The notes below the pieces were generated by a model. The model did no database searches and was not told where the DNA came from. It saw only the letters and a list, made by a program, of their open reading frames with translations. DNA of 64,000 nucleotides, from NCBI GenBank assembly GCA_907163375.1, contig CAJQUW010001872.1, positions 371,001 through 435,000 of the forward strand, in the 5' to 3' direction. This stretch comes from Prostheceraeus crozeri. Taxonomy: Eukaryota; Platyhelminthes; Polycladida; Euryleptidae. Below, piece by piece: positions 1 to 64,000 of the stretch. The number at the start of each line of letters is the position of its first letter. Position 1 is the first letter of the stretch. The translations under genes and the position numbers were made by a program.

Positions 1-1
1 C

Positions 2-719
2 AAATGTTAAACTTAAATATTACAAAGAAAGTTCTTATGATAAATTATTATTTTTAGAATCTGGAATTAGAGGTGGTGTTTCATCTGTTCTAGGTAATAG
101 ATATGTTAAATGTTATAATAAGAAAGTAAATCCTGATGATTACGGTTATTAAAAATTTTAATCCAGAAGAAAAAGATCAATTTATAAAATTGTTTAATCA
201 AAATATAGAAGGACTTATATCAAATGAAGATAGTCAAGCAGCAGTTGATGAATTCATGAAAGAAAACTATTTGTTATATTATGATTTTAATAGCTTATAT
301 TCTTCTTGCATGATACAAGAATTACCAACAGGTGAAATGGAATGGAGTACCATTCTTGAATACGAACCTACATTAGATGGTGAAAATAATTATGGTTATA
401 TATATGAAGTTGATTTAGCATACCCTGATTATATAAAAGGCGCAACAAAATATTATCCTTTCTGTCCCGAAAACATAATTCCCAATATAGAAGATTTTTC
501 AGATTATCAAAAATCTATAATTCCTAAGAAATACAGGCCAACAAAAAAACTTATGTTAGCACAAAGTAATAAAGGAAAGTATGTTGTTGAAGGAAGAATG
601 CTAGATTGGTATTTAGATCATGGAATGATTCTTTTTAAAATTCACCGGAAACTAGTGTATAGAAAATCTAGGTGGTTAAAAGATTATATAGAGTTCAATA
701 TTGAAAAACGTAAAATAGC
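2..719 (+). pseudogene. Outer Polinton family B DNA polymerase, 5' part (partial, interrupted)
   Basis: This is part of a protein-primed family B DNA polymerase, the replicase of Polinton/Maverick elements. It is open from the window edge, so the N-terminus lies outside. A stretch containing ESGIRGGVSS precedes polymerase motif A, seen as YYDFNSLYSS at about 290-315, then the palm region with KYRPTKKLML and GMILFKIHRKL. The reading frame changes once near 130-160. The coding frame runs up to the target duplication at 720-725, where the 19 kb inner element is inserted, and the family's next conserved block (NNAFYGKTLENVR) appears at 19746 on the far side. Base composition is much more AT-rich than the inserted element. 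The gene is dead: it is split, and other lesions exist in the 3' part. Confidence 0.9.
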
Positions 720-725
720 TAAAAG
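720..725. repeat. Target site duplication, left copy (TAAAAG)
   Basis: TAAAAG at 720-725 directly precedes the first base of the inner element. The same TAAAAG stands at 19706-19711 directly after its last base. Six base pairs is the duplication size known for Polinton/Maverick integration. Confidence 0.93.
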
Positions 726-1385
726 AGTAGTAAGAAAACGGCGAACACTCGACCGGCGCCCCCCCTCTGGAACGAGAGAGTGTCGTGGTCGGCCGCCGTG
801 GTGCTTCGAGTCTGACTCCCCCCCTCTGGAACGACAGAGTGTCGTGGTGTGCCGGCCAAGTGAGTCCGAAAGGTTCGCTGACGTCCCCCCCTCTGGAACG
901 ACAGTGTGTCGTGGTGGACTTGGGCGACCGCCAGGTTTTTACTTGAGGCTATAGTGTGTGATGATTTTCGAAAAAACGACAGAGTTGGAATTTTGGTCGT
1001 TTTGGGCTCTAGCGCCAAAACGAAGCATCGGATGGGAAAACGGACGCCAGATTCGGATTCAGCGTGAAATTCTGCATCGGTATGGTGAATTTGAAGTCAA
1101 TCGGAGAGAACAAGTTTCGCTGACGTCCCCCCCCCCGGCACCGAGCTTCCAACTTTGCTTCTAGTGGACGGATTTTGTCGTGCAATAGCTCGTTTGAAAG
1201 CTAAGAGTGAGACAAATTCACTGAAAGAATCGGCTTGTTCATATCTGTCTTCGTTTAGATGTGAGACACCATTTAAGATTTTGGGAGATTGTCGAAAAAC
1301 GACAGAGTTAGAATTTGGGACGTTTTGGGCTGTAGCTTCAAAACGAAGCATCGGATGGTAAACGGAGGCCAGATTTGTAATCAGC
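726..1385 (+). repeat. Left terminal inverted repeat of inner Polinton
   Basis: This segment matches the reverse complement of about 19270-19705. The left copy is about 230 bp longer because a block at about 890-1120, flanked by copies of TTCGCTGACGTCCCCCC, is present only here. Within the outer part a motif CTCTGGAACGACAGAGTGTC recurs three times (about 770, 830 and 890), each preceded by a run of C and containing a hyphenated palindrome ACGACA/TGTCGT. The inner part repeats AACGAAGCATCGGATGG at about 1020 and 1340. Open frames inside this repeat are not credible genes. Confidence 0.9.
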
Positions 1386-1398
1386 TTGATGTTATTGT

Positions 1399-1447
1399 CC
1401 AATGAGCATCATCATCCAATGAGAATCAGGCATTTCTATATAAATAG
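1399..1447 (+). promoter_or_regulatory. Left-arm promoter: two CCAAT boxes and TATA box
   Basis: CCAAT occurs at 1399-1403 and 1416-1420, and TATATAAATAG at 1437-1447. Transcription would be expected to begin about 25-30 bp downstream, near 1470, and give a leader exon of roughly 70 nt ending in the ATG at 1537-1539. It lies just inside the left terminal repeat and mirrors the right-arm promoter at 18978. Confidence 0.7.
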
Positions 1448-1536
1448 CGAGCCTTCCACAGTGAGAATCATTCCATCGTTGAATCGCACGAGTGACGGAC
1501 GCATATTTTCTCTCTCTATTCTATTATCCAACTAAA

Positions 1537-1765
1537 ATGGTAAGTCGCTACTTTCCTCCCTCTCCTCCCTTGAACGTAAACTTAATACAATCTTTTTCAT
1601 TTTCAGGCATCTACTCCATCTGCTGCACTAGTAGGACAAAATGGCGGTCAAACGTTACAAGGTTCGCTACGGTCAGATCATCTACAACTGAGGCCAGTGG
1701 AAGAAACAACCAAGGTACATAATCCTACACCGCTACAGCGTAAATTTAAACAAGTCTTGCGTTAA
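1537..1765 (+). CDS. Small spliced early protein (53 aa) with a start-codon-only exon
   Basis: The ATG at 1537-1539 is followed at once by a consensus donor GTAAGT. A pyrimidine-rich tract and CAG acceptor end the intron at 1606 (67 bp). Exon 2 (1607-1763) continues in frame, beginning Ala-Ser-Thr-Pro, to a TAA at 1763-1765. The product is basic and Gln/Leu-rich with no domain I recognise. The first coding exon contains only the start codon, the same layout as in the polymerase gene at the other end of the element. The gene may be a real small protein or one of several alternative products of a shared leader, since another acceptor lies at 2505. Function unknown. Confidence 0.55.
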
Positions 1766-1795
1766 GACGATCATAGCGTAGTACTCCAAACGGGA

Positions 1796-2311
1796 ATGCT
1801 CCCTTCCACGGATGTCAAGATAATGCGCAATCAGTATGGGGACTACATACTGATCCCCGTGAGTCCGTACATTCGCCACCAACTTGATATTATTGAGCAG
1901 TACGTGACATTAAATATGGACATTCCTACTCCTCTTGCTCAAGAGTGGAAGGCGAGAGATGACAAGGATACTCCCTATAGAAAGATTTGGGATGGTAATC
2001 ACATTTGCCTACCGGTATCACATTGGTGTAGTTATTATAAAAAGGATGGAGATCAATCAATACCCATCACATGTGATGAGCTCGGAGAAGGTACTTGGGA
2101 TATCCTTTTCAAAGTGAATGGGCTATATTATGGTCGACACAAGGATAATAAAATAGTCTCTCTCTCCATGCATATGGAATCCATCCTATATATTCCAAAA
2201 CCACCCAACGTAGATGACATAATTGATCAAATCCTTAACAGCAGTGGTACGAAGCGCAAGTCGGAGAAGAATGCTGCATCAAAACGCAAATCAAAGAATG
2301 AGAATTGCTAA
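1796..2311 (+). CDS. Unknown left-arm Polinton protein (171 aa)
   Basis: An open frame beginning ATG CTC CCT TCC, 171 residues long. The centre contains aromatic-rich strands (for example HWCSYYKK and NGLYYGRHKDNK), suggesting a compact beta-rich fold. The last 25 residues are Lys/Arg/Ser-rich (GTKRKSEKNAASKRKSK), which looks like a nuclear localisation signal or nucleic-acid-binding tail. The stop overlaps the start region of the following RING-like gene. I do not recognise a family. By position it belongs to the early, nonstructural group between the left promoter and the virion genes. A DNA-binding or regulatory role is only a guess from the basic tail. Confidence 0.6.
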   Translation: MLPSTDVKIMRNQYGDYILIPVSPYIRHQLDIIEQYVTLNMDIPTPLAQEWKARDDKDTPYRKIWDGNHICLPVSHWCSYYKKDGDQSIPITCDELGEGTWDILFKVNGLYYGRHKDNKIVSLSMHMESILYIPKPPNVDDIIDQILNSSGTKRKSEKNAASKRKSKNENC

Positions 2312-2471
2312 TCCTTTCCTAACTCTACCCTATGACAATTCGCTTATGTGCTTTGAGTGTCGTAGACGTGGTCTTATTAGATACATTTTACTTCTTCGTT
2401 GCCATCATATCATTTGTGTATTTTGTCGTGAAAAGCATCGATGTAATTCTTCATTTTGTAATATGTTATAG
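2298..2471 (+). CDS. Small RING-like zinc-binding protein
   Basis: A frame of 57 residues starting at ATG 2298, overlapping the end of the preceding gene by 14 bp. It holds Cys-X2-Cys (CFEC), then about 12 residues later Cys-His-His with Cys-X2-Cys (LRCHHIICVFC), and two more Cys downstream. This is the spacing of a minimal RING or related zinc-binding fold. RING proteins usually act as E3 ubiquitin ligases and are common accessory genes of large DNA viruses. The upstream part of the frame back to 2223 overlaps the neighbour and is probably not translated. A second RING-like gene lies at 3550. Confidence 0.5.
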   Translation: MRIANPFLTLPYDNSLMCFECRRRGLIRYILLLRCHHIICVFCREKHRCNSSFCNML

Positions 2472-2505
2472 AACGTTTCCTTAGATGTGTAAATTTCCGT
2501 TTTAG

Positions 2506-3054
2506 GCTTCTATCATCATTTTTATCGATTGTGAGGGTGAACCTGTACAGGAGCTCAGTGCTATTGCTATGAACAATTGGACATATCAGATTGTTAGTGT
2601 CTATCATCAACATGCCAACTGCGATCCCAATGTTGATCAATGGGCGAGAAAACACATTCATGGACTTAATCTGAAATATTTGCAAGACTACGGCTTTTCT
2701 TGTGAGACTGCTCTTCTTATTGACTTTAAACGATGGTTAGCTGCTTTCAATGTTATACGCATCTTTTGTAATAATCCTGGTAAGGAGAGGAAAGTATTTC
2801 CCAATCTAATCATTGATGATATTTTGCTCCCGCCTTGGGATAGTAGAGTGAATCAACATTATCATGAAGTCACGAAACGTTTTAAGGATTTGTGTGTTCC
2901 TATTTTGTCTGTTCGTTGTAGTAGCTACGTTCATAACCAATGCTTCTTTCCTCCTTACCTCAACACTGCCAAAGTCCTGTATGGTTATCATTGCTCGCTG
3001 TATGATAGTTACCAGCTGTATCTATTTTATCTCTTTCAAACCATTGATTTATAA
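2506..3054 (+). CDS. DEDDh exonuclease-like protein, probably spliced from an upstream leader
   Basis: The frame has no good ATG at its real start but begins right after a splice acceptor (TTTTAG, ending 2505) with Ala-Ser-Ile-Ile-Ile. This resembles the Ala-Ser start after the 1606 acceptor, so the ATG exon at 1537 can supply the start in the correct phase. FIDCEGEP near the N-terminus fits the Asp-X-Glu of exonuclease motif I. A mid region with VIRIFCNNPGKE may be motif II. HCSLYDSYQLYLF near the C-terminus fits motif III (His-X4-Asp). Together these suggest a DnaQ/DEDDh 3'-5' exonuclease fold of about 180 residues. The motif II Asp is unclear, so activity is uncertain. An internal ATG at 2569 would remove motif I. 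Confidence 0.5.
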   Translation, partial: ASIIIFIDCEGEPVQELSAIAMNNWTYQIVSVYHQHANCDPNVDQWARKHIHGLNLKYLQDYGFSCETALLIDFKRWLAAFNVIRIFCNNPGKERKVFPNLIIDDILLPPWDSRVNQHYHEVTKRFKDLCVPILSVRCSSYVHNQCFFPPYLNTAKVLYGYHCSLYDSYQLYLFYLFQTIDL

Positions 3055-3138
3055 TGCATGCTTGTTACCATTATTCAATAAATGTTACTATGAGAAGAGT
3101 TGTTTTCATGCAACGGATGGGTTAGATGAAGGGCGATC

Positions 3139-3547
3139 ATGTCTTTCTCAAACGATTGCGGAACATTACATTTTCATAGGCAAAGTTTAAAAAGAGCTGT
3201 TCAAGATTATGTGATAAATTTTCATAAAGATGAGACCGACATGGAAGCAGTGGTCGATGATGCTAGCACTCTATTTCTAGAGTTAATGAATACATTCTCT
3301 GATAGCATTATCATGGCGCGATTAGTTACGAAAATTAAGTTTAGTCATTTTGGAAAGGAAGAGGTGGAAAGTCGCTCTTTCCATTTTGCTTCTTATTCAA
3401 TGGAAGTGGTAGATCACCCCCAAGAATTTTTTAAAAGACATGATAAAAATTGCTGAACGTCTTAACGCATTTAACCATCATGGTAGCAGTCTAGTGATTG
3501 AAGCGAATACAGATATTCACATTCAACTTTCTATAAAGAAAAATTGA
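3139..3547 (+). pseudogene. Stand-alone copy of the Polinton polymerase N-terminal domain, frameshifted
   Basis: The frame starting ATG 3139 runs to a TGA at about 3456, but coding character continues in another frame from about 3430 to a TGA at 3545-3547. The shift coincides with a T6/A4 run near 3428-3436. The C-terminal part (ERLNAFNHHGSS) resembles a segment of this element's own polymerase N-terminus (DKFNERDSGLVF). Both follow a region of alternating charged strands. I therefore see this as a separate small gene carrying the domain that elsewhere precedes the polymerase exonuclease region. Function is unknown; a DNA- or protein-binding accessory role in replication is inference. Confidence 0.45.
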
Positions 3548-3549
3548 AA

Positions 3550-3873
3550 ATGCAGTGGTACTTGATTGTAGCACAACTGGTTTTCGAGCTATGTCTGCTC
3601 ACTCTCGAAGTATATTCCTTCTTTACATGCGTCTATTATTTAGAAAAGGCTAGCAAATTCATATCTTTAAGAAGACTTGCTATAGACATCAGTAACGGTG
3701 AAACTATGTGTTGTGATGTATGTAAGCGAAAGGATGGAAATGAAATGCGCATCTTCAAGAGATGTAAGCATGCTTTTTGTCAACGCTGTTTCATACGTAA
3801 TTGCATTCAACTTTGCCAATGTAGCCACTGTGATATTGCTCATTTCGAGTGTCACTTATGCCGCAATAGTTAG
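3550..3873 (+). CDS. Membrane-anchored RING finger protein (108 aa)
   Basis: Starts at ATG 3550. Residues 3-30 form a strongly hydrophobic segment (WYLIVAQLVFELCLLTLEV and on), a likely signal anchor or transmembrane helix. The C-terminal half holds a canonical C3HC4-like ligand series: CDVC, then about 14 residues later CKHAFCQRC, then CQCSHC and CHLC. This predicts a membrane-bound E3 ubiquitin ligase, a gene type used by DNA viruses to alter host membrane proteins. That role is inference here. It is distinct from the smaller soluble RING-like gene at 2298. Confidence 0.7.
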   Translation: MQWYLIVAQLVFELCLLTLEVYSFFTCVYYLEKASKFISLRRLAIDISNGETMCCDVCKRKDGNEMRIFKRCKHAFCQRCFIRNCIQLCQCSHCDIAHFECHLCRNS

Positions 3874-3924
3874 TACCTATGCAAATGTGGTAAAGACAGG
3901 TTTTAGCAAAGACTAACACGAAAA

Positions 3925-4275
3925 ATGGCGAAACGTAAAAGTTAAAACTCTTCAAAGTTTTCTTCAGCCATTCAAGCTCTCCGACGAATGAAAGCAAATC
4001 AGCGATACAATGCTATACGACATGCTAACGATAAATTCATTCGTGAAATTATTTCTCATGTCAGAAAGTTGAGGACGAAGAAATTAGCACCAAAACAACG
4101 AAAGTTACTTAAGCGATATGCCACAAAATTGCGTTTCATCTCCAATCCTAAAGTCACCCTTCAAAGAAAGAGGAAAACTCTAACACAAAAGGGCGGTTTC
4201 CTTTCAGCAATACTTCCAATGATAGCTCCTGCCGTGGGCAACCTATTGGGTAATATCTTTGGCTCTAAGCGTTAA
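3925..4275 (+). pseudogene. Adenovirus pX/mu-like core protein, early in-frame stop
   Basis: A very basic protein (many Lys and Arg over its first 75 residues) ends in a hydrophobic block containing KGGFLSAILPMIAPAVG. That basic-then-GGFL-hydrophobic layout is the signature of adenovirus/adintovirus pX (mu) condensing proteins, which bind packaged DNA. An ATG at 3925 opens MAKRKS but is followed by TAA at 3943-3945 in the same frame. The frame then stays open through a second ATG at 3988. Translation could start at 3988 and lose about 21 residues, so the gene may still yield a product. It stands between the RING gene and the packaging ATPase. Confidence 0.6.
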
Positions 4276-4306
4276 TTATGCAAATGTTGAATCTCAAAGT
4301 AATAAA

Positions 4307-4708
4307 ATGGATTTCAGACTTCAATGTGATAAAGTTCTGACTGTATCAGGTCCATCTCATGCAGGTAAAACTGTTTTCACGCTGAATTTATTGGATAAAA
4401 GAAGGGAGTTGTTTAAGGAACCTATCAATCGAGTGATTTGGTGTTATGGTATTTATCAACCGTCGCTGTTTCAGGAATTGCACAGTCGCAACTTTATTCG
4501 ACATGAAGGAATTATTCCAGTGGATAAACTTCAGTCTAATGATGTTGTTGTATTGGATGATTTATTAAAAGAAAGTAAGAATTCCAAAGATGTTACAGAT
4601 ATGTTCACTCGCGCAGCACATCATAAAAGGTGCTTTATCATCTATATTATCTCTTTATTATCTCTTATATTATCATCTATTTTATTCACGACCCTCCTAT
4701 GTAAGTAG
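4307..4708 (+). pseudogene. Packaging ATPase (FtsK/HerA-like), C-terminally truncated
   Basis: Starting from ATG 4307, Walker A is GPSHAGKT (residues 15-22) and Walker B is DVVVLDDLL (79-87), followed by DMFTRAAHHKR. This matches the A32-type genome-packaging ATPases of Polintons, which drive DNA into capsids. Right after HHKR, where the family continues with a conserved sensor stretch and about 80-100 more residues, the sequence turns into low-complexity TAT/CTC repeats (4630-4685) coding a hydrophobic nonsense tail. The next virion gene begins immediately. The C-terminal third therefore seems deleted or replaced, and the enzyme is probably inactive. Confidence 0.8.
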
Positions 4709-5117
4709 TGGAGGACAAATTTACAGCGGCGCTCGCCGCCAACGTGGAGGTAGCATACTTGGTGCACTGAAATCTGTTGTAGCACCTCTCATATCCAATG
4801 TCGGTAGATCTTTAAAACGAAATGTTTTAAGTAATGCCGTTGGCTTTGCTGGTGATGTTGCTAGTGATCTTTCCAGAGGTAGAAGTTTTAAGAGCAGTTA
4901 GTTGAATCGTGGGAAGGGACGCGGTTTGAAAACATTGAAACAGACCTTTGCTGGTGTTACTCAAGGAAAGAAATCACCTAAACGAATGAATAAAGGAAAG
5001 AGGAAACATCGCGGATCTGGTAAGGTGCGATCTTAAGTCAAAAGGCATTCACGCAAACGTCGCAGAGGTTCTAATCATTCATCAGGCGCTAAACGACGAC
5101 GCTGCTATAACTTCTAA
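4680..5117 (+). pseudogene. Basic minor virion protein (adenovirus pVI/core-like) with two in-frame stops
   Basis: One frame runs from about 4680 to TAA 5115-5117, two bases before the capsid start, but is broken by TAG at 4899-4901 and TAA at 5034-5036. It opens with SSGGQIYSGARRQRGG, then a Gly/Ala amphipathic segment (GALKSVVAPLISNVG), typical of the Polinton gene located just before the capsid gene. It ends with highly basic clusters (KRMNKGKRKHR, KRHSRKRRR). This composition suits a membrane-lytic and DNA-binding internal virion protein. No ATG is visible at the left end, where the ATPase remnant collapses into low-complexity DNA. Confidence 0.6.
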
Positions 5118-5119
5118 TC

Positions 5120-6397
5120 ATGGAGTGTAAAACTTCTGGTTTTTGTTTGTTTGATCAACAAGCCATACAGACAGATATTCTTAGTTCAAGTATTGTAGAT
5201 TATCATCCTCGAACAGCTGAGAATGCTGGCCCCATTGAATTTGTTATTCCTGGTGGTAGTGATGACTACATAGATTTGAGTTATGCGATGCTTGATTTGA
5301 GGTTTAGAATTCAGCAAGCAGATGGAACTGCTATTGACGATGCACATAAAGTTGGACTGAACAATTTACCATTGACTACATTACTTCGCGATGTTTCTCT
5401 AACGATTGGAGAGCAGCAGGTGGAAGGTGGTCAAAGCGATTATCCCTATAAATCATATTTCAATCATGTATCACAGTTTCATCCAGCAGCACAAAAAAGT
5501 CATATGGAAGCCATGGGATGGTACAGAGATGAAGCAGGAAAATTTGATGTTGAAACAAACAGTGGCTTTGTAAAGCGATCTGCTATGATTAAAGATAGTA
5601 AAGTATGTCGGCTATATGGTCCGCTGAATTTAGACTTCTTTAGACAGTCAAAGTTTTTACTCTGTAATACCAGCATGCGACTCAAGCTGACATTGAATAA
5701 GCCTGAATTTGCGCTGAATGCATTTGCTAAAGTTGACAATTTTAGAATTCATGTGGAAGATATTGCACTTTACATTCGTCGAGTAGTACCGAATCCAAGT
5801 GTCATTAGAGGGCATGCTGAAGGTCTTAACCGCCAAAATGCCATTTACCCCGTTCAGCATACAAAGCTTCTCACCTTTACAATTCCGAAAGATCAAAAGA
5901 GTTTCATGAAAGATGGCCTCTTTCCATCGGAAGCACCGAAGCTCCTCATGGTGGCAATGGTTGAAAATGATGCATTTAATGGTAGTATAAAGAAGAATCC
6001 TTTCAATTTTAAACACAATCAGTTAAGTGAAATTGCTTTACGTGTAAATGGTGTGAGTCATCCTGGTCCACCCTACAAACCAGATTTTGCTTCGGATCAA
6101 TTTATGCGCAGTTATGTTGATTTTATGGATGTCTTTGGCTTTTACAATACGGATGACACCAACGGACTGACTATGAAAGAGTTTAAGAGTGGATATACTA
6201 TTTATGCATTTGATTTGACTGCTGACAGCAATATTAGTGCACCCTATCGTCAAGCGAACGTGCCTCATAATATTCGTTTGGATTTGACGTTCGAAAGAAC
6301 ACTATCTGAGACGATCAATGTATTAATTTATGCAGTCTTCGATTCAAATATTGAAATTACAAAGTATCGTGACGTGATTCTTCAGTATAATCGTTAA
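5120..6397 (+). CDS. Major capsid protein (double jelly-roll type), intact
   Basis: 425 residues from ATG 5120. Features typical of Polinton/adintovirus major capsid proteins are an N-terminal arm followed by ENAGPIEFVIPGGSDDYIDL, an early DVSLTIGEQQVEGG, a central LNLDFFRQSKFLL, and a C-terminal TLSETINVLIYAVFDS-NIEI close. This protein would assemble the icosahedral shell. It is fully open, unlike neighbouring minor virion genes. Its TAA stop (6395-6397) overlaps the ATG of the protease by one base. Assignment is by these conserved blocks and by position between minor core protein and protease. Confidence 0.88.
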   Translation: MECKTSGFCLFDQQAIQTDILSSSIVDYHPRTAENAGPIEFVIPGGSDDYIDLSYAMLDLRFRIQQADGTAIDDAHKVGLNNLPLTTLLRDVSLTIGEQQVEGGQSDYPYKSYFNHVSQFHPAAQKSHMEAMGWYRDEAGKFDVETNSGFVKRSAMIKDSKVCRLYGPLNLDFFRQSKFLLCNTSMRLKLTLNKPEFALNAFAKVDNFRIHVEDIALYIRRVVPNPSVIRGHAEGLNRQNAIYPVQHTKLLTFTIPKDQKSFMKDGLFPSEAPKLLMVAMVENDAFNGSIKKNPFNFKHNQLSEIALRVNGVSHPGPPYKPDFASDQFMRSYVDFMDVFGFYNTDDTNGLTMKEFKSGYTIYAFDLTADSNISAPYRQANVPHNIRLDLTFERTLSETINVLIYAVFDSNIEITKYRDVILQYNR

Positions 6398-6858
6398 TGA
6401 GTTGGTTGACTGCTGACGATATTAAGACTAAAGTGCAGCGTAATGCAGACGAAGCGACGTTGAAAGCTTTCGATAATGTCTATTCGATCGATACCTTACC
6501 ACCTGCAGTAAATCACTATCCCATCTTTATTGTGCTAAACACTCATTCGCAGAATTTAGGCGGTGAGCATTGGAAAGCGATCTTTATTGGAGAAGACCGA
6601 CGTGGTGAACTATTTGACTCTCTTGCTCAACCTCCAAATATACCAACACAGCAGTGGTTGAGAAAACATACGCGTCAATATCAGCGAAATGAACGCATAC
6701 TACAACATCCACTTTCATCAACGTGTGGTGCTTTTGTACTGTACTTCATCTTAAAACGTTTACATGTATCTCGATTTGCATCTGTTATTCAAAACTTTTC
6801 ATGTAATCCATCTTCTAATGAAAAAATGATTTGTAAGTTCTATCATGATTTGAAATAA
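6397..6858 (+). CDS. Adenain-like cysteine maturation protease (C5/ULP1 clan)
   Basis: 153 residues. The catalytic triad is visible: His58 in GGEHWKAIF, Asp74 in GELFDSLAQP and Cys110 in HPLSSTCGAFVLYF, with Gln103 a candidate for the oxyanion hole. This is the pattern of adenovirus protease and its Polinton homologues, which cleave virion precursor proteins. Length is close to a minimal family member. Start and capsid stop overlap (TAATG), so expression is probably linked to the capsid message. The TAA stop lies within the AATAAA at 6854-6859. The gene converges with the TBP-like gene on the other strand. Confidence 0.92.
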   Translation: MSWLTADDIKTKVQRNADEATLKAFDNVYSIDTLPPAVNHYPIFIVLNTHSQNLGGEHWKAIFIGEDRRGELFDSLAQPPNIPTQQWLRKHTRQYQRNERILQHPLSSTCGAFVLYFILKRLHVSRFASVIQNFSCNPSSNEKMICKFYHDLK

Positions 6859-6889
6859 AAACATCATGTTGGAAAAATTGTTTTTTATT
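6854..6889. terminator. Convergent polyadenylation signals overlapping both stop codons
   Basis: AATAAA at 6854-6859 on the plus strand contains the protease stop codon. TTTATT at 6884-6889 (AATAAA on the minus strand) contains the stop of the TBP-like gene. The two transcription units meet tail to tail with about 26 bp between the stops. Confidence 0.7.
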
Positions 6890-7751
6890 TTACAATCCGC
6901 TGGGTACGTACATACTCGATGAGATAGTCTAGGATCACATTTGCTTGTACATGAGATTTTAGTCCAGTAATGATCACTTTACTATTATGAAAGATTGCCA
7001 CATGCACAGGTAACCAACAACTAATGAGAGCTGCAGGAAAAAGTTCGGGTTCATAACACAAATTGTAACTGCTGGTACGAATCTTCAAAAATGATACACT
7101 TTCACTCAATTGAGTAGAGATCACCATATTGTCCACAGTCAGATTCGACATCACACACCTCTCCCTCTTCCATATCCGACGTAGTAGTCTTTGTAGCTCT
7201 AAGCGCATTGACTTCGCCGATGAATGAGAAAGGGCGCCGAGAATCTGTACAGTCCCATTTGGGAAGAGTTGAAGATTCCGTGAATTGTTCATCTTCACCA
7301 CTAACATTTGAGGACGGCCCGGGTAATACTTGCTGTTTGGAAGCTGTTGGTGTAATGTTGTGAGATCGATTTTGGTGTAGATTCTGAAGCGACGGAGAAT
7401 GTTGACGATGGTGTAGCGATGGCGCTTCATGATGAAAGAATGAGTAAATTGAGCGATGTACCTTCCTTTTATATTTTCCAAACTACCTTGATGAAATGTG
7501 AAGTTAGTATGAAGTTGGGAATGATAGAGTTGAATTCGCCGATTGTTGACGCGCAACCAGATGCGATTTCCAATATGTGAATGTCTTTTCATATAGAAGT
7601 ATTTCAAGTCCTTCATGATATGATGTAGAGATTGAAAATGACGATAAGATAAAGCAAACTCTCTTCTCACATTTCCAGTTGAATCTTTGAAATAGACGTT
7701 TCGATCATGATCCGTTTCAATACGTTGTAGGGAATCTAATTTCCAACTCAT
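6885..7751 (-). CDS. TATA-binding-protein-like protein with an extra N-terminal domain
   Basis: 288 residues, fully open. Residues about 113-193 and 203-282 form two repeats with the TBP layout. Repeat 1 has YTIVNILRR, then IDLTTL, KYYPGRPQMLVVKM and LFPNGTVQILGA. Repeat 2 has NMVIST, then CYEPELFPAALI and AIFHNSKVIITGLKS. These match the duplicated saddle of eukaryotic TBP (Y-x-P-E-L-F-P, F-x-S/N-G-K/T-V-x-x-T-G-A/L), which binds TATA DNA and recruits RNA polymerase. Residues 1-110 form a separate domain repeated in the neighbouring gene at 7774; phrases like FALSYRHFQSLHHIMKDL weakly recall PC4/p15 coactivators. A virus-encoded transcription factor acting on the element's own TATA promoters is inferred. 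TBP is not among the usual Polinton gene set as I know it. Confidence 0.82.
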   Translation of the reverse strand: MSWKLDSLQRIETDHDRNVYFKDSTGNVRREFALSYRHFQSLHHIMKDLKYFYMKRHSHIGNRIWLRVNNRRIQLYHSQLHTNFTFHQGSLENIKGRYIAQFTHSFIMKRHRYTIVNILRRFRIYTKIDLTTLHQQLPNSKYYPGRPQMLVVKMNNSRNLQLFPNGTVQILGALSHSSAKSMRLELQRLLRRIWKRERCVMSNLTVDNMVISTQLSESVSFLKIRTSSYNLCYEPELFPAALISCWLPVHVAIFHNSKVIITGLKSHVQANVILDYLIEYVRTQRIVK

Positions 7752-7773
7752 GATGTGTGGTAGTCATGTCTGA

Positions 7774-8130
7774 TTAAGATTTGCATAGTAGGGCGATGAA
7801 CTCACGACGAATAAATGTCATGATGGAGCGATGTATATATCTTCTATACTTCTCCCAATTGTATTTGCGAAATGAGAAACAGTTTGCGGAATGAGAATGG
7901 TAGATTTGAATTTCATTTCTGTAATGTTTAAGCCAAACTTGATCACCCAAGGAGATGAATCTTAATGTTTCAAAATATTCCAAATCCCTCATGATATCAT
8001 TGAGGTTGACAAATTGTCGCCATGTTAATGTAATACCTCTTGATGTATGACCATGAGAATTTTTGAAATGCACGTTTCCATCACGATCAACTCTGATATA
8101 TTGTAGAGAGTCCAAAATCCAAGTCTTCAT
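7774..8130 (-). CDS. Stand-alone N-terminal-domain paralogue of the TBP-like protein (118 aa)
   Basis: The sequence aligns end to end with residues 1-110 of the adjacent TBP-like protein: WILDSLQYIRVDRDGNVHF against WKLDSLQRIETDHDRNVYF, then GDQVWLK against GNRIWLR and IQIYHS against IQLYHS. It stops where the TBP repeats would start. A tandem duplication followed by loss of the TBP half is the simplest explanation, or a domain kept as a regulator or partner. ITLTWRQFVNLNDIM resembles the PC4/p15 helix that follows its beta-sheet, but the match is weak. The 22 bp gap to the downstream gene suggests shared transcription with the TBP-like gene. Confidence 0.65.
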   Translation of the reverse strand: MKTWILDSLQYIRVDRDGNVHFKNSHGHTSRGITLTWRQFVNLNDIMRDLEYFETLRFISLGDQVWLKHYRNEIQIYHSHSANCFSFRKYNWEKYRRYIHRSIMTFIRREFIALLCKS

Positions 8131-8165
8131 GATGTTATGGAAAGCCGCAGATCATCAATATAAAA
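8131..8165. promoter_or_regulatory. 35 bp divergent intergenic region with TATAAAA abutting the penton ATG
   Basis: The two starts (8130 minus, 8166 plus) are only 35 bp apart. TATAAAA at 8159-8165 lies directly against the plus-strand ATG, too close for a normal TATA box of that gene, so either transcription starts further upstream inside the minus-strand gene or the motif serves another purpose. Confidence 0.4.
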
Positions 8166-9554
8166 ATGTCGTTTTATCATATTTTGCTTAGCAATGCGGC
8201 TACAAAGAGATTTGCTAGTAATCGAGCCGCACTCTTTTCTACTCCCATTGATCATACACAACAGCTAAATGGAAATTAGGAAGTTGGTGTCACTCAACTT
8301 ATTTATAGCAACTGTGTCTATACTTTTGATCATGAGGTGATGACTACTAATATGAGACGTACAGCTGCTTACCAATGTGAAAAGGGGTGCCGAGTATACA
8401 TTCCACAGTGGCCAAAGAAAGATCTCTTATCATGTAAAAAGTTTATATATGATTTCCTGAATAAAGCGTGTAAACATATTGTCCAATTTACTCCGCACAA
8501 TGATGATCATAATTATGTACATCATGTAGTTGAGAAGGATTGGATTGTTGGTTTAAGTCCAAGTTTAAGAAAGGATTTAGGTTACCTCGCTAGCGCTTTA
8601 ACAAGCTATGATAATTATAACGTTAATTACCACCCAAGTGGTCATAAACAGTTAATATATCGAGAGGAAGCTTATTATGTAGATCTTATTCCAAAAAATG
8701 AGAAGACGTTGGTGAAGAAGATTGTGATTAAGCCAAGAAAGACAAACATGACTCCTGAAACATTATTGAAGAAATTTAATTATCTCCTTCGAGTTGATGG
8801 TAAACAAGTGGCTTATATCAAATCATCTAATCATATTGCAATAAGTAAATTAAATGATGATGATCTAGTATTAGTTTGTTCAAAAGATTTTCATCAGTTC
8901 TTACGACATCGTTCTGCAGCTGTTCATGGAAAATTTGATATGCAACATTTACCATGTGAAAGGTCAAATCAATTTGATACAGAATGGACCGTATCTTTAT
9001 ACAGAAAGTGTGTAGAGCCTTTCGGTGGTGTCTTACATGAAACAAGAGTGTTGATGCCTCGCATTATTACTTCAGTTAAATTGGTTGTAGATTATTTAAA
9101 TGAAGTGATTAATGAGCAACAAATTTCATTTTCTGAAAAAGAAGGTGTTTTGTCTCTCACTATAAGTGGAAAAGGTATTGAACTAATTATGGATAAAACT
9201 CTAATGGACATTTTGGGTTTTGATCAAAATATCTTTAAAAGTGGTACTGTAACCAAAGCTAGCGCAGACATGTCACTATCGCGTCGTATTAACTATTTTT
9301 AGATATATTCCAATATTGGTGAAGATGTACGTGTGGGAGATGTTGAAGCTCCATTGCTAGCAATGGTACCATACCAGCCAAAAAGCTGCAGTATTTTATC
9401 TGAGCATACTTTCAAGAAAGTGCATTATACAAAGCTGAAATCAAACTACATCCCACAAATTGATATTGCAATTTATGACGATGCTGGTGCGTTGATTCCT
9501 TTTCATAAAGATGCTGTGACAAGTATCACACTCCATTTCCGAATGAAGAGTTAA
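8166..9554 (+). pseudogene. Penton/minor capsid-like gene 1, two in-frame TAG stops
   Basis: One frame runs from ATG 8166 to TAA 9552-9554 (about 460 codons), broken by TAG at 8277-8279 and TAG at 9300-9302. The N-terminal block HILLSNAATKRF...IDHTQQLNG followed after the stop by EVGVTQLIYSN is the usual Polinton minor-capsid opening. The C-terminal block GEDVRVGDVEAPLLAMVPY, with later IAIYDDAGALIPF, is its usual ending. The first stop replaces the codon that is Trp at the matching place in the downstream paralogue. The second falls at a Tyr position there. Such proteins form capsid vertices. This copy would yield only fragments unless stops are read through. Confidence 0.82.
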
Positions 9555-9563
9555 TGCAAAAGT

Positions 9564-11114
9564 ATGCTAATATATTTTTCCAATGTGAATAATATGGAAA
9601 GTGAAAATAAGGACTCGTTTCTAATCTACTTACCCAGTAATGCTTCTATGAATAAATTTCCCAAAAATAAACCATCAGACTATCGAGTAGAATTTAATCG
9701 CCCACTACATTTAGAAGGTGAATGGGAGGTTGGCGTTTCTAGTATTTGCTATGATAGCAATATTCAGAATGTGAATGATTTGGAAGAAATGATATTGACT
9801 CCTCGCACCCATGATGGAATAACGATGAATAATGCATTCCAGTTCCCATACAATTTAACGTCAGATGGAAAGTGGAACTATGAATGGATTCAGATAAAAT
9901 CAGATTATTATGGTCCATTTGGGAATGAGAAAATTATTAAGGCATTCAACAGTGGTAATACTTCCATCATGAAGAATAAAAATCGGAAAGCTTATGAGTT
10001 TACTATCTATCATTGGAGTGGGAGACAGTTCCTTCGCTTTCATTCTTTTACTAAAAGTCTTACACTGTGGTTGGATAATGAATTCTATCCACATCTCGGT
10101 TTTGGTCATGGACTACATCTAACGTCAATTGCTACTGCAAATATTAAAAAAGTTTATTCAAATCGAATCAACAAATTTCATTATAGATTTAAAATATTTG
10201 ATGAAGATGTTGTAGAATGCGAAGAACGTATCATTTTGGAAAAGCGTGGTTTTCAACCTTTATCACTTATTGAGTTAGTAAAACGATGGAATGAGACTGT
10301 GGGTAAGAAGTATGGAGAGAAAATTATGGCGGACAAAAATAAGTTGGTTATTCAGAAATATAATGACAAACTTACATTTTATTTCTCTCCAACCTTGCGC
10401 CATTTTGTAAGACATTATACACCTATTATTGGAAGCGGTCTGGTGTATGCCTCTCATGAATATCACACTAAAGCTGATTCAGTTAATGATGAATGGTGGG
10501 TGGACATCTATGGCGATCGCATCAAGAAAATTTACCAGTCTTATGAAGAATCTAAAGTTGCTATCAATATAATGCCGCGTCTAAATCATACAGTTGAAAG
10601 CTTCATTCATGTAGTAAATCCTTATATACAACAGAAGTTGAAGCATGTGATGAAAAGTAAATATGATGTAAAGACACACCACATTTCGTTTTCAATTGAA
10701 AATCAACGCGTTGTTCTGAAACTGGGTGATGACATTCAATGTCAATTGAGTAAAAATTTGAAAAAACTCTTTGGTTTTTCAATGCTACAAACTGTGTTTA
10801 CTGCTGCGCATACGATTGGTATAGAAACACCAATGACACTTGATAAACATGAACAGCACCTTTACATTCAAAGTGATTTGATTCTACCTATTTCTGTTGG
10901 TGAGAAAAAAGAATGCATTTTACGTGATTTCATTCATGATAAAGACGCTTCACATGGAATAGCCGAGAAGATGTTTGAATCTATTTTCTATCATCCCGTC
11001 GTCAAACAAACTATACCCTCTATTGCTATCAAAATTACCAATGGTTTACGAGAGTGCATCCATGTGAAAGATACTAAATCCCTCGTAACTTTAGTGTTTC
11101 GGAAAACAAAGTGA
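9564..11114 (+). CDS. Penton/minor capsid-like gene 2 (516 aa), intact
   Basis: This intact paralogue starts nine bases after the stop of penton-like gene 1. The opening DSFLIYLPSNASMNKFP and LEGEWEVGVSSICYD fit the Polinton minor capsid/penton family. The C-terminal HLYIQSDLILPISVG and later IAIKITNG mirror the final domain of gene 1. It is longer than gene 1, mainly through a duplicated-looking middle (LNHTVESFIHVVNPYI against the equivalent segment in gene 1). A second ATG at 9594 is an alternative start. An AATAAA follows at 11138-11143. Two different vertex proteins, or one serving as a fibre base, is a possible reading. Confidence 0.78.
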   Translation: MLIYFSNVNNMESENKDSFLIYLPSNASMNKFPKNKPSDYRVEFNRPLHLEGEWEVGVSSICYDSNIQNVNDLEEMILTPRTHDGITMNNAFQFPYNLTSDGKWNYEWIQIKSDYYGPFGNEKIIKAFNSGNTSIMKNKNRKAYEFTIYHWSGRQFLRFHSFTKSLTLWLDNEFYPHLGFGHGLHLTSIATANIKKVYSNRINKFHYRFKIFDEDVVECEERIILEKRGFQPLSLIELVKRWNETVGKKYGEKIMADKNKLVIQKYNDKLTFYFSPTLRHFVRHYTPIIGSGLVYASHEYHTKADSVNDEWWVDIYGDRIKKIYQSYEESKVAINIMPRLNHTVESFIHVVNPYIQQKLKHVMKSKYDVKTHHISFSIENQRVVLKLGDDIQCQLSKNLKKLFGFSMLQTVFTAAHTIGIETPMTLDKHEQHLYIQSDLILPISVGEKKECILRDFIHDKDASHGIAEKMFESIFYHPVVKQTIPSIAIKITNGLRECIHVKDTKSLVTLVFRKTK

Positions 11115-11137
11115 AGTCATTGTGATATGTTTATTGA

Positions 11138-11143
11138 AATAAA
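11138..11143 (+). terminator. Polyadenylation signal AATAAA for the plus-strand virion genes
   Basis: AATAAA stands 24 bp after the stop of the second penton-like gene. The following 150 bp hold no gene before the polymerase 3' end on the other strand. Confidence 0.55.
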
Positions 11144-11297
11144 AATGTCTATGAAAAAGTCTTTTCACAGATACAGGGGGAATGGGCTGACTGTAGGCAT
11201 ATATTCACAAGGAAGAAACGATCTCATGCGATACATAAAACAGCAATGTTTATCTACAGAAATCAACATGAAAATACTAAGTTAAGGATGATTATGC

Positions 11298-14200
11298 TCA
11301 GACGTCTCCTGAATGTGGTAGCGTGAGTTTTATTCTTTTGGGTGGTGGTATGTTTGTGTCAGGATGTCCATGTGGAAGAGATATGTTATGTTCTAACCAG
11401 CACCTCTTATCCTCCCATGCTGAAAGCGCCCGTTTCCTAAAAGTATGAGTTTTGATCTCATGCGACTTAGATTTTAAGATTGTCATATTGACAAACGTTA
11501 TATTTTTATTTCTATAGGCTTTCCTGAAATTTTTATGTTTCATGTTAGAGACCAATGATCTTGATATGCCTTTAGCACGCTTAATACTATCGTCGCTATC
11601 CCTTAATTTCATACTGTACATTTTTGGTCGGAGGAGAATCATTTCATCTATTTCCTTCCCTGCCGTCTCATCCTTAAAGCAGCCAAGTTTTGCCTTATTT
11701 TTGATGGAGTATAGTGGGTGATCAGTAGGATAATTTGATGTATCAAAATATCTTTCTAAAGATTTTCCTACTTCATTGAAATTTAAATCTTTTTGAGTGG
11801 TAATACCTAAGAAGAAACTATCTGTATCACCACCCAACAAACGAACCTCTTTTACGAGAGGACATGGTTTTAGTATTTTATAAAAGAGTTGGTACATTTC
11901 AAGCTTAGAGTAATCTAGTACAGCTTGGCCAATATAGATGGGCTTGCACATCTCAACTTCAGATTTTATCATTTTAACACCTACAAGGTCCTCATCGATA
12001 ATGTCTCTATCGATGAATAGAGGTGATGAGGCCAATTTGTGATACTTTTGATCATCATTAACTAGTTTGTAGTTTACGCGCTTTCTAACATCCTCCATCG
12101 TCTTACCAAATAGACTATTATTCTTATACTTATAAAAATCTTTTTCAAAATTATTTTGGGCTAGTGCACGTTTCTGGCTGTTGCTATCAATATATGGTTT
12201 GAGGAAGGCTTTCTGTCTAAATTTAATAATGCGGTGAACTCTTTTTAAAATCATACCCATTTCTAAATAAAATTTTAAGATGCTAAAGTGGACTAGATAG
12301 TTTTCCTTATCATACTGGGTGAGTAAAAGTTTGCGGCAAGGCTTATAGTCGGGTTGACCGCATGATTCTAAATCTTTATGAAATTGTTTGATATTGATAT
12401 GAGTTGTTCATATCTTTGCTCACTTCACCTGATTCGGGTGCGAGTGGAAAATCTACGGTTTTATGTTTGATATTATTTGGATAGATTAGATCTATCTCAA
12501 AATAATATCCCCAATCACCTTCATCTGGAATTGCTAGTATATTAGAAGGGTTGGAGAGATGCTGAATTTCACTATCTAACCAGCTAAACTCAGAGTGAGG
12601 GAGTGGTTTGGATAGTGAACTACCATATAAATTATTTTGGTCATAATACTTCAGATGAGTCTGATCATCGCCTACTAATTTTGATTTTAACCTATGTTTA
12701 TTTACAAATGTGAGACCACCGCGAATTCCTCGCTCAAATAAATTATACATCTCTGGATCTTGTAAGAGATGTATGGTCTCACCAGTCATTTTAAAAGCAG
12801 ACTTAAATGACATGGCTGGCAGACTGACAAAGTGGACGGGATCTAACTTATCTTCTTCTAATGCCACTCGTCGAAACTCCTGAAATACATCAGCCAGCAA
12901 AAATACATCTAACTTAAGATAGGCAATCATATATTCGCCAAATGTATGGCAGTCAAATTTTATCCATGCATCTTGTGCATGATCATAATCTTCGGTCTTA
13001 CATTCTGCGCCGGTCAAATCATTTTTAAATTTATCTATTGGCGGAAGAGAAGTCTCGCCGAGTTTACTAATCGCATCAAAATATGCATATGGAAAGACTC
13101 CTTTCCGTGTGATGACTTCATCGGTTAGATTTGGATATTGTTTCTTAAGATTTTGTGTTAGTGGAAGAGACTTTAGATTTTGTACGAGAGAGGCCAGTGA
13201 TGCAGTCATAAATTGGTAGGAATCTAAAAATTTTATATCAAAATAGACCGTCGTATTTTCTTTCGTTTTATCGACAGGCACTTTTGCTGTCATGGCCATA
13301 AACTTCTTTCTCGTTTGTGCTATTACATCAAGCTTCCACTCTTTCATTTGACCTAAACCTCCTTTTATTATCATATGGCTGTCGTAGCCCTTGAAATTAT
13401 GGAAAATGATGGGTAATGTACGCCGTTTCATCCTAAGTGAAAAATTGCATTTTGAACATAGTGCGTTTCTAAATTTACCAGTGATGTGGTCATGGTCGTG
13501 CACTTTCTTAATCTTATAATCATCAAATGTTTTCCTACATTTGAGGCAAACGTTGCAGCTATCAAATTTTGCTTGATCATCTGCTGTCATATGCAATGAT
13601 CTGCGATAGAGTTCACCATCATACTTTTGTTGAAATTTTACAGCCAGTTCGAGGAATTGTAGGAATTGGTAAATACAATCCTCACCTTGCCAGACGTGCA
13701 TTTTATTTTTTCTATTTTGGAAATGGGCATGCCATACTTCATAGCAGGAAATGGCTGCTGCTCGATGGGTGTTATCATCGATATAGCATTCGATGTCAGC
13801 ATAGATGACACGAAGAGGACTTAGTTCATCACCATTCTCTCTATATGAAAACTCCTTATCTTTGGGCATGCGCTCCATTTGTAGTTTACCTCGCTTACAC
13901 CATTCGTAATGAGTTTCAAATTTATTTTTACTCCTAAAGTTCCGAATGCATCTGTCACAGTAATAAATCTCTGATGAGCTAGAATTTCTTAGGTGGTGGT
14001 ATAAGCGAGAAATTTTGGGAATACCGCAGTAGCGCCATTCCTCACTATCATCCTGTCTTACTAATAAAAGGTTGACAACGTGGTCATAACAACTCGAACG
14101 CGAGTTGTAGCGGACACCCTTCAATCCCTTTTCCCAAACATGGAGAACTATTTTGATGTTGTTCAATTTTTCAAATTTTTCTATATCTTTAATTTTCATA

Positions 14201-15282
14201 TCTTCACTATTGCAGTCATCAAACTTTAATTCATTCTCCCACTGTTGATACTTACTCTTACGGTATCGGCTATTCTGTACATCATTATAGTGGAGAATGG
14301 AGAGGACGGCATACTTAAAACATCGCGATTCGCAATCTACAGAAATGACTGCTGCTTTATTTTTTAAATTTTTCGGAAGTTTAAAGGAGCCTCGTCCAGA
14401 GTAGTTCTCTAATAAAGTGATTTTAATCATGGCGGTCTCAATACCATCAAAAACGAGTCCACTATCACGCTCGTTAAATTTATCTATGTTTAATTTTAAC
14501 CCTTGGATATGAAAATTTATCCAAGACTCGCAGTCTACAACTTCGGTTGCAGGAGAGGAGGGTATGTGAAACTCCAACGTCTCTACTATTTGACCAGTAT
14601 GGTGGTCGATTTTTACATATTTTATTTTGAGATAGATGAGCGCCTTCATTCTAAAATTGACTAAATTGTTGAAGAGCGCACCAATCAAAGATGAATTTCT
14701 ATGAAACCATTCTTCAAAGTCAGTAATGGTTTCTGAGGATTCCATCTGGTAGTTCCTCACTAAATTATTTATCGACACTTCAGAGAGTCGGATAGAGGAG
14801 GTGCTGTTAGTATAACTATCGTCACTGTGTGTATGTCGAAGTCTATGTGAAGATAGTTCAAAATGTGACTCAAAAGACTGAATGCATAAATCGCAAGAAA
14901 AGGAGACATCGTTAACAGAATCATCCCCACCTTCGGAGATTGATGCTGACTTAGGTCTACAAACACCTCGCTTGATGTGTCGGACGAGATCACGCTTCCT
15001 CGTGAAGATGTGCCCACAGTCAGCACATTCCCGATCGTTACATTCCCGCGACAATGTTGACATGAACTCGCTCGAGATGGGACTGGTATCACCTGAAAGA
15101 GAAATCATTCTTTCATCTCTTTTCAAGTCTCAGTGTATTGTTACAACCTACCTTGACTCAACAACTCTAAACTTTCCTCGAGAAGGGAGGGCGTTAGTGA
15201 TGAAGTTGATGCCTGAAATTGAGGAAGATGATATTAGCCACACGTTTGAGGGAGATGACTGATGAATTCCTTAACTTACCAT
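11298..15282 (-). pseudogene. Inner Polinton protein-primed DNA polymerase B, spliced, one frameshift
   Basis: The replicase of the inner element. Inferred exons are 15282-15280 (ATG only), 15212-15152, and 15092 onward, joined by 67 bp and 59 bp GT-AG introns in consistent phase; the ATG at 15126 lies inside intron 2. The N-terminus has two C2H2 fingers (CADCGHIFTRKRDLVRH; CDLCIQSFESHFELSSH). Exonuclease motifs are IYADIECYIDD, NFKGYDSHM and YLKLDVFLLADVF. Polymerase motif A is YYDQNNLYGSS, motif B includes KNNSLFGKTMEDVRKR and motif C is GGDTDSFF. The frame changes once near 12385-12410, separating motif A from motifs B and C. The family size is normal. One indel may be recent decay or an assembly error. 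Confidence 0.93.
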
Positions 15283-15530
15283 TTCAAAGAAATCAAGTTT
15301 AAGGTCTCAAATTTGGAATTCACGAGAGTGCAGTTCACTTGTACGCCTCAAATATAGAATTCGCTAGAGAACACTTTACTTACACGTCTCAAAGACAGAG
15401 TGAAATGACACGGATGTCACTTTACATATATACTTTCATATTCATCATTCATTGGCTGTTGATTTTGATTGGTTGCTTGTTTATACTTAAGAATTAGGAA
15501 ACATTTCAAAGTTGTTGTTCACAGTCAACA
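15283..15530. promoter_or_regulatory. Bidirectional promoter region between polymerase and the 15531 gene
   Basis: A 250 bp AT-rich spacer lies between divergent genes. On the plus strand TACATATATACTTTC (about 15423-15437) and an inverted CCAAT (GATTGG at about 15468) lie upstream of the 15531 frame. On the minus strand the same TATATATG can act as a TATA element. Short repeats of the form GGTCTCAAATTTGGAATTC / CGCCTCAAATATAGAATTC occur at about 15302-15370. Confidence 0.45.
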
Positions 15531-15980
15531 TTGGCAAGCCCTCCAAAAACACCGAACACAAAATTCTCTTCTCCATGCTCATCACCAAGGGCGCTCGTTG
15601 CACCAAACGCTCCAGCGAAGGGGAAGGTAGAGAAGGTGTACCGACTCGACAATATCAGAAAGTTGTCATTAGCAGCGGATGATGAAGAGGAGAGTGTATG
15701 TGAGAAGGAGTATCCCGACTTAACAGGCGTGAGGTGGAAATATCTGCAGTACGATACTGATGATGTGATGAAGATCACCAGCACCAAATTCCTCCACCAA
15801 TTATGGGAATGGTGCACCCCTAACTCCCAGCCACGAACTATGGCGGAGTGGGAGTATATCGACAAATTTAGGCTCGCGGTAGAAGAACGATTGAAGCAAG
15901 TGAACTGTTTTTGTTATCTATGTGAAGTCAGACTCTGGGACGATATTGACGATGAAGACCTTTTGAAATACATGCCATAA
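15531..15980 (+). CDS. Unknown acidic right-arm protein (about 149 aa), non-ATG start
   Basis: The frame opens with TTG at 15531 in the context CAACATTGGCAAGC, then Ala-Ser-Pro-Pro-Lys. An Ala-Ser start also follows the spliced ATG in three other genes of this element. Either a TTG start is used, or an ATG was lost through one inserted T. The N-terminal 40 residues are Pro/Ser/Ala-rich and look disordered. The rest is acidic and Trp/Tyr-rich (VRWKYLQYDTDDVM, LHQLWEWC), with CFCYLC near the end. No family recognised. AATAAA at 15979-15984 overlaps its stop. Divergent from the polymerase, it is probably an early gene. Confidence 0.55.
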   Translation: MASPPKTPNTKFSSPCSSPRALVAPNAPAKGKVEKVYRLDNIRKLSLAADDEEESVCEKEYPDLTGVRWKYLQYDTDDVMKITSTKFLHQLWEWCTPNSQPRTMAEWEYIDKFRLAVEERLKQVNCFCYLCEVRLWDDIDDEDLLKYMP

Positions 15981-15984
15981 TAAA

Positions 15985-16731
15985 TGTTTATTTCGTATTA
16001 TCTTTGCTTTCATACTGACTTACTTGAATGGGGCTTCAGTGGATGATTTAAGCATGTATACTTTTTCATTTGGAAATAGTAGCACACTTAGTTTAACTTG
16101 CAATTCTTATAACATTTCATATGGATGATAATGGTAGATGAAATAGTGTTAAATAAAATTAAGATAGCTTACACTTCTGATACAGGGATAGCAATCGACT
16201 GCGATCCATGTGTAAAGAGCTTGTTAGACTACGGAAGAGAGAAGTGTGTTATGTTGCGTGTGGCGCGTGAGTGTCCTCCCATTTCATTCCATACATCAAT
16301 TCATCTCATTGATAGAGACAGATAGAACTCATGGTTCTCATAACGTATGCAATGGATAGTTTATAAGGCAACCTTCGACAGCTGGCTAAATGTCGCCCTG
16401 GCGCGAATGCATACTACGTTGAGACAGAGGCAATCACTTGCAAACATGACGCAGAGAGGTTTAACAAGATTGACCATTGCCGAATGTCCCTTGCGGTATA
16501 CATAGCTACGGGTTTCACCGCCGCCCTTTACAGGAACGCCCGTCGAAAGGAAGTATTACACCGAACTTCATTTCCAACGTTCAAGTTGACTGATAGCAGA
16601 TTCAACTTAATGATAGTATTCGCCAGTCCGAAGACTGCCCAGGGCAAACCGCGTGGAGGTTCTATCATGTCTTGCCCCATGGTGGCCCTTAAGAGAGCCG
16701 GTGGTTCGTTCTCGGGGTGTGTGATAAGGAC
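15985..16731. other. Spacer between convergent right-arm genes
   Basis: No convincing gene. A 66-codon frame at 16125-16325 (plus) and a plus frame at 16484-16834, which is antisense to an exon, have no recognisable features. A minus-strand frame of about 53 codons from 16680 begins ATGGGGCAAGACATG and could be an alternative exon. TTTATT at 15988 could serve as polyadenylation signal for the minus-strand gene at 16732, giving it a long 3' untranslated region. Confidence 0.4.
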
Positions 16732-17898
16732 TCAGGCTTGCTGTTTCGACTGCGGCTCCGGCAAAGGGGCGGGTGGTCGCTTCTCTTGGATGTCTGTAAA
16801 GAAAGAAGTAGTGAGTTATCATCTTACATTTTAATTTAGTCATTTTTACTTACAGATCTTCTCGGACGCTTCCTCATAAAGGAAATTCGAGATCGAATCA
16901 CGATGATTGAAGGTGAAGTGGAGACACTCCACTCCTTTCTTCACCCGAGAGTAGCATTTCTCCCCTCTTCCACGCTCGTACAAGAGAGGAGTTTCTGCTA
17001 CTCTCCCCTTTCTAATAGGGATGTGCAGACGGCTGGAACGCACCCTTCGATCGCGATCCACCAGCTGCGCCGAACGGTGCAGCTCGTGGTTCGTCTGGAC
17101 AACCTTAGCCATCTGCACACGGAGTCTCCCCAATTCCTCCTTCAACCTTCGTATCTCCTTCTCCCTACTTTCTCTCTCTGCTAATAAAGCCTCTTCTCTG
17201 GCTTTCCCGTCGAGAGTCTTGAGCCTCTCCTGCTCGAACTCGCCATCCCGCTCGCTTAATCTCTCCTTCACCTTCTTCATCTCTCCGGCTACGTTCTTTA
17301 GGTCCTCATACTTTGCCTTGTATGAGAAGGCCTCCTCCTTCAACTTCTCCACCTCTTTCTTTAGTTTATCCCGTTCGGCTATCACCGGCGGACGCTTCAC
17401 AAAATTGCGACATTGTGTTGCAATTCCGCTCGCAGTCAGGGCTGTAGGGGTCTCGCGATCGAGGTCGACGTCCTCGATAGGTTGCGACTGTAGCTCTCCC
17501 TCCTCCTCCTCCTCACTATCGCTGCTGGACAGCGAGCTCTCGCTACTAAGCGAGGATACAGCGGCAATCGCTTCAATGGCGGATTGTAGCTCAGTGGTGA
17601 AGAGCGAACTCCGTTCTTGCTCGTTGGCGGATTGTAGCTCCAAAGAACGGAGCTCAGTGGCGAAGAGTGAACTCCGTTCTTCTTCGCCTACTTCGCCTGT
17701 TTGACACTCGCTGTGTTGTGAGTGCCAATCCTCCAACCGCTCACTTAAGCGACTGATTTTGTGGGCTCCGCAATAGTAGCGACCGACCCCTATCTGTTTC
17801 TTGCTAGTGCAAGCGTGCTTCTTGAAGGCGTCATCTCGGAATACCTTCCGGCATTGACACAGTTTGAAACTGGTCTTGACATTATTGTATTTCGGCAT
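16732..17898 (-). CDS. Zinc-finger and coiled-coil protein of the right arm, spliced
   Basis: Exon 1 codes 17898-16854, then a 60 bp intron (donor GTAAGT at 16853, acceptor TTTACAG ending 16794) leads to a short exon ending in TGA at 16734-16732; without splicing a stop comes two codons later. Residues about 12-70 contain Cys/His pairs (CQCRKVFRDDAFKKHAC, YYCGAHK, HSQHSEC) that may bind zinc. Residues 75-150 are Ser/Glu-rich, with a repeated ERSSLF-TELQS-type phrase. Residues 180-290 form a long heptad-rich coiled coil. The C-terminus is Arg-rich. GC content and codon use are visibly higher than in the virion genes. Driven by the right-arm promoter. No family recognised; it does not look like an integrase. 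Confidence 0.65.
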
Positions 17899-17906
17899 TT
17901 CTGAAG

Positions 17907-18929
17907 CTAAAAACGGAAAACAATGATTTTTACACTTAGTGAGGAATGATAGATTTGAGTGTAGTGAGTGGCACTCGATCCCGTCAACGGCCCGAAGGCC
18001 TTGTACTGATCACTAGGGAAGTGAGAGATCTTCCCCGATACCCGCTATTTACAGCTTAAGACATCATTGTCACTGCCCCGAAGTGGCAACAGCAACGCCG
18101 AGTCAAAGGTAATGAACAGTAGCTGGGATGTAACCCCACAAAGCTGCCTTAGACTTAGTTAAATTTGAAATCTGATAGCAGATTTGAACTCAGCATACTT
18201 GAAAACCTTGAGGAAATATCCCAACTTATTGCTTTGATCAGCTTGATAGCAAGCCGTAGAGAGCTTGATTCACCAGCGTTTTGCAATGGAGATGTTTAGA
18301 GGCCACCCATGACAAGATAGCTAAGACTCAACCGATTGGCGTTCAAAGTGCTACGTTGAGAACTGTGTCAAATGCCCAACATGAGACATGAGTTGTCCCA
18401 GCGGTAACGGTCTCAAATATGACACACTCCCTTGCCACACTTATCACTACGGCATCGTCCGCCGTCCCGAAGGAACACCCTGTCAGTGGAATATTACAGT
18501 AAAACTCTCCGTGTCTTGCTCGCTTTCAGTGAAAAGCCGCTTATAGCATGAGAAGACTGGCTCAGACATCATTAAAAATGCTTTCATTGACTTCAGCAGG
18601 GACGAAAACCCCAGAAAACCTCCAAAACAAGGGAATTTAAAATTTTCAACTTTTTAGCAATACTAATGACATTTTATAAGTAGTCTATCACTTAGGGCAG
18701 GTCAATAGCGACCGAACCTTATTTGAATCAAGTCAAACGGACTTGTAGAAGCAAAGTTACAAGCCTTTAAAGTTTTTGAGTCTTTTATGGTCTGGAGACG
18801 AAGGCCATCTCCTGGCGAACCTCTAAGTCTGACGGCTTAGCTGATATCAGCAATGAAATTTTCTAAGTCGGTTTAACCCGGAATTTGGAATGTCCGAAGC
18901 TATCATCGCAGCTCAGAGAGACGACCTAC
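17907..18929 (-). other. Inferred 1,023 bp intron in the 5' leader of the coiled-coil gene
   Basis: On the minus strand a donor GTAGGT follows GTCAAAG at 18929, and an acceptor CGTTTTTAG ends at 17907, eight bases before the ATG at 17898. No long frame is present between them on either strand. The segment has several short self-complementary runs (for example around GCCCCGAAGTGGC at 18077) but I cannot assign a structured RNA. It is the only long noncoding stretch within an otherwise compact element. Confidence 0.45.
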
Positions 18930-18977
18930 CTTTGACAACCGCTCTCCTCTAAATGAAAAGTCTCTGTCGGTTCCCGC

Positions 18978-19011
18978 TTATATAGTGTGTGGCGATCAGC
19001 TGATGACGTAA
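18978..19011 (-). promoter_or_regulatory. Right-arm promoter: TATA box and CRE-like site
   Basis: On the minus strand CTATATAAGCGGG (TATA at 18985-18978) lies downstream of TTACGTCA (19011-19004), a CRE/ATF-type site. Transcription would begin near 18950 and lead into the spliced coiled-coil gene. The arrangement mirrors the left-arm promoter at 1399-1447. Confidence 0.65.
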
Positions 19012-19269
19012 TACCCATCATCCAAACACTAAAAACCCGTCTATCTCCGGTTCTAGTACTCCGATTGAGCTGGAAATACGCCATTTCCATGTAGAATTTG
19101 ACGCTGAATCCGAATCTGGCCTCCGTTTTCCCATCCGATGCTTCGTTTTGGCTCTACAGCCCACAGCCATCGCAAAAATTCTAACTCGTGTTTTTCGAAA
19201 AATGTTGAAAATTTTTCTCTCCGATTGACTTGAAACTCTCCGATCGACTTGAAACTCACCATGTTGATA

Positions 19270-19705
19270 GAGAATTTGACGCTGATTCCAAATCTGAAAT
19301 CCGTTTTCCCATCCGATGCTTCGTTTTGAAGCTACAGCCCAAAACGTCCCAAATTCTAACTCTGTCGTTTTTCGCCAATGTCCCAAAATCTTAAATGGTG
19401 TCTCACATCTAAACGAAGACAGATATGAACAAGCCGATTCTTTCAGTGAATTTGTCTCACTCTTAGCTTTCAAACGAGCTATTGCACGACAAAATCCGTC
19501 CACTAGAAGCAAAGTTGGAAGGTCGGTGCCGAGGGGGGGGGGACGTCAGCGAACCTTTCGGACTCACTTGGCCGGCACACCACGACACTCTGTCGTTCCA
19601 GAGGGGGGGGAGTCAGACTCGAAGCACCACGGCGTCCGACCACGACACTGTGTCGTTCCAGAGGTGGGGGGGCACCGGTCGAGTGTTCGCCGTTTTCTTA
19701 CTACT
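19270..19705 (-). repeat. Right terminal inverted repeat of inner Polinton
   Basis: Reverse complement of about 726-1385, lacking the roughly 230 bp block found only on the left. The element ends at ...TTCTTACTACT, 19705. It contains two of the CCTCTGGAACGACA-type units with runs of up to nine C/G. Further inward (19018-19270) related but diverged subterminal repeats containing CATCCGATGCTTCGTTTT continue. Frames in this segment are not genes. Confidence 0.9.
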
Positions 19706-19711
19706 TAAAAG
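19706..19711. repeat. Target site duplication, right copy (TAAAAG)
   Basis: Identical to 720-725. Removing the element and one copy rejoins the outer polymerase reading frame without a shift at the junction. Confidence 0.93.
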
Positions 19712-20500
19712 AAATAAAGATGATTTTTGAAACGTGTTCTTTAAATTAATGAATAATGCATTTTATGGTAAGACTTTAGAAAATGTGCGTAATAGACAAA
19801 ATATTGAAATAGTTTATGATAAAGATAGATATCAAAATTTAACAAGGAAACCTACATATAAAAGAACTACTAGATTCAGCGATGAACTATGTGCAGTGCA
19901 TCTAAGACGAAACATTATAAAACATGATAGTTTAATTTTATAGGATTCACTATATTAGAATTAGCTAAACTATTTATGTATAGATTTATATATGATTATT
20001 TAGCACCTGCTTATGGCGAAAACTATAAATTACACTTTACAGATACTGATTGCGTCTTCTTAGAATTAACAATACCGTATAATTCTTCACTTGATGAAGA
20101 AATTAATAAAATAAAAGATATCATTCATCCTTCTGATTTATGTAAAGTAAAAGATGAACTAGAAGGAAATGAAGAGTACATAACAGATGCTGTATTTTTA
20201 AAATCTAAATGTTATTGTTTTAACACAAATTCTAAAACATCTAAAACAAATTCAAAAACAATTAAAACATTAAAATGAATTTCAAAGGCATCAGTGGCTA
20301 ACCAAATAACATTTCAAGATTATAAGAATGCATTATTTAATAATGAAATAAAAACAGCATGTAATTATATACTTAATTCAAAGAAACAAAAAATGTATTT
20401 AAAAGAGGAACATAAACTAGCATTAGATCCATTTGATGATAAAAGAAAAATTTTACCTGATGGAATAACTACTTTACCTTTTAAATTTTCTAATTTTTAA
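19712..20500 (+). pseudogene. Outer Polinton DNA polymerase B, 3' part
   Basis: Continuation of the gene broken at 720. Polymerase motif B (MNNAFYGKTLENVRNR, from 19749) and motif C (LHFTDTDCVFLEL, about 20033) are present, followed by the C-terminal region ending at a TAA near 20498. Lesions are a TGA at about 19727, a frame change near 19935 between the 19734-19943 and 19976-20278 frames, and a TGA at 20276-20278 before the last 70 codons. Very AT-rich, like the 5' part. The 3' end faces the outer ATPase gene. Confidence 0.88.
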
Positions 20501-20567
20501 ATTTCTTAAGATTAAGAAAAATTTTAAGAAAAAAATAAATTATTCGATCACTCCGCGAAAATATTTT

Positions 20568-21270
20568 CTATAACTCTATCATGTATTTTTTATCAATATT
20601 AATTGTAATGAAGCCATAATCTTTTGCCCAAGCATTATTACACGATTGTTTAAATTCATCTTTATCTCTTATACATAAATCTCTTAACAAATCACATAAA
20701 TTTCTTGCATTTACTTCAAAAAGTATAAATATATTTGCATTCTTTCTAATAACACTTCCATCTAATGAATACATACTTTGTGTTAAATAAAAAACACTAC
20801 AGTTATTATGTCTACCTCTTGTGAAATAATTTCTCTGAACTGAATGATTTCTATCATTAACACAATCATCAAAAATTACACAATGTTTCATTCTTTTATC
20901 TAATTTACAGGGATCTTGCATATTACCACTATCATCTATTAATTGTATCGTTATGTGTTTATTTATTTCGGGTTCTACCAATTGTTTATTTTTCGCTGCT
21001 TCTTCACACCACGAACTTATTTCCTCTTCATATTCAGATTTTTCACATTCTTCAAATAAGGAAGCAATTGCTGTTATTTTCAAATCCATATTTTAAAAAT
21101 TGATAAACGGGTTGTTCTGCTGTTGTTGTATAAATTATAAGATTGTTATAATCTAAAAAGATTGGAGTAGTTAGACTTTTAAATAATAGATATGTTTTTC
21201 CACATCCTGATCTTCCGCAAATAACTGATAAAACTTTATTGGATAGATTTCGATGATGATTGAATTTCAC
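20568..21270 (-). pseudogene. Outer Polinton packaging ATPase (A32/FtsK-HerA-like), frameshifted
   Basis: Two overlapping frames form one gene. The upstream frame (21270-21052) has Walker A GRSGCGKT. The downstream frame (21089-20568) has Walker B HCVIFDDC and NYFTRGRHNNCSVFYLTQS, a diagnostic stretch for Polinton packaging ATPases. The frame changes once near 21060-21090. Compared with this gene, the inner element's ATPase lacks everything beyond the HH motif. The protein would power DNA packaging. It lies tail to tail with the outer polymerase. Confidence 0.87.
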
Positions 21271-21409
21271 TTCTTTTATTTAATGCTAGGTTTGTAGAAA
21301 TTTCTTCACTCATTTTTTGAGACGATATTTTAAAGAACAAACTCATACTTCTCTAACCAAAAATCTATCATAATCTCTTCGCCTCCAAAATTTATTTCTT
21401 ATCCTTTCT
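21271..21409. other. Short AT-rich spacer in the outer element
   Basis: AT-rich sequence between the ATPase start and the C-terminal scrap of the penton-like gene. No gene seen. Confidence 0.4.
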
Positions 21410-22543
21410 CATCCGTAATTCTAATGTTAATACTCCGTATATAATTGATCAAATTTTTCAGGAGGTTCAAATCCATTGATAAAAAGAAAAAACCAAATTA
21501 CTTGGTGCCTCCGTACCAGTATATTTTTTTGATCTGTTTAAAAAAAATAATAAATATACACTGAAGTGCACTGAAGTTGCACTGTACTTCGGCCTTTGGC
21601 CTTCAAGGTGCGATGGTAAGTGGCAGGTCATACATTCAACCCTTCCCTGTCGATTCTTAAGGGAAGGGTTGAATGTATGACCTGCCACTTACCATCGCAC
21701 CTTGAAGGCCAAAGGCCGAAGTACAGTGCAACTTCAGTGCACTTCAGTGTATATTTATTATTTTTTTTTAAACAGATCAAAAAAATTTACTGGTACGGAG
21801 GCACCAAGTAATTTGGTTTTTTCTTTTTATCAATGAATGTTAATACTGTTAATAGTTTTTCTTGTAATAGGGAAATATATTAATGTTTGTGGAATTACAT
21901 TTAATCTATAACCAATGGTTACAGTAAAAGCTGGAAAACTGAATATCAAATTTGACAATTTACCATTTATATATCCTCCTTCAATAATGTCACAATGTAC
22001 AACAATTGAATTTATTTCAGTTATTTTAGGAATCTTCTCACCCAAATGATACCCTTGACTGTAGATTTGTTTATTAAATCCCAATAGTTTTGATAATGAT
22101 CTATCATGATTAAAATCAACTTGATGATTTTCGTCTAAAGTAAGAGAAAATTTATTAACTGCTGGTTCAACTGCGAAATGTAATTGTTTCTTATCTTTGA
22201 ATGGTATACCTAAATGTCTCTTAATTTCATTTGATATTGATTCAACTTCGTAAGAACCAGGAAGAAAAGTTAGTATTTTCCACGTTTTACCATTATCAGT
22301 AGAATATCTAAATTGATCATTCACATCTTTGATAACGTTTTGAATAGTGTTAAATGTGGAAAAACTAGTCAATGCAATTTGATAATTTTTATTTTGTTCC
22401 AAATGTAGAATGGATTCTAAATTACAAGTGTGTGATGAAGTAGTTGTTATAATTTTTAACGTCGTACTAAATTTTGATGAACCCAAAATCTCTGTTAGAT
22501 TTTCTAAATGATTATTAATTTTTTCTAAATCTGCTGAACACAT
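21410..22543 (-). pseudogene. Outer Polinton penton/minor capsid-like gene, split by a palindrome
   Basis: The 237-residue frame from ATG 22543 has the features of cnidarian/rotifer-type Polinton minor capsid proteins: TLKIITTTSSHTCNLES, NYQIALTSF, KLLGFNKQIYSQGYHLGEK, and VVHCDIIEGGYINGK. The expected C-terminal continuation is cut at 21836 by the 362 bp palindrome. A matching C-terminal scrap with FEPPEKFDQLY lies on the other side at about 21473-21425, followed by a stop and frame change before the expected final strand. Function would be capsid vertex formation. Confidence 0.75.
21474..21835. repeat. Near-perfect 362 bp palindrome (foldback element)
   Basis: Left arm 21474-21648 and right arm 21660-21835 are reverse complements except for one substitution and a small run-length difference, with an 11 nt loop (GTCGATTCTTA). 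The outer ends read CATTGATAAAAAGAAAAAACC. Both arms contain the same open frame, which explains mirror-image frames on the two strands. No coding content is credible. It interrupts the outer penton-like gene. A transcript would form a hairpin of about 175 bp. No clear target duplication was found. Confidence 0.93.
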
Positions 22544-22587
22544 TTTTTAGATAAAAATTTTAAATAAATATTTTTTTTTAAAAAATT

Positions 22588-23405
22588 AAAAACAGCATAT
22601 TTCAGCTATACTTTTATAATCCTCTTCATTCAGAATCTTCTTTTCTAACAGTCTTTTTAATATAGCATGAATTTCATTGAAACTAGAATTATGTCCTTCT
22701 TTTATTGCAGATATTAAAATCTCTAATCTATTTAGTAATTCTTGTGGATCATCTGGTAAAAATATAGTTGTTTCTGTTTTAAAACCTTTTCCTACTTTAG
22801 GTGCTTTAGGTTGGTAATAAATTTTCTAATTGTTTATAACGTCTAAGAGATTTTACTGCACCAACGCTATCTAACATAGCTTTATATTTTATAAGATCTT
22901 CTACAGCATAATTATTTAAATCTGCTCCTCTTAAAAGATCAACAAAATTTCTATCTAAACTAATAGGTGATTTATCTGGTGAAAAAATTAAACCCCGTAA
23001 AGGTTGTGGAAATATTTCTTTTCCACCAAGATAAAATCTTACAAATAATTTTTTATCTAAAAAGAAAGTGGAATGTTCAAATAACATAGATTTTGGTAAT
23101 TTTTTTCTATATTTGCTTCTAACAATCCATAATCATCTAATAATGTTTTAAGTACTGGATCTGTTATATTTACTCGGTTATCCTGATTAGCAAGTTCTTT
23201 TTCAAGAGTTTTAAATGATTCAATAGTTTTTTCAAAATCAGTTTTTACTTGTTCGGTTTGCTGCATTTTTTTCAAACATATCGGATTGAATACCAGCTTT
23301 TGTCATTCTATGCTGAGTATGATTTTCTTTCATAATATTTTTTTGTTTGATTAACTCATCTAATTGTTGAATTCTTTTTTGATTATCAGCTTTAATTTTA
23401 TCCAT
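22588..23405 (-). pseudogene. Outer Polinton coiled-coil structural accessory protein, several frameshifts
   Basis: A chain of overlapping minus-strand frames (23405-23238, 23275-23057, 23087-22806, and about 22822-22588) reads as one protein. The N-terminal region is a coiled coil (RIQQLDELIKQKNIMK, HTQHRMTKAGIQ). The middle includes VNITDPVLKTLLDDYG and FYLGGKEIFPQPLRGLIF. The end holds LPDDPQELLNRLEILI and LKRLLEKKILNEEDYKSI. This layout recurs in Polintons of cnidarians and rotifers, where its function is unknown. At least three frame changes show it is dead. Confidence 0.65.
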
Positions 23406-23472
23406 TTTTAAAATATAATATTTGAATTTTGTGGTAACATTGGAATACAACAAAAATATTTTACTGAACAAA

Positions 23473-24150
23473 TTATTTTTTTATTGCTTTGTCGTCTGAC
23501 ATCTTTTCGTCTAAAGTTTTTAGTTTTTCTAAAAAAATTTCATCATTTTCTTCATTAGAAATTTTACCATCACTAGAAATTTTACCAGCCTGTTTATTCT
23601 TGTCATTAACTTGTGTCTGTAATTGAATTGATATTCTATTAGCTTCATTAGCTATTTGATCTAATTTTTCAATCTCATCTATCGTGATAACATTATCATC
23701 ACATACTCTTTGAAAGTAATAATGCAATTTATCATAAATTTCTTTCACGTGAGAATGTTTGTTTTTTAATGATTTTCGTTTCTTAGTAATTAAAGATTTA
23801 TCTGACATTGTAACAAGCGAAGTTGTAAAAACACCCGTACCTGTTAAAGCAGTAGCAACTACTGGAATTACTACAACACCTGAGGAAATGACAATAGTCA
23901 GAGCGCCTAAACTTACTGTTATAAAGATCTCAATACCTTGTGTTACATTCTTAACTTTAGACCATCTCTTTCTTAATTTTCTATAATGCTCTAATCTTCA
24001 TAATAATTGTGATTCCTTCTCTTTCATATACCAAACTCTATCTTTGTGTTTTTCAATGTTCATCTTTTCAATGTCCATTAAAGTAGAACTACGTTCATTT
24101 ATTAACGAAGGATATATTCTCGAAGTTCCTTCCATTTTTGAGGCTTCCAT
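23473..24150 (-). pseudogene. Outer Polinton multi-pass membrane protein with one TGA
   Basis: One frame from ATG 24150 to 23473 broken by TGA at 24000-23998. A basic region (HYRKLRKRWSKVKNVTQG) precedes two hydrophobic stretches (EIFITVSLGALTIVI and VVVIPVVATALTGTG), then a helical tail (KLHYYFQRVCDDNVITIDEIE). This basic-hydrophobic-helical plan is a recurrent Polinton accessory gene, possibly a virion membrane or penetration protein. Role is inference. It is the rightmost recognisable gene of the outer element. Confidence 0.6.
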
Positions 24151-24186
24151 TTTTTAATAAATATTTTGATATTTTTAGACTAAGTG

Positions 24187-24288
24187 AAATTTTCGACCTC
24201 GTGATATTTTTTGACTACCTAAATTTTCGACCTCGTGATATTTTTTGACTACCTAAATTTTCGACTGCGTGATATTTTTGAAACCTCT
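24187..24288. repeat. Three tandem 34 bp units near the outer Polinton right end
   Basis: Units of AAATTTTCGACCTCGTGATA plus TTTTTTGACTACCT start at 24187, 24221 and 24255. The first two are identical and the third is diverged. Tandem repeats of this sort often lie in the terminal repeats of Polintons. The AT-rich sequence to about 24405 probably contains the element end, which cannot be confirmed because the left end is outside the window. Confidence 0.8.
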
Positions 24289-24412
24289 TTTCAATATATG
24301 AAAAAATCCCAACGAGCTTAGAACTTTTTTTTAATTTTATCATTTTATTTTTTATTTTTATAAAACTCTTTTTCTGTTACGAAATATTTCCTATACTCAT
24401 TCTGGAGGTATC

Positions 24413-25800
24413 TTATTTTTTTAGTTGTCCTGAATCGGTCATATATTCATTTTTTTGCATTTTTGGGGTACCTTGTTTTTTCATTTTTTTATTTGTCTCT
24501 AACATTTTCTCTTGAAACATCTCCCAGTCTATAACTCCATTGTTTTCTTTTTCTTGAGTCATCTGTTGTCTCAGCGATTCTTCGAATTCCTTCTTCAGAT
24601 TTTTTGTGCTCAGTTTCCAAACTTTGATCTTCTTCTTGCAACTCTTCCTATCTTTCACTTCCAACCCACTTTTCCTCTTTATGTCCATCACCAGAATCCG
24701 ATGTTGCAGAAAACAGACTTCGCCAGGGATCACCTTGAAATCTCTCACCACACCGGCATCCTGTTGTTTTACCAAAAGGAAGTCTATCTGGGTTTGATGG
24801 TCACCACTCTTGTACGTTATTTTCTTCTCCATGCCCTTTGAGAAAAATGTGTTCATCACCTTCAAACCATTGCTTTGGCAGAATTCAAGGATTCTGTTCC
24901 CTTCACTGTTTGCTTGCCCGTATCCAAGGGACCAACAGTTTCTTCGAAACCAGCTGTCATTCCCAATGTGACCATTTAGTTCTCCGGCTACTATAACGCT
25001 TTCAGATGAGGGTACGCGCATTATTTCGTCGTCCAGTCTCCCCCAAAAGGCATCCTTTTCGACATCTGACTTCCCAGCCTGGGGAGCATACACTGAAAAA
25101 ATGTGTGTCACTTTGACGTCAAGGATAAGTCGAATTTTCATTATCCTTGAAGTTAATCTCTCTACTTCCAGCACATCACTGGTCAAGCATTCTTTAGCAG
25201 GATACCAACTCCTCCTCTGCTTGACTTCTCTCCAGACCACCAAAATTTGTACTTTTCATCGCCTTCACCGATATACTTGCATCCACAACCTTTGAATTGG
25301 GTCTCCTGCACACAGCAGACATCAACTCCTCTTCTCCTCAACATCTCAACCACCTCCCTACTTCTCCCATGCATTGATCCAACATTAGCTGTCCCAATGC
25401 GTAAGTTTTTCATTTTCTTCTCCCCGGACATTCTTCGCACCCCTTGCCTATTGAAAGGCTGCCGGGCACTAGGGGCCATTTGAGAGTGAGCCATTCCACA
25501 AAAAATACGGTGCTGCAATTTTTACGGCCGCATGCCCTTGCTGACGCCAACCATGATTATCCGTCATGGACCTAGCCTTTTCCCATCAATAGATGGGAAG
25601 ACCCTACAAGGCAGTAGGTAAGGAGATTAATGTTTTAGAGACGGCGCCTCTCCGTCTCGACACTGACTTCAGGACAAATCCAGAAGACAGCCGCTAGCTG
25701 GTCAGGGACTGCTTATTCGAGCCAGCGGCCTTATTTCGCAGCTAACCATCAGCCAATGATGGCCTCTCGCTATCCGCCACCTGCGACCCTGGAGGTATCA
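24413..25800 (-). mobile_element. LINE 5' half: untranslated region and apurinic endonuclease domain
   Basis: On the minus strand, two overlapping frames (25518-25183 and 25243-24413) form one exonuclease-endonuclease-phosphatase domain. The markers are LRIGTANVGSMHGRSREV, VCCVQETQFKG, FSVYAPQAGKSDVEKDAFW, GELNGHIGNDS and QIDFLLV. In LINEs of the RTE/CR1 broad group this domain nicks target DNA. The frame changes near 25190. A GC-richer untranslated leader extends to about 25800. No reverse transcriptase follows: the sequence stops next to the outer Polinton. LINEs are normally 5'-truncated, so a missing 3' half suggests the outer Polinton inserted into it. Confidence 0.8.
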
Positions 25801-25897
25801 GCCAGCTATGCCCCCTTGCAAACTGCAATGGTTTCATGTAATGTTTCATTATATTTTACATTTATGTTTTCCAAAAAATTAACGTACGGGCCTTTAA

Positions 25898-26864
25898 CCC
25901 TATCCATACCGGGGGGGGGGGGGCGAATCCCCTGTCGGATTTTTGTTGTGGAGCTTTTAAAACTGAACCGATTGAACCAGGCTTTTGTGACTTTTAGTTT
26001 CTGGGTATCTCTCAACTTTTCGCCGAAAATCGTTGCATTTGGTTCATGAGAAAGTTAAATTTATGGCCCGTTTTGAAAAGTGCATTTTTTGAAAGTCTGA
26101 ATTTTGCCTGATTTTGCAAACATCTGGTGTGCTAAGTTTTGACAAAGCAAGCTGAATATCAATTTTTTGCATCACATCACAACTAGATGTCCATAAATTG
26201 CACCATCAAGATACTATAGACATCGATAAGAGTCATCCAAACTTGAATGTCATGTAAATACTACTTATTTGCTTTGCAGTAGAAATGAGTCAACTAAGTT
26301 GCAACTAAGTAGTGTTCGTTCATATTGATTTGAAAACTTCTGCTTATTCAGTGTCATTCTTAGTCTTTATTACGTTGCTGGAAGGTAGCAAAACCTCTTA
26401 AATTGTTTCTACAGATGAATAAAAGCAGTCAATTTTGAGTGAATACTTTCCCTTTTCTGCTTATGATTCATTTTTGAATATTCAATTTCTACATATTCAA
26501 ATTTTAAATTTAAATTCATGATGTGTAGACAAACAAGTTTAGAGCATCAAATAGCATCATTCTCCTGATTATTAATTGTATGTGTCACTAACGTCATTGA
26601 ACTAAAAGCACTGAATCTATGTTGCCAGTCGATGAGAAGAAACATAAAAAAATCCGCTTAATTTTGAAGTTCAAATTTAAAATCGCCATTTAAAGCATCA
26701 AGATGGACGAATTAGAAAAAACAGATACCACTGTTAGAAAGATCACACACAGAATATTCTACCCTGAAATTTCATGTACAACGGAGCAGTATTTAGGAAG
26801 TTAAGGAGGGCGGGATCGCTCCCCCCAGGATGGCGATGCGCTTCAGAGCCCGGTATGGATAGGG
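25898..26864. mobile_element. Non-autonomous DNA transposon with TTAA duplication
   Basis: TTAA at 25894-25897 and 26865-26868 flanks terminal inverted repeats CCCTATCCATACCGGG / CCCGGTATGGATAGGG. TTAA target choice is that of piggyBac and Kolobok superfamilies. The 967 bp interior has a G12 run after the left end and no transposase. A short frame there is not credible. Confidence 0.85.
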
Positions 26865-26868
26865 TTAA

Positions 26869-29100
26869 TATTGTGAAGGGGTCATCTTGAGAATATTGTG
26901 CAGTGTCATTTAAAATCATGAGGGACCCTTTTGAGATTGTGAGGGTGCCTTATAATATTGTGAAGGGGCCCTTTTGAGATCGTGAGGGGACCCTTTGAGA
27001 TTGAGTACGGCAATTCTTTTAGTTTTTAAAGGGCTCTCTTTAGATATGAATGGACCTTTTGAGATTGTAGGGGACTTATAGCATTGAGGCCGGGACCCAT
27101 AAGATTGAGTACGGGCCCTTCTTATTTTATGTAGGGCCCTTTGAAATCGTGAACAGAGCTATGCAGATTGTTAGGGACCTTAAAAACCCTGCGATTTGGA
27201 AGGTTCATAATTTCAAAGCAGCTACTTTCAAAAATTCCGCTCCACGCTTAGACAACAACGAAAATTGAAATCTCGCAAGCAACTGCAGAAGTGACAAGGA
27301 TTTTTTTCGTATTTATGTTGCGTTTACCTATGCCATGGCGGCTCAACTTCGATGAAATTACTGCCATAATCCTGTCTATAAGCCAAAAGTTGCTCTAGAC
27401 ATGTCTTTGTTTTTTTATTCCATATCTTTGAGATACAAGAGATGAGAGCAAGCTTTGATTTGAATAATTTCCGGAGCTACAAGCACGGATGAAGTTTTTT
27501 CAGGCTGGACTGCAAGTGTTTTTGGCTTTTTAGCCGTCACCAGTGCAGCATACCCTATTGTAGAAACTCACTCCACAGGCCATCGGTGGGTTGATGTACT
27601 AGGAAATCCGACAGCTCACCTTTGTGTGTGCAGGAAGCGCAAACACGAATGAGCCAGTGACGGGAGCAGTTAATCGATTCCGCAATGACCAGAAATCGTA
27701 CAATGTGGCTTCTCAATGAAATTTGCTTGATGAGGTAAAAACAATGTTTCTATTCACTTTTTCATCGTTTGAGATACTTGCAATCCGCGGTTGCTCGTTC
27801 CTGAGATCATGTATAGCTAGAAAGAGTTGCCGTGTGAAGTCTCTATGGGAACTCCCCACATCGCATTAAACACGCTCGCATAGTCCAGGTACACCATTCA
27901 CACGAATCACAGGCCTATGTTGTCAAGGTAGTCATTAGTCAAGTATAGTAGGTCCCTATGATATTATATCTCTGCATTAAAATCATATAAATACATAATT
28001 GATAAGAGCTCGTATTAATGCCTGCTTTACATTTAACGTGCGCACCATGTAGGCCTATGTAACCGGTGACAATTGCACTTGCAGATTCGCTAATTATGAT
28101 GATTTGAGAGTTCCAGCTCGCTTGGGCATTGAATAGAAAGATGTCCTCAGATTTGAACTATTCAGGCACAACAATTCATCGGCAGCAGTAGACGCAGCGC
28201 TTTTCTCCCTTCAAGGGCTCGTCAGTACGGCTCGGAATTGCCCATAGAAGCTCAAAATATCTGGAATTGCTGAGCAAGGGACTGCACAACGGGCTGCTCT
28301 GTGTTTATCAATCCTGGCAATGCCGTGCGGCTGATAATCATGAAGATTACAGAGTGCCAATTCTAGATATTTTGAACTAGTCTGGGCCATTCCGAGCCGT
28401 GCTGACGAACCCTTGTAAGGCGAAACGCAGTTTCTAAGGCTGTCACAGAATTTTTGTGCTTAAAATTGTTCAACTCTGAGGGCATCTCTGTATTGGATTT
28501 GCTGATATTTTGCAGATGTTATATGTCTAATTGTTTGTAAAAGAAACGGCAAATGCCTATACTCCTACGGCTGTGTTTGACAAAATCCGATTGATAAAGA
28601 CCAAAAGAACCAAAACTGTCTGATAAAATATTAATAATATACTTCATAGTACATGTACATGATGTAGCACTTGCAACTTCTATGATTTCAGATTTGCAGT
28701 AGAATCTTATAAATAGATTTTCAAGACTTTTTATGCCTTGTTTGCGACTTCTTATGCGCTCTGATCTATTATACTGTTTTCCCAAATATTTGCAAACATA
28801 GAATCACATGCTCTCAATTTAAATGTGAATAATCAAACATTAATTGAAAAATGGTCTAGAAATGAAAAATAATATAAGCTAGATTATCTGTAAACTTCTG
28901 GCCAATGAATCTCAGAATATTCAGAATCGCGCGAAACTCGAATCGCGCCCGCCACTGGAATGAGCTATTTGAAGGTGGTGTTTCCAAATTTCAAATTTAA
29001 GAAACGAGCTCTACAGAATGATATTTGAACTGCATGTATTCCATTAATTGTAGATGCCTCTATTTCAAATAGTGATTTGTCTGCATATTAACTACTGGTT
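26869..29100 (+). repeat. Interspersed repeat copy 1, with 'GTGAGGGGACCCTTTTGAGATT' array
   Basis: It begins with degenerate tandem units of about 25-30 bp built on GTGAGGGGACCCTTTTGAGA (26870-27180). Sequence with no gene follows, containing GAAAATTGAAATCTCGCAAGCAACTGCAGAAGTGACAAGG (positions 27255-27300). The same order recurs at 58650-59960 in the same orientation, with indels. No coding capacity. The remainder to 29447 is ordinary AT-rich intron-like DNA. Confidence 0.7.
28205..28425. repeat. Imperfect foldback of about 60 bp arms
   Basis: CAAGGGCTCGTCAGTACGGC and a following AGCTCAAAATATCTGGAATT segment on the left match, inverted, AATTCTAGATATTTTGAACT and CCGTGCTGACGAACCCTTGT on the right. 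The loop contains GCAAGGGACTGCACAACGGG. Nothing coding. Confidence 0.6.
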
Positions 29101-29447
29101 TTTTTGTTGATATAGACAAAATCCGACGTAGATTCTCCCTAATGGGATGACGTCATCACTTTAACTAGATGAACATTTTAATTGAGAACATAGAACATTT
29201 GACACATTTGAGCAATACACATATGATGCGTTTGAGATCATTTGAATTTTAATCGGTATAAACCTTAATCAATAAGTAATAGACAACGCTCATGCAATTC
29301 GTGTTGGAAGCCAACAGTAGTGCCAAGAGCAACATTTTTTAGATACACAATATTGGTTACTGTGTTAAATCAACTGCGTTAATCAACTGTGTTAAATCTT
29401 CTGTAGTCATGATTGATTCCTCTTTGTTGCACATTGCATTCTTTCAG

Positions 29448-29689
29448 AGTTCGTGATAAATCCCACTGGTAAATCTTATATTTGCATTCTGCATGAATAT
29501 TGTCAAATGGCTGTGAGACGTCCACCAACTTATCAGTTTAAAGAACTGGATAATTCTCCGACACCTTACTCAGTGACCGTTGATGTAAATGGGACTGTTT
29601 ACGGAGAAGGCTTCGGTGACAGCAAGAAACGAGCAAAACTTGATGCTGCTAAAATCACTTTAGAGATGCTAATTCCTGGCGTCTCGAAA
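29448..29689 (+). CDS. DGCR8: DGCR8/Pasha exon encoding double-stranded RNA-binding domain 1
   Basis: A TTCTTTCAG acceptor ends at 29447 and a GTAAGT donor begins at 29690. The 242 nt exon codes FVINPTGKSYICILHEYCQ, then VNGTVYGEGFGDSKKRAKLDAA and ITLEMLIPG. This matches DGCR8, whose equivalent reads FVINPNGKS-VCILHEY and [20 protein letters not shown]. DGCR8/Pasha partners Drosha in the nuclear Microprocessor and binds primary microRNA hairpins. Earlier exons (WW and haem-binding regions) are not seen in the upstream 24 kb that is filled with elements. The exon is intact, with a phase-0 3' boundary that suits the next exon at 57502. Confidence 0.93.
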
Positions 29690-30879
29690 GTAAGTTTTAC
29701 AATTCATCCAGACTTTTTCATAACTAATTGCACAAAAAGTCAGCACATTTTCAAATAAATATAATAATCGTGTTGAACTCCTGGTTCAATTTTCATAAAC
29801 GACATGCCATATGGAGCCTTATGTTCCATAGATTATTCTGACATATTTTGCTCTCTTGCGTGGTCAACTGTAGTCCATGTGAAAGAAAATTGAACGTTAT
29901 CCTTGATGCAGGATTTCGATTTGAAGACAACAGATTTTTTAATGAAAATTCAGTGACAGCATGAACGTCCGATTCGTTGAATGTACAAAAAAGATGCAGT
30001 ACCAATACGTTTTACCAAAAAATTACTGCTAAAAATGCATCTGACACGATTTTCGAATACTCATTTCAAAAATCTTTATATCATGTGAAAGGTTGCGTTT
30101 GGTACTTTAAATCGGCAGAACATTAGGGTTGTGTTTGGTCAGTTGTGGTCAGCCATGGCTGTGGTCAGCAGACTTAAAAGTACAAATTTCTGATCAATTC
30201 ATTCACCGATACCTACAGACGAAACTGCAGAATGCAGACAATTAAGACTATCACCATTGAATCAAGCGCGTGTTAAGCTTTCAGATAATATATTGTTTTT
30301 CAAATTTCGACAACACTTGACGCAGTTTCACTCGATTCACACTTTTGCTTAATTCTATGCTACTTTCGCGTTAACACTGCTTTTAACGGTCAACTGCACA
30401 CAACTTAATAACTTTAGTTGTATTAACACTGGCCCTCCCGAGTTTGGATTTGAATGAATGCAGATGTTATCAGCCCCAAGAACATCCAAGTTTTATCAAG
30501 ATCGGCCCATCCGTTCAATGGCAAGCGTCAAATTTGTATTATTCCCATACTCAACCATTTGGTGAGTCATTATTTTCCACGGTTGAGGTCAGAAGATTTC
30601 GAATCTCAGATAAGACAAGCCCACTTCTACTTGTCTGCATCTCCACCTGTTGACAAACAATATTAATGTTTTCACTCTGTAGTTGCTGACGCTTGCGTCC
30701 GACAAGAGGATCGACAGGATTTTTAGCGACTCATTCAATGATGGCAAGACAAATGACTGCCGACATGCAATCGTCGCTATGTTAACGAAGGGGCGCATAA
30801 GCAAAATTTGACTTTTTGAGATAAGAACATAACCTGCAGTTTTCGGGGTCGATCTTTTCAATGGTGGCATTTTCAATAC

Positions 30880-32009
30880 TCGAATCTGAAGAGTTATATG
30901 AGTTTCAGAGACATGCGAAAGGCGCATGATCCCAAACTGTATGAAATATCATTTTACGAAGAGGCGTATAAATCTCACGCCTCTTTGTCAGTATGTAAAT
31001 GTGGATTATGTGAGGTGTGTGTGTGGCGCAACCCAATGAGCGCCATTTCTACATTCTACTTAAACTGCACAAATAATCTTGACCCTCTCCAAACATGCCA
31101 CCTGGAAGACCCATTGTCACTGACGTATCTACAAATTCATGCAATATCGCTCGCATGATTGAATTTTTTTCTTTCCACTGGCGAAGCGCCTTCCAAGTTT
31201 TCTACTCGATACCCTGCATCTCGTGGCTATCCTTCGACCAAGAAACATCCCTAGACTCTCTCCTTTGCACTTTCGACGTCTGCTCCCCCTACACCAACGT
31301 CCCTATTAATGAGGCAATTCAACGGTTTACTCTTGCCTTAATGCGATTTCCTGACTCCCGTAGGCCCATTGAGGAAATTTTGCAACGTTCGGCGGTTCAT
31401 TTGCTAATATTTACCTTGGTGAATGGGAGTTGTCTGCTCTATCTTCCTTTGACCTACGCCCCAGTATGTGGGTCCGTTTTCAAGAGATCTTTGCTGTATC
31501 GGACCATGGATCTGAAGCTCTTCGCGCGTAGTCAGACACCTAAATTCCGTAGATGCGCACATTCAAGTCGATCTTCAGCAACATCCATCAAGCATACTTT
31601 ACTTGGATATTTAAATTTATCGTTCTCCAGCCAACCATCTTGCCCACAGAATCGGTTTTCGGGACACGGCACTCTATCAAATCCTACCACTCGATTCTCA
31701 CCATCCAGCTCCCGTCCATAAAAGTATAATCTCTCAGATCCTTAGATGGGCTCCTCGCTCCTTAACGCGCGATGATTTTAACGCAACCTGTCATACCGTC
31801 TTTCCTGTTTGGCGCTCTTCGGGTGAAACAAGAACTGTTATTCGCTCAGTTTGTCGACTTATTCTGAAGTTCACAAATTTTGCTTCCCGACTCCATATGC
31901 TTCAGGAAATGCGAAGGCCTGCGATGTGGTGCTTGTGAGTTTGTTCATGAATGTGCAACTTTTAAAGCCACCAACTCTCGACGCTCCCACGCTATTCTCT
32001 GCAACTTAT
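30880..32009 (+). mobile_element. Degenerate Penelope-like (PLE) reverse transcriptase fragment
   Basis: In shifting frames on the plus strand: FYILLKLHK followed by MPPGRPIVTDVST (about 31050-31130), the entry block of Penelope-like reverse transcriptases. Next is LCTFDVCSPYTNVPINEAI (about 31263), motif A of that group (DV-S-YTN-P). Later come LPLDSHHPAPVHKSI, ILRWAPRSLTRDDFNATC and VFPVWRS, typical of the C-terminal part. Several stops and frame changes show decay. The fragment is cut at 32009 by the next element. Confidence 0.7.
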
Positions 32010-32401
32010 CAGTGCTCCGATTCATTCCCGAATTCGGGAATTTCCCGAAAATTTTAAGTTACTCCCGAATTCCCGAATATATGGACCCGAAATTCCTGAA
32101 AATTTCCATTATGCAGTATCTCTAACAAATATGATTTTTTGCATTGGGTCCTGTTGAAGTTGAACATCTTCAATAAATATCAACGTACCCGAGTAATCAT
32201 ACGAGCGTATGATAGAAATTTATCTAAAATATCAATTTCAAACCTCTCGACTCCGTTATCAATCCTCATTCCTTTATTACATGGATTTTTCGAAAAAAAT
32301 ATACGTGTAGGTAATTCTATTAAACAACGACGTACATGTACATGTAATATAGGCGCATTTTGTTGGACTTGTACTTCTTGTATAAACTGTACTATAATCA
32401 T

Positions 32402-32620
32402 TTCGACTTGTCGCTCAACTCTTTCTTTACCACCTACCTTTCATCTCAAATTACTCGAGGTCAATCACTTAACAGCTGTCAGATTGTGCCAGTCTTAAAA
32501 GTTAATTCGAACTATCTCAGTGGATTGTTTTTCTTTCGCGTCATTAAAATATGGAATTCATTGAACGATTCAATAGTGAAAGCACCAACCTTCATGATGT
32601 TCAAGAAAAGACTCAAATAA
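32402..32620 (+). pseudogene. LINE reverse transcriptase C-terminal tail
   Basis: The frame ends with GLFFFRVIKIWNSLNDSIV and APTFMMFKKRLK, the very common C-terminal motif of CR1/L2/RTE-type LINE ORF2 proteins (R-x-x-x-x-W-N-x-L-P/N, F-K-x-x-L). Only about 70 codons remain. Confidence 0.7.
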
Positions 32621-33590
32621 GTTGATCTAAGTGAATTTTGCTCATACTGTGACTACTAATATGTGATTTCGTATAAAATTGTTTGACAAGTGCATTTTAT
32701 ACCTGATGGTAAATTTTATTTAGATACATTCCATATAGAAGATGATTCTCATTATAATGAAGATCAGTAAGAGTCTCAATCTCATTGATCCGAATGAATT
32801 TGCATATATTGTGACCATGGTCATTAAAGTGTAAATTTTGTATCGATGATTTTGTTGCATTCATTTCTATATTAGATGTTAAGCATTTACGTTCTTTTGC
32901 TCCATTGTGAGGACTCCCATCCAGTGAACTCTTATCATGTCGTGATCATCACTTTTCAAACTTGTAAATATAGGCCCTATAGATCTCACGTATTTTGTAT
33001 ATGGTATATGATGCATATTAGTCCCGCAGCCCAGACGGATGAACTCCAACGAAAGATGTCCAAAGGATCATGTCCATAGGACGCTCGTATATGGTTAGTA
33101 ATACTTGAATCTGGACGTCTGCCGAGTTCTAGTGGGGGCACCTACGTGTTAGGTCCCCTGAAAGACCCCCCAAAAGGGCCAATACTCCAACATTGGATGT
33201 CCCGGCTCAAACCAAGACATTTTGAGGACAGAAGTGCTGAGTATTAAAAAATACCTATGACAGACATTTTGGTGGGTGCGCTTCCTCAAACAGACACTTT
33301 ATTAAATGACCCCTAAAATAGACTCTTGTATAATTTGTATATTTGATTCATAAAATACCAACTTAAATTTTCTAAATATCTAAAAAAATTTCTTTATTCA
33401 AAATATAATGGTTGATTGCAATCTTCAATATTTCTGCTAATTTTTAATAGATAGATGGAAATGAACGCTACATATGGTGTCCTACTGTGACAAGAAAAGA
33501 GTTATTGAGAAAAAAATATGAACTGAAGAACTGAAACTGAAGAAACTGAGATATGAAACTGAAGAAAAAGTTACGGACAAAAGTACAACA

Positions 33591-33974
33591 TCAATCGTCG
33601 TTCTCACTGTCGCTATCACTATCACTTTCATCGGTCCATTCTTCCTCAAACTTCTCGTCAACCGTCTGGTTCAGGTCAGTGCTTTCCTCACGAACATGTT
33701 TACTGAGGTATGTAGGTAAATTTTCCCCTTCAAACCAATCCGGAACCCAGTATCTCTCATCTTCAATTTTCCATCCGTAGTTTGATGGGTTCAAATCATC
33801 GTTCGGTTTGCGATCCGTTGCACGACTCCAGATTTTACTAACATAATGTCCGCGCTTGATTTTGTTTCGAAGTGTCTTTGAGCAAGGTGGTAACAAGGCA
33901 TAGTTGATTCTTTTGATATTTCTGAGGGGATCAGTTTCGCTGACTCTTAAAATTTGTAAATATGTGGGTCTCAT
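33591..33974 (-). pseudogene. C-terminal piece of an uncharacterised mobile-element protein (LPPC motif family)
   Basis: 128 codons open. The block INYALLPPCSKTLRNKIKR, with GHYVSKIWSRA and YGWKIEDERYWVPDWFEG, followed by an acidic Asp/Glu/Ser tail, is a motif set I associate with a family of uncharacterised repeat-encoded proteins in marine invertebrates, where it ends the protein. A second piece of apparently the same family (DTDV-type nuclease region) lies at 36000-36236 on the same strand. Function unknown. Confidence 0.5.
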
Positions 33975-34434
33975 ATAATTTGTTTATCATGTGCATGTGC
34001 ATCATGATCACTCGGTAAATTTGTAAATATATGTCTCATGTATTTTTTATTGATGCTAACCTTTGCGTATGCATATGTTGCACGTGTTATCAACGCTTAC
34101 TTGTAAGTGCCCTTGCGGCCATCGCTTTGCGTTTTCTGTATATTTCAGAATAAACATTTATGACTTATGTACTTCCCAATCCCATGGTCTCGTGAATCGA
34201 AGAAGGCCGCCGAAGTGAACCTTCGAGCGAATCGACCATTGAGTTCTGGTCAACAATGGAAAAAATCAAAAGTTGCCTATGCTCTGCAGACTGGTGAAAA
34301 CCGTCATCGTTATCCCACATGGGAACAGCGAAATTGAAAGGCAGTTCAGTGTCCTGTCTGACGTTGTGACAAAGAAGCGATCTTGACTCTCGCCGGACAC
34401 TATACAGGCACTGGTCGTCAGTAAGTCGATACTT

Positions 34435-34854
34435 TTGGCTAATGGTTGGAAAAATTCTACTGTTCCAATCAATGAAAGCCTTCTGAGTGTCTGCTCTGCT
34501 GCACATCAGCACTACAGGAAGAGAAAAAGGGATGAAGCCAAAGCGAACGAGGATATCAAAAGGAAAAACATGCAGGCACAAATTATTGGAGATTTTTCCA
34601 ATTTTCTGAAGTCAAATGACTCACTCATGAATATTGAAAGTTCTGCCCTTGAAACGGATCGGCAATTGCAAGAACTTATTTCCGAAAAAGAGAAACTTGC
34701 AGAGTTTATTACGACGGCAACAACAAAAGTGAAAGATTCGGAAGAAAAATTAAAATTTCTATTAGAGAAGAAAAAGACTCTATTGAAACAAAAAGAAAAA
34801 AAGATGGTGTCTTTGATTGACCAATTTGTTGTCAAAGAGTCATATTCCAAATAA
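34435..34854 (+). pseudogene. Coiled-coil frame of unknown origin
   Basis: 139 codons rich in Lys/Glu heptads (ALETDRQLQELISEKEKLAE onward), ending in a stop near 34852. The upstream region to 34165 in other frames also looks once coding. It probably is the second protein of the element at 32010-35391, but I recognise no family. An antisense frame over the same bases is a shadow. Confidence 0.4.
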
Positions 34855-35391
34855 CTTCAGACCTTCGTGAAAATAAATGAATGTGGATAAATTGAGTATT
34901 TTTTGTAATAAAATATATCTACATGTACTTGTTGAGCAATGGCAGTAGTACAGTGCTTAGATGAAAATAGATAATACATGTGCAACATAGATATGACGTT
35001 TCTTCATTGTATGCCGATTAATTAATATTTTCTATGTGTTGCTGTACGCTTTAAGTTGTTGAAGTATTCAGATTTGCTCATAGTATCTCAAAGCTTCCAT
35101 TCATTTTAAAACCCAAACACATGAAGATAAGCCTTATGAAGACTATTATGCACAATATTTGAAGAAATGTAAAGGATATAACTAGTCAGGGGTCTTAACT
35201 GGTCTGTTTCCGGGGATCAAAATACTTACAGATGCATTAAATTAATGTGCTGCCTTATCATATTGAATACTATCCCATTAACGGTTTCTATGCCGTTTTA
35301 ATGTGATAGTACATAATTCCCGAAAATTCCCTAAAATTTCAGTCATTCGGGAATTCCCGAAAATTCGGAGGGTATGTCGCTCGGAGCACTG

Positions 35392-36949
35392 TCCACTTCA
35401 TGAGTTTAATGCGCTCTTGCTTCCCATGAATGACAAAACGAATTATGACACAGCAAAACTGTTCAATGATTTGGCTGAACGTTGAGAAAGTGAGTTTCCA
35501 TGTGTCATGAAAGGAAATGCTGATTAGAGCCAAGCGTTTGGAAATAAGAAATTTCACAAGTTAGTTTTACGCACTAGTTAGTTAGTTTTATTTTGACATT
35601 TAAGCACAAGTCAGTTTTATTTCACAAGTTCTTATTATGCCTCAAGAATTCGAACTTTTTGAAGGCACATATGAATTGACAAAACGATGAAACGAAAAAT
35701 GACCAATAAAAGTGATTGTATTTATTCGTGAAAACTAACCAGTATCATCATACTTCCATCCATGAGTGCTTGGACCCGGCACATATGGTCTGTTCTGCAG
35801 AGAACGTCTCCAGATGCCTGCCTGATAATTCGATCGGCGCAGATGCATTGGCAAACAGTCTCTGCATGGAGGTAATTGGGTTGACTCAATTTCTCCTTTC
35901 TTGGATCAGAACATCACATGCCGAATCAGATTGATGTCGTTCGTGGTGGAAGATATCATCTATAGTTTGCAAACAAAAGGCTCAATGGATTTCTGCAGTT
36001 CATCTGTAACATAAGTGAAGGCCTACAAGAGCTTCACATACATTATCTCCAAGACTTCTTGCTAAAACTGTGATGTCAACGTGCTTTGTTCTATTTTGAG
36101 CACCACTTTTCTTAAACAAGTGACATCTAATCTGGCCACATTGTGCAAGGTCGAGAATCAATACATCTGTATCGTCGCTTACTATAAGAACACGGTTAGA
36201 TCCATTCAAACCAGCATGGTTTGCATGTAAAAACATGCGAGTATCTGCCTCTTAATGAGTAGATGCAAGCTCATCTACTTCACAATGTTTATTTTTGGTT
36301 ATGCAGTGGCATATTTCTCCACTAGCAACAAAAAACTGCTTGTTTTAAAGAAGGCATCGATATTGGGAACTTTTCCATTGATTTACAGTAAATGCCAATA
36401 ACACTGTTTTAGAAAACCAATAGTGCCCGGATTCATATTTGAAGGAAGAACGACTCTTGTGGAAACAACCATATATGTTTCAGAAGGTGGATTCACCACC
36501 CTTCATCATTGTACAAATGAGAGAAAGAACAATAAATTTATAATATTTATATACACAGTTCAAATCGTCGGAATTGATTGCCACAAAGCTATTGTGTAGT
36601 TCGAGTCTGGACATTCAATAGCTCGTCGGAGTTGAATTCTTTGATGAATAGGGCTTCAGTCAGCTTGGTTAGCGACGGTTTGGTATGATGCATGATCTAG
36701 AAATTAGTGACGTCAGGAAAGTGCAAATGCATGCTTATTTTAGATGGCGGACTTCCTTTTATGTGTTATTCTAGTGATAAAATGCCTTTTAGCTTCCCAA
36801 ATGTAGCACTTATTGCAATGTTCACATGAGTATTTGTAAACTAGGAGGGAAGAGGACTTTAGGAATTTTAAAGATAAAATTCGTTATCGACTGGTGTTTT
36901 TCTCTCTCCGTGATAGCATCCTCGGATAACACCAGTACTGAAAAAAGGC
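35392..36949. other. Region with one nuclease-like fragment (36000-36236, minus)
   Basis: On the minus strand 36236-36000 codes MFLHANHAGLNGSNRVLIV followed by SDDTDVLILDLAQ and LARSLGDNVCEALVGLH. This resembles the PIN/FEN1-like region of the mobile-element proteins that end in the LPPC block seen at 33591. Sequence continuing to about 35740 retains broken homology. The remainder of the span shows no gene. Confidence 0.45.
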
Positions 36950-37476
36950 AAGTGTGATCCTCATCTCTCAAATTCGTATCGGCCAATACGGTCTGTTCGT
37001 CGATCTCTGTCCCGTCCTCTCTTGATCAAGCTCGTAAAGTCGCTGGTTGACTTCTGTAATTCCGTGCTTACTGGGATTCCACGAAATGTATCGTATCGAC
37101 TCCAAGCGGTGCTCAATGCCTCTGCTCGGCTGATTTTCAGTGCTTCACGCTTTTCGTCTATTACTCCTCTTTTGCGCGAATTAGAATAGCTTCCTTCTGA
37201 AACAGGCACCCGGTATTGTCTGGCTGTTCTGACCCACGCTTGCCTTCACGGAAGCGGAGCCCCCTCCTATCTGGCTGAAGATTCCAGGAAGGTATCGGTT
37301 TCCCGTTGTTCTGGTCTTCGCTCTTCCTCCACTCAGGCCACGATTTCGCCGTCCGACAATCGGCGGTCGTTCCTTTTCAGTGGCAACAGCCCGTTTATGG
37401 AACTTGTTACCTCATCACATCACGGACATTGCAGACTCACGACGTTTTAAAAAAGGTTTTATGGCAGCATCTTTTA
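36950..37476 (+). pseudogene. LINE ORF2 C-terminal region, cut by the Harbinger insertion
   Basis: In one plus frame from about 37000: LIKLVKSLVDFCNSVLTGIP, VLNASARLIFSASRFSSITP and LHGSGAPSYLAED, broken by a TAG near 37187. A second frame then carries RRSFSVATARLWNLLP-like text up to the Harbinger start. These are classic CR1/L2-type LINE blocks between the thumb of reverse transcriptase and the 3' end. The 3 bp duplication TTA at 37474-37476 is the Harbinger target site. Confidence 0.75.
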
Positions 37477-37559
37477 AGCTTAGTTCACAATAGCGTGTCT
37501 TACGACAAAATTGTCTTATGACAAATTTTCTTAAAACATCCGTTCGTCTTGTATGACAA

Positions 37560-38854
37560 ATGTCGTGTGACAAATCGATTCACAATACACTCTGCTATAT
37601 GACAAGAGATCAGCAAATGTTCATCTGGGAATTCATTTTCGAATATGATGCTCAGTGGAAGGCAGAAGCGTGCTCTCTCTGTGATTATTTTGAAAAATCG
37701 CTTCAGACGTCGTCGGGATGGGGAGTGAATCCCATTTTTCGAAATCGCTGCAAATTCGGAGCATTTGCACATTTATTCAAAGAGCTCAAATCATCACCAG
37801 AAGATTCTTTTCGATTTCTTCGCATGACTCGTGATTCCTTCGACCAATTAGTGAGACTCATTACCCCATTTTTGCAAAAGCACAGTCGTCGAGAATTTAT
37901 CTCTGTTTCGGAGAGACTTGTAATAACACTACGCTATCTTGCTTCTGGTGACATGCAAGTCTCTTTATCTTACATGTTCGTGTAGGAAGATCAACAATAA
38001 CCATGATCATAAGAGAGACATGTGATACGCTGTACAAGGTGCTGCAGCCTGAATTTTTGCCTTCACCGGAGCATCAAGATTGGAAGAGTATTCAACGAGC
38101 CTTCGAAACGAGGTGGCAATTTGATAACTGCTGGGGTGCTTTGGATGGGAAACATGTTTACATAAAAGCACCACCAAATTCCGGGTCACAGTTCTTCAAT
38201 TACAAAAAGAATTTCTCAATCGTCTTGATGGCTGTGTGTGACAGTGACTGTAAATTCACCATGATAGACGTCGGAGCAGCAGGATCTGAGGGTGATGGTG
38301 GAATATTTCGTCGATCAATTATTCAAAATGTCATGCAAAAAATTGCATCAAAAATTCCTCCAAAAAATGGTTTACCAAGTCTTTTCGTGGCAGACGAGGC
38401 CTTTCCATTAAATGAGTTCATTATGAGACCATTTCCTCGTAATCAGCTAGACTCTCAAAAACGAATTTTCAATTATAGATTGTCACGGGCACGACGGACC
38501 ATAGAAAAATCGTTTGGTATTCTACGTGCACGTTGGCAGATATTTAGAGGCCCAATTAATGCCATGCCTGATCTTGTTACAAAAATCATCAAAGCATGTT
38601 GTTGCTTGCACAATTACTTGAAAGATGACGACAAGCAATACTGTTTGACAGCTTTCCAAGGATATGAAATGGATGGGTCATATGTACCAGGGCAATGGAC
38701 TGAAATGGCCCACGGAAGTGATGGTCAAATGGTGTCTCTTAAAAGGACTGGAGCCAATAATGCCAAGAAGTCCGCAATGCAAACTCGTCAACAATTCTGC
38801 AACCTATTTAATTCTGCCGATGGATCAGTCCCTTGGCAAGCAGATTACGCTTGA
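37560..38854 (+). pseudogene. Harbinger transposase (DDE_Tnp_4), one frameshift
   Basis: The frame 37560-37985 (realistic start ATG 37602) contains the helical N-terminal region with MTRDSFDQLVRLITPFLQK and LVITLRYLASGD. The frame 38003-38854 holds the catalytic domain: NCWGALDGKHVYIKAPP (first Asp), SIVLMAVCDSDCKFTMIDVG and GAAGSEGDGGIF, SLFVADEAFPL (second Asp) and RLSRARRTIEKSFGILRARW (Glu). The two frames meet at a single-base loss near 37975. The enzyme would cut and paste the element, with the MADF protein at 50192 as nuclear-import/DNA-binding partner. One indel makes this copy inactive. Confidence 0.92.
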
Positions 38855-38859
38855 TCTTC

Positions 38860-39328
38860 AAATAGAACACTTGCGTCACAGAACTTGTTGTGAATCATCC
38901 CCAACACTTATTATCACTGATTTTGTGATCTTTTGCTATCATAAGTGGTATCAAGCAGGGCAGTGAATATACATATTTATTATCTAGCTAACTTGTTTTT
39001 ATATGATGCCATTTCATTCATGTAGGCCTATTTGTAATATTCTGGTCTTGAAGAAGCTAATTCTAGGTATTTCTAAAAAGATCTTGAATGCATATACAAG
39101 CTTGCCATTTCAGTAGACCAAGGTGGATGTGTTTATTATCTAACATGCTAAAATAATGGACTACATGTATTGCGAATTCTGTTCACATTTCCGTAGTTCT
39201 ATAGCTAAAGATTATAGAATGAATTAGAAATCTGTTACCACTATTTTCCTGTCATCGTTTGAATAGAAAAATCGTGCAATGAAAACGATATGTGTGAAAA
39301 TTCTTCTTTATGTTTCATCAAAAATATA
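38860..39328. other. Harbinger 3' flank with no gene
   Basis: AT-rich transposon DNA between the transposase and the nested satellite-bearing element. Nothing coding seen. Confidence 0.5.
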
Positions 39329-39375
39329 CCTGTACGAACAAATTTTTGGAAAACATTAATGAAAAATATAATGAA

Positions 39376-39914
39376 ACATTACATGAAACAGTATAATGAA
39401 ACCACTAATGAAACATTAATGTTTCATTAGTATTTCCATTAGTATTTCATTAGTATTTACATTACATGGAGCATACTCATGGTTCATTAATGTTCCCACT
39501 ACTGTTTCATTAATGTTTCCATTACTGTTTCATTAATGTTCCCGGTACTGTTTCATTAATGTTTCATTAGTATTTCCATTAGTATTTACATTACATGGAG
39601 CATACTCATGGTTCATTAATGTTCCCACTACTGTTTCATTAATGTTTCCATTACTGTTTCATTAATGTTCCCGGTACTGTTTCATTAATGTTTCATTAAT
39701 GCTTGCAGTACTGTTTCATTAATGCTTGCAGTACTGTTTCATTAATGCTCACAGTACTGTTTCATTAATGTTCCCACTACTGTTTCATTAATGTTTCCAT
39801 TACTGTTTCATTAATGTTCCCGGTACTGTTTCATTAATGTTTCATTAATGCTCACAGTACTGTTTCATTAATGTTCCCAGTACTGTTTCAGTAATGTTCA
39901 CAGTACTGATTCAT
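39376..39914. repeat. Minisatellite array (about 22-23 bp unit), first block
   Basis: Tandem variants of GTACTGTTTCATTAATGTTCCC. Larger duplicated chunks are visible: the stretch with ACATGGAGCATACTCATGGT occurs at 39464 and again at 39593. Related arrays stand at 41690-42150 and 44540-44990. Confidence 0.9.
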
Positions 39915-40016
39915 TACCCGTACAAAAATTTTTGGAAAACATTAATGTAAAATATAATGAAACCACTAATGAAACATTAATGTTTTGTCTACGGAAATTT
40001 AGCCATTTCATTAGTA

Positions 40017-41680
40017 CAGGGGTGTGATTACTCCTAAAATTCCTAAAATTTTCCTAAAATTTGGTGAAAAATGAAAAATTCCTAAAATTTCGTATTACAA
40101 AAGTTGGGTTTTTTCATCTTACCTACATATTGATATTACAGCCATTCTGATTGCAGAGAGGTTAGCGTTCATGCCCTCAGAATACTTGGTATTCACACCA
40201 AGTTTGAATAAATTTGTTTTCACACTAAAGTGTTCATTGATTTTTACGGAGACTGTTCGTATCAGCGATTGCTACTGTTCACTGATATCATTGATTTGTT
40301 TCTCTCGCTTTTTGATAGCAAAGCTGAACAGCATATTCGCAGTATATTACTTGTTAGAGATAGTTTTTACATTGTTTTTATACGTTGTTGCACCTTTGTT
40401 GGTGGAGAAGGAATGGCTATAAGGGGTGAAGAGGAGGCCATTAGTGAAAAAAAAATAAAAATAATATAATTCATGCTTGTTTTCATGTATTTATACAGGT
40501 TTTGAAGAGTCAAATCAAGCAATAAAATAGCGTTTTTTTAGCATACTGAATTCAATAATGACTTAAGCAAGCCATAAGAAACAATTTGTAGGAATAATTA
40601 GCTTCGTTACATTATATCAGTCATAATTATACAATTAATTATAAGAGGTGCTAGATGTTAGAGAGAATATTATAGCAAGTAATTCACCTCCCCGGCGGCA
40701 TTCGACAGTGATCTATGTTTGAACCCAGGACTCTCCATGATATGAAAAATCCATAGATCACTATCGAATTGCCGTCGGGGAGGTGAATTACCGGTACTTG
40801 CTATATTATTCTCTCTTTCATCCAGCACCTCTTATAATTTATAAAAACACGGAGGCCTTGTGTATGACGTATATCCGAATATTATTTTAACTTTAGATCA
40901 GTGTCGATCAACAAAACGACTTCGTAATCCAAATATGTATACAGTGTGCAATCATTACGACATGTAATGTCTTAATTTCAGAGTTTAAACAGTTTTGAGG
41001 GATAATTTCGTTAAAATTTGTTAGGCGATCTGCGGTAGATGTGCATGTTTTTGCTGGAGAAATTGTCCTTTTATTTGATGATATCATACCTCAGTAATCA
41101 TCACCGTTAACGTAGACATAACTGTACACTACATATCCTGTTCAGAAACTCGTTTACGAGGCATTTTTAAAATCATCTCTTTGTCAAGCGTTATCTGCTC
41201 CCCCATCCAAGTCTAGTTTACTGGAATCATTGGACGATTCCTATATGCTGCAGTCTTTCCAACATTAAGGAAGGTGGGCGTTTGAAGGTAATCATCATCA
41301 TTAACGTAGGCATACTTATACGACGCATGTCCTGTTCAGAAACTCGATTACGAGGCTTTTCATTATTTCAATTCAACAAATCAACATTTGACCAACTCAT
41401 AAATCAGTATGACTGTTGTATTTTTTATTACTGTTGAAATCTCAACGTCACTACATGTAATAAAAACAAAATATATTTTCAAAACAGCATTATGTCTGAG
41501 TTGAATAGGCTTTGTCTCTCGTGAAATCTGTTCGTCTGCCATGAAAGCACTATGTCTTATGAGATGTGGGATATTAAGTCAATGTTATATCAATTGCAGA
41601 GTATTCTAATTTTTCACTGAAATTCCTAAAAATTGTCTGTTAAATTCCTAAAATTTTAAAAGGGGTCAATCACAGGGCTG
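40017..41680. mobile_element. Non-autonomous element with CAGGG termini, 6 bp duplication TTAGTA
   Basis: The left end CAGGGGTGTGATTACTCC and right end inverted CAGCCCTGTGATTGACCCC lie between TTAGTA at 40011-40016 and 41681-41686. Next to both ends are runs of ATTCCTAAAATT. Inside is a large foldback: GTAATTCACCTCCCCGGCGG at 40679 mirrored by CCGTCGGGGAGGTGAATTAC at 40772, with arms of about 95 bp including flanks. No transposase. Short frames at 40171-40469 are not recognised. Confidence 0.75.
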
Positions 41681-41689
41681 TTAGTATTT

Positions 41690-42150
41690 TCATTAATGTT
41701 TCATGTAATGTTTCATTAGTATTTCCATTAGTATTTCATGTAATGTTTCATTAGTATTTCCATTAGTATTTCATTAGCATTTACATTACATGGAGAATGC
41801 GCATGGTTCATTAATGTTCCCAATACTGTTTCATTAATGTTTCCAGTACTGTTTCATTAATGTTTCCAGTACTGTTTCATTAATGCTCACAGTACTGTTT
41901 CATTAATGTTCCCAGTACTGTTTCATTAATGTTTCCAGTACTGTTTTATTAATGTTTCCAGTACTGTTTCATTAATGCTCACAGCACTGTTTCATTAATG
42001 TTCTTATTACTGTTTCATTAATGCTCACAGAACTGCTTCATTAATGCTCACAGTACTGTTTCATTAATTCTCACAGTACTGTTTCATTAGTGTTCCTAGT
42101 ACTGCTTCAACGTTGTTCCAAATGCTATTTCATAAATGTTCTTAGTTATG
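41690..42150. repeat. Minisatellite array, second block
   Basis: Same 22-23 bp unit (ACTGTTTCATTAATGTTCCC and variants with GCTCACAGT), inside the inner copy. It ends in the unique segment at about 42160. Confidence 0.88.
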
Positions 42151-42159
42151 TTTCATTAA

Positions 42160-44090
42160 TGCTCCCCGGTACTTTCATTTGTGGTCTACGATAATGCACC
42201 ATAATTATTTCTAGAATGATCCTACATTATATAATGTGTCATTATTAACAAAAAGAATACCATCATCAAGTTTGTATGACACTTTTTATTCCAAAGTACA
42301 TGTATCTGCTTATCTACCTAACACTATCTATCTACTAGTCTCTAAAAGAGTTACCCATTACAAATACAGACAGCATGCGTCCAATGTTCTCACAATTCCT
42401 CGGTTGCCGGTTCTTCCAAGTCTCTTAATGTCGACTTTGATGTTGCTGAAAAGAAGACGGAACCCTTTTTAATACACATTTTTGGTAAATCACTGGTATG
42501 ACGATCATGCGTTCAAATGCTGTGACAAAATGCTTTTGAACTAAACTTGAAATTTGAATTTCTTCCAAAAATCCATTTGATATTCGATATCAGATAGGAT
42601 GAAAACCTTCAACTGTTACATGTATGTGCATGTTCCTACGTTAGAACGCACAATTGTAGTCACATACCCGCTTTAAGAATTTATTTCAGTTTATTGTAGA
42701 GGTAAAAAATTGGGTCATTAATTCTCGGTAACCCAATTCGCATATTTTTGTTCAATTATTTTTTGATTTTAGGCCGACCGGAAACTGCAATTTTTTTCTA
42801 GTGATCATATTAAATGTTAGTATTATTTGCAATAGTGTTTTCTATTTATAATATTTTGTCACAATACTGTGTGCCAATGACACATTACTTCAGCTATACC
42901 TAAGTGCACAATACGGTGTGTTGGTCTGCATGTGAACTGCCATTATGCCTACATGCATGCATATTTTCAATGCACGTTGTTATTTGTCAGCAGGTTTACA
43001 ATTTAAAAGTTATTTTAATTGATGTAAAAGTCTATTCCCATTAAGCCAGCTACAGAAAAACAGAAGAAAACACGTTTAACTGCTTTGGTATTGAGCTAGT
43101 AGAATCATAATTTGATATCTACAAGCATTACTTGAACATACCATACTGTTACTTACATTTGATATGTTGTGAGAATCATCACTAACTGATTGCTTAAAGG
43201 CTTCTAGAGCAATGGTATCTGACAGAGAATTCACTATTATCACATTGCAAAATACAGGCAGCATTCAATGCATGAATTTATGGTATGTTAGTAATTGTGA
43301 TTTGACTTTTTAAATTTATTTATTTTATCCAGACAAATTTATACAGCGCTGTACCCAAAAAGGCTCACAGCATTAAAACGAACAGTGAAGTCACAAATTA
43401 TATAAAGTTATCATAAAATAGAAGAAAAAGTGTAAATGAGCAAACAGTTCTTCAGGCGATGTTGCGCGCTAAATATTCAAGGTCATTCGTGTTCGTGTGA
43501 ACGATCTGAAATCGCTAATTTGAATTATATGCGCATAAAATAAACTGCTTGTAAATTAATGTTGTTAATTAATCTAATTATGAATGCAAAACTGCAGCCA
43601 CGCTACTGTACTATAATAGTAAAAGCATTATAACTGCTTACCATTTTCCTTTCGTAATTCCTTGATCTTTCGCTTCAGTTCGTTTTCTTTTAACTCTGTA
43701 TGCGGTTTGTCAGATTTCTTGTTACATTCTTGATCTTGGGTCACATTGTTTGAAAAAATTGTAAGAAGTGATTAAACTTTTTTGTAGCTGTTTTTCGACA
43801 ATGAAAGGATTAGACGCGACTGTGCATGATATACCGATGAGACGACAACGACGAGGCGAAAAGGTCACTATGAAATTCTGAATTACGTCCAGCGCATTGA
43901 TGAAATGGTCCGTGTTTCCGCGTTGCATGTCGATTACCCAATAGAGACGATAGCATTAAACTTCGAGGAAAGTCGATAAATGCGCATAGGAAGAAACTGA
44001 CGGCTCACGCGTTGTCGTGACATGACGTCACTGCGGTGACACACAATAGGGAAGCATGAATAATCCAAGGCAAGGATTCTAAATATAGAA
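42160..44090. other. Unique segment of satellite-bearing element, copy 1
   Basis: No credible gene. Over 90 percent similar by eye to 44990-46255 and 47850-48480, with small indels. Short frames in both copies (for example 42236-42472 and 45074-45265) are disrupted differently, so they are not conserved as genes. Confidence 0.7.
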
Positions 44091-44500
44091 TGGTACTTAA
44101 ATGTTTCATTAATGAAACATTACATGAAACCATGGCAGTTTTCATTAATGAACTTTACATTAATGTTTCATTAATGAAACATTACATGAAACCATTGCAG
44201 TTTTCATTAATGAACTTTACATTAATGAAACATTACATGAAATCATGGCAGTTTTCATTAGTGAACTTTACATTAATGTTTCATTAATGAAACATTACAT
44301 GAAATCATGGGAGTTTTCATTAATGAACTTTACATTAATGTTTCATTAATGAAACATTACATGAAAGCATTGCAGTTTCATTAATGAACTTTACATTAAT
44401 GTTTCATTAGATGAACCATTAGTATTTTCATTAATGCTTTATCATGAAATGGTGAAATTTCATTAGTCATTAATGAAACATTACATGTTCATTACATGAA
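44090..44500. repeat. Palindromic tandem repeat block, copy 1
   Basis: Tandem units mixing TTTCATTAATGAAACATTAC with GAACTTTACATTAATG. Every unit is self-complementary around CATTAATG, so the array can fold on itself many ways. The counterpart lies at 48520-48960. Confidence 0.85.
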
Positions 44501-44539
44501 ACATTAATGAATTGCAAAATTATTTTCGTACGGGTAATG

Positions 44540-44990
44540 TTCCCAGTTCTGTTTCATTAATGTTCACATTGCTGGTTCATTAATGCTCACAGTACTGTTT
44601 CATTAATGCTCACAGTGCTGTTTCATTAATGTTCCCAGTACTGTTTCAGTAATGTTCCCAGTACTGATTCATTAATGTTCACAGTACTGATTCATTAATG
44701 TTCCCAGTACTGGTTCATTAATGTTCACAGTGCTGGTTCATTAATGTTCACAGTGCTGGTTCATTAATGCTCACAGTACTGTTTCATTAATGCTCCCAGC
44801 ACTGTTTCATTAATACTCACAGTACTGTTTCATTAATGCTCACAGTACTGTTTCATTAATGCTCACAGTACTGTTTCAGTAATGTTCACAGTACTGATTC
44901 ATTAATGTTCCTAGGACTGTTTCATTAATACTCACAGTACTGTTTCATTAGTGTTACTAATGCTATTTCATAAATGTTCTTAGTTATGTT
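44540..44990. repeat. Minisatellite array, third block
   Basis: Same 22-23 bp family, here rich in CTGGTTCATTAATGTTCACAG variants. It belongs to the outer copy and continues the 39376-39914 array across the nested insertion. Confidence 0.88.
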
Positions 44991-46666
44991 TCATTAATGC
45001 TCCCCGGTACTTTCATTTGTGGTCTACGATAATGCACCATAATTATTTCTAGAATGATCCTACATTATATAATGTGTCATTATTAACAAAAAGAATACCA
45101 TCATCAAGTTTGTATGACACTTTTATTCCTAAGTACATGTATCTACTTATCTACCTAACACTATCTATCTACTTGTCTCTAAAAGAGTTTCCCACTACAA
45201 ATGCAGACAGCATGCGTCCAATGTTCTCACAATTCCTCGGTTGCCGGTTCCTCCAAGTCTCTTAATGTCGACTTTGATGTTGCTGAAAAGAAGACGGAAC
45301 CCTTTTTAATACACATTTTTGGTAAATCACTGGTATGACGATCATGCGTTCAAATGCTGTGACGAAATGCTTTTGAACTAAACTTGAAATTTGAATTTCT
45401 TCCAAAAATCCATTTGATATTCGATATCAGATAGGATGAAAACCTTCAACTGTTACATGTATGTGCATGTTCCTACGTTAGAACGCACAATTGTAGTCAC
45501 ATACCCGCTTTAAGAATTTATTTCAGTTTATTGTAGAGGTGAAAAAATTGGGCCATTAATTCTCGGTATCCCAATTTGCATATTTTTGTTCAATTACTTT
45601 TGATTTTAGGCCGACCGGAAACTACAATTTTTTTTCTAGTGATTATATTAAGTTTTTAGTATTATTTGCAATAGTGTTTTGCTATTGATGATATTTTGTC
45701 ACAATACTGTGTGCCAATGACACATTACTTCAGCTATAACTAAGTGCACTATGCGGTGTGTTGGTCTGCATGTGAACTGCAATAGGCCTACATGCATGCA
45801 TGTTTTCAATGCACGTTGCTATTTGTCAGCAGGTTTACAATTTAAAAGTTATTTTCAATTGATGTAAAAGTCTATTCCCATTAAGCCAGCTACAGAAAAA
45901 CAGAAGAAATTCACGTTTAACTGCTTTGGTATTGAGCTAGTAGAATCATAATTTGATATGTTGTGAGAATCATCACTAACTGATTGCTTAAAGGCTTCTA
46001 GAGCAATGGTATCTGACAGAGAATTCACTATCATCACCTTACCAAAATACAGGCAGCATTCAATGCATGAATTTATGGTATGTTAGTAATTGTGATTTGA
46101 CTTTTTAAATTTATTTATTTTATCCGGACAAATTTATATAGCGCTGTACCCATAAAGGCTCACAGCATTAAAACGAACAATGAAGTCACAAATTACATAA
46201 AGTTATCATAAAATGGAAGAAAAAGTGTAAATGAGAAAACAGTTCTTCAGGCGACGCTTGAAAGTTGACAAACTGCTCGAATTATACTAGAATCATCGGG
46301 ATGTAGTACCACACTGAAGGTCCATAAAAAGAAAAAGCATGACCTCCCCTGGATATTGTTTTGACGAGAGATACCTTCAATAAGCAACGGTCTTCAGATG
46401 ATCGACGAGAACGGGAAGGATTATTGATTAATGTACACAGGCGAATTCAAGTAATGTCCTTTATAGCACAAGCATCCAATCTTGAGTGTTGAGCCTTCAT
46501 TTATCGGAAGCCAGTTCATCTGTCCAAGATCAGGAGTAATGTGCTCTCGACCGCGGATTCGAAAATCAAACGAGCGTTTGAATTTTGTAAATCCAATTGT
46601 AAATTCAGACACGTGTTTTTAAGGTACTCAGTGTTCGATTAGATCTAAGGTATGAGTGGCTTCATA

Positions 46667-47449
46667 CAGGGCTCGAAATTTTCCGGATTTCCGGATTTTT
46701 GAAACTTATTTTTGTCATTTTTGAGATAAGCAGAAACATGCAATAAAAACGCATACCTAGCCCCCCACCCATGTACCACAAATAATATTTTGTACAAATT
46801 GATTCATAGCCTCCTAAATTTGTCAGATTTTTCATTCAATATGCACAATTTATTTGACATTTTATAACTTTTTTATTAATGGATATTGATGTATCACTTC
46901 AATGTCTTACCTAGTGCGTTTCTATCTTTGTATTTCAGTTCTACTTTATCTTTATATCACGTAATGATACAAAGTTGAAAATTGGACGGTAGTAAAGTTA
47001 CAAAACATTAGGCAACCTGTGTTTGCATTTATCAAACAATACATGTAGTTAGATATGGTGTTATCCAAAATATATACATATATAATAATAAAGAAGTTTT
47101 TCGCTCTGCAGCATAAATCATGTATAAATAAAAACTTATCAATCTTCTGTACCTTATCACATTTCTTATTTTTCAGTTATGCTAGAAATAACACTTTGGA
47201 TTAATACAGAGCTATGCTAAATTTTTCGTACTACATGCGTTTAGAATTATTCTAGACCATGAAACCTCGACAAAGGTAGCCATAGGCCAACCGGAGATTT
47301 GCTCCCTCAAGTTATGTCTGAGATGCCAGGAAATGCTAAGGTTAAAAATCCCAAAAAATTCCTCGCAAGCTCGGATTTTTTAGGCTCGCTCTGCAGGCCG
47401 CTCGCCATAAATTTTCCGGATTTTTTTCGGTACCTAATTTCGAGCCCTG
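46667..47449. mobile_element. Non-autonomous element with CAGGGCTCGAAATT termini, 6 bp duplication TTCATA
   Basis: The left end CAGGGCTCGAAATTTTCCGG and right end inverted CAGGGCTCGAAATTAGGTACC are flanked by TTCATA at 46661-46666 and 47450-47455. 783 bp with no coding capacity. CAGGGCTCGAAATT ends are widespread in fish and marine invertebrates. Confidence 0.85.
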
Positions 47450-47498
47450 TTCATATGTCATGTTGTAAAGTAAAATAGTACTTCGCATTACGTATTAA

Positions 47499-47500
<2 letters not shown>

Positions 47501-47536
<36 letters not shown>
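47501..47536. repeat. (AT)n microsatellite
   Basis: Eighteen uninterrupted AT dinucleotides inside the outer satellite-bearing element. Confidence 0.95.
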
Positions 47537-47543
<7 letters not shown>

Positions 47544-48519
47544 TCTTAAGCATTAAATTGATACAATAATCAAATATTTAATGTATAAATGCGAATTGAC
47601 GAAGTGCATAATTTCTACATCTACTTGAAAGCTTTTATCAGCTGCTATAGAATTAATTGATTGCTGAAGACGAGTAATCGCTATCAATTAATTGCATGTT
47701 GCCACAATTAACATCAATTGATAGATGTGCCCAATTTAAATGCAATAAGCTTTTGATAACATTTGATATTACTCGGCCACTGTCTAATCCGCAAGTGCCT
47801 TCATCAAATTCATTCATCAATTGCAATCTAATTACATATTCGTAATGTTGCTGTGCACTAAATATTCAAGGTCAAGGTTTGTGTTCGTGTGAACGATCTG
47901 AAATCGCTAATTTGAATTATATGCGCATAAAATAAACTGCTTGTAAATTAATGTTGTTAATTAATCTAATTATAAATGCAAAACTGCAGCTACGCTACTG
48001 TACTATAATAGTAAAAGCATTATAACTGCTTACCGTTTTCCTTTCGTAATTCCTTGATCTTTCGCTTCAGTTCGTTTTCTTTTAACTCTGTATGCGGTTT
48101 GTCAGATTTTCTTGTTACATTCTTGATCTTGGGTCACACTGTTTGAAAAAATTGTAAGAAGTGATTAAACTTTTTCGTAGCAACTTCAAATTTTCTAGAC
48201 TTTCCTCTGCTGTTTTTCGACAATGAAAGGATTAGACGCGACTGTGCATGATATACTGATGAGACGACAACGACGAGGCGAAAAGGTCACTATGAAATTC
48301 TGAATTACGTCCAGCGCATTGATGAAATGGTCCGTGTTTCCGCGTTGCATGTCGATTACCAAATAGAGACGATAGCATAAAACTTCGAGGAAAGTCGATA
48401 AATGCGCATAGGAAGAAACTGACGGCTCACGCGTTGTCGTGACATGACGTCACTGCGGTGACACACAATAGGAAAGCATGAATAATCCAAGGCAAGGATT
48501 CTAAATATAGAGTGGTACA

Positions 48520-48960
48520 TTAATGTTTCATTAATGAAACATTACATGAAATTATGGCAGTTTTCATTAGTGAACTTCACATTAATGTTTCATTTATGAA
48601 ACATTACATGAAACCATTGCAGTTTTCATTAATGAACTTTACATTAATGAAACATTATATGAAATCATGGCAGTTTTCATTAGTGAACTTTACATTAATG
48701 TTTCATTAATGAAACATTACATGAAATCATGGGAGTTTTCATTAATGAACTTTACATTAATGTTTCATTAATGAAACATTACATGAAACCATTGCAGTTT
48801 TCATTAATGAACCATTACATGAAACCATGGCAATTTTCATTAATGAACTTTACATTAATGTTTCATTAGATGAACCATTAGTATTTTCATTAATGAAACA
48901 TATCATGAAGTGCTGAAATTTCATTAGTCATTAATGAAACATCACATGTTCATTAGATGA
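48520..48960. repeat. Palindromic tandem repeat block, copy 2
   Basis: Same self-complementary CATTAATG-centred units as 44090-44500, ending just before the right terminus of the outer copy. Confidence 0.85.
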
Positions 48961-48996
48961 AACATTAATGAATTGCAAAATGATTTTCGTACGGGA

Positions 48997-50191
48997 CTCT
49001 TCTGGAACAGTCAATCCCAATTAGCATCTATGAGAGATGCGTTATATGATAGTCATTCAGTAGATGATTTGAATAGCTTACGAATGATTGGCTGTTCATC
49101 GCTCCATGCTTCATTTTGTATATTATTTCTTGGCATCGAAGTTTGAACAGATCCTGCTGAACCTTCGTCAGTGTTCGAAGCTCTGTAGTCATAGAAGTAG
49201 ATCATAGTACACTACAGTAGAATGGAAGTTTGACATCTTGTCTATGTACAATGATGGCACATGGAAAAATCTATGGTTTGTAGATGAGATTCGATCTAAA
49301 ACATTATATCATTGTCAAACCATTTGCCAAGTTGGTTGTGCGGAAGTTGTTGACAGAAAATTACCGGATCTTTATGAAGAGAATTTCAGTGAGATGGTGG
49401 TATTGTATCATGTGAAATAGCCTACTATTCCATGGATTAATATACTGTGTCTATTTGTGCCAGTCATTGAAAACCATTATACAATTTTTCAACACTGGAA
49501 TACGAATTAAAATGTGGTTCACAGAGTCATATTGAAAGTGGTCGCTGTACTGGTTGGAAGAACATCTCAAGAATTCACAGATAAAATTTCTAATTATTGG
49601 ATAATTTCTCGGTCAAGCGGTTAAGAAACCTAGTGTTTTTCTGGAATAAGCACACTTAAAATCTTCTTTACCTACAATCATTTCTCAGATAAATTGAATG
49701 TCGCTGGAACTCTTCAATTAATCATTGAATGACTTATGTGATATAATTTGATGATGTATTAGCAGCTGATTTTCGAATGCATGCAGAGATTTTGAAAATT
49801 GTTCAAATATAATGAACATGGGCCCTTTAAAGTAAAATAAATGCTATAACATTTCTTGGCCTCTGATTTCAAGCTGGAGTAATGTATGCTCTGCAAATCG
49901 ACATTACAAGTTGCATATGTGTCTGATTATACTCTTGATAGATTATAGGAGCGATATTTCAAAATGATGAGCGTACAGAACGTTTTAAAGGATTTCCTTC
50001 TTTGTCATCATGTCGCTGCACTATTTTGTAGATTCATTATTGCTTTTGTATACATGATCTTTGGACATGGGGCAACAATCCAGATCACAAATTGCCTTGA
50101 TAAATATAAATGCCAACCCGAAAACAAGGAAACCAGCTCGTACAATTTTCTTTTTGCCCCAACTAAGTTCCCCCGGCGTGTGCCATAATTT
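48997..50191. other. Harbinger interior with no recognised gene
   Basis: Ordinary AT-rich DNA between the nested element and the MADF-like gene. Short frames (49238-49420, 49964-50258) have no recognised features. Confidence 0.5.
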
Positions 50192-50788
50192 TTATGCAAT
50201 TTCCATTCTAGGACTTTCTATGGTATTGTTAATTTCTATGTCTGTAGTAATGTACTGACCAAACGCTTCAATATCATCCGGTTTCTCTTTAAGGACGGTC
50301 AGAACTTCGTCATCAAAACTACGTTTCTTCTTTGACTGTCTTTCATTGACCTTGGTGGTAGAATCGTCTGGAAAATTTTCTTTCGTCTCACTGTCGCTAT
50401 CAAGTAAACTCGTCAACTCATCAAATTCACTTTGATCAATATTTAACTCTGATTTTCGCTTCACCAAGTGCGGTCGTAAGAAAGACATTTGTTCAGTAAA
50501 CACCCATTTGCTCTGCTTCCGTCCAGCAGAGCCACTTGTTGGAGCTTTTGCCTGCTCACAGTTGTATTGTCCGCGAAGATTTCTCCACTTGCTTAAACAT
50601 TCATGCTCCGTCAAATTACAGTTCGTTGCAATCACTTTCCATGCTCTTTCTATCTTGTCTCTATTTCTATAATCCTTCGAAGTCTTATCATAAAGAAGAG
50701 GTCTGCTTCTAACACATTCAATCAGTCGCTCCACTGCTGTCTCCATTCTCGTTTCAAATGCACACACACACACACAACGCACATGCAC
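50192..50788 (-). CDS. MADF/Myb-like DNA-binding partner protein of Harbinger
   Basis: About 198 codons open, with a realistic ATG near 50745 (METAVERLIECV). Residues following have the MADF/MSANT plan: RLIECVRSRPLLYDKTSKDY, then IERAWKVIATNCNLTEHEC and LSKWRNLRGQY. The acidic/basic C-terminal half includes KKKRSFDDEVLTVLKE. Harbinger elements carry such a gene in addition to transposase, and the partner directs transposase to the nucleus and ends. It sits against the right terminus and is transcribed inward. Unlike the transposase it is not broken. CA-repeat DNA lies upstream at 50760-50790. Confidence 0.85.
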   Translation of the reverse strand: MHVRCVCVCAFETRMETAVERLIECVRSRPLLYDKTSKDYRNRDKIERAWKVIATNCNLTEHECLSKWRNLRGQYNCEQAKAPTSGSAGRKQSKWVFTEQMSFLRPHLVKRKSELNIDQSEFDELTSLLDSDSETKENFPDDSTTKVNERQSKKKRSFDDEVLTVLKEKPDDIEAFGQYITTDIEINNTIESPRMEIA

Positions 50789-52383
50789 ACACTGATCATT
50801 TGATGTGCGACAAGCACTATGATTGGATATCTCATCTGACTTTTCCGATGAAGATTAACTAATTTCAGCTTCTGATTTCTGTCATATGACAAGAAATTCT
50901 CTTGTGAGACATTTTATTGTGAACCGACTTTGTCTTATGACACATTAATCATAAGACAATTTTGTCAAAAAAACGCTATTGTGAACTAGGCTTTAGTCTC
51001 ATGCTTTAGCTAACTTGTTTTATTTTGAATGTAAAGTGGCACTGAAGTCATCGGCGAAATTCATTCATTCATTTTCACTTTTTAATTGCAGGTCCTGCCT
51101 CCTCCCATCCTCTTACTATTAATATGATGTCGTGTGCGAACTTGAGGTAGGTTAGATATTCCGGTCGATATTCAAGCCCAGATTTTCCCAATTGATGAGA
51201 TGGAATATCTATACCAGGCAAGCAGTAAAGAGCATCGGTGAAATCGTGTCGCCTTGTCGAACTCCTCTGTTGATTTGTATATTTATCTTCTTTTTATTTA
51301 AGGTAGCTAGCTGTTCAGCTGCAGTTTGTGTATATGTCCTTAAGTAGTACTACATACTGATGATCGATTCCTTGGTCAATTTATGATTTTAGGATGGAAT
51401 TTGTTTCCACTGAGTCGAACGCCTTCTCGAAGTCTACAAAAATAAGGCAAAGCGGCAGGTTGTGACTTTTGCATTTTTCTTTCAATTGATTTAGCACATG
51501 GATGTGATCCACGGTACCGTAATTCTTACGAAAGCCTGCCTGTTCTCTAGCTCGATTTTCGTCAATTTGTTTTTCAAGTCTGTTACACAGAACCTACGCG
51601 AAAATTTTGTATACATGGGAAAGTAGACTTATTGGTCAGCAATTTTTTAATTCTTGCTTGTTCCCTTTCTTGTGTATGAGAATTAACTCAGATTCTTTCC
51701 ACATGCTTGGAACTTTTCCTATGGTCAGACTTCTGTCATGCAGCTTAGTAAGCTCTTTTGCCAATGGTTCTCCTGCTTCCTTAATCACATCGATTTCGAG
51801 TTCGTCTGATCCTTTATTTCTTTCCATCTTTTCTAAGGCATTTATGATTTTGTTCATAAGAATGGATGGCACGGTTTCCATGGGGTTTCAATGTCGTCGA
51901 CAAAGGTTCTATAGCGGTACAATTCTTCATAGAACTCTTCGATTATTTCAAGAATCTTCTTTTGGTTTCCGCTTTTGTCCTTTAAGCTGATTATTTCTTA
52001 TTTACCAAATTCAATGTTCTCTTTCATTTTCTTCAAGCTTCTGTTTTCTGAGGTAGTCTTTTCTATGAGTACTTGCTTCTACTGTGTTCTCTTAATTTCA
52101 ATCTTATGACTTGGCACGGTTCTGAATACTGAATACGACTGACGGTGTTGTCTCTTTTCCAACTTCTTCTTTTTGTCAGAAGATTTTTTATTTCAGTTGG
52201 AAGGCTTGTGCCATTTTCCTTTTTTGTTCTGCCAGTAACTTCTAAACTTGATCGTTTAGCAACTGCAATGATTTTGGCATTGTGTTGATTGATATCCAGA
52301 TCTTCTTGATCCGCCTGTATTTCCTTGAATCTGTTTTCCAACATGGTATGAAATTGGTCTTTGCTGACTCTTAGTTGGTTATA

Positions 52384-53805
52384 CGGAGGACGTTCAAAAA
52401 GTTCGTGCCAAGACTAATTCAGTCCATTCAAAGAGTTGCTCGCGTTAGTCGCTATTGATGCAGTGTACTGACGTAATTGTAGATATCTCCATTGGCCTTG
52501 TAGCACTTGCTAAGGGTTCATTCACCGATTTCATGGTTTACTTCATGATTGATGAGTGCTGATCATTGATGCAATTGTTTACAACTCAATTGTCAAATGT
52601 TGTTGTTGATGCAATTGTGCAGCTAACTTTCATTTTCAATCATGGAGGAACAAAGAACAGTCGTTAAATTTTACGTTCGGCTTGGCAAAAGCATCGAGGA
52701 GCTATCGGCGGACCTAGTGCAGGTCTATGGAGATGAAGCAATGGCACCACGCACTGTAAGGAAGTGGGTCAAGCGATTCAAGGAGGGTCGAGAATCAACC
52801 GAAGATGATCACCGAAATGGTCGGCCATTAACATCCACGACACAAGACCAAGTCGATGAAGTGGAGCACATGGTCAGTGAGGATCCTAAGATCACTACTC
52901 GAGTTATCTCCAGAGCAACCAACATCAGTATGGGGTCCGTTGTCACTATTCTCCACGAACATCTGAACATGTCGAAAGTTAGTGCGAGATGGGTGCCGCG
53001 GCTATTGACTTCGCTACATCGCGAGACAGGAATCGAGCTATGTAATCACCTGATAAACATGTTCGACCGCAATCCGGAAGAGTTCGTTTCGAGAATTGTA
53101 ACCGGTGATGAAACATGGCTATACGGTTACGATCCGGCCACCAAGCAAATGAGCATGGAATGGCGAGTCAAAGGAACATCTCCTCCGATAAAGCCTTTGA
53201 TGCAGAAGTCCATCAGAACCAAAGTAATGGCCATTGTGTTCTACGACGGACAAGGTGTCATCCACATTGAATACCTAAATCAAGGAGAAACAGTGACCAC
53301 ATCCCGATACATAACTGCCCTCTCCAACTTGCGACAGTCTCTGAGACGGTTCAGACGGGGAAAGCTTTCTCGTGGAATCCTTTTTCACCATGACAATGCC
53401 CGGTGAGCGGGGGGAATGTGTCACAGCACTCTCTCAGCATGGATTTGAAATCTTGCCTCATCCCACGTACAGTCCTGATTTATCCCCGTGTGATTTCCAT
53501 CTATTCCCACAAATCAAACGACAACTGAAAGGCAGGCGATTCAAAGATGTCAGCGAATTGAAGGCGGCCTTCGAGGATGCTCTCGCCGAGAAAACGATGG
53601 ATTTCTTCGAGGGTGCGTTTCGAACATGGTGTCATCGAGCTGAAAAATGTGTAATGAAGAATGGAGACTATGTGGAAAAATGACTTTCCTTTTCATATTC
53701 CCGCTCTTAATAATATGGAATTATAGGCACAGTACATGTATATTGTTCAAATCAAAAATAAATGTTGATTTACACTTTTGGCACGAACTTTTTGAACATC
53801 CCTCG
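52384..53805. mobile_element. Mariner transposon, 1,422 bp, TA duplication
   Basis: TA at 52382-52383 and 53806-53807 flanks ends CGGAGGACGTTCAAAAAG (left) and inverted CGAGGGATGTTCAAAAAG (right), both running into TTCGTGCCAA. It carries a mariner transposase and is inserted in the LINE at 51060-54060. Confidence 0.92.
52642..53683 (+). pseudogene. Mariner transposase (DD34D), one frameshift
   Basis: From ATG 52642: a helix-turn-helix N-terminus (VVKFYVRLGKSIEELSADL; RTVRKWVKRFKEG), then RIVTGDETWLYGYDP (first catalytic Asp), LFHHDNAR (second Asp) and, in the next frame, YSPDLSPCDFHLFPQIKRQL (third Asp). The frame is lost right after the second Asp, near 53400, and resumes to a stop at 53681-53683. 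Total length of about 345 codons is normal. The copy looks young: only one lesion and well-kept ends. Confidence 0.93.
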
Positions 53806-54060
53806 TAGTTTGATTTCGATGACTTTTTAAGTTTCTTTGCACGTTCATGCTTGTTGTCGATCTGTATTCTGTATCTCTACGCATTCTATGGTCACTCTCC
53901 ACATTTACTTGATTTAGCGTACATATATCTTTGATGTGGTGCAGTTTTTCAGTGAGAATGTAATCAATTCTATTTTTAGTTCTGTCATTGGGCGCTCTCC
54001 ATGTCCATCTTCTTTTAGCATTCTTCTTGAAGAAAGTGCTGACTATTTTTCAGGGTTGCC

Positions 54061-56789
54061 GTGGGGATTGATATTTGAATACCCACCCCACCCCATACCC
54101 ACAGAAAAACATGTGGGTATTCCCACAGAATCCGCACACCACCACAGGATAAGCTCCTCACTAATATGTTGCTCTTGTTCGTATAGAATGATTGATAACC
54201 AATATATCGCCATCTCAGTGGAACTTCTGCACATCATCCAGCGATCCGAAGACCGTAAATGACTCCAGAGATGGGGAATGGGAGTCCTTGAAAAAGTCAC
54301 CGACTGGGTGTTGTAACTTTTATGACTTTTCTTTGCTGTCTTCGGTATCAGCTTATTGCTCTTTAAAATTGTTTTAGCCTATTTTATATCATGATTGAGC
54401 CTTGTTTCTGACTTATGAGTAGGTGTTCCTAATGTGATGATTTTTCATTCGTTTGCTTGCTTATAGTAGTGCTATTTTCAAATAATAATAATAAGTCCAT
54501 CAACATACAAAGACATGGTTGAAAATAGATAAAAATATTCATATGTTACTACACTGCCAGTGCTTCAATCATGGTCACTCTATCACAAAAAAGTCACCTG
54601 TCAAGAATTCTTATGTAGGCCTTCACTATATGTTTTCGGTCTACCAGTGTGTATTATAGCCATCGTTTATTGCTCAGTGGATCATGCCATGTTCATATGT
54701 GTTTAATATTCCCGTTTAATATTCGTTAATTGAATTAATTTAGCAATCATTGATAATTCTATCTCCATCAATGCCGATAAAGAAGTAAAATATCAAAGCG
54801 AGTTTGGCATTAATGCATCTCAAGTCCAGAATTGTTTCGCAGTGGGTGCATATATAGGCCTACACGTGGTGAAGAAAACGCTTTGAATCAATCTAATTTA
54901 CCATTATGAACAAAGACTTCGATGAAAATCATCCTGATATTCTCGACCACTGATGTCACCGAATTATTGCACAAGAAGTGGGAGGATGTTGACCCATTCG
55001 TGTATGCTGATGAAATGCAGCACAATGAACCATTTATGGAAGTACACTTAAGTGTGCAGTTAAGGATGCCTATTAGATGAAAATGAAAGTTCTGACAAGT
55101 CGTGGACAAGTGAAAAATCTGAGCTTTCATGATTTTTTTTGAAGGACGTTATGTCGTTACATGCGTTCATTACGAACAGTTCTCATTCATACATTCAGGT
55201 TAGAGACTCCTACAACTTTTGATCCATCATAATTCATTGAAATATGAATTTTAGTGAAGGCCCTTTTGCCATTTTGATCCATCAATTTTACATTCAAAAA
55301 GTTCGAGCAACTACCTGGAATCCTCGTTCATTACCCCCATTGTTCTCTCCATGATAACGTTCCTTCTCACATCCGTTATCGCGTGACATGCCATCAATGA
55401 TGCTAGTTTAATGGTTGCCCATCCTCATAGATCCCGGACCTTTCTCCTTCAGATTTCTAGTCGAACATAACTTTGAAGAAGCATTTGTGTGGACAATCAT
55501 TGGAACGCAACTCTGATCTGGAAGAAGCCATTATCGAAATCCTCGGTGAATTTCGCTCTTCAAGATGTTTTGAAGTGTGTTCAACATCAGGGAAATTGAC
55601 TTGAAAAGGGAACTTCTGAAAACATATCATTTTTATCTGATCGCATCAGGGTACTTTTGTTGATAAATGTTCAAACAGCACAACTATCAAGGAATTTGTC
55701 ATGCACAAAATAGAAAAAAAAGATATTATTTTGGTTTACATTCATCAAATTAATCAAAATGTCGTATGTTTTTTAAAATGGGCCAGCAGACTAATTAAAA
55801 TGGAAACTTTTTGAAATTTTGCATACATTTTGCATCCTAACCTACATATGCCAAAATAATAATCCATCATGTCAAAGTTGAAGGATTTGCAGTTTTTCTA
55901 CATTTGTGCGGAAAGTTATTGGACGTACCTCGTACATCTCAACTCATGCCACACAAACATCTTTTAAACTGAAATACTAGCACATGATGGTGACAATGTA
56001 TCGACAATTTTTTTATGTAGCCGCTTGACTTTTTCACGTTTATCTTCTTACATTTGTGAACTGTAATGCGCTCACCGATTTTAAATATGTGAGGCAAATA
56101 AAGAACTATTATTATTAATAATAATAATAATTAGGGCACCTGGTACTATGGCGTGAATAGGAGGTGATTTGTACCAAGCGCCCTCCAATGGGAGTCGCTG
56201 TTGTACGTAGCGCCCTCCCATCTTCATTTGATATCTATGATGAATTGAAACTCCATATTACTTGTACATGTATTCTTGTTCATGTATTCATGTTTTACTT
56301 GTTCTTTATCTATAACTACAATCTGGATTGATTATCTGTGCTACTCTGTTATATCGACATGATTGAAGAAAAATGTTATAATAAAATTATAGGGCGCTCT
56401 GTACACTTTCAATAAAATATAAAAAAGTTAACTCTAGTTCGTTAATTCGAAAAATTCATTGTGTTGTGTTCATTGACTGCTCAAGTGTAGCAAAAAAAGT
56501 GCTTTCTTATCTGTTCTTGTACAACAAGTCACTTCTTAAGTTCCTGCATTGACTGAATAACCATGCTCCTTATGCAATTCCTTATCAGATGATTAACTGC
56601 CCCCCACATGGAGCCCCATGCTTCCCACATGGTCGATGTGGATTGTGTGTATTTTAGTAAACTAACGGATGTTTCGATACTGTTTAAAATGTTACATTGT
56701 TTGAAATGGTTGACGTCACAGATAAAATATTTTGTTTATCTGCTTTGGTTTGCTAGAAATGTGATTAATATGGAATTGACGGCACATCG
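54061..56789. other. Intron DNA with a degenerate Tc1/mariner fragment (about 55320-55560, plus)
   Basis: In plus frames DNVPSHIRYRV (about 55350) and IPDLSPSDF (about 55430) are spaced like the second and third catalytic blocks of a mariner transposase, with several stops between. The text at 55915 (GGACGTACCTCGTAC) may be its right end. Simple AAT repeats occur at 54480 and 56110. Nothing else recognisable. Confidence 0.5.
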
Positions 56790-57020
56790 AGGAACCTATT
56801 AAGTGGGCAAAAAAGGAATTCCTAATACCTTACAGAGATAGGAAAATAAGCCGTGCGGCGCTTGTGGATTAATTTGAGTTCAAGCTAAGTGTTTCGATTG
56901 CCAAAATTCCTTCAGATTCGAAGAATTCAGATCATCGCGCACAAGTTTTCTCCATAGTGTTGGCCCTTCCGATCATTATTAAAAAAAGTAGCAGGCGTAC
57001 GAAAATTTATTTCACTTGAT
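56770..57020 (+). repeat. Interspersed repeat also present at 62630-62880
   Basis: The sequence from GACGGCACATCGAGGAACCT through TTAAAAAAAGTAGCAGGCGT recurs, same orientation, at 62630-62850 with about 80 percent identity by eye. No intact frame is shared by the two copies. Confidence 0.65.
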
Positions 57021-57501
57021 GATTTCACCGTCGTCTTCTCACCATTCCTTACTGCATAGTGCTTACACTGAATCGAATGTTAGCTAGACGAGGTGTGTTT
57101 TGGTGTGTGCGAAGTGATATGACAGCGTGTGCGCATCTCTCACTGGCTCCGGTGTCCTCTGCTGACAGCTCATTGTTTTGCCTTTCCATTGCAAGCGATA
57201 CACGAATTATCCATTCGAGAAGGAGCAAGTTGTCTAAGTCTGTGATGTGCCATTTCGATATTAAGGCTACATATAACCCTTCCTTTCTAGGAAACTGAAG
57301 CGGGCGCAGATGAATCTAATTCTGTGGTTGACGTGATCCTATAATGCGAAATAATGCAAAAATGTGTAGAATTATGAAACTATCAAAATAATGCTAAATA
57401 CTTATTCGCTTTGAAGAATGTTGAATTCTATCTTTGCTAGCTTTGTAGTCACTTTCACAGTATGCACTTTCTATACCTTAACTACTAATGTTCGTTTTCA
57501 G

Positions 57502-57870
57502 ATAATATCTCAAATGGAAGAACAAGCTGCTGCTGTCTCCGAGTCTGGAACATCTGGTACTAACCAGCATGGAACAGCTTCTGCTGCGAAAGCTGCAGGA
57601 CTCGTAACTGGCCAAGTCAAAGTTGCTGGAGCTACCAGAGGTTGGAACACTTGCTCTTCTCATGATATGGAACTCTTTGATGCCATTTCTATTACTGACC
57701 GTCGTCTGCAAGAAATTTCTATGCGCATGGCTTTACCAGGTCCGTATGCCATTTTGTGTGAATATTTACGTCGCCAGTGCATTAGTGAGCAAAATATCAA
57801 GATGGAGATGATTCCCAAGGGAAATCAAAAGAACCAATTTACCATGACGGTGAAGGAGGAAACTGTAACT
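57502..57870 (+). CDS. DGCR8: DGCR8/Pasha exon: linker and start of double-stranded RNA-binding domain 2
   Basis: A TTCGTTTTCAG acceptor ends at 57501 and a GTAAGTAAG donor begins at 57871. The 369 nt exon (123 codons, phase 0) opens with a Ser/Ala/Gly-rich linker, then FDAISITDRRLQEISMRM, GPYAILCEYLRRQCI, and MEMIPKGNQKNQFTMTV. This lines up with DGCR8's second domain region (FNHISI-DSRVYEL, PYQILHECLKRN, VVPGKNQKSEYVMT). The exon ends just before the conserved Gly-Trp-x-Lys-Asn-Lys helix, which must lie in a later exon outside the recognisable sequence. Intact and apparently under selection. Confidence 0.92.
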
Positions 57871-58649
57871 GTAAGTAAGATATTCTTCAGTTTGCAATTA
57901 GTACAAAATGGTACCTGTGTCCTGTATACCTAGCAGTAGGTTTGGCCAGTGAAAAAAGCAACCCTGAATAATCAATCCACCCTGTCTCCTTGTCAGTCAA
58001 AGTGTCGTCGACATTATTGCTAGCTTCAATGGAAGCCTTCCAAAAATCGATTTGATTCAATGTTGCGAAAAATTGATAGATTTCTTGTTTATAGGATCGT
58101 AGTCCCTTATTGGTAGAAATATATCGAATGTGTGAGTTATATGGTTAATTAAATCAATGACAAAAAATCGATTACAGGAACTATTATTTTCATTAATGAA
58201 GTGACATCAAAGCTATAACTTAAAATGATAATAAATTATTTCACAGATATGTAGGAACCTGTATGACCGCCCCTGGCATTAATGCAAACTCAAATTCGAC
58301 TAATTCTCTCAAGTTCATGGGGTTCTTCTGATCTCAATGCATTCCCATTGCTCTTCAACCAATCTTTCAGAAAGTGTTTCGAAATTGGCAGACGAATGTG
58401 AATGCGAATCCGTCACCCATTTACCAAGTTCATCACATGCAAACTCGATCGGTGAAAGATCAGGAGAGCGTAACGGCCATGGAAGTTACTCAATAGCAGA
58501 GCTGCTATCACCTGGCTGGTGCAATCTGTACGCCGCGCATTGTCATTTTGGATTATAAGATGGTGTCCCTTTCATAGGGGAATAACAAAAGGAGTTAGAA
58601 CCTAAAGAGATAGCAATGCCTTCCAAGGTGCTTTGATGACAATAGCAGC
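57871..58649. other. DGCR8 intron start with a Tc1-like transposase fragment (58340-58540, minus)
   Basis: On the minus strand LSPDLSPIEFACDELGKWV and SANFETLSERLVEEQWE match the C-terminal catalytic block of Tc1-like transposases (S-P-D-L-N-P-I-E-x-x-W-D). Frames are broken. The next DGCR8 exon was not found up to 64000. Confidence 0.6.
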
Positions 58650-59960
58650 CGTTTCTCGTACCATCATCAAGGGCCCTAGTAGATCATGAGGGGGCCTTTT
58701 GAGATTGTGAAGGGGCCCCTTTAGGATCGTGAGGGCCCTTTTGAGACTGCGAAGGGGCCCCTTTAGGATCATGAGGCCCCTTTTAAATCGTGAGGGGGCC
58801 ATATTTAGATTTTGAAAGGACCCATAAGATTTTGTGAAACAGCACTTTTAGATTGTGAACGGCAACTGTTTTAGTTTTTGAAGAGCTCTTTTTAGATATG
58901 AATAGACCTCTTGAGATTGTAAAGGGCCAATAGAATTGAGACCTTGGCCCTTAAAAATAAGAGCATGTGGGGCCTTTTTAGATGATGTAGGGCTCTTTAA
59001 AATTGTGAGCGGGGCTGTGCAAATTGTCAGGGGACCTTAAAGACCCTGCAATTTTTAAGGGTGATCAAATTCAAAGCAGATGCTTTCTAAAAATCCGCTT
59101 GACTCATCAGCAGAAGATTCTTCTTCAAGGAAGTCAGTGATCCTTTCGTCAATCCCAAGAAGCTGGACGAAACGCAAGTAATCAATGTTTGAAATAAGAA
59201 ACAAATTTAGGTGGGAATGCTTGACGAAAAAGTTGTAATACGCAATTATGGAGTCTATTATAAATTGAGTTCTGATTGCTTTGATGCTTTCCAAAACTTA
59301 TCTTTCAAGAAGCGTCTGTCAGAAAAATATGTATGAAAAATTTGTTAAAAATTTTCGGGAACACAGGGGAGTGACGAAAGAATATTTTGTACGATCACTT
59401 GTTGCAAAAGCGGTTAAATTTCGGCGAAGACACCAACGAAAATTGAAATCTTGCAAGCAACCGCAGAAGTGACAAGGATTTCTTTACGTGTTGATTTTGC
59501 GTTTTCTTATGCCATGGCGGCTCAACCTTTATCAAATAGCTGTCATAATCCTGTTTGAAATCCAAAATTTGTTCTTAAAAAAATTGTTCTTAGATGTAAT
59601 TGTTTTTATTATGTTTGAAGTACAAGAGATGAGAGCAAGGTTTGATTTGAATCATTGCCGGAGCTACAAGTACTGATGAAGTCTCTTCAGGTTGAACTGC
59701 AGGCGTTTTTGACTTTTTAGCCGCCATCAGTGCAGTAAATCAGCAACTCACTCCACAGAGGATGTGCTCTGGAGAGTAGGTGGATGTGCTTGGAAATGCG
59801 GCAGCTCACCTTCGAATTAGCTCACCTGCGGCAGCTCACCTTCAAACACGAATTAGCTATTTGCATTGGTGTTTGCAAATTTCAAATTTTAGAAACGAAC
59901 TCTACAGAATGAGATTTGAACAGAATGTATTTCATTAATTGTAGATGTCTGTATTTCGGA
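58650..59960 (+). repeat. Interspersed repeat copy 2 (see 26869-29100)
   Basis: Begins with GTGAGGGCCCTTTTGAGA-type units and proceeds through the same landmarks as copy 1 (AATTGAAATCTTGCAAGCAA; ATGCCATGGCGGCTCAAC; ATTTCATTAATTGTAGATGT). About 200 bp around 59090-59430 are present here but missing in copy 1. No gene. Confidence 0.7.
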
Positions 59961-60379
59961 TGATGATTTGTTTACATGATGATTTGAATCTTGTTACTGA
60001 ATCTTTTCAGGTATACTGCACTGATGACGGCTAAAAATCCAGAAACATTAGTATTTCCCGTGATGGATTGTATCAAATGTTGCTCTCATCTCATTTCAGA
60101 TTAAATAGTATATTAAATTGCATGGCTTCTGTAATGTGCAATATTTGGGCAGAATTTAAATGTAGAACTCCGTTTTCTCGTATTGACAAATGTGATAGTT
60201 TTTAGTCGTCGATTTATTCTGTGTGACATTGATCCAAAATTATTTTGTTTATGTAGTGTGGCGGATTCTCAGTGGTCATTTCAAAGTTGTTGATGCAACA
60301 GCCATTAACGGCTTTATTATTAATTTCTGTAAGTTAATTATGATTAAAAGGAAAGCAGTTGCTAACACGAGTACCACTA

Positions 60380-60960
60380 TAACATTTATTTTCTATTTGC
60401 CCGAACGCAATCTAATTCTTCCGTCAGCAGTGCAAGAGCATATCTTTACGCTATCGCTCATCGATCTGCAGAAAACGGTGCAAAGCTTTGTTTTCCAGTT
60501 CTCCCAAATGCATAGAATGACTCTGATGAACCATTTCTTAAACGTGCCCAAGAGAAAAAGTCTCAGGGCATTGAATCTGGTGGTATCGGAAGCCATTCCA
60601 AAGGCTCCCATGACGGTCAATCCAAGATTTAGGAAAATTGCTGTTTGAATAATTTACGATGGGTCTGTAGTAGTGCGCTGGCATTCCATCCTGCATGAAG
60701 ATATTCCTATCCTTCATGACATTCGCTATATTTTATACAGCATAGAAAGGAAGATTTTACCACACATTCTCGATTTCTCGAAAGAATAATGACTTTCCCA
60801 AAGAAAATGGCTTTCGTAAATGCCTGCCCAAGTATTTAGACCGCGCTAACCATGGATTTTGCGTGGAGATATTTGCGGTGACCAGACCGCTCTGCTGAAG
60901 CAGTGTTCCAAACGTCGAACAGCTGAACAGCAATTTCCTAGTGGTTTCATGAAAATTCTC
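60380..60960 (-). pseudogene. Degenerate Tc/mariner-type transposase fragment
   Basis: On the minus strand: ISTQNPWLARSKYLGRHLR (60860-60800), then about 60715 KDRNIFMQDGMPAHYYRPI, PKSWIDRHGSL and FSLGHV. This is the layout QDGxPxHY, W-I-G/D-R, F-F-L-W-G-H of a family of Tc/mariner-like DDE transposases found in invertebrates. Frame changes and stops are frequent. An overlapping plus frame (60223-60648) is a shadow. Confidence 0.6.
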
Positions 60961-61436
60961 CACAAGAAAGGCAGGATCTTACACCGTGTGACGTCATGAC
61001 ACGATTAATAGAAAATGACAAAGCTGCACGAGAATAGTGCATTATAAATGTGAATGTAAAATTTTTGAACGAAATGAAGAAAATTGTCTTTGAAACCGTT
61101 AAGTAAAATCATCCATAAGCCTACATGTAGATTATTCGATTATATTCAGTCTATATCCAGCTGAGATCGTCAATCGTTCAATAACTTCCTGCTGATTTTG
61201 CATTGGGGGCAGGTAGAGGGGTCTTCGTAGTACACTCTGTCTTCTAAAAACGGTTCTCCTGAAAATAGTAGCCGCTGGAGTCATATACTCTAGTGCACCT
61301 TGTTGAAACTTGGGCTGAGTGGTCACGGGACTATCTGCAGACATTCTGGAATGTGATTGAGAAATTATTAGGAAATTAGACTTCAACCCGTGTTGTCAAC
61401 CATCCTCCGATTAAGACTTGGAAGTTCTTAACTCAA

Positions 61437-61438
<2 letters not shown>

Positions 61439-61500
<62 letters not shown>
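61439..61500. repeat. (TC)n microsatellite
   Basis: About 31 uninterrupted TC dinucleotides. The surrounding 60961-62629 stretch shows no gene. Confidence 0.95.
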
Positions 61501-61503
<3 letters not shown>

Positions 61504-62629
61504 ACTCAAAAAGTTTATTGCCCATCTTGTGGGTACAAACGTTATGGCAATGACAAATAATGCAAAGTCCTATTATCGGCAGAAGATGAAAGTTGACATG
61601 ATGTGATGGGTGAATGAAATGAAAGGTAAAAGAAAACACTATCACGTTGGTATCGTTGAATTGCGTAGATGGCATCGTGATTGAAATGAGTCTGAAAAAG
61701 TCTGAGTTATGTGCAGATGATGATAACATTATTCATGAACATGTCAACAGTTAATCATGATTTCATCACATACAGAGGAGACAAAGCATGCATCATGTTA
61801 TTTACAAAGTAAGTTTATGTTATTAAAGAAGTTATTTATTGTTTTTATTTACACATCACACCCAGTAGCAGGTTATTAATGCTATTATTAATTCTATTAT
61901 TTAATCGGAGGAACGGTTAATTAATAATGTTTCAGGTCTTAGAGAATACATGTATCATGTTTTGTACATACCTGAAAGACAGTTTGGAAATGATTAAATG
62001 ATATGCAGCAAAGCGAATTGTGTCACCGACCTCCGATTTAGACTTTCAGCAAGTGACAAGGAAATTTCTCTGCTCTAGTGTCTATGAAAGTGATTAATCT
62101 TCATCATCAACTGTCAGCTACGCAATGTATTGTTCCTATTCACTATTTTCTAGTCGGTCAGTATTTATTGTCTTAACAATGTCATTGCGTTCTTTGCCAG
62201 ATATCTATTGTTGCAGTTACAATTAGTTTCCATTTGTCTAGATATCGATTCGATAAGTCTATCATGATATTATGTGTAGCGCTTCCTATTTATAACATGT
62301 GCAGTTAGTCCACATTCCGCTGTCTATAGTTTCAGATGTCATTGTTCTTTCGACAATCTAGCTGTTGAGATAAGTCGATCCATGGATATCCGTGGTCGGA
62401 CATGCAAAGTGCTTCTTAAATGTAGATTGAACAGTCTACAATCCGCTATCTATGACTTCTGATATTCATTGCCTTTTCGATGTACTCGTCTATTGGTCTG
62501 ACATGCCCAATGGTCAAAGAATTCATAAATTCATAGAAGTATGATCGAGTAGCATCTTTCAGATGCGGTCACAGAATTAGATTGTTTAATCGTATCACTT
62601 TGCTAGAAGTGCAAACTGATTCAAACAGA

Positions 62630-62880
62630 TGGCACATGAAGGAACTTAATAAGTGGGCAAAAAGAAATTTTTAATACCTTACAGAGATAGGAAAAATAGT
62701 CGTGCGTCACTTGCGGATTGCTCTGAATTCCTTCAAAATGCTCCGATCGCCACGATTCCTTCTGATTCGAAGAATTCAGATCATTGCGCGAAAGTTTTCT
62801 CGATAATGTTGGGTCCTCCGATCATTTCAAAAAAAGTTAGCAGGCGCATGAAAATACGTTCACAAACTTCTCTGTAGAAC
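62630..62880 (+). repeat. Interspersed repeat, second copy of 56770-57020
   Basis: Same order of landmarks (AAGTGGGCAAAAAG, CCTTACAGAGATAGGAAAA, GATTCGAAGAATTCAGATCA). Both copies lie plus-oriented in the same region. The sequence beyond, to 63080, has no recognised gene. Confidence 0.65.
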
Positions 62881-63080
62881 TTGTCATTGACTGTGTCTCT
62901 TTGCTGTGTGATCCGGTTGATAAGAGTCACTGAAACTTTGCACAATGTGACGTGTTTAATGTTGAACTGGCTGTTCATTGTTCGATTGCTATGGCATTTA
63001 GTCAGCAGATTGTGCCATTTCATTAACGTTACATGTTCCAATGTTTCCCTTCTAGTCAAACAGAAGAAGAGACGACCTGT

Positions 63081-64000
63081 CTAATTCTGTGGATGCGGTA
63101 TTAAAGCACTTCTTTCAATGTTGTAAGCTGGACATGCAACAATGAAATGATAGATATCTTCAGTTTCTTCTTGATCACATAATTTGCAGACACAATCTCT
63201 ATATGTATTACGATTTTGATAAGTACCTACTTCTGCTCCTAGTGTGTGATTTCCAGTTCTTAGTTTGACAATGTTATTAATTTTAATTTTATCTCCAATA
63301 TCCATCAAATAAGGTTTTAATTCACATTGAAATCTACAAAGCTCTAAATACATTAATCCTTTATTACTATGCTTGGCACTGTCGATCCAATCTTTCCTGA
63401 AGAATTCAATTAGCGCGTTAGCAATTAATTTCTTAGACTTTCCACTGCATTCGGAACTTTTTATCTCTGAGCAATTGACTTTAGCAAACCGTTTAGATAT
63501 TCTAACATACCATGAATTTCGATACGCTTTATTGTCTACGTTGCACTTAATGTTTTTAAAGATTCGCGCTACTGATATTTTATCATTGTTCTTATTTAGT
63601 TTTAGAAAATAATTCATTGCAGATTTATAACAGTAAAATTCCATCGGTTTGGCTCCAAATTCACCAAAAATGCAATAATTAGCAATGGTCATTCTTAAAT
63701 GATAATATTTTTTATAAAACTGTAGAATGACACGGTTTAAGTCAGCTAAATTTTTGTCAAACAACAGTTCGCTGCCATATCTCATTTTTGACAATGTCAA
63801 CATTTCAAATGCTTGTGCAATCATCCCACCGTCAACTGTATTAAATTCTTTCAGGGTTTTGGCAGTTACATATGAGGATGCTTTTCCTTTCTTGGTTAAC
63901 TCTTCGATGTGTTTCCTATCATTTTTAGTAATCCAATAACCCAAGTATTTATATTCATCTACAACTTCAATTGGAGATATGTCATTATCTTCTATAATTA
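63081..64000 (-). CDS. LINE ORF2 C-terminal part (thumb and zinc knuckle), runs off the window
   Basis: Open on the minus strand from the window edge to a stop near 63081 (over 300 codons). VVDEYKYLGYWITKNDRKH is the block after the reverse transcriptase palm in LINE ORF2 proteins. FEMLTLSKMRYGSELL and YCYKSAMNYFLKL continue it. Near the C-terminus VKLRTGNHTLGAEVG and DCVCKLCDQEETEDIYHFIVACPAY form the zf-RVT region (C-x2-C ... H-x3-C). It is uninterrupted, so this insertion is relatively young. The catalytic domain lies to the right of the window. Confidence 0.88.
   Translation of the reverse strand, partial: IIEDNDISPIEVVDEYKYLGYWITKNDRKHIEELTKKGKASSYVTAKTLKEFNTVDGGMIAQAFEMLTLSKMRYGSELLFDKNLADLNRVILQFYKKYYHLRMTIANYCIFGEFGAKPMEFYCYKSAMNYFLKLNKNNDKISVARIFKNIKCNVDNKAYRNSWYVRISKRFAKVNCSEIKSSECSGKSKKLIANALIEFFRKDWIDSAKHSNKGLMYLELCRFQCELKPYLMDIGDKIKINNIVKLRTGNHTLGAEVGTYQNRNTYRDCVCKLCDQEETEDIYHFIVACPAYNIERSALIPHPQN

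Follow-up and report, generated by a model that had tools for sequence, protein, structure and literature searches.

Current views place Polintons close to the root of many groups of eukaryotic DNA viruses and regard them as reliant on host transcription. TATA-binding proteins (TBPs) encoded by viruses are already known, and differ in the transcription partners that accompany them. Giant viruses and their kin encode, in genomes of dsDNA virus type, a protein with the two lobes of the TBP fold, usually together with a viral TFIIB; according to the available text of PMC7221094, two acids of the TBP C-lobe contact TFIIB and a basic cluster of the N-lobe serves regulators such as Mot1, and among viral TBPs the acids are variably retained (about 40% at one of them) and the N-lobe signature is lost. 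Chrysochromulina parva virus CpV-BQ1, a large algal virus and not a Polinton, has a TBP and two TFIIB genes of its own and is described as lacking its own RNA polymerase, its TBP being proposed to redirect the host enzyme (PMC12085832, available text). Mirusviruses, a large eukaryotic DNA virus group with genomes of hundreds of kb and a herpesvirus-like capsid module, which we liken to the present case by description only, carry a TBP in 59% of genomes (PMC10132985, available text). The herpesvirus late-gene TBP mimic, ORF24 of KSHV, has a TBP-like domain that flags the promoters of its virus for use by host Pol II (PMC12529657, available text).

A Polinton-type element would be a new setting for such a protein, with a putative role in transcription. 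No report of a TBP in a Polinton was found in the literature searched, consistent with the view of the initial annotation that this gene lies outside the known Polinton gene set; the search mostly covered papers outside subscription, and an earlier mention is possible. Papers that contain both Polinton and TBP terms concern, in their available text, algal viral elements, mirusviruses, a cited host gene, a giant virus and an algal virus, and the words TATA, TBP and PC4 are absent from PMC11071308, PMC11071296 and PMC10120064.

The element and its setting

The window, by which we mean the whole 64,000-nucleotide stretch of Prostheceraeus crozeri DNA that was analysed, contains the features collected in Table 1. 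Inverted repeats, defined ends and a flanking 6-bp duplication (TAAAAG, at 720-725 and 19706-19711) confirm that the TBP gene lies inside a Polinton-type element, as had been proposed. In these repeats and this duplication, in its PolB-type gene and its length of about 19 kb, and perhaps in an adenain-like protease to which matches under the cut-off point, the element resembles Polintons/Mavericks. It differs from them by its TBP and PUR-like genes, and an integrase was not detected in the scanned ORFs. The Pfam scan covered 18 element ORFs (17 of the 26 ORFs of at least 100 aa, together with 3946-4275), and among these it returned neither a retroviral-type integrase nor a TFIIB-like protein. 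The two inverted-repeat arms are unequal in length and have different inner repeats.

Table 1. Coordinates of the element and of its principal features within the window
Feature	Positions	Strand	Remarks
Polinton/Maverick-type element	726..19705	.	18,980 bp; ends AGTAGT inward; terminal inverted repeats
Left terminal inverted repeat	726..1385	+	inner end approximate
Probable major capsid protein	5120..6397	+	beside protease; by resemblance to Polinton capsid sequences
Probable adenain/Ulp1-like protease	6397..6858	+	Peptidase_C48 E 0.0012, Peptidase_C5 E 0.043, both under cut-off
TBP gene	6885..7430	-	181 aa, residues 108-288 of the ORF, starts at Met108, two TBP lobes
Gene A, PUR/PC4-like	7102..7751	-	N-terminal domain and tail in other frame over TBP gene; frameshifted here
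Second PUR/PC4-like gene	7774..8130	-	118 aa, P0002, without tail; paralogue of gene A domain
PolB-type polymerase gene	11298..15126	-	two frames (frameshift or intron); Endonuclease_7 E 1e-6
Right terminal inverted repeat	19281..19705	-	inner end approximate

The 425-aa ORF that we take, by resemblance, to be a probable Polinton capsid protein (5120-6397) had no match in Pfam or PDB sequence searches, and a packaging ATPase is likewise presumed, the AAA match of 4259-4708 having an E-value of 0.084. For the two ORFs of PolB, Pfam gave no direct match to a polymerase domain, the domains that it did return being endonuclease VII and, weakly, a zinc finger. In single comparisons, each of the two pieces of PolB aligned with a fragment flanking the element (E 1e-11 and 3e-6), and one flanking piece, 136-954, matches DNA_pol_B_2 above the cut-off (E 2.4e-6). 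Through transitive similarity only, the element carries a PolB-type polymerase. It is inserted in an older Polinton-like element, within that element's PolB gene, whose interrupted pieces lie at 130-720 and 19931-20278. Because gene A is frameshifted and PolB extends over two frames, the insertion looks decayed, and the TBP of this copy may therefore not be expressed.

Several other sequences in the window are recorded here in their own right. Within the element, a small basic ORF at 3946-4275 weakly resembles core protein X of adenoviruses (Adeno_PX E 0.0022, under the cut-off), and a long charged ORF near the right inverted repeat (16846-17898, minus strand) is coiled-coil-like by eye and without a family match. 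A hairpin at 21466-21843 has 112-nt arms that are 99% complementary across an 11-nt gap, and outer 82-nt arms that are 95% complementary. Flanking ORFs at 38003-38854, 52642-53406, 50192-50788 and 24413-25243 comprise DDE_Tnp_4-type and mariner-type transposases, a MADF-domain ORF and a retroelement endonuclease (under the cut-off).

The TATA-binding protein and its proposed function

The ORF list of the window gives a 288-aa frame at 6885-7751 on the minus strand. The Pfam TBP model (PF00352) matches it in two stretches that correspond to tandem lobes (E 1.3e-19; 70.2 bits against a cut-off of 22.9), matches the 181-aa product from Met108 at E 2.5e-20, and matches 13 of the 13 rows of alignment A2, in which the protein of the window is included; the NCBIfam TBP models match the 288-aa frame with a best E of 7.4e-19, all far below the model cut-offs. 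A phmmer search of the PDB at E<=1 returned 35 distinct sequences (best E 6.5e-12), 34 of which are named TBP or TFIID or contain TBP, while the remaining one, 4wzs_D, bears a locus name only and has an alignment letter-for-letter as that of 3oc3_C, which is named TFIID. The two-lobe matches span residues 109-271 at most, and one single-lobe match extends to residue 282. The AF2 model of the TBP part contains the two-fold saddle (pLDDT 96.7, pTM 0.87), a fold search of the PDB at E<=0.001 gave 44 matches that are all TBP chains or TBP fusions, and the best rows in both Foldseek and VIA are TBPs, identity to solved TBPs being 19-27%. By sequence and predicted structure, residues 108-288 are a complete two-lobed TATA-binding protein.

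On this point the initial annotation stands: Pfam, phmmer against the PDB, the AF2 model, Foldseek and VIA agree on a TBP homologue with a two-fold saddle, the two halves that it quoted (IDLTTL...NGTVQILGA and CYEPELFPA...NSKVIITGL) are the two lobes, and the structural comparison by which it could have been overturned produced a saddle and TBP fold matches. In BFVD, 38 matches at E<=0.001 have 8-21% identity to the TBP of the window, those with names being Heterosigma akashiwo virus 01, Terrestrivirus and the B263R homologue of an abalone asfa-like virus.

At E<=0.001 a profile search found 118 proteins, some of them TBPs of cellular type, and residues were counted in 56 aligned rows. Positions were anchored on alignments with PDB TBPs and carry yeast residue numbers; by our own mapping, we equate the regulator-patch positions with the N-lobe cluster of PMC7221094, and E186 and E188 with its C.L3.2 and C.L3.4. 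The available text of PMC12529657 prints the TFIIB-contact acids as E184 and E188. The acidic pair is kept in the family (the E186 equivalent is E in 55 rows and D in 1, the E188 equivalent E in 56/56), as are the DNA-intercalating phenylalanines equivalent to F116, F190 and F207 (F in 56/56) and the C-lobe equivalents of N159, V161 and T215 (53, 53 and 54 of 56 rows). The F99 equivalent in the N-lobe is proline in 55/55 non-gap rows, and the set of four phenylalanines is thus incomplete. Such a set is typical of TBPs and not strictly defining; TBPL1 has a tryptophan at an N-lobe TATA contact (PMC7221094, available text). Basic residues occur at the equivalents of K127, K133, R137, K138 and R141 in 0, 6, 2, 2 and 8 of 56 rows, and at that of K145 in 18/55. 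The basic patch for regulators therefore appears to be mostly lost in the family and only partly in the copy of the window, which retains K, R and R at the K133, R141 and K145 equivalents.

The kept TFIIB face and the N-lobe proline together distinguish this family from other viral TBPs. In giant viruses the acids are variable and the genome usually supplies its own TFIIB (PMC7221094, available text), whereas here both positions are acidic in 56/56 rows and no TFIIB was seen in the scanned ORFs; KSHV ORF24 has all four phenylalanines and, in the available text of PMC12529657, is without the TFIIB acids, whereas the present family has both acids and one phenylalanine changed to proline.

On balance, and with somewhat better than even confidence, we favor a role for this virus-type TBP as the element's own promoter-marking factor, one that would recruit host TFIIB and Pol II. 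It would bind element promoters, though with a preference that is somewhat modified, as the substituted position lies in the N-lobe and an altered N-lobe could prefer a sequence other than TATA; its C-lobe would dock host TFIIB and bring host RNA polymerase II to element genes, much as CpV-BQ1 is proposed to redirect the host enzyme (PMC12085832, available text); and, on weaker grounds, it would escape part of the control exerted by host regulators such as Mot1. Retention of the TFIIB-contact acids, read with the available text of PMC7221094, suggests that the factor works with host TFIIB and Pol II and substitutes for host TBP, and so refines the earlier proposal of an element-encoded promoter-recognition factor. 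This reading is drawn from two residues and a fold, and the ability of KSHV ORF24 to direct Pol II without the TFIIB acids counts against it (PMC12529657, available text). Escape from regulators is weakly indicated for the copy in the window because it retains K, R and R of the patch, and since viral TBPs generally lose this patch (PMC7221094, available text), its loss is not special to the family.

One part of the earlier proposal that is not supported is the evidence for targets, the element having been credited with clear TATA boxes. The motif TATAWAW is absent from the inverted-repeat stretches 726-1408 and 19236-19705, and upstream of 14 chosen element ORF starts one TATA box was found against 1.08 expected, an absence of enrichment that counts against promoter marking. 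The sole TATAWAW upstream of these starts, TATAAAAG, lies 43 bases before Met108 of the TBP, and inward of each repeat there are motifs that face inward (1437/1439 on the plus strand, 18678 and 18984 on the minus strand); these are suggestive only.

The same lack of enrichment at element ORFs is compatible with a competitor or decoy, whereby the TBP would engage TFIIB or promoters of the host and depress host transcription instead of driving element genes; TFIIB contacts are kept, and a kink phenylalanine that is proline in 55/55 rows could weaken productive TATA binding. We regard a decoy as unlikely, because the DNA face is otherwise conserved in its two asparagines (N in 49/49 and 53/56) and three remaining phenylalanines (56/56) and because ORF24 of KSHV, likewise a TBP mimic of viral origin, works for the late genes of its virus (PMC12529657, available text). 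A use mainly in replication or packaging of the element through DNA bending, and not in transcription, would likewise suit ORF upstream regions without TATA enrichment, as well as the ability of TBP to bend DNA and the PUR/PC4-like nature of its neighbors, but it seems quite unlikely given that TATAWAW is absent from the inverted repeats and that it leaves the conserved TFIIB face unexplained.

The overlapping PUR/PC4-like gene

The domain encoded by gene A has a predicted fold of PUR/PC4 type, a beta-beta-beta-beta-alpha unit that is present twice. The predicted fold of the TBP's neighbors is like that of Pur-alpha repeats I-II, PC4-Sub1 and Whirly, whereas none of the sequence matches to PUR/PC4 families is significant (best PDB E 0.061); the best Pfam match of the PUR-like proteins is to an unrelated family, under the cut-off (E 0.017), and the top Foldseek row is an unrelated dioxygenase (E 0.022).

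The 288-aa frame is a chimera, in which the residues before Met108 belong to upstream gene A. P0006 is identical to the protein of the window at 89/90 of the first 90 residues, and P0006, P0009 and P0012 (3/15 homologues) share this first part and then continue in another frame across the TBP gene. In the window the tail frame is still open (7102-7482), is identical to the P0006 tail at 120/124 residues, and covers about 60% of the TBP gene. Eleven proteins match gene A, namely five of 216-222 aa that carry the tail (P0127 and P0129 among them), four of 118-119 aa and two that are partial; thus all 5/5 relatives longer than 200 aa have the tail, and those of 118-119 aa resemble the 7774-8130 type. 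Among 12 relatives of the TBP, 5 start at or beside the internal methionine, the others having different extensions or truncated starts, and none has an in-frame PUR domain ahead of the TBP. Because P0006 and the long relatives continue in the tail frame, the native layout is most readily seen as two overlapping genes, and gene A, for which intact relatives exist, is frameshifted in the copy in the window. The initial annotation had described a single intact gene with a 288-residue product; this description fits the TBP part, which begins at Met108 (6885-7430), and fails for the longer frame, whose first part comes from the frameshifted gene A.

When the synonymous codons of the TBP ORF were permuted, the overlap frame stayed open for at least 108 codons in 2 of 20,000 trials, and in the third frame, used as a control, the longest run was reached in 25.8% of trials and is unremarkable. 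The overlap was also sought in relatives, among the 56 aligned TBP rows, 12 of which have at least 12 residues before the start methionine. In 8 of these 12, the upstream peptide can encode, out of frame, the conserved end of the PUR-like domain (each with z of 4.0-6.0 and 0/300 shuffles equally good), this being a best case over synonymous codons and not observed DNA, with the window among the positives by construction; in the other 4 of the 12 testable rows such coding is not possible. Six of the seven other positives sit in the tree described below, across four subclades, and P0022 lies outside it. These results argue strongly that the out-of-frame overlap of the gene A tail and the TBP gene is real coding.

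An alternative is a genuine PUR-TBP fusion of 288 aa as the functional product in this lineage, which would unite two nucleic-acid-binding parts in a frame that is open throughout. We disfavor a fusion and consider it very unlikely: P0006, so nearly identical over the first part, exits this frame into a tail that the window has kept open, every long relative of gene A does the same, and the TBP relatives either start near the internal methionine or carry other N-termini, none with a PUR domain in frame.

The PUR/PC4-like proteins of the overlapping and adjacent genes would take part in the same process as the TBP, with either melted promoter DNA or transcripts as their targets. It is a tentative proposal, to which we give rather less than even weight, that Polintons carry a compact, dual-coded initiation cassette, with the tail of one PUR/PC4-like protein encoded out of frame over the TBP gene, in which a TBP and two PUR/PC4-like proteins would form a minimal set to mark and open promoters by way of host TFIIB and Pol II, replacing host TBP. 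Such a cassette, if true, would represent an architecture midway between that of small viruses dependent on the host and that of giant viruses, which bring their own transcription apparatus. With its kept TFIIB face, in contrast to the viral TBPs described to date, where this face is variable, the family would offer a concrete route by which a small nuclear element directs host Pol II.

The TBP family and its origin

A rapidly built tree of 66 rows contains a branch (SH-aLRT 95) that separates 41 family rows from 25 others, which include one archaeal and one yeast-type reference. From cellular and archaeal TBPs (for example 7o4i_O and 2z8u_P; 19-27% identity), the family differs by the N-lobe phenylalanine and by its separate branch. 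Although hosts universally have TBP and genes are captured by large DNA elements, the recent acquisition of a host's TBP gene, or of a paralogue, as neutral cargo is most improbable given the low identity to solved TBPs, the long stem by which the family is set apart in the tree, and the out-of-frame coupling to a PUR-like gene in 8/12 testable members, the window included.

Full element context comes from this window only, homologues elsewhere being known as proteins, and by the overlap signature alone the family would be placed in Polintons elsewhere as well; no relative was confirmed in the viral contigs scanned. With this family, the question of where viral TBPs came from becomes testable, and nature supplies a variant of TBP in which a single kink site is altered. 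A second divergent TBP-like group, consisting of P0084, P0087, P0092, P0101, P0105 and P0123, branches beside the family (96*; some branches are long), and P0104, a divergent TBP-like protein from a contig of ~4.96 Mb, falls outside the family in the tree.
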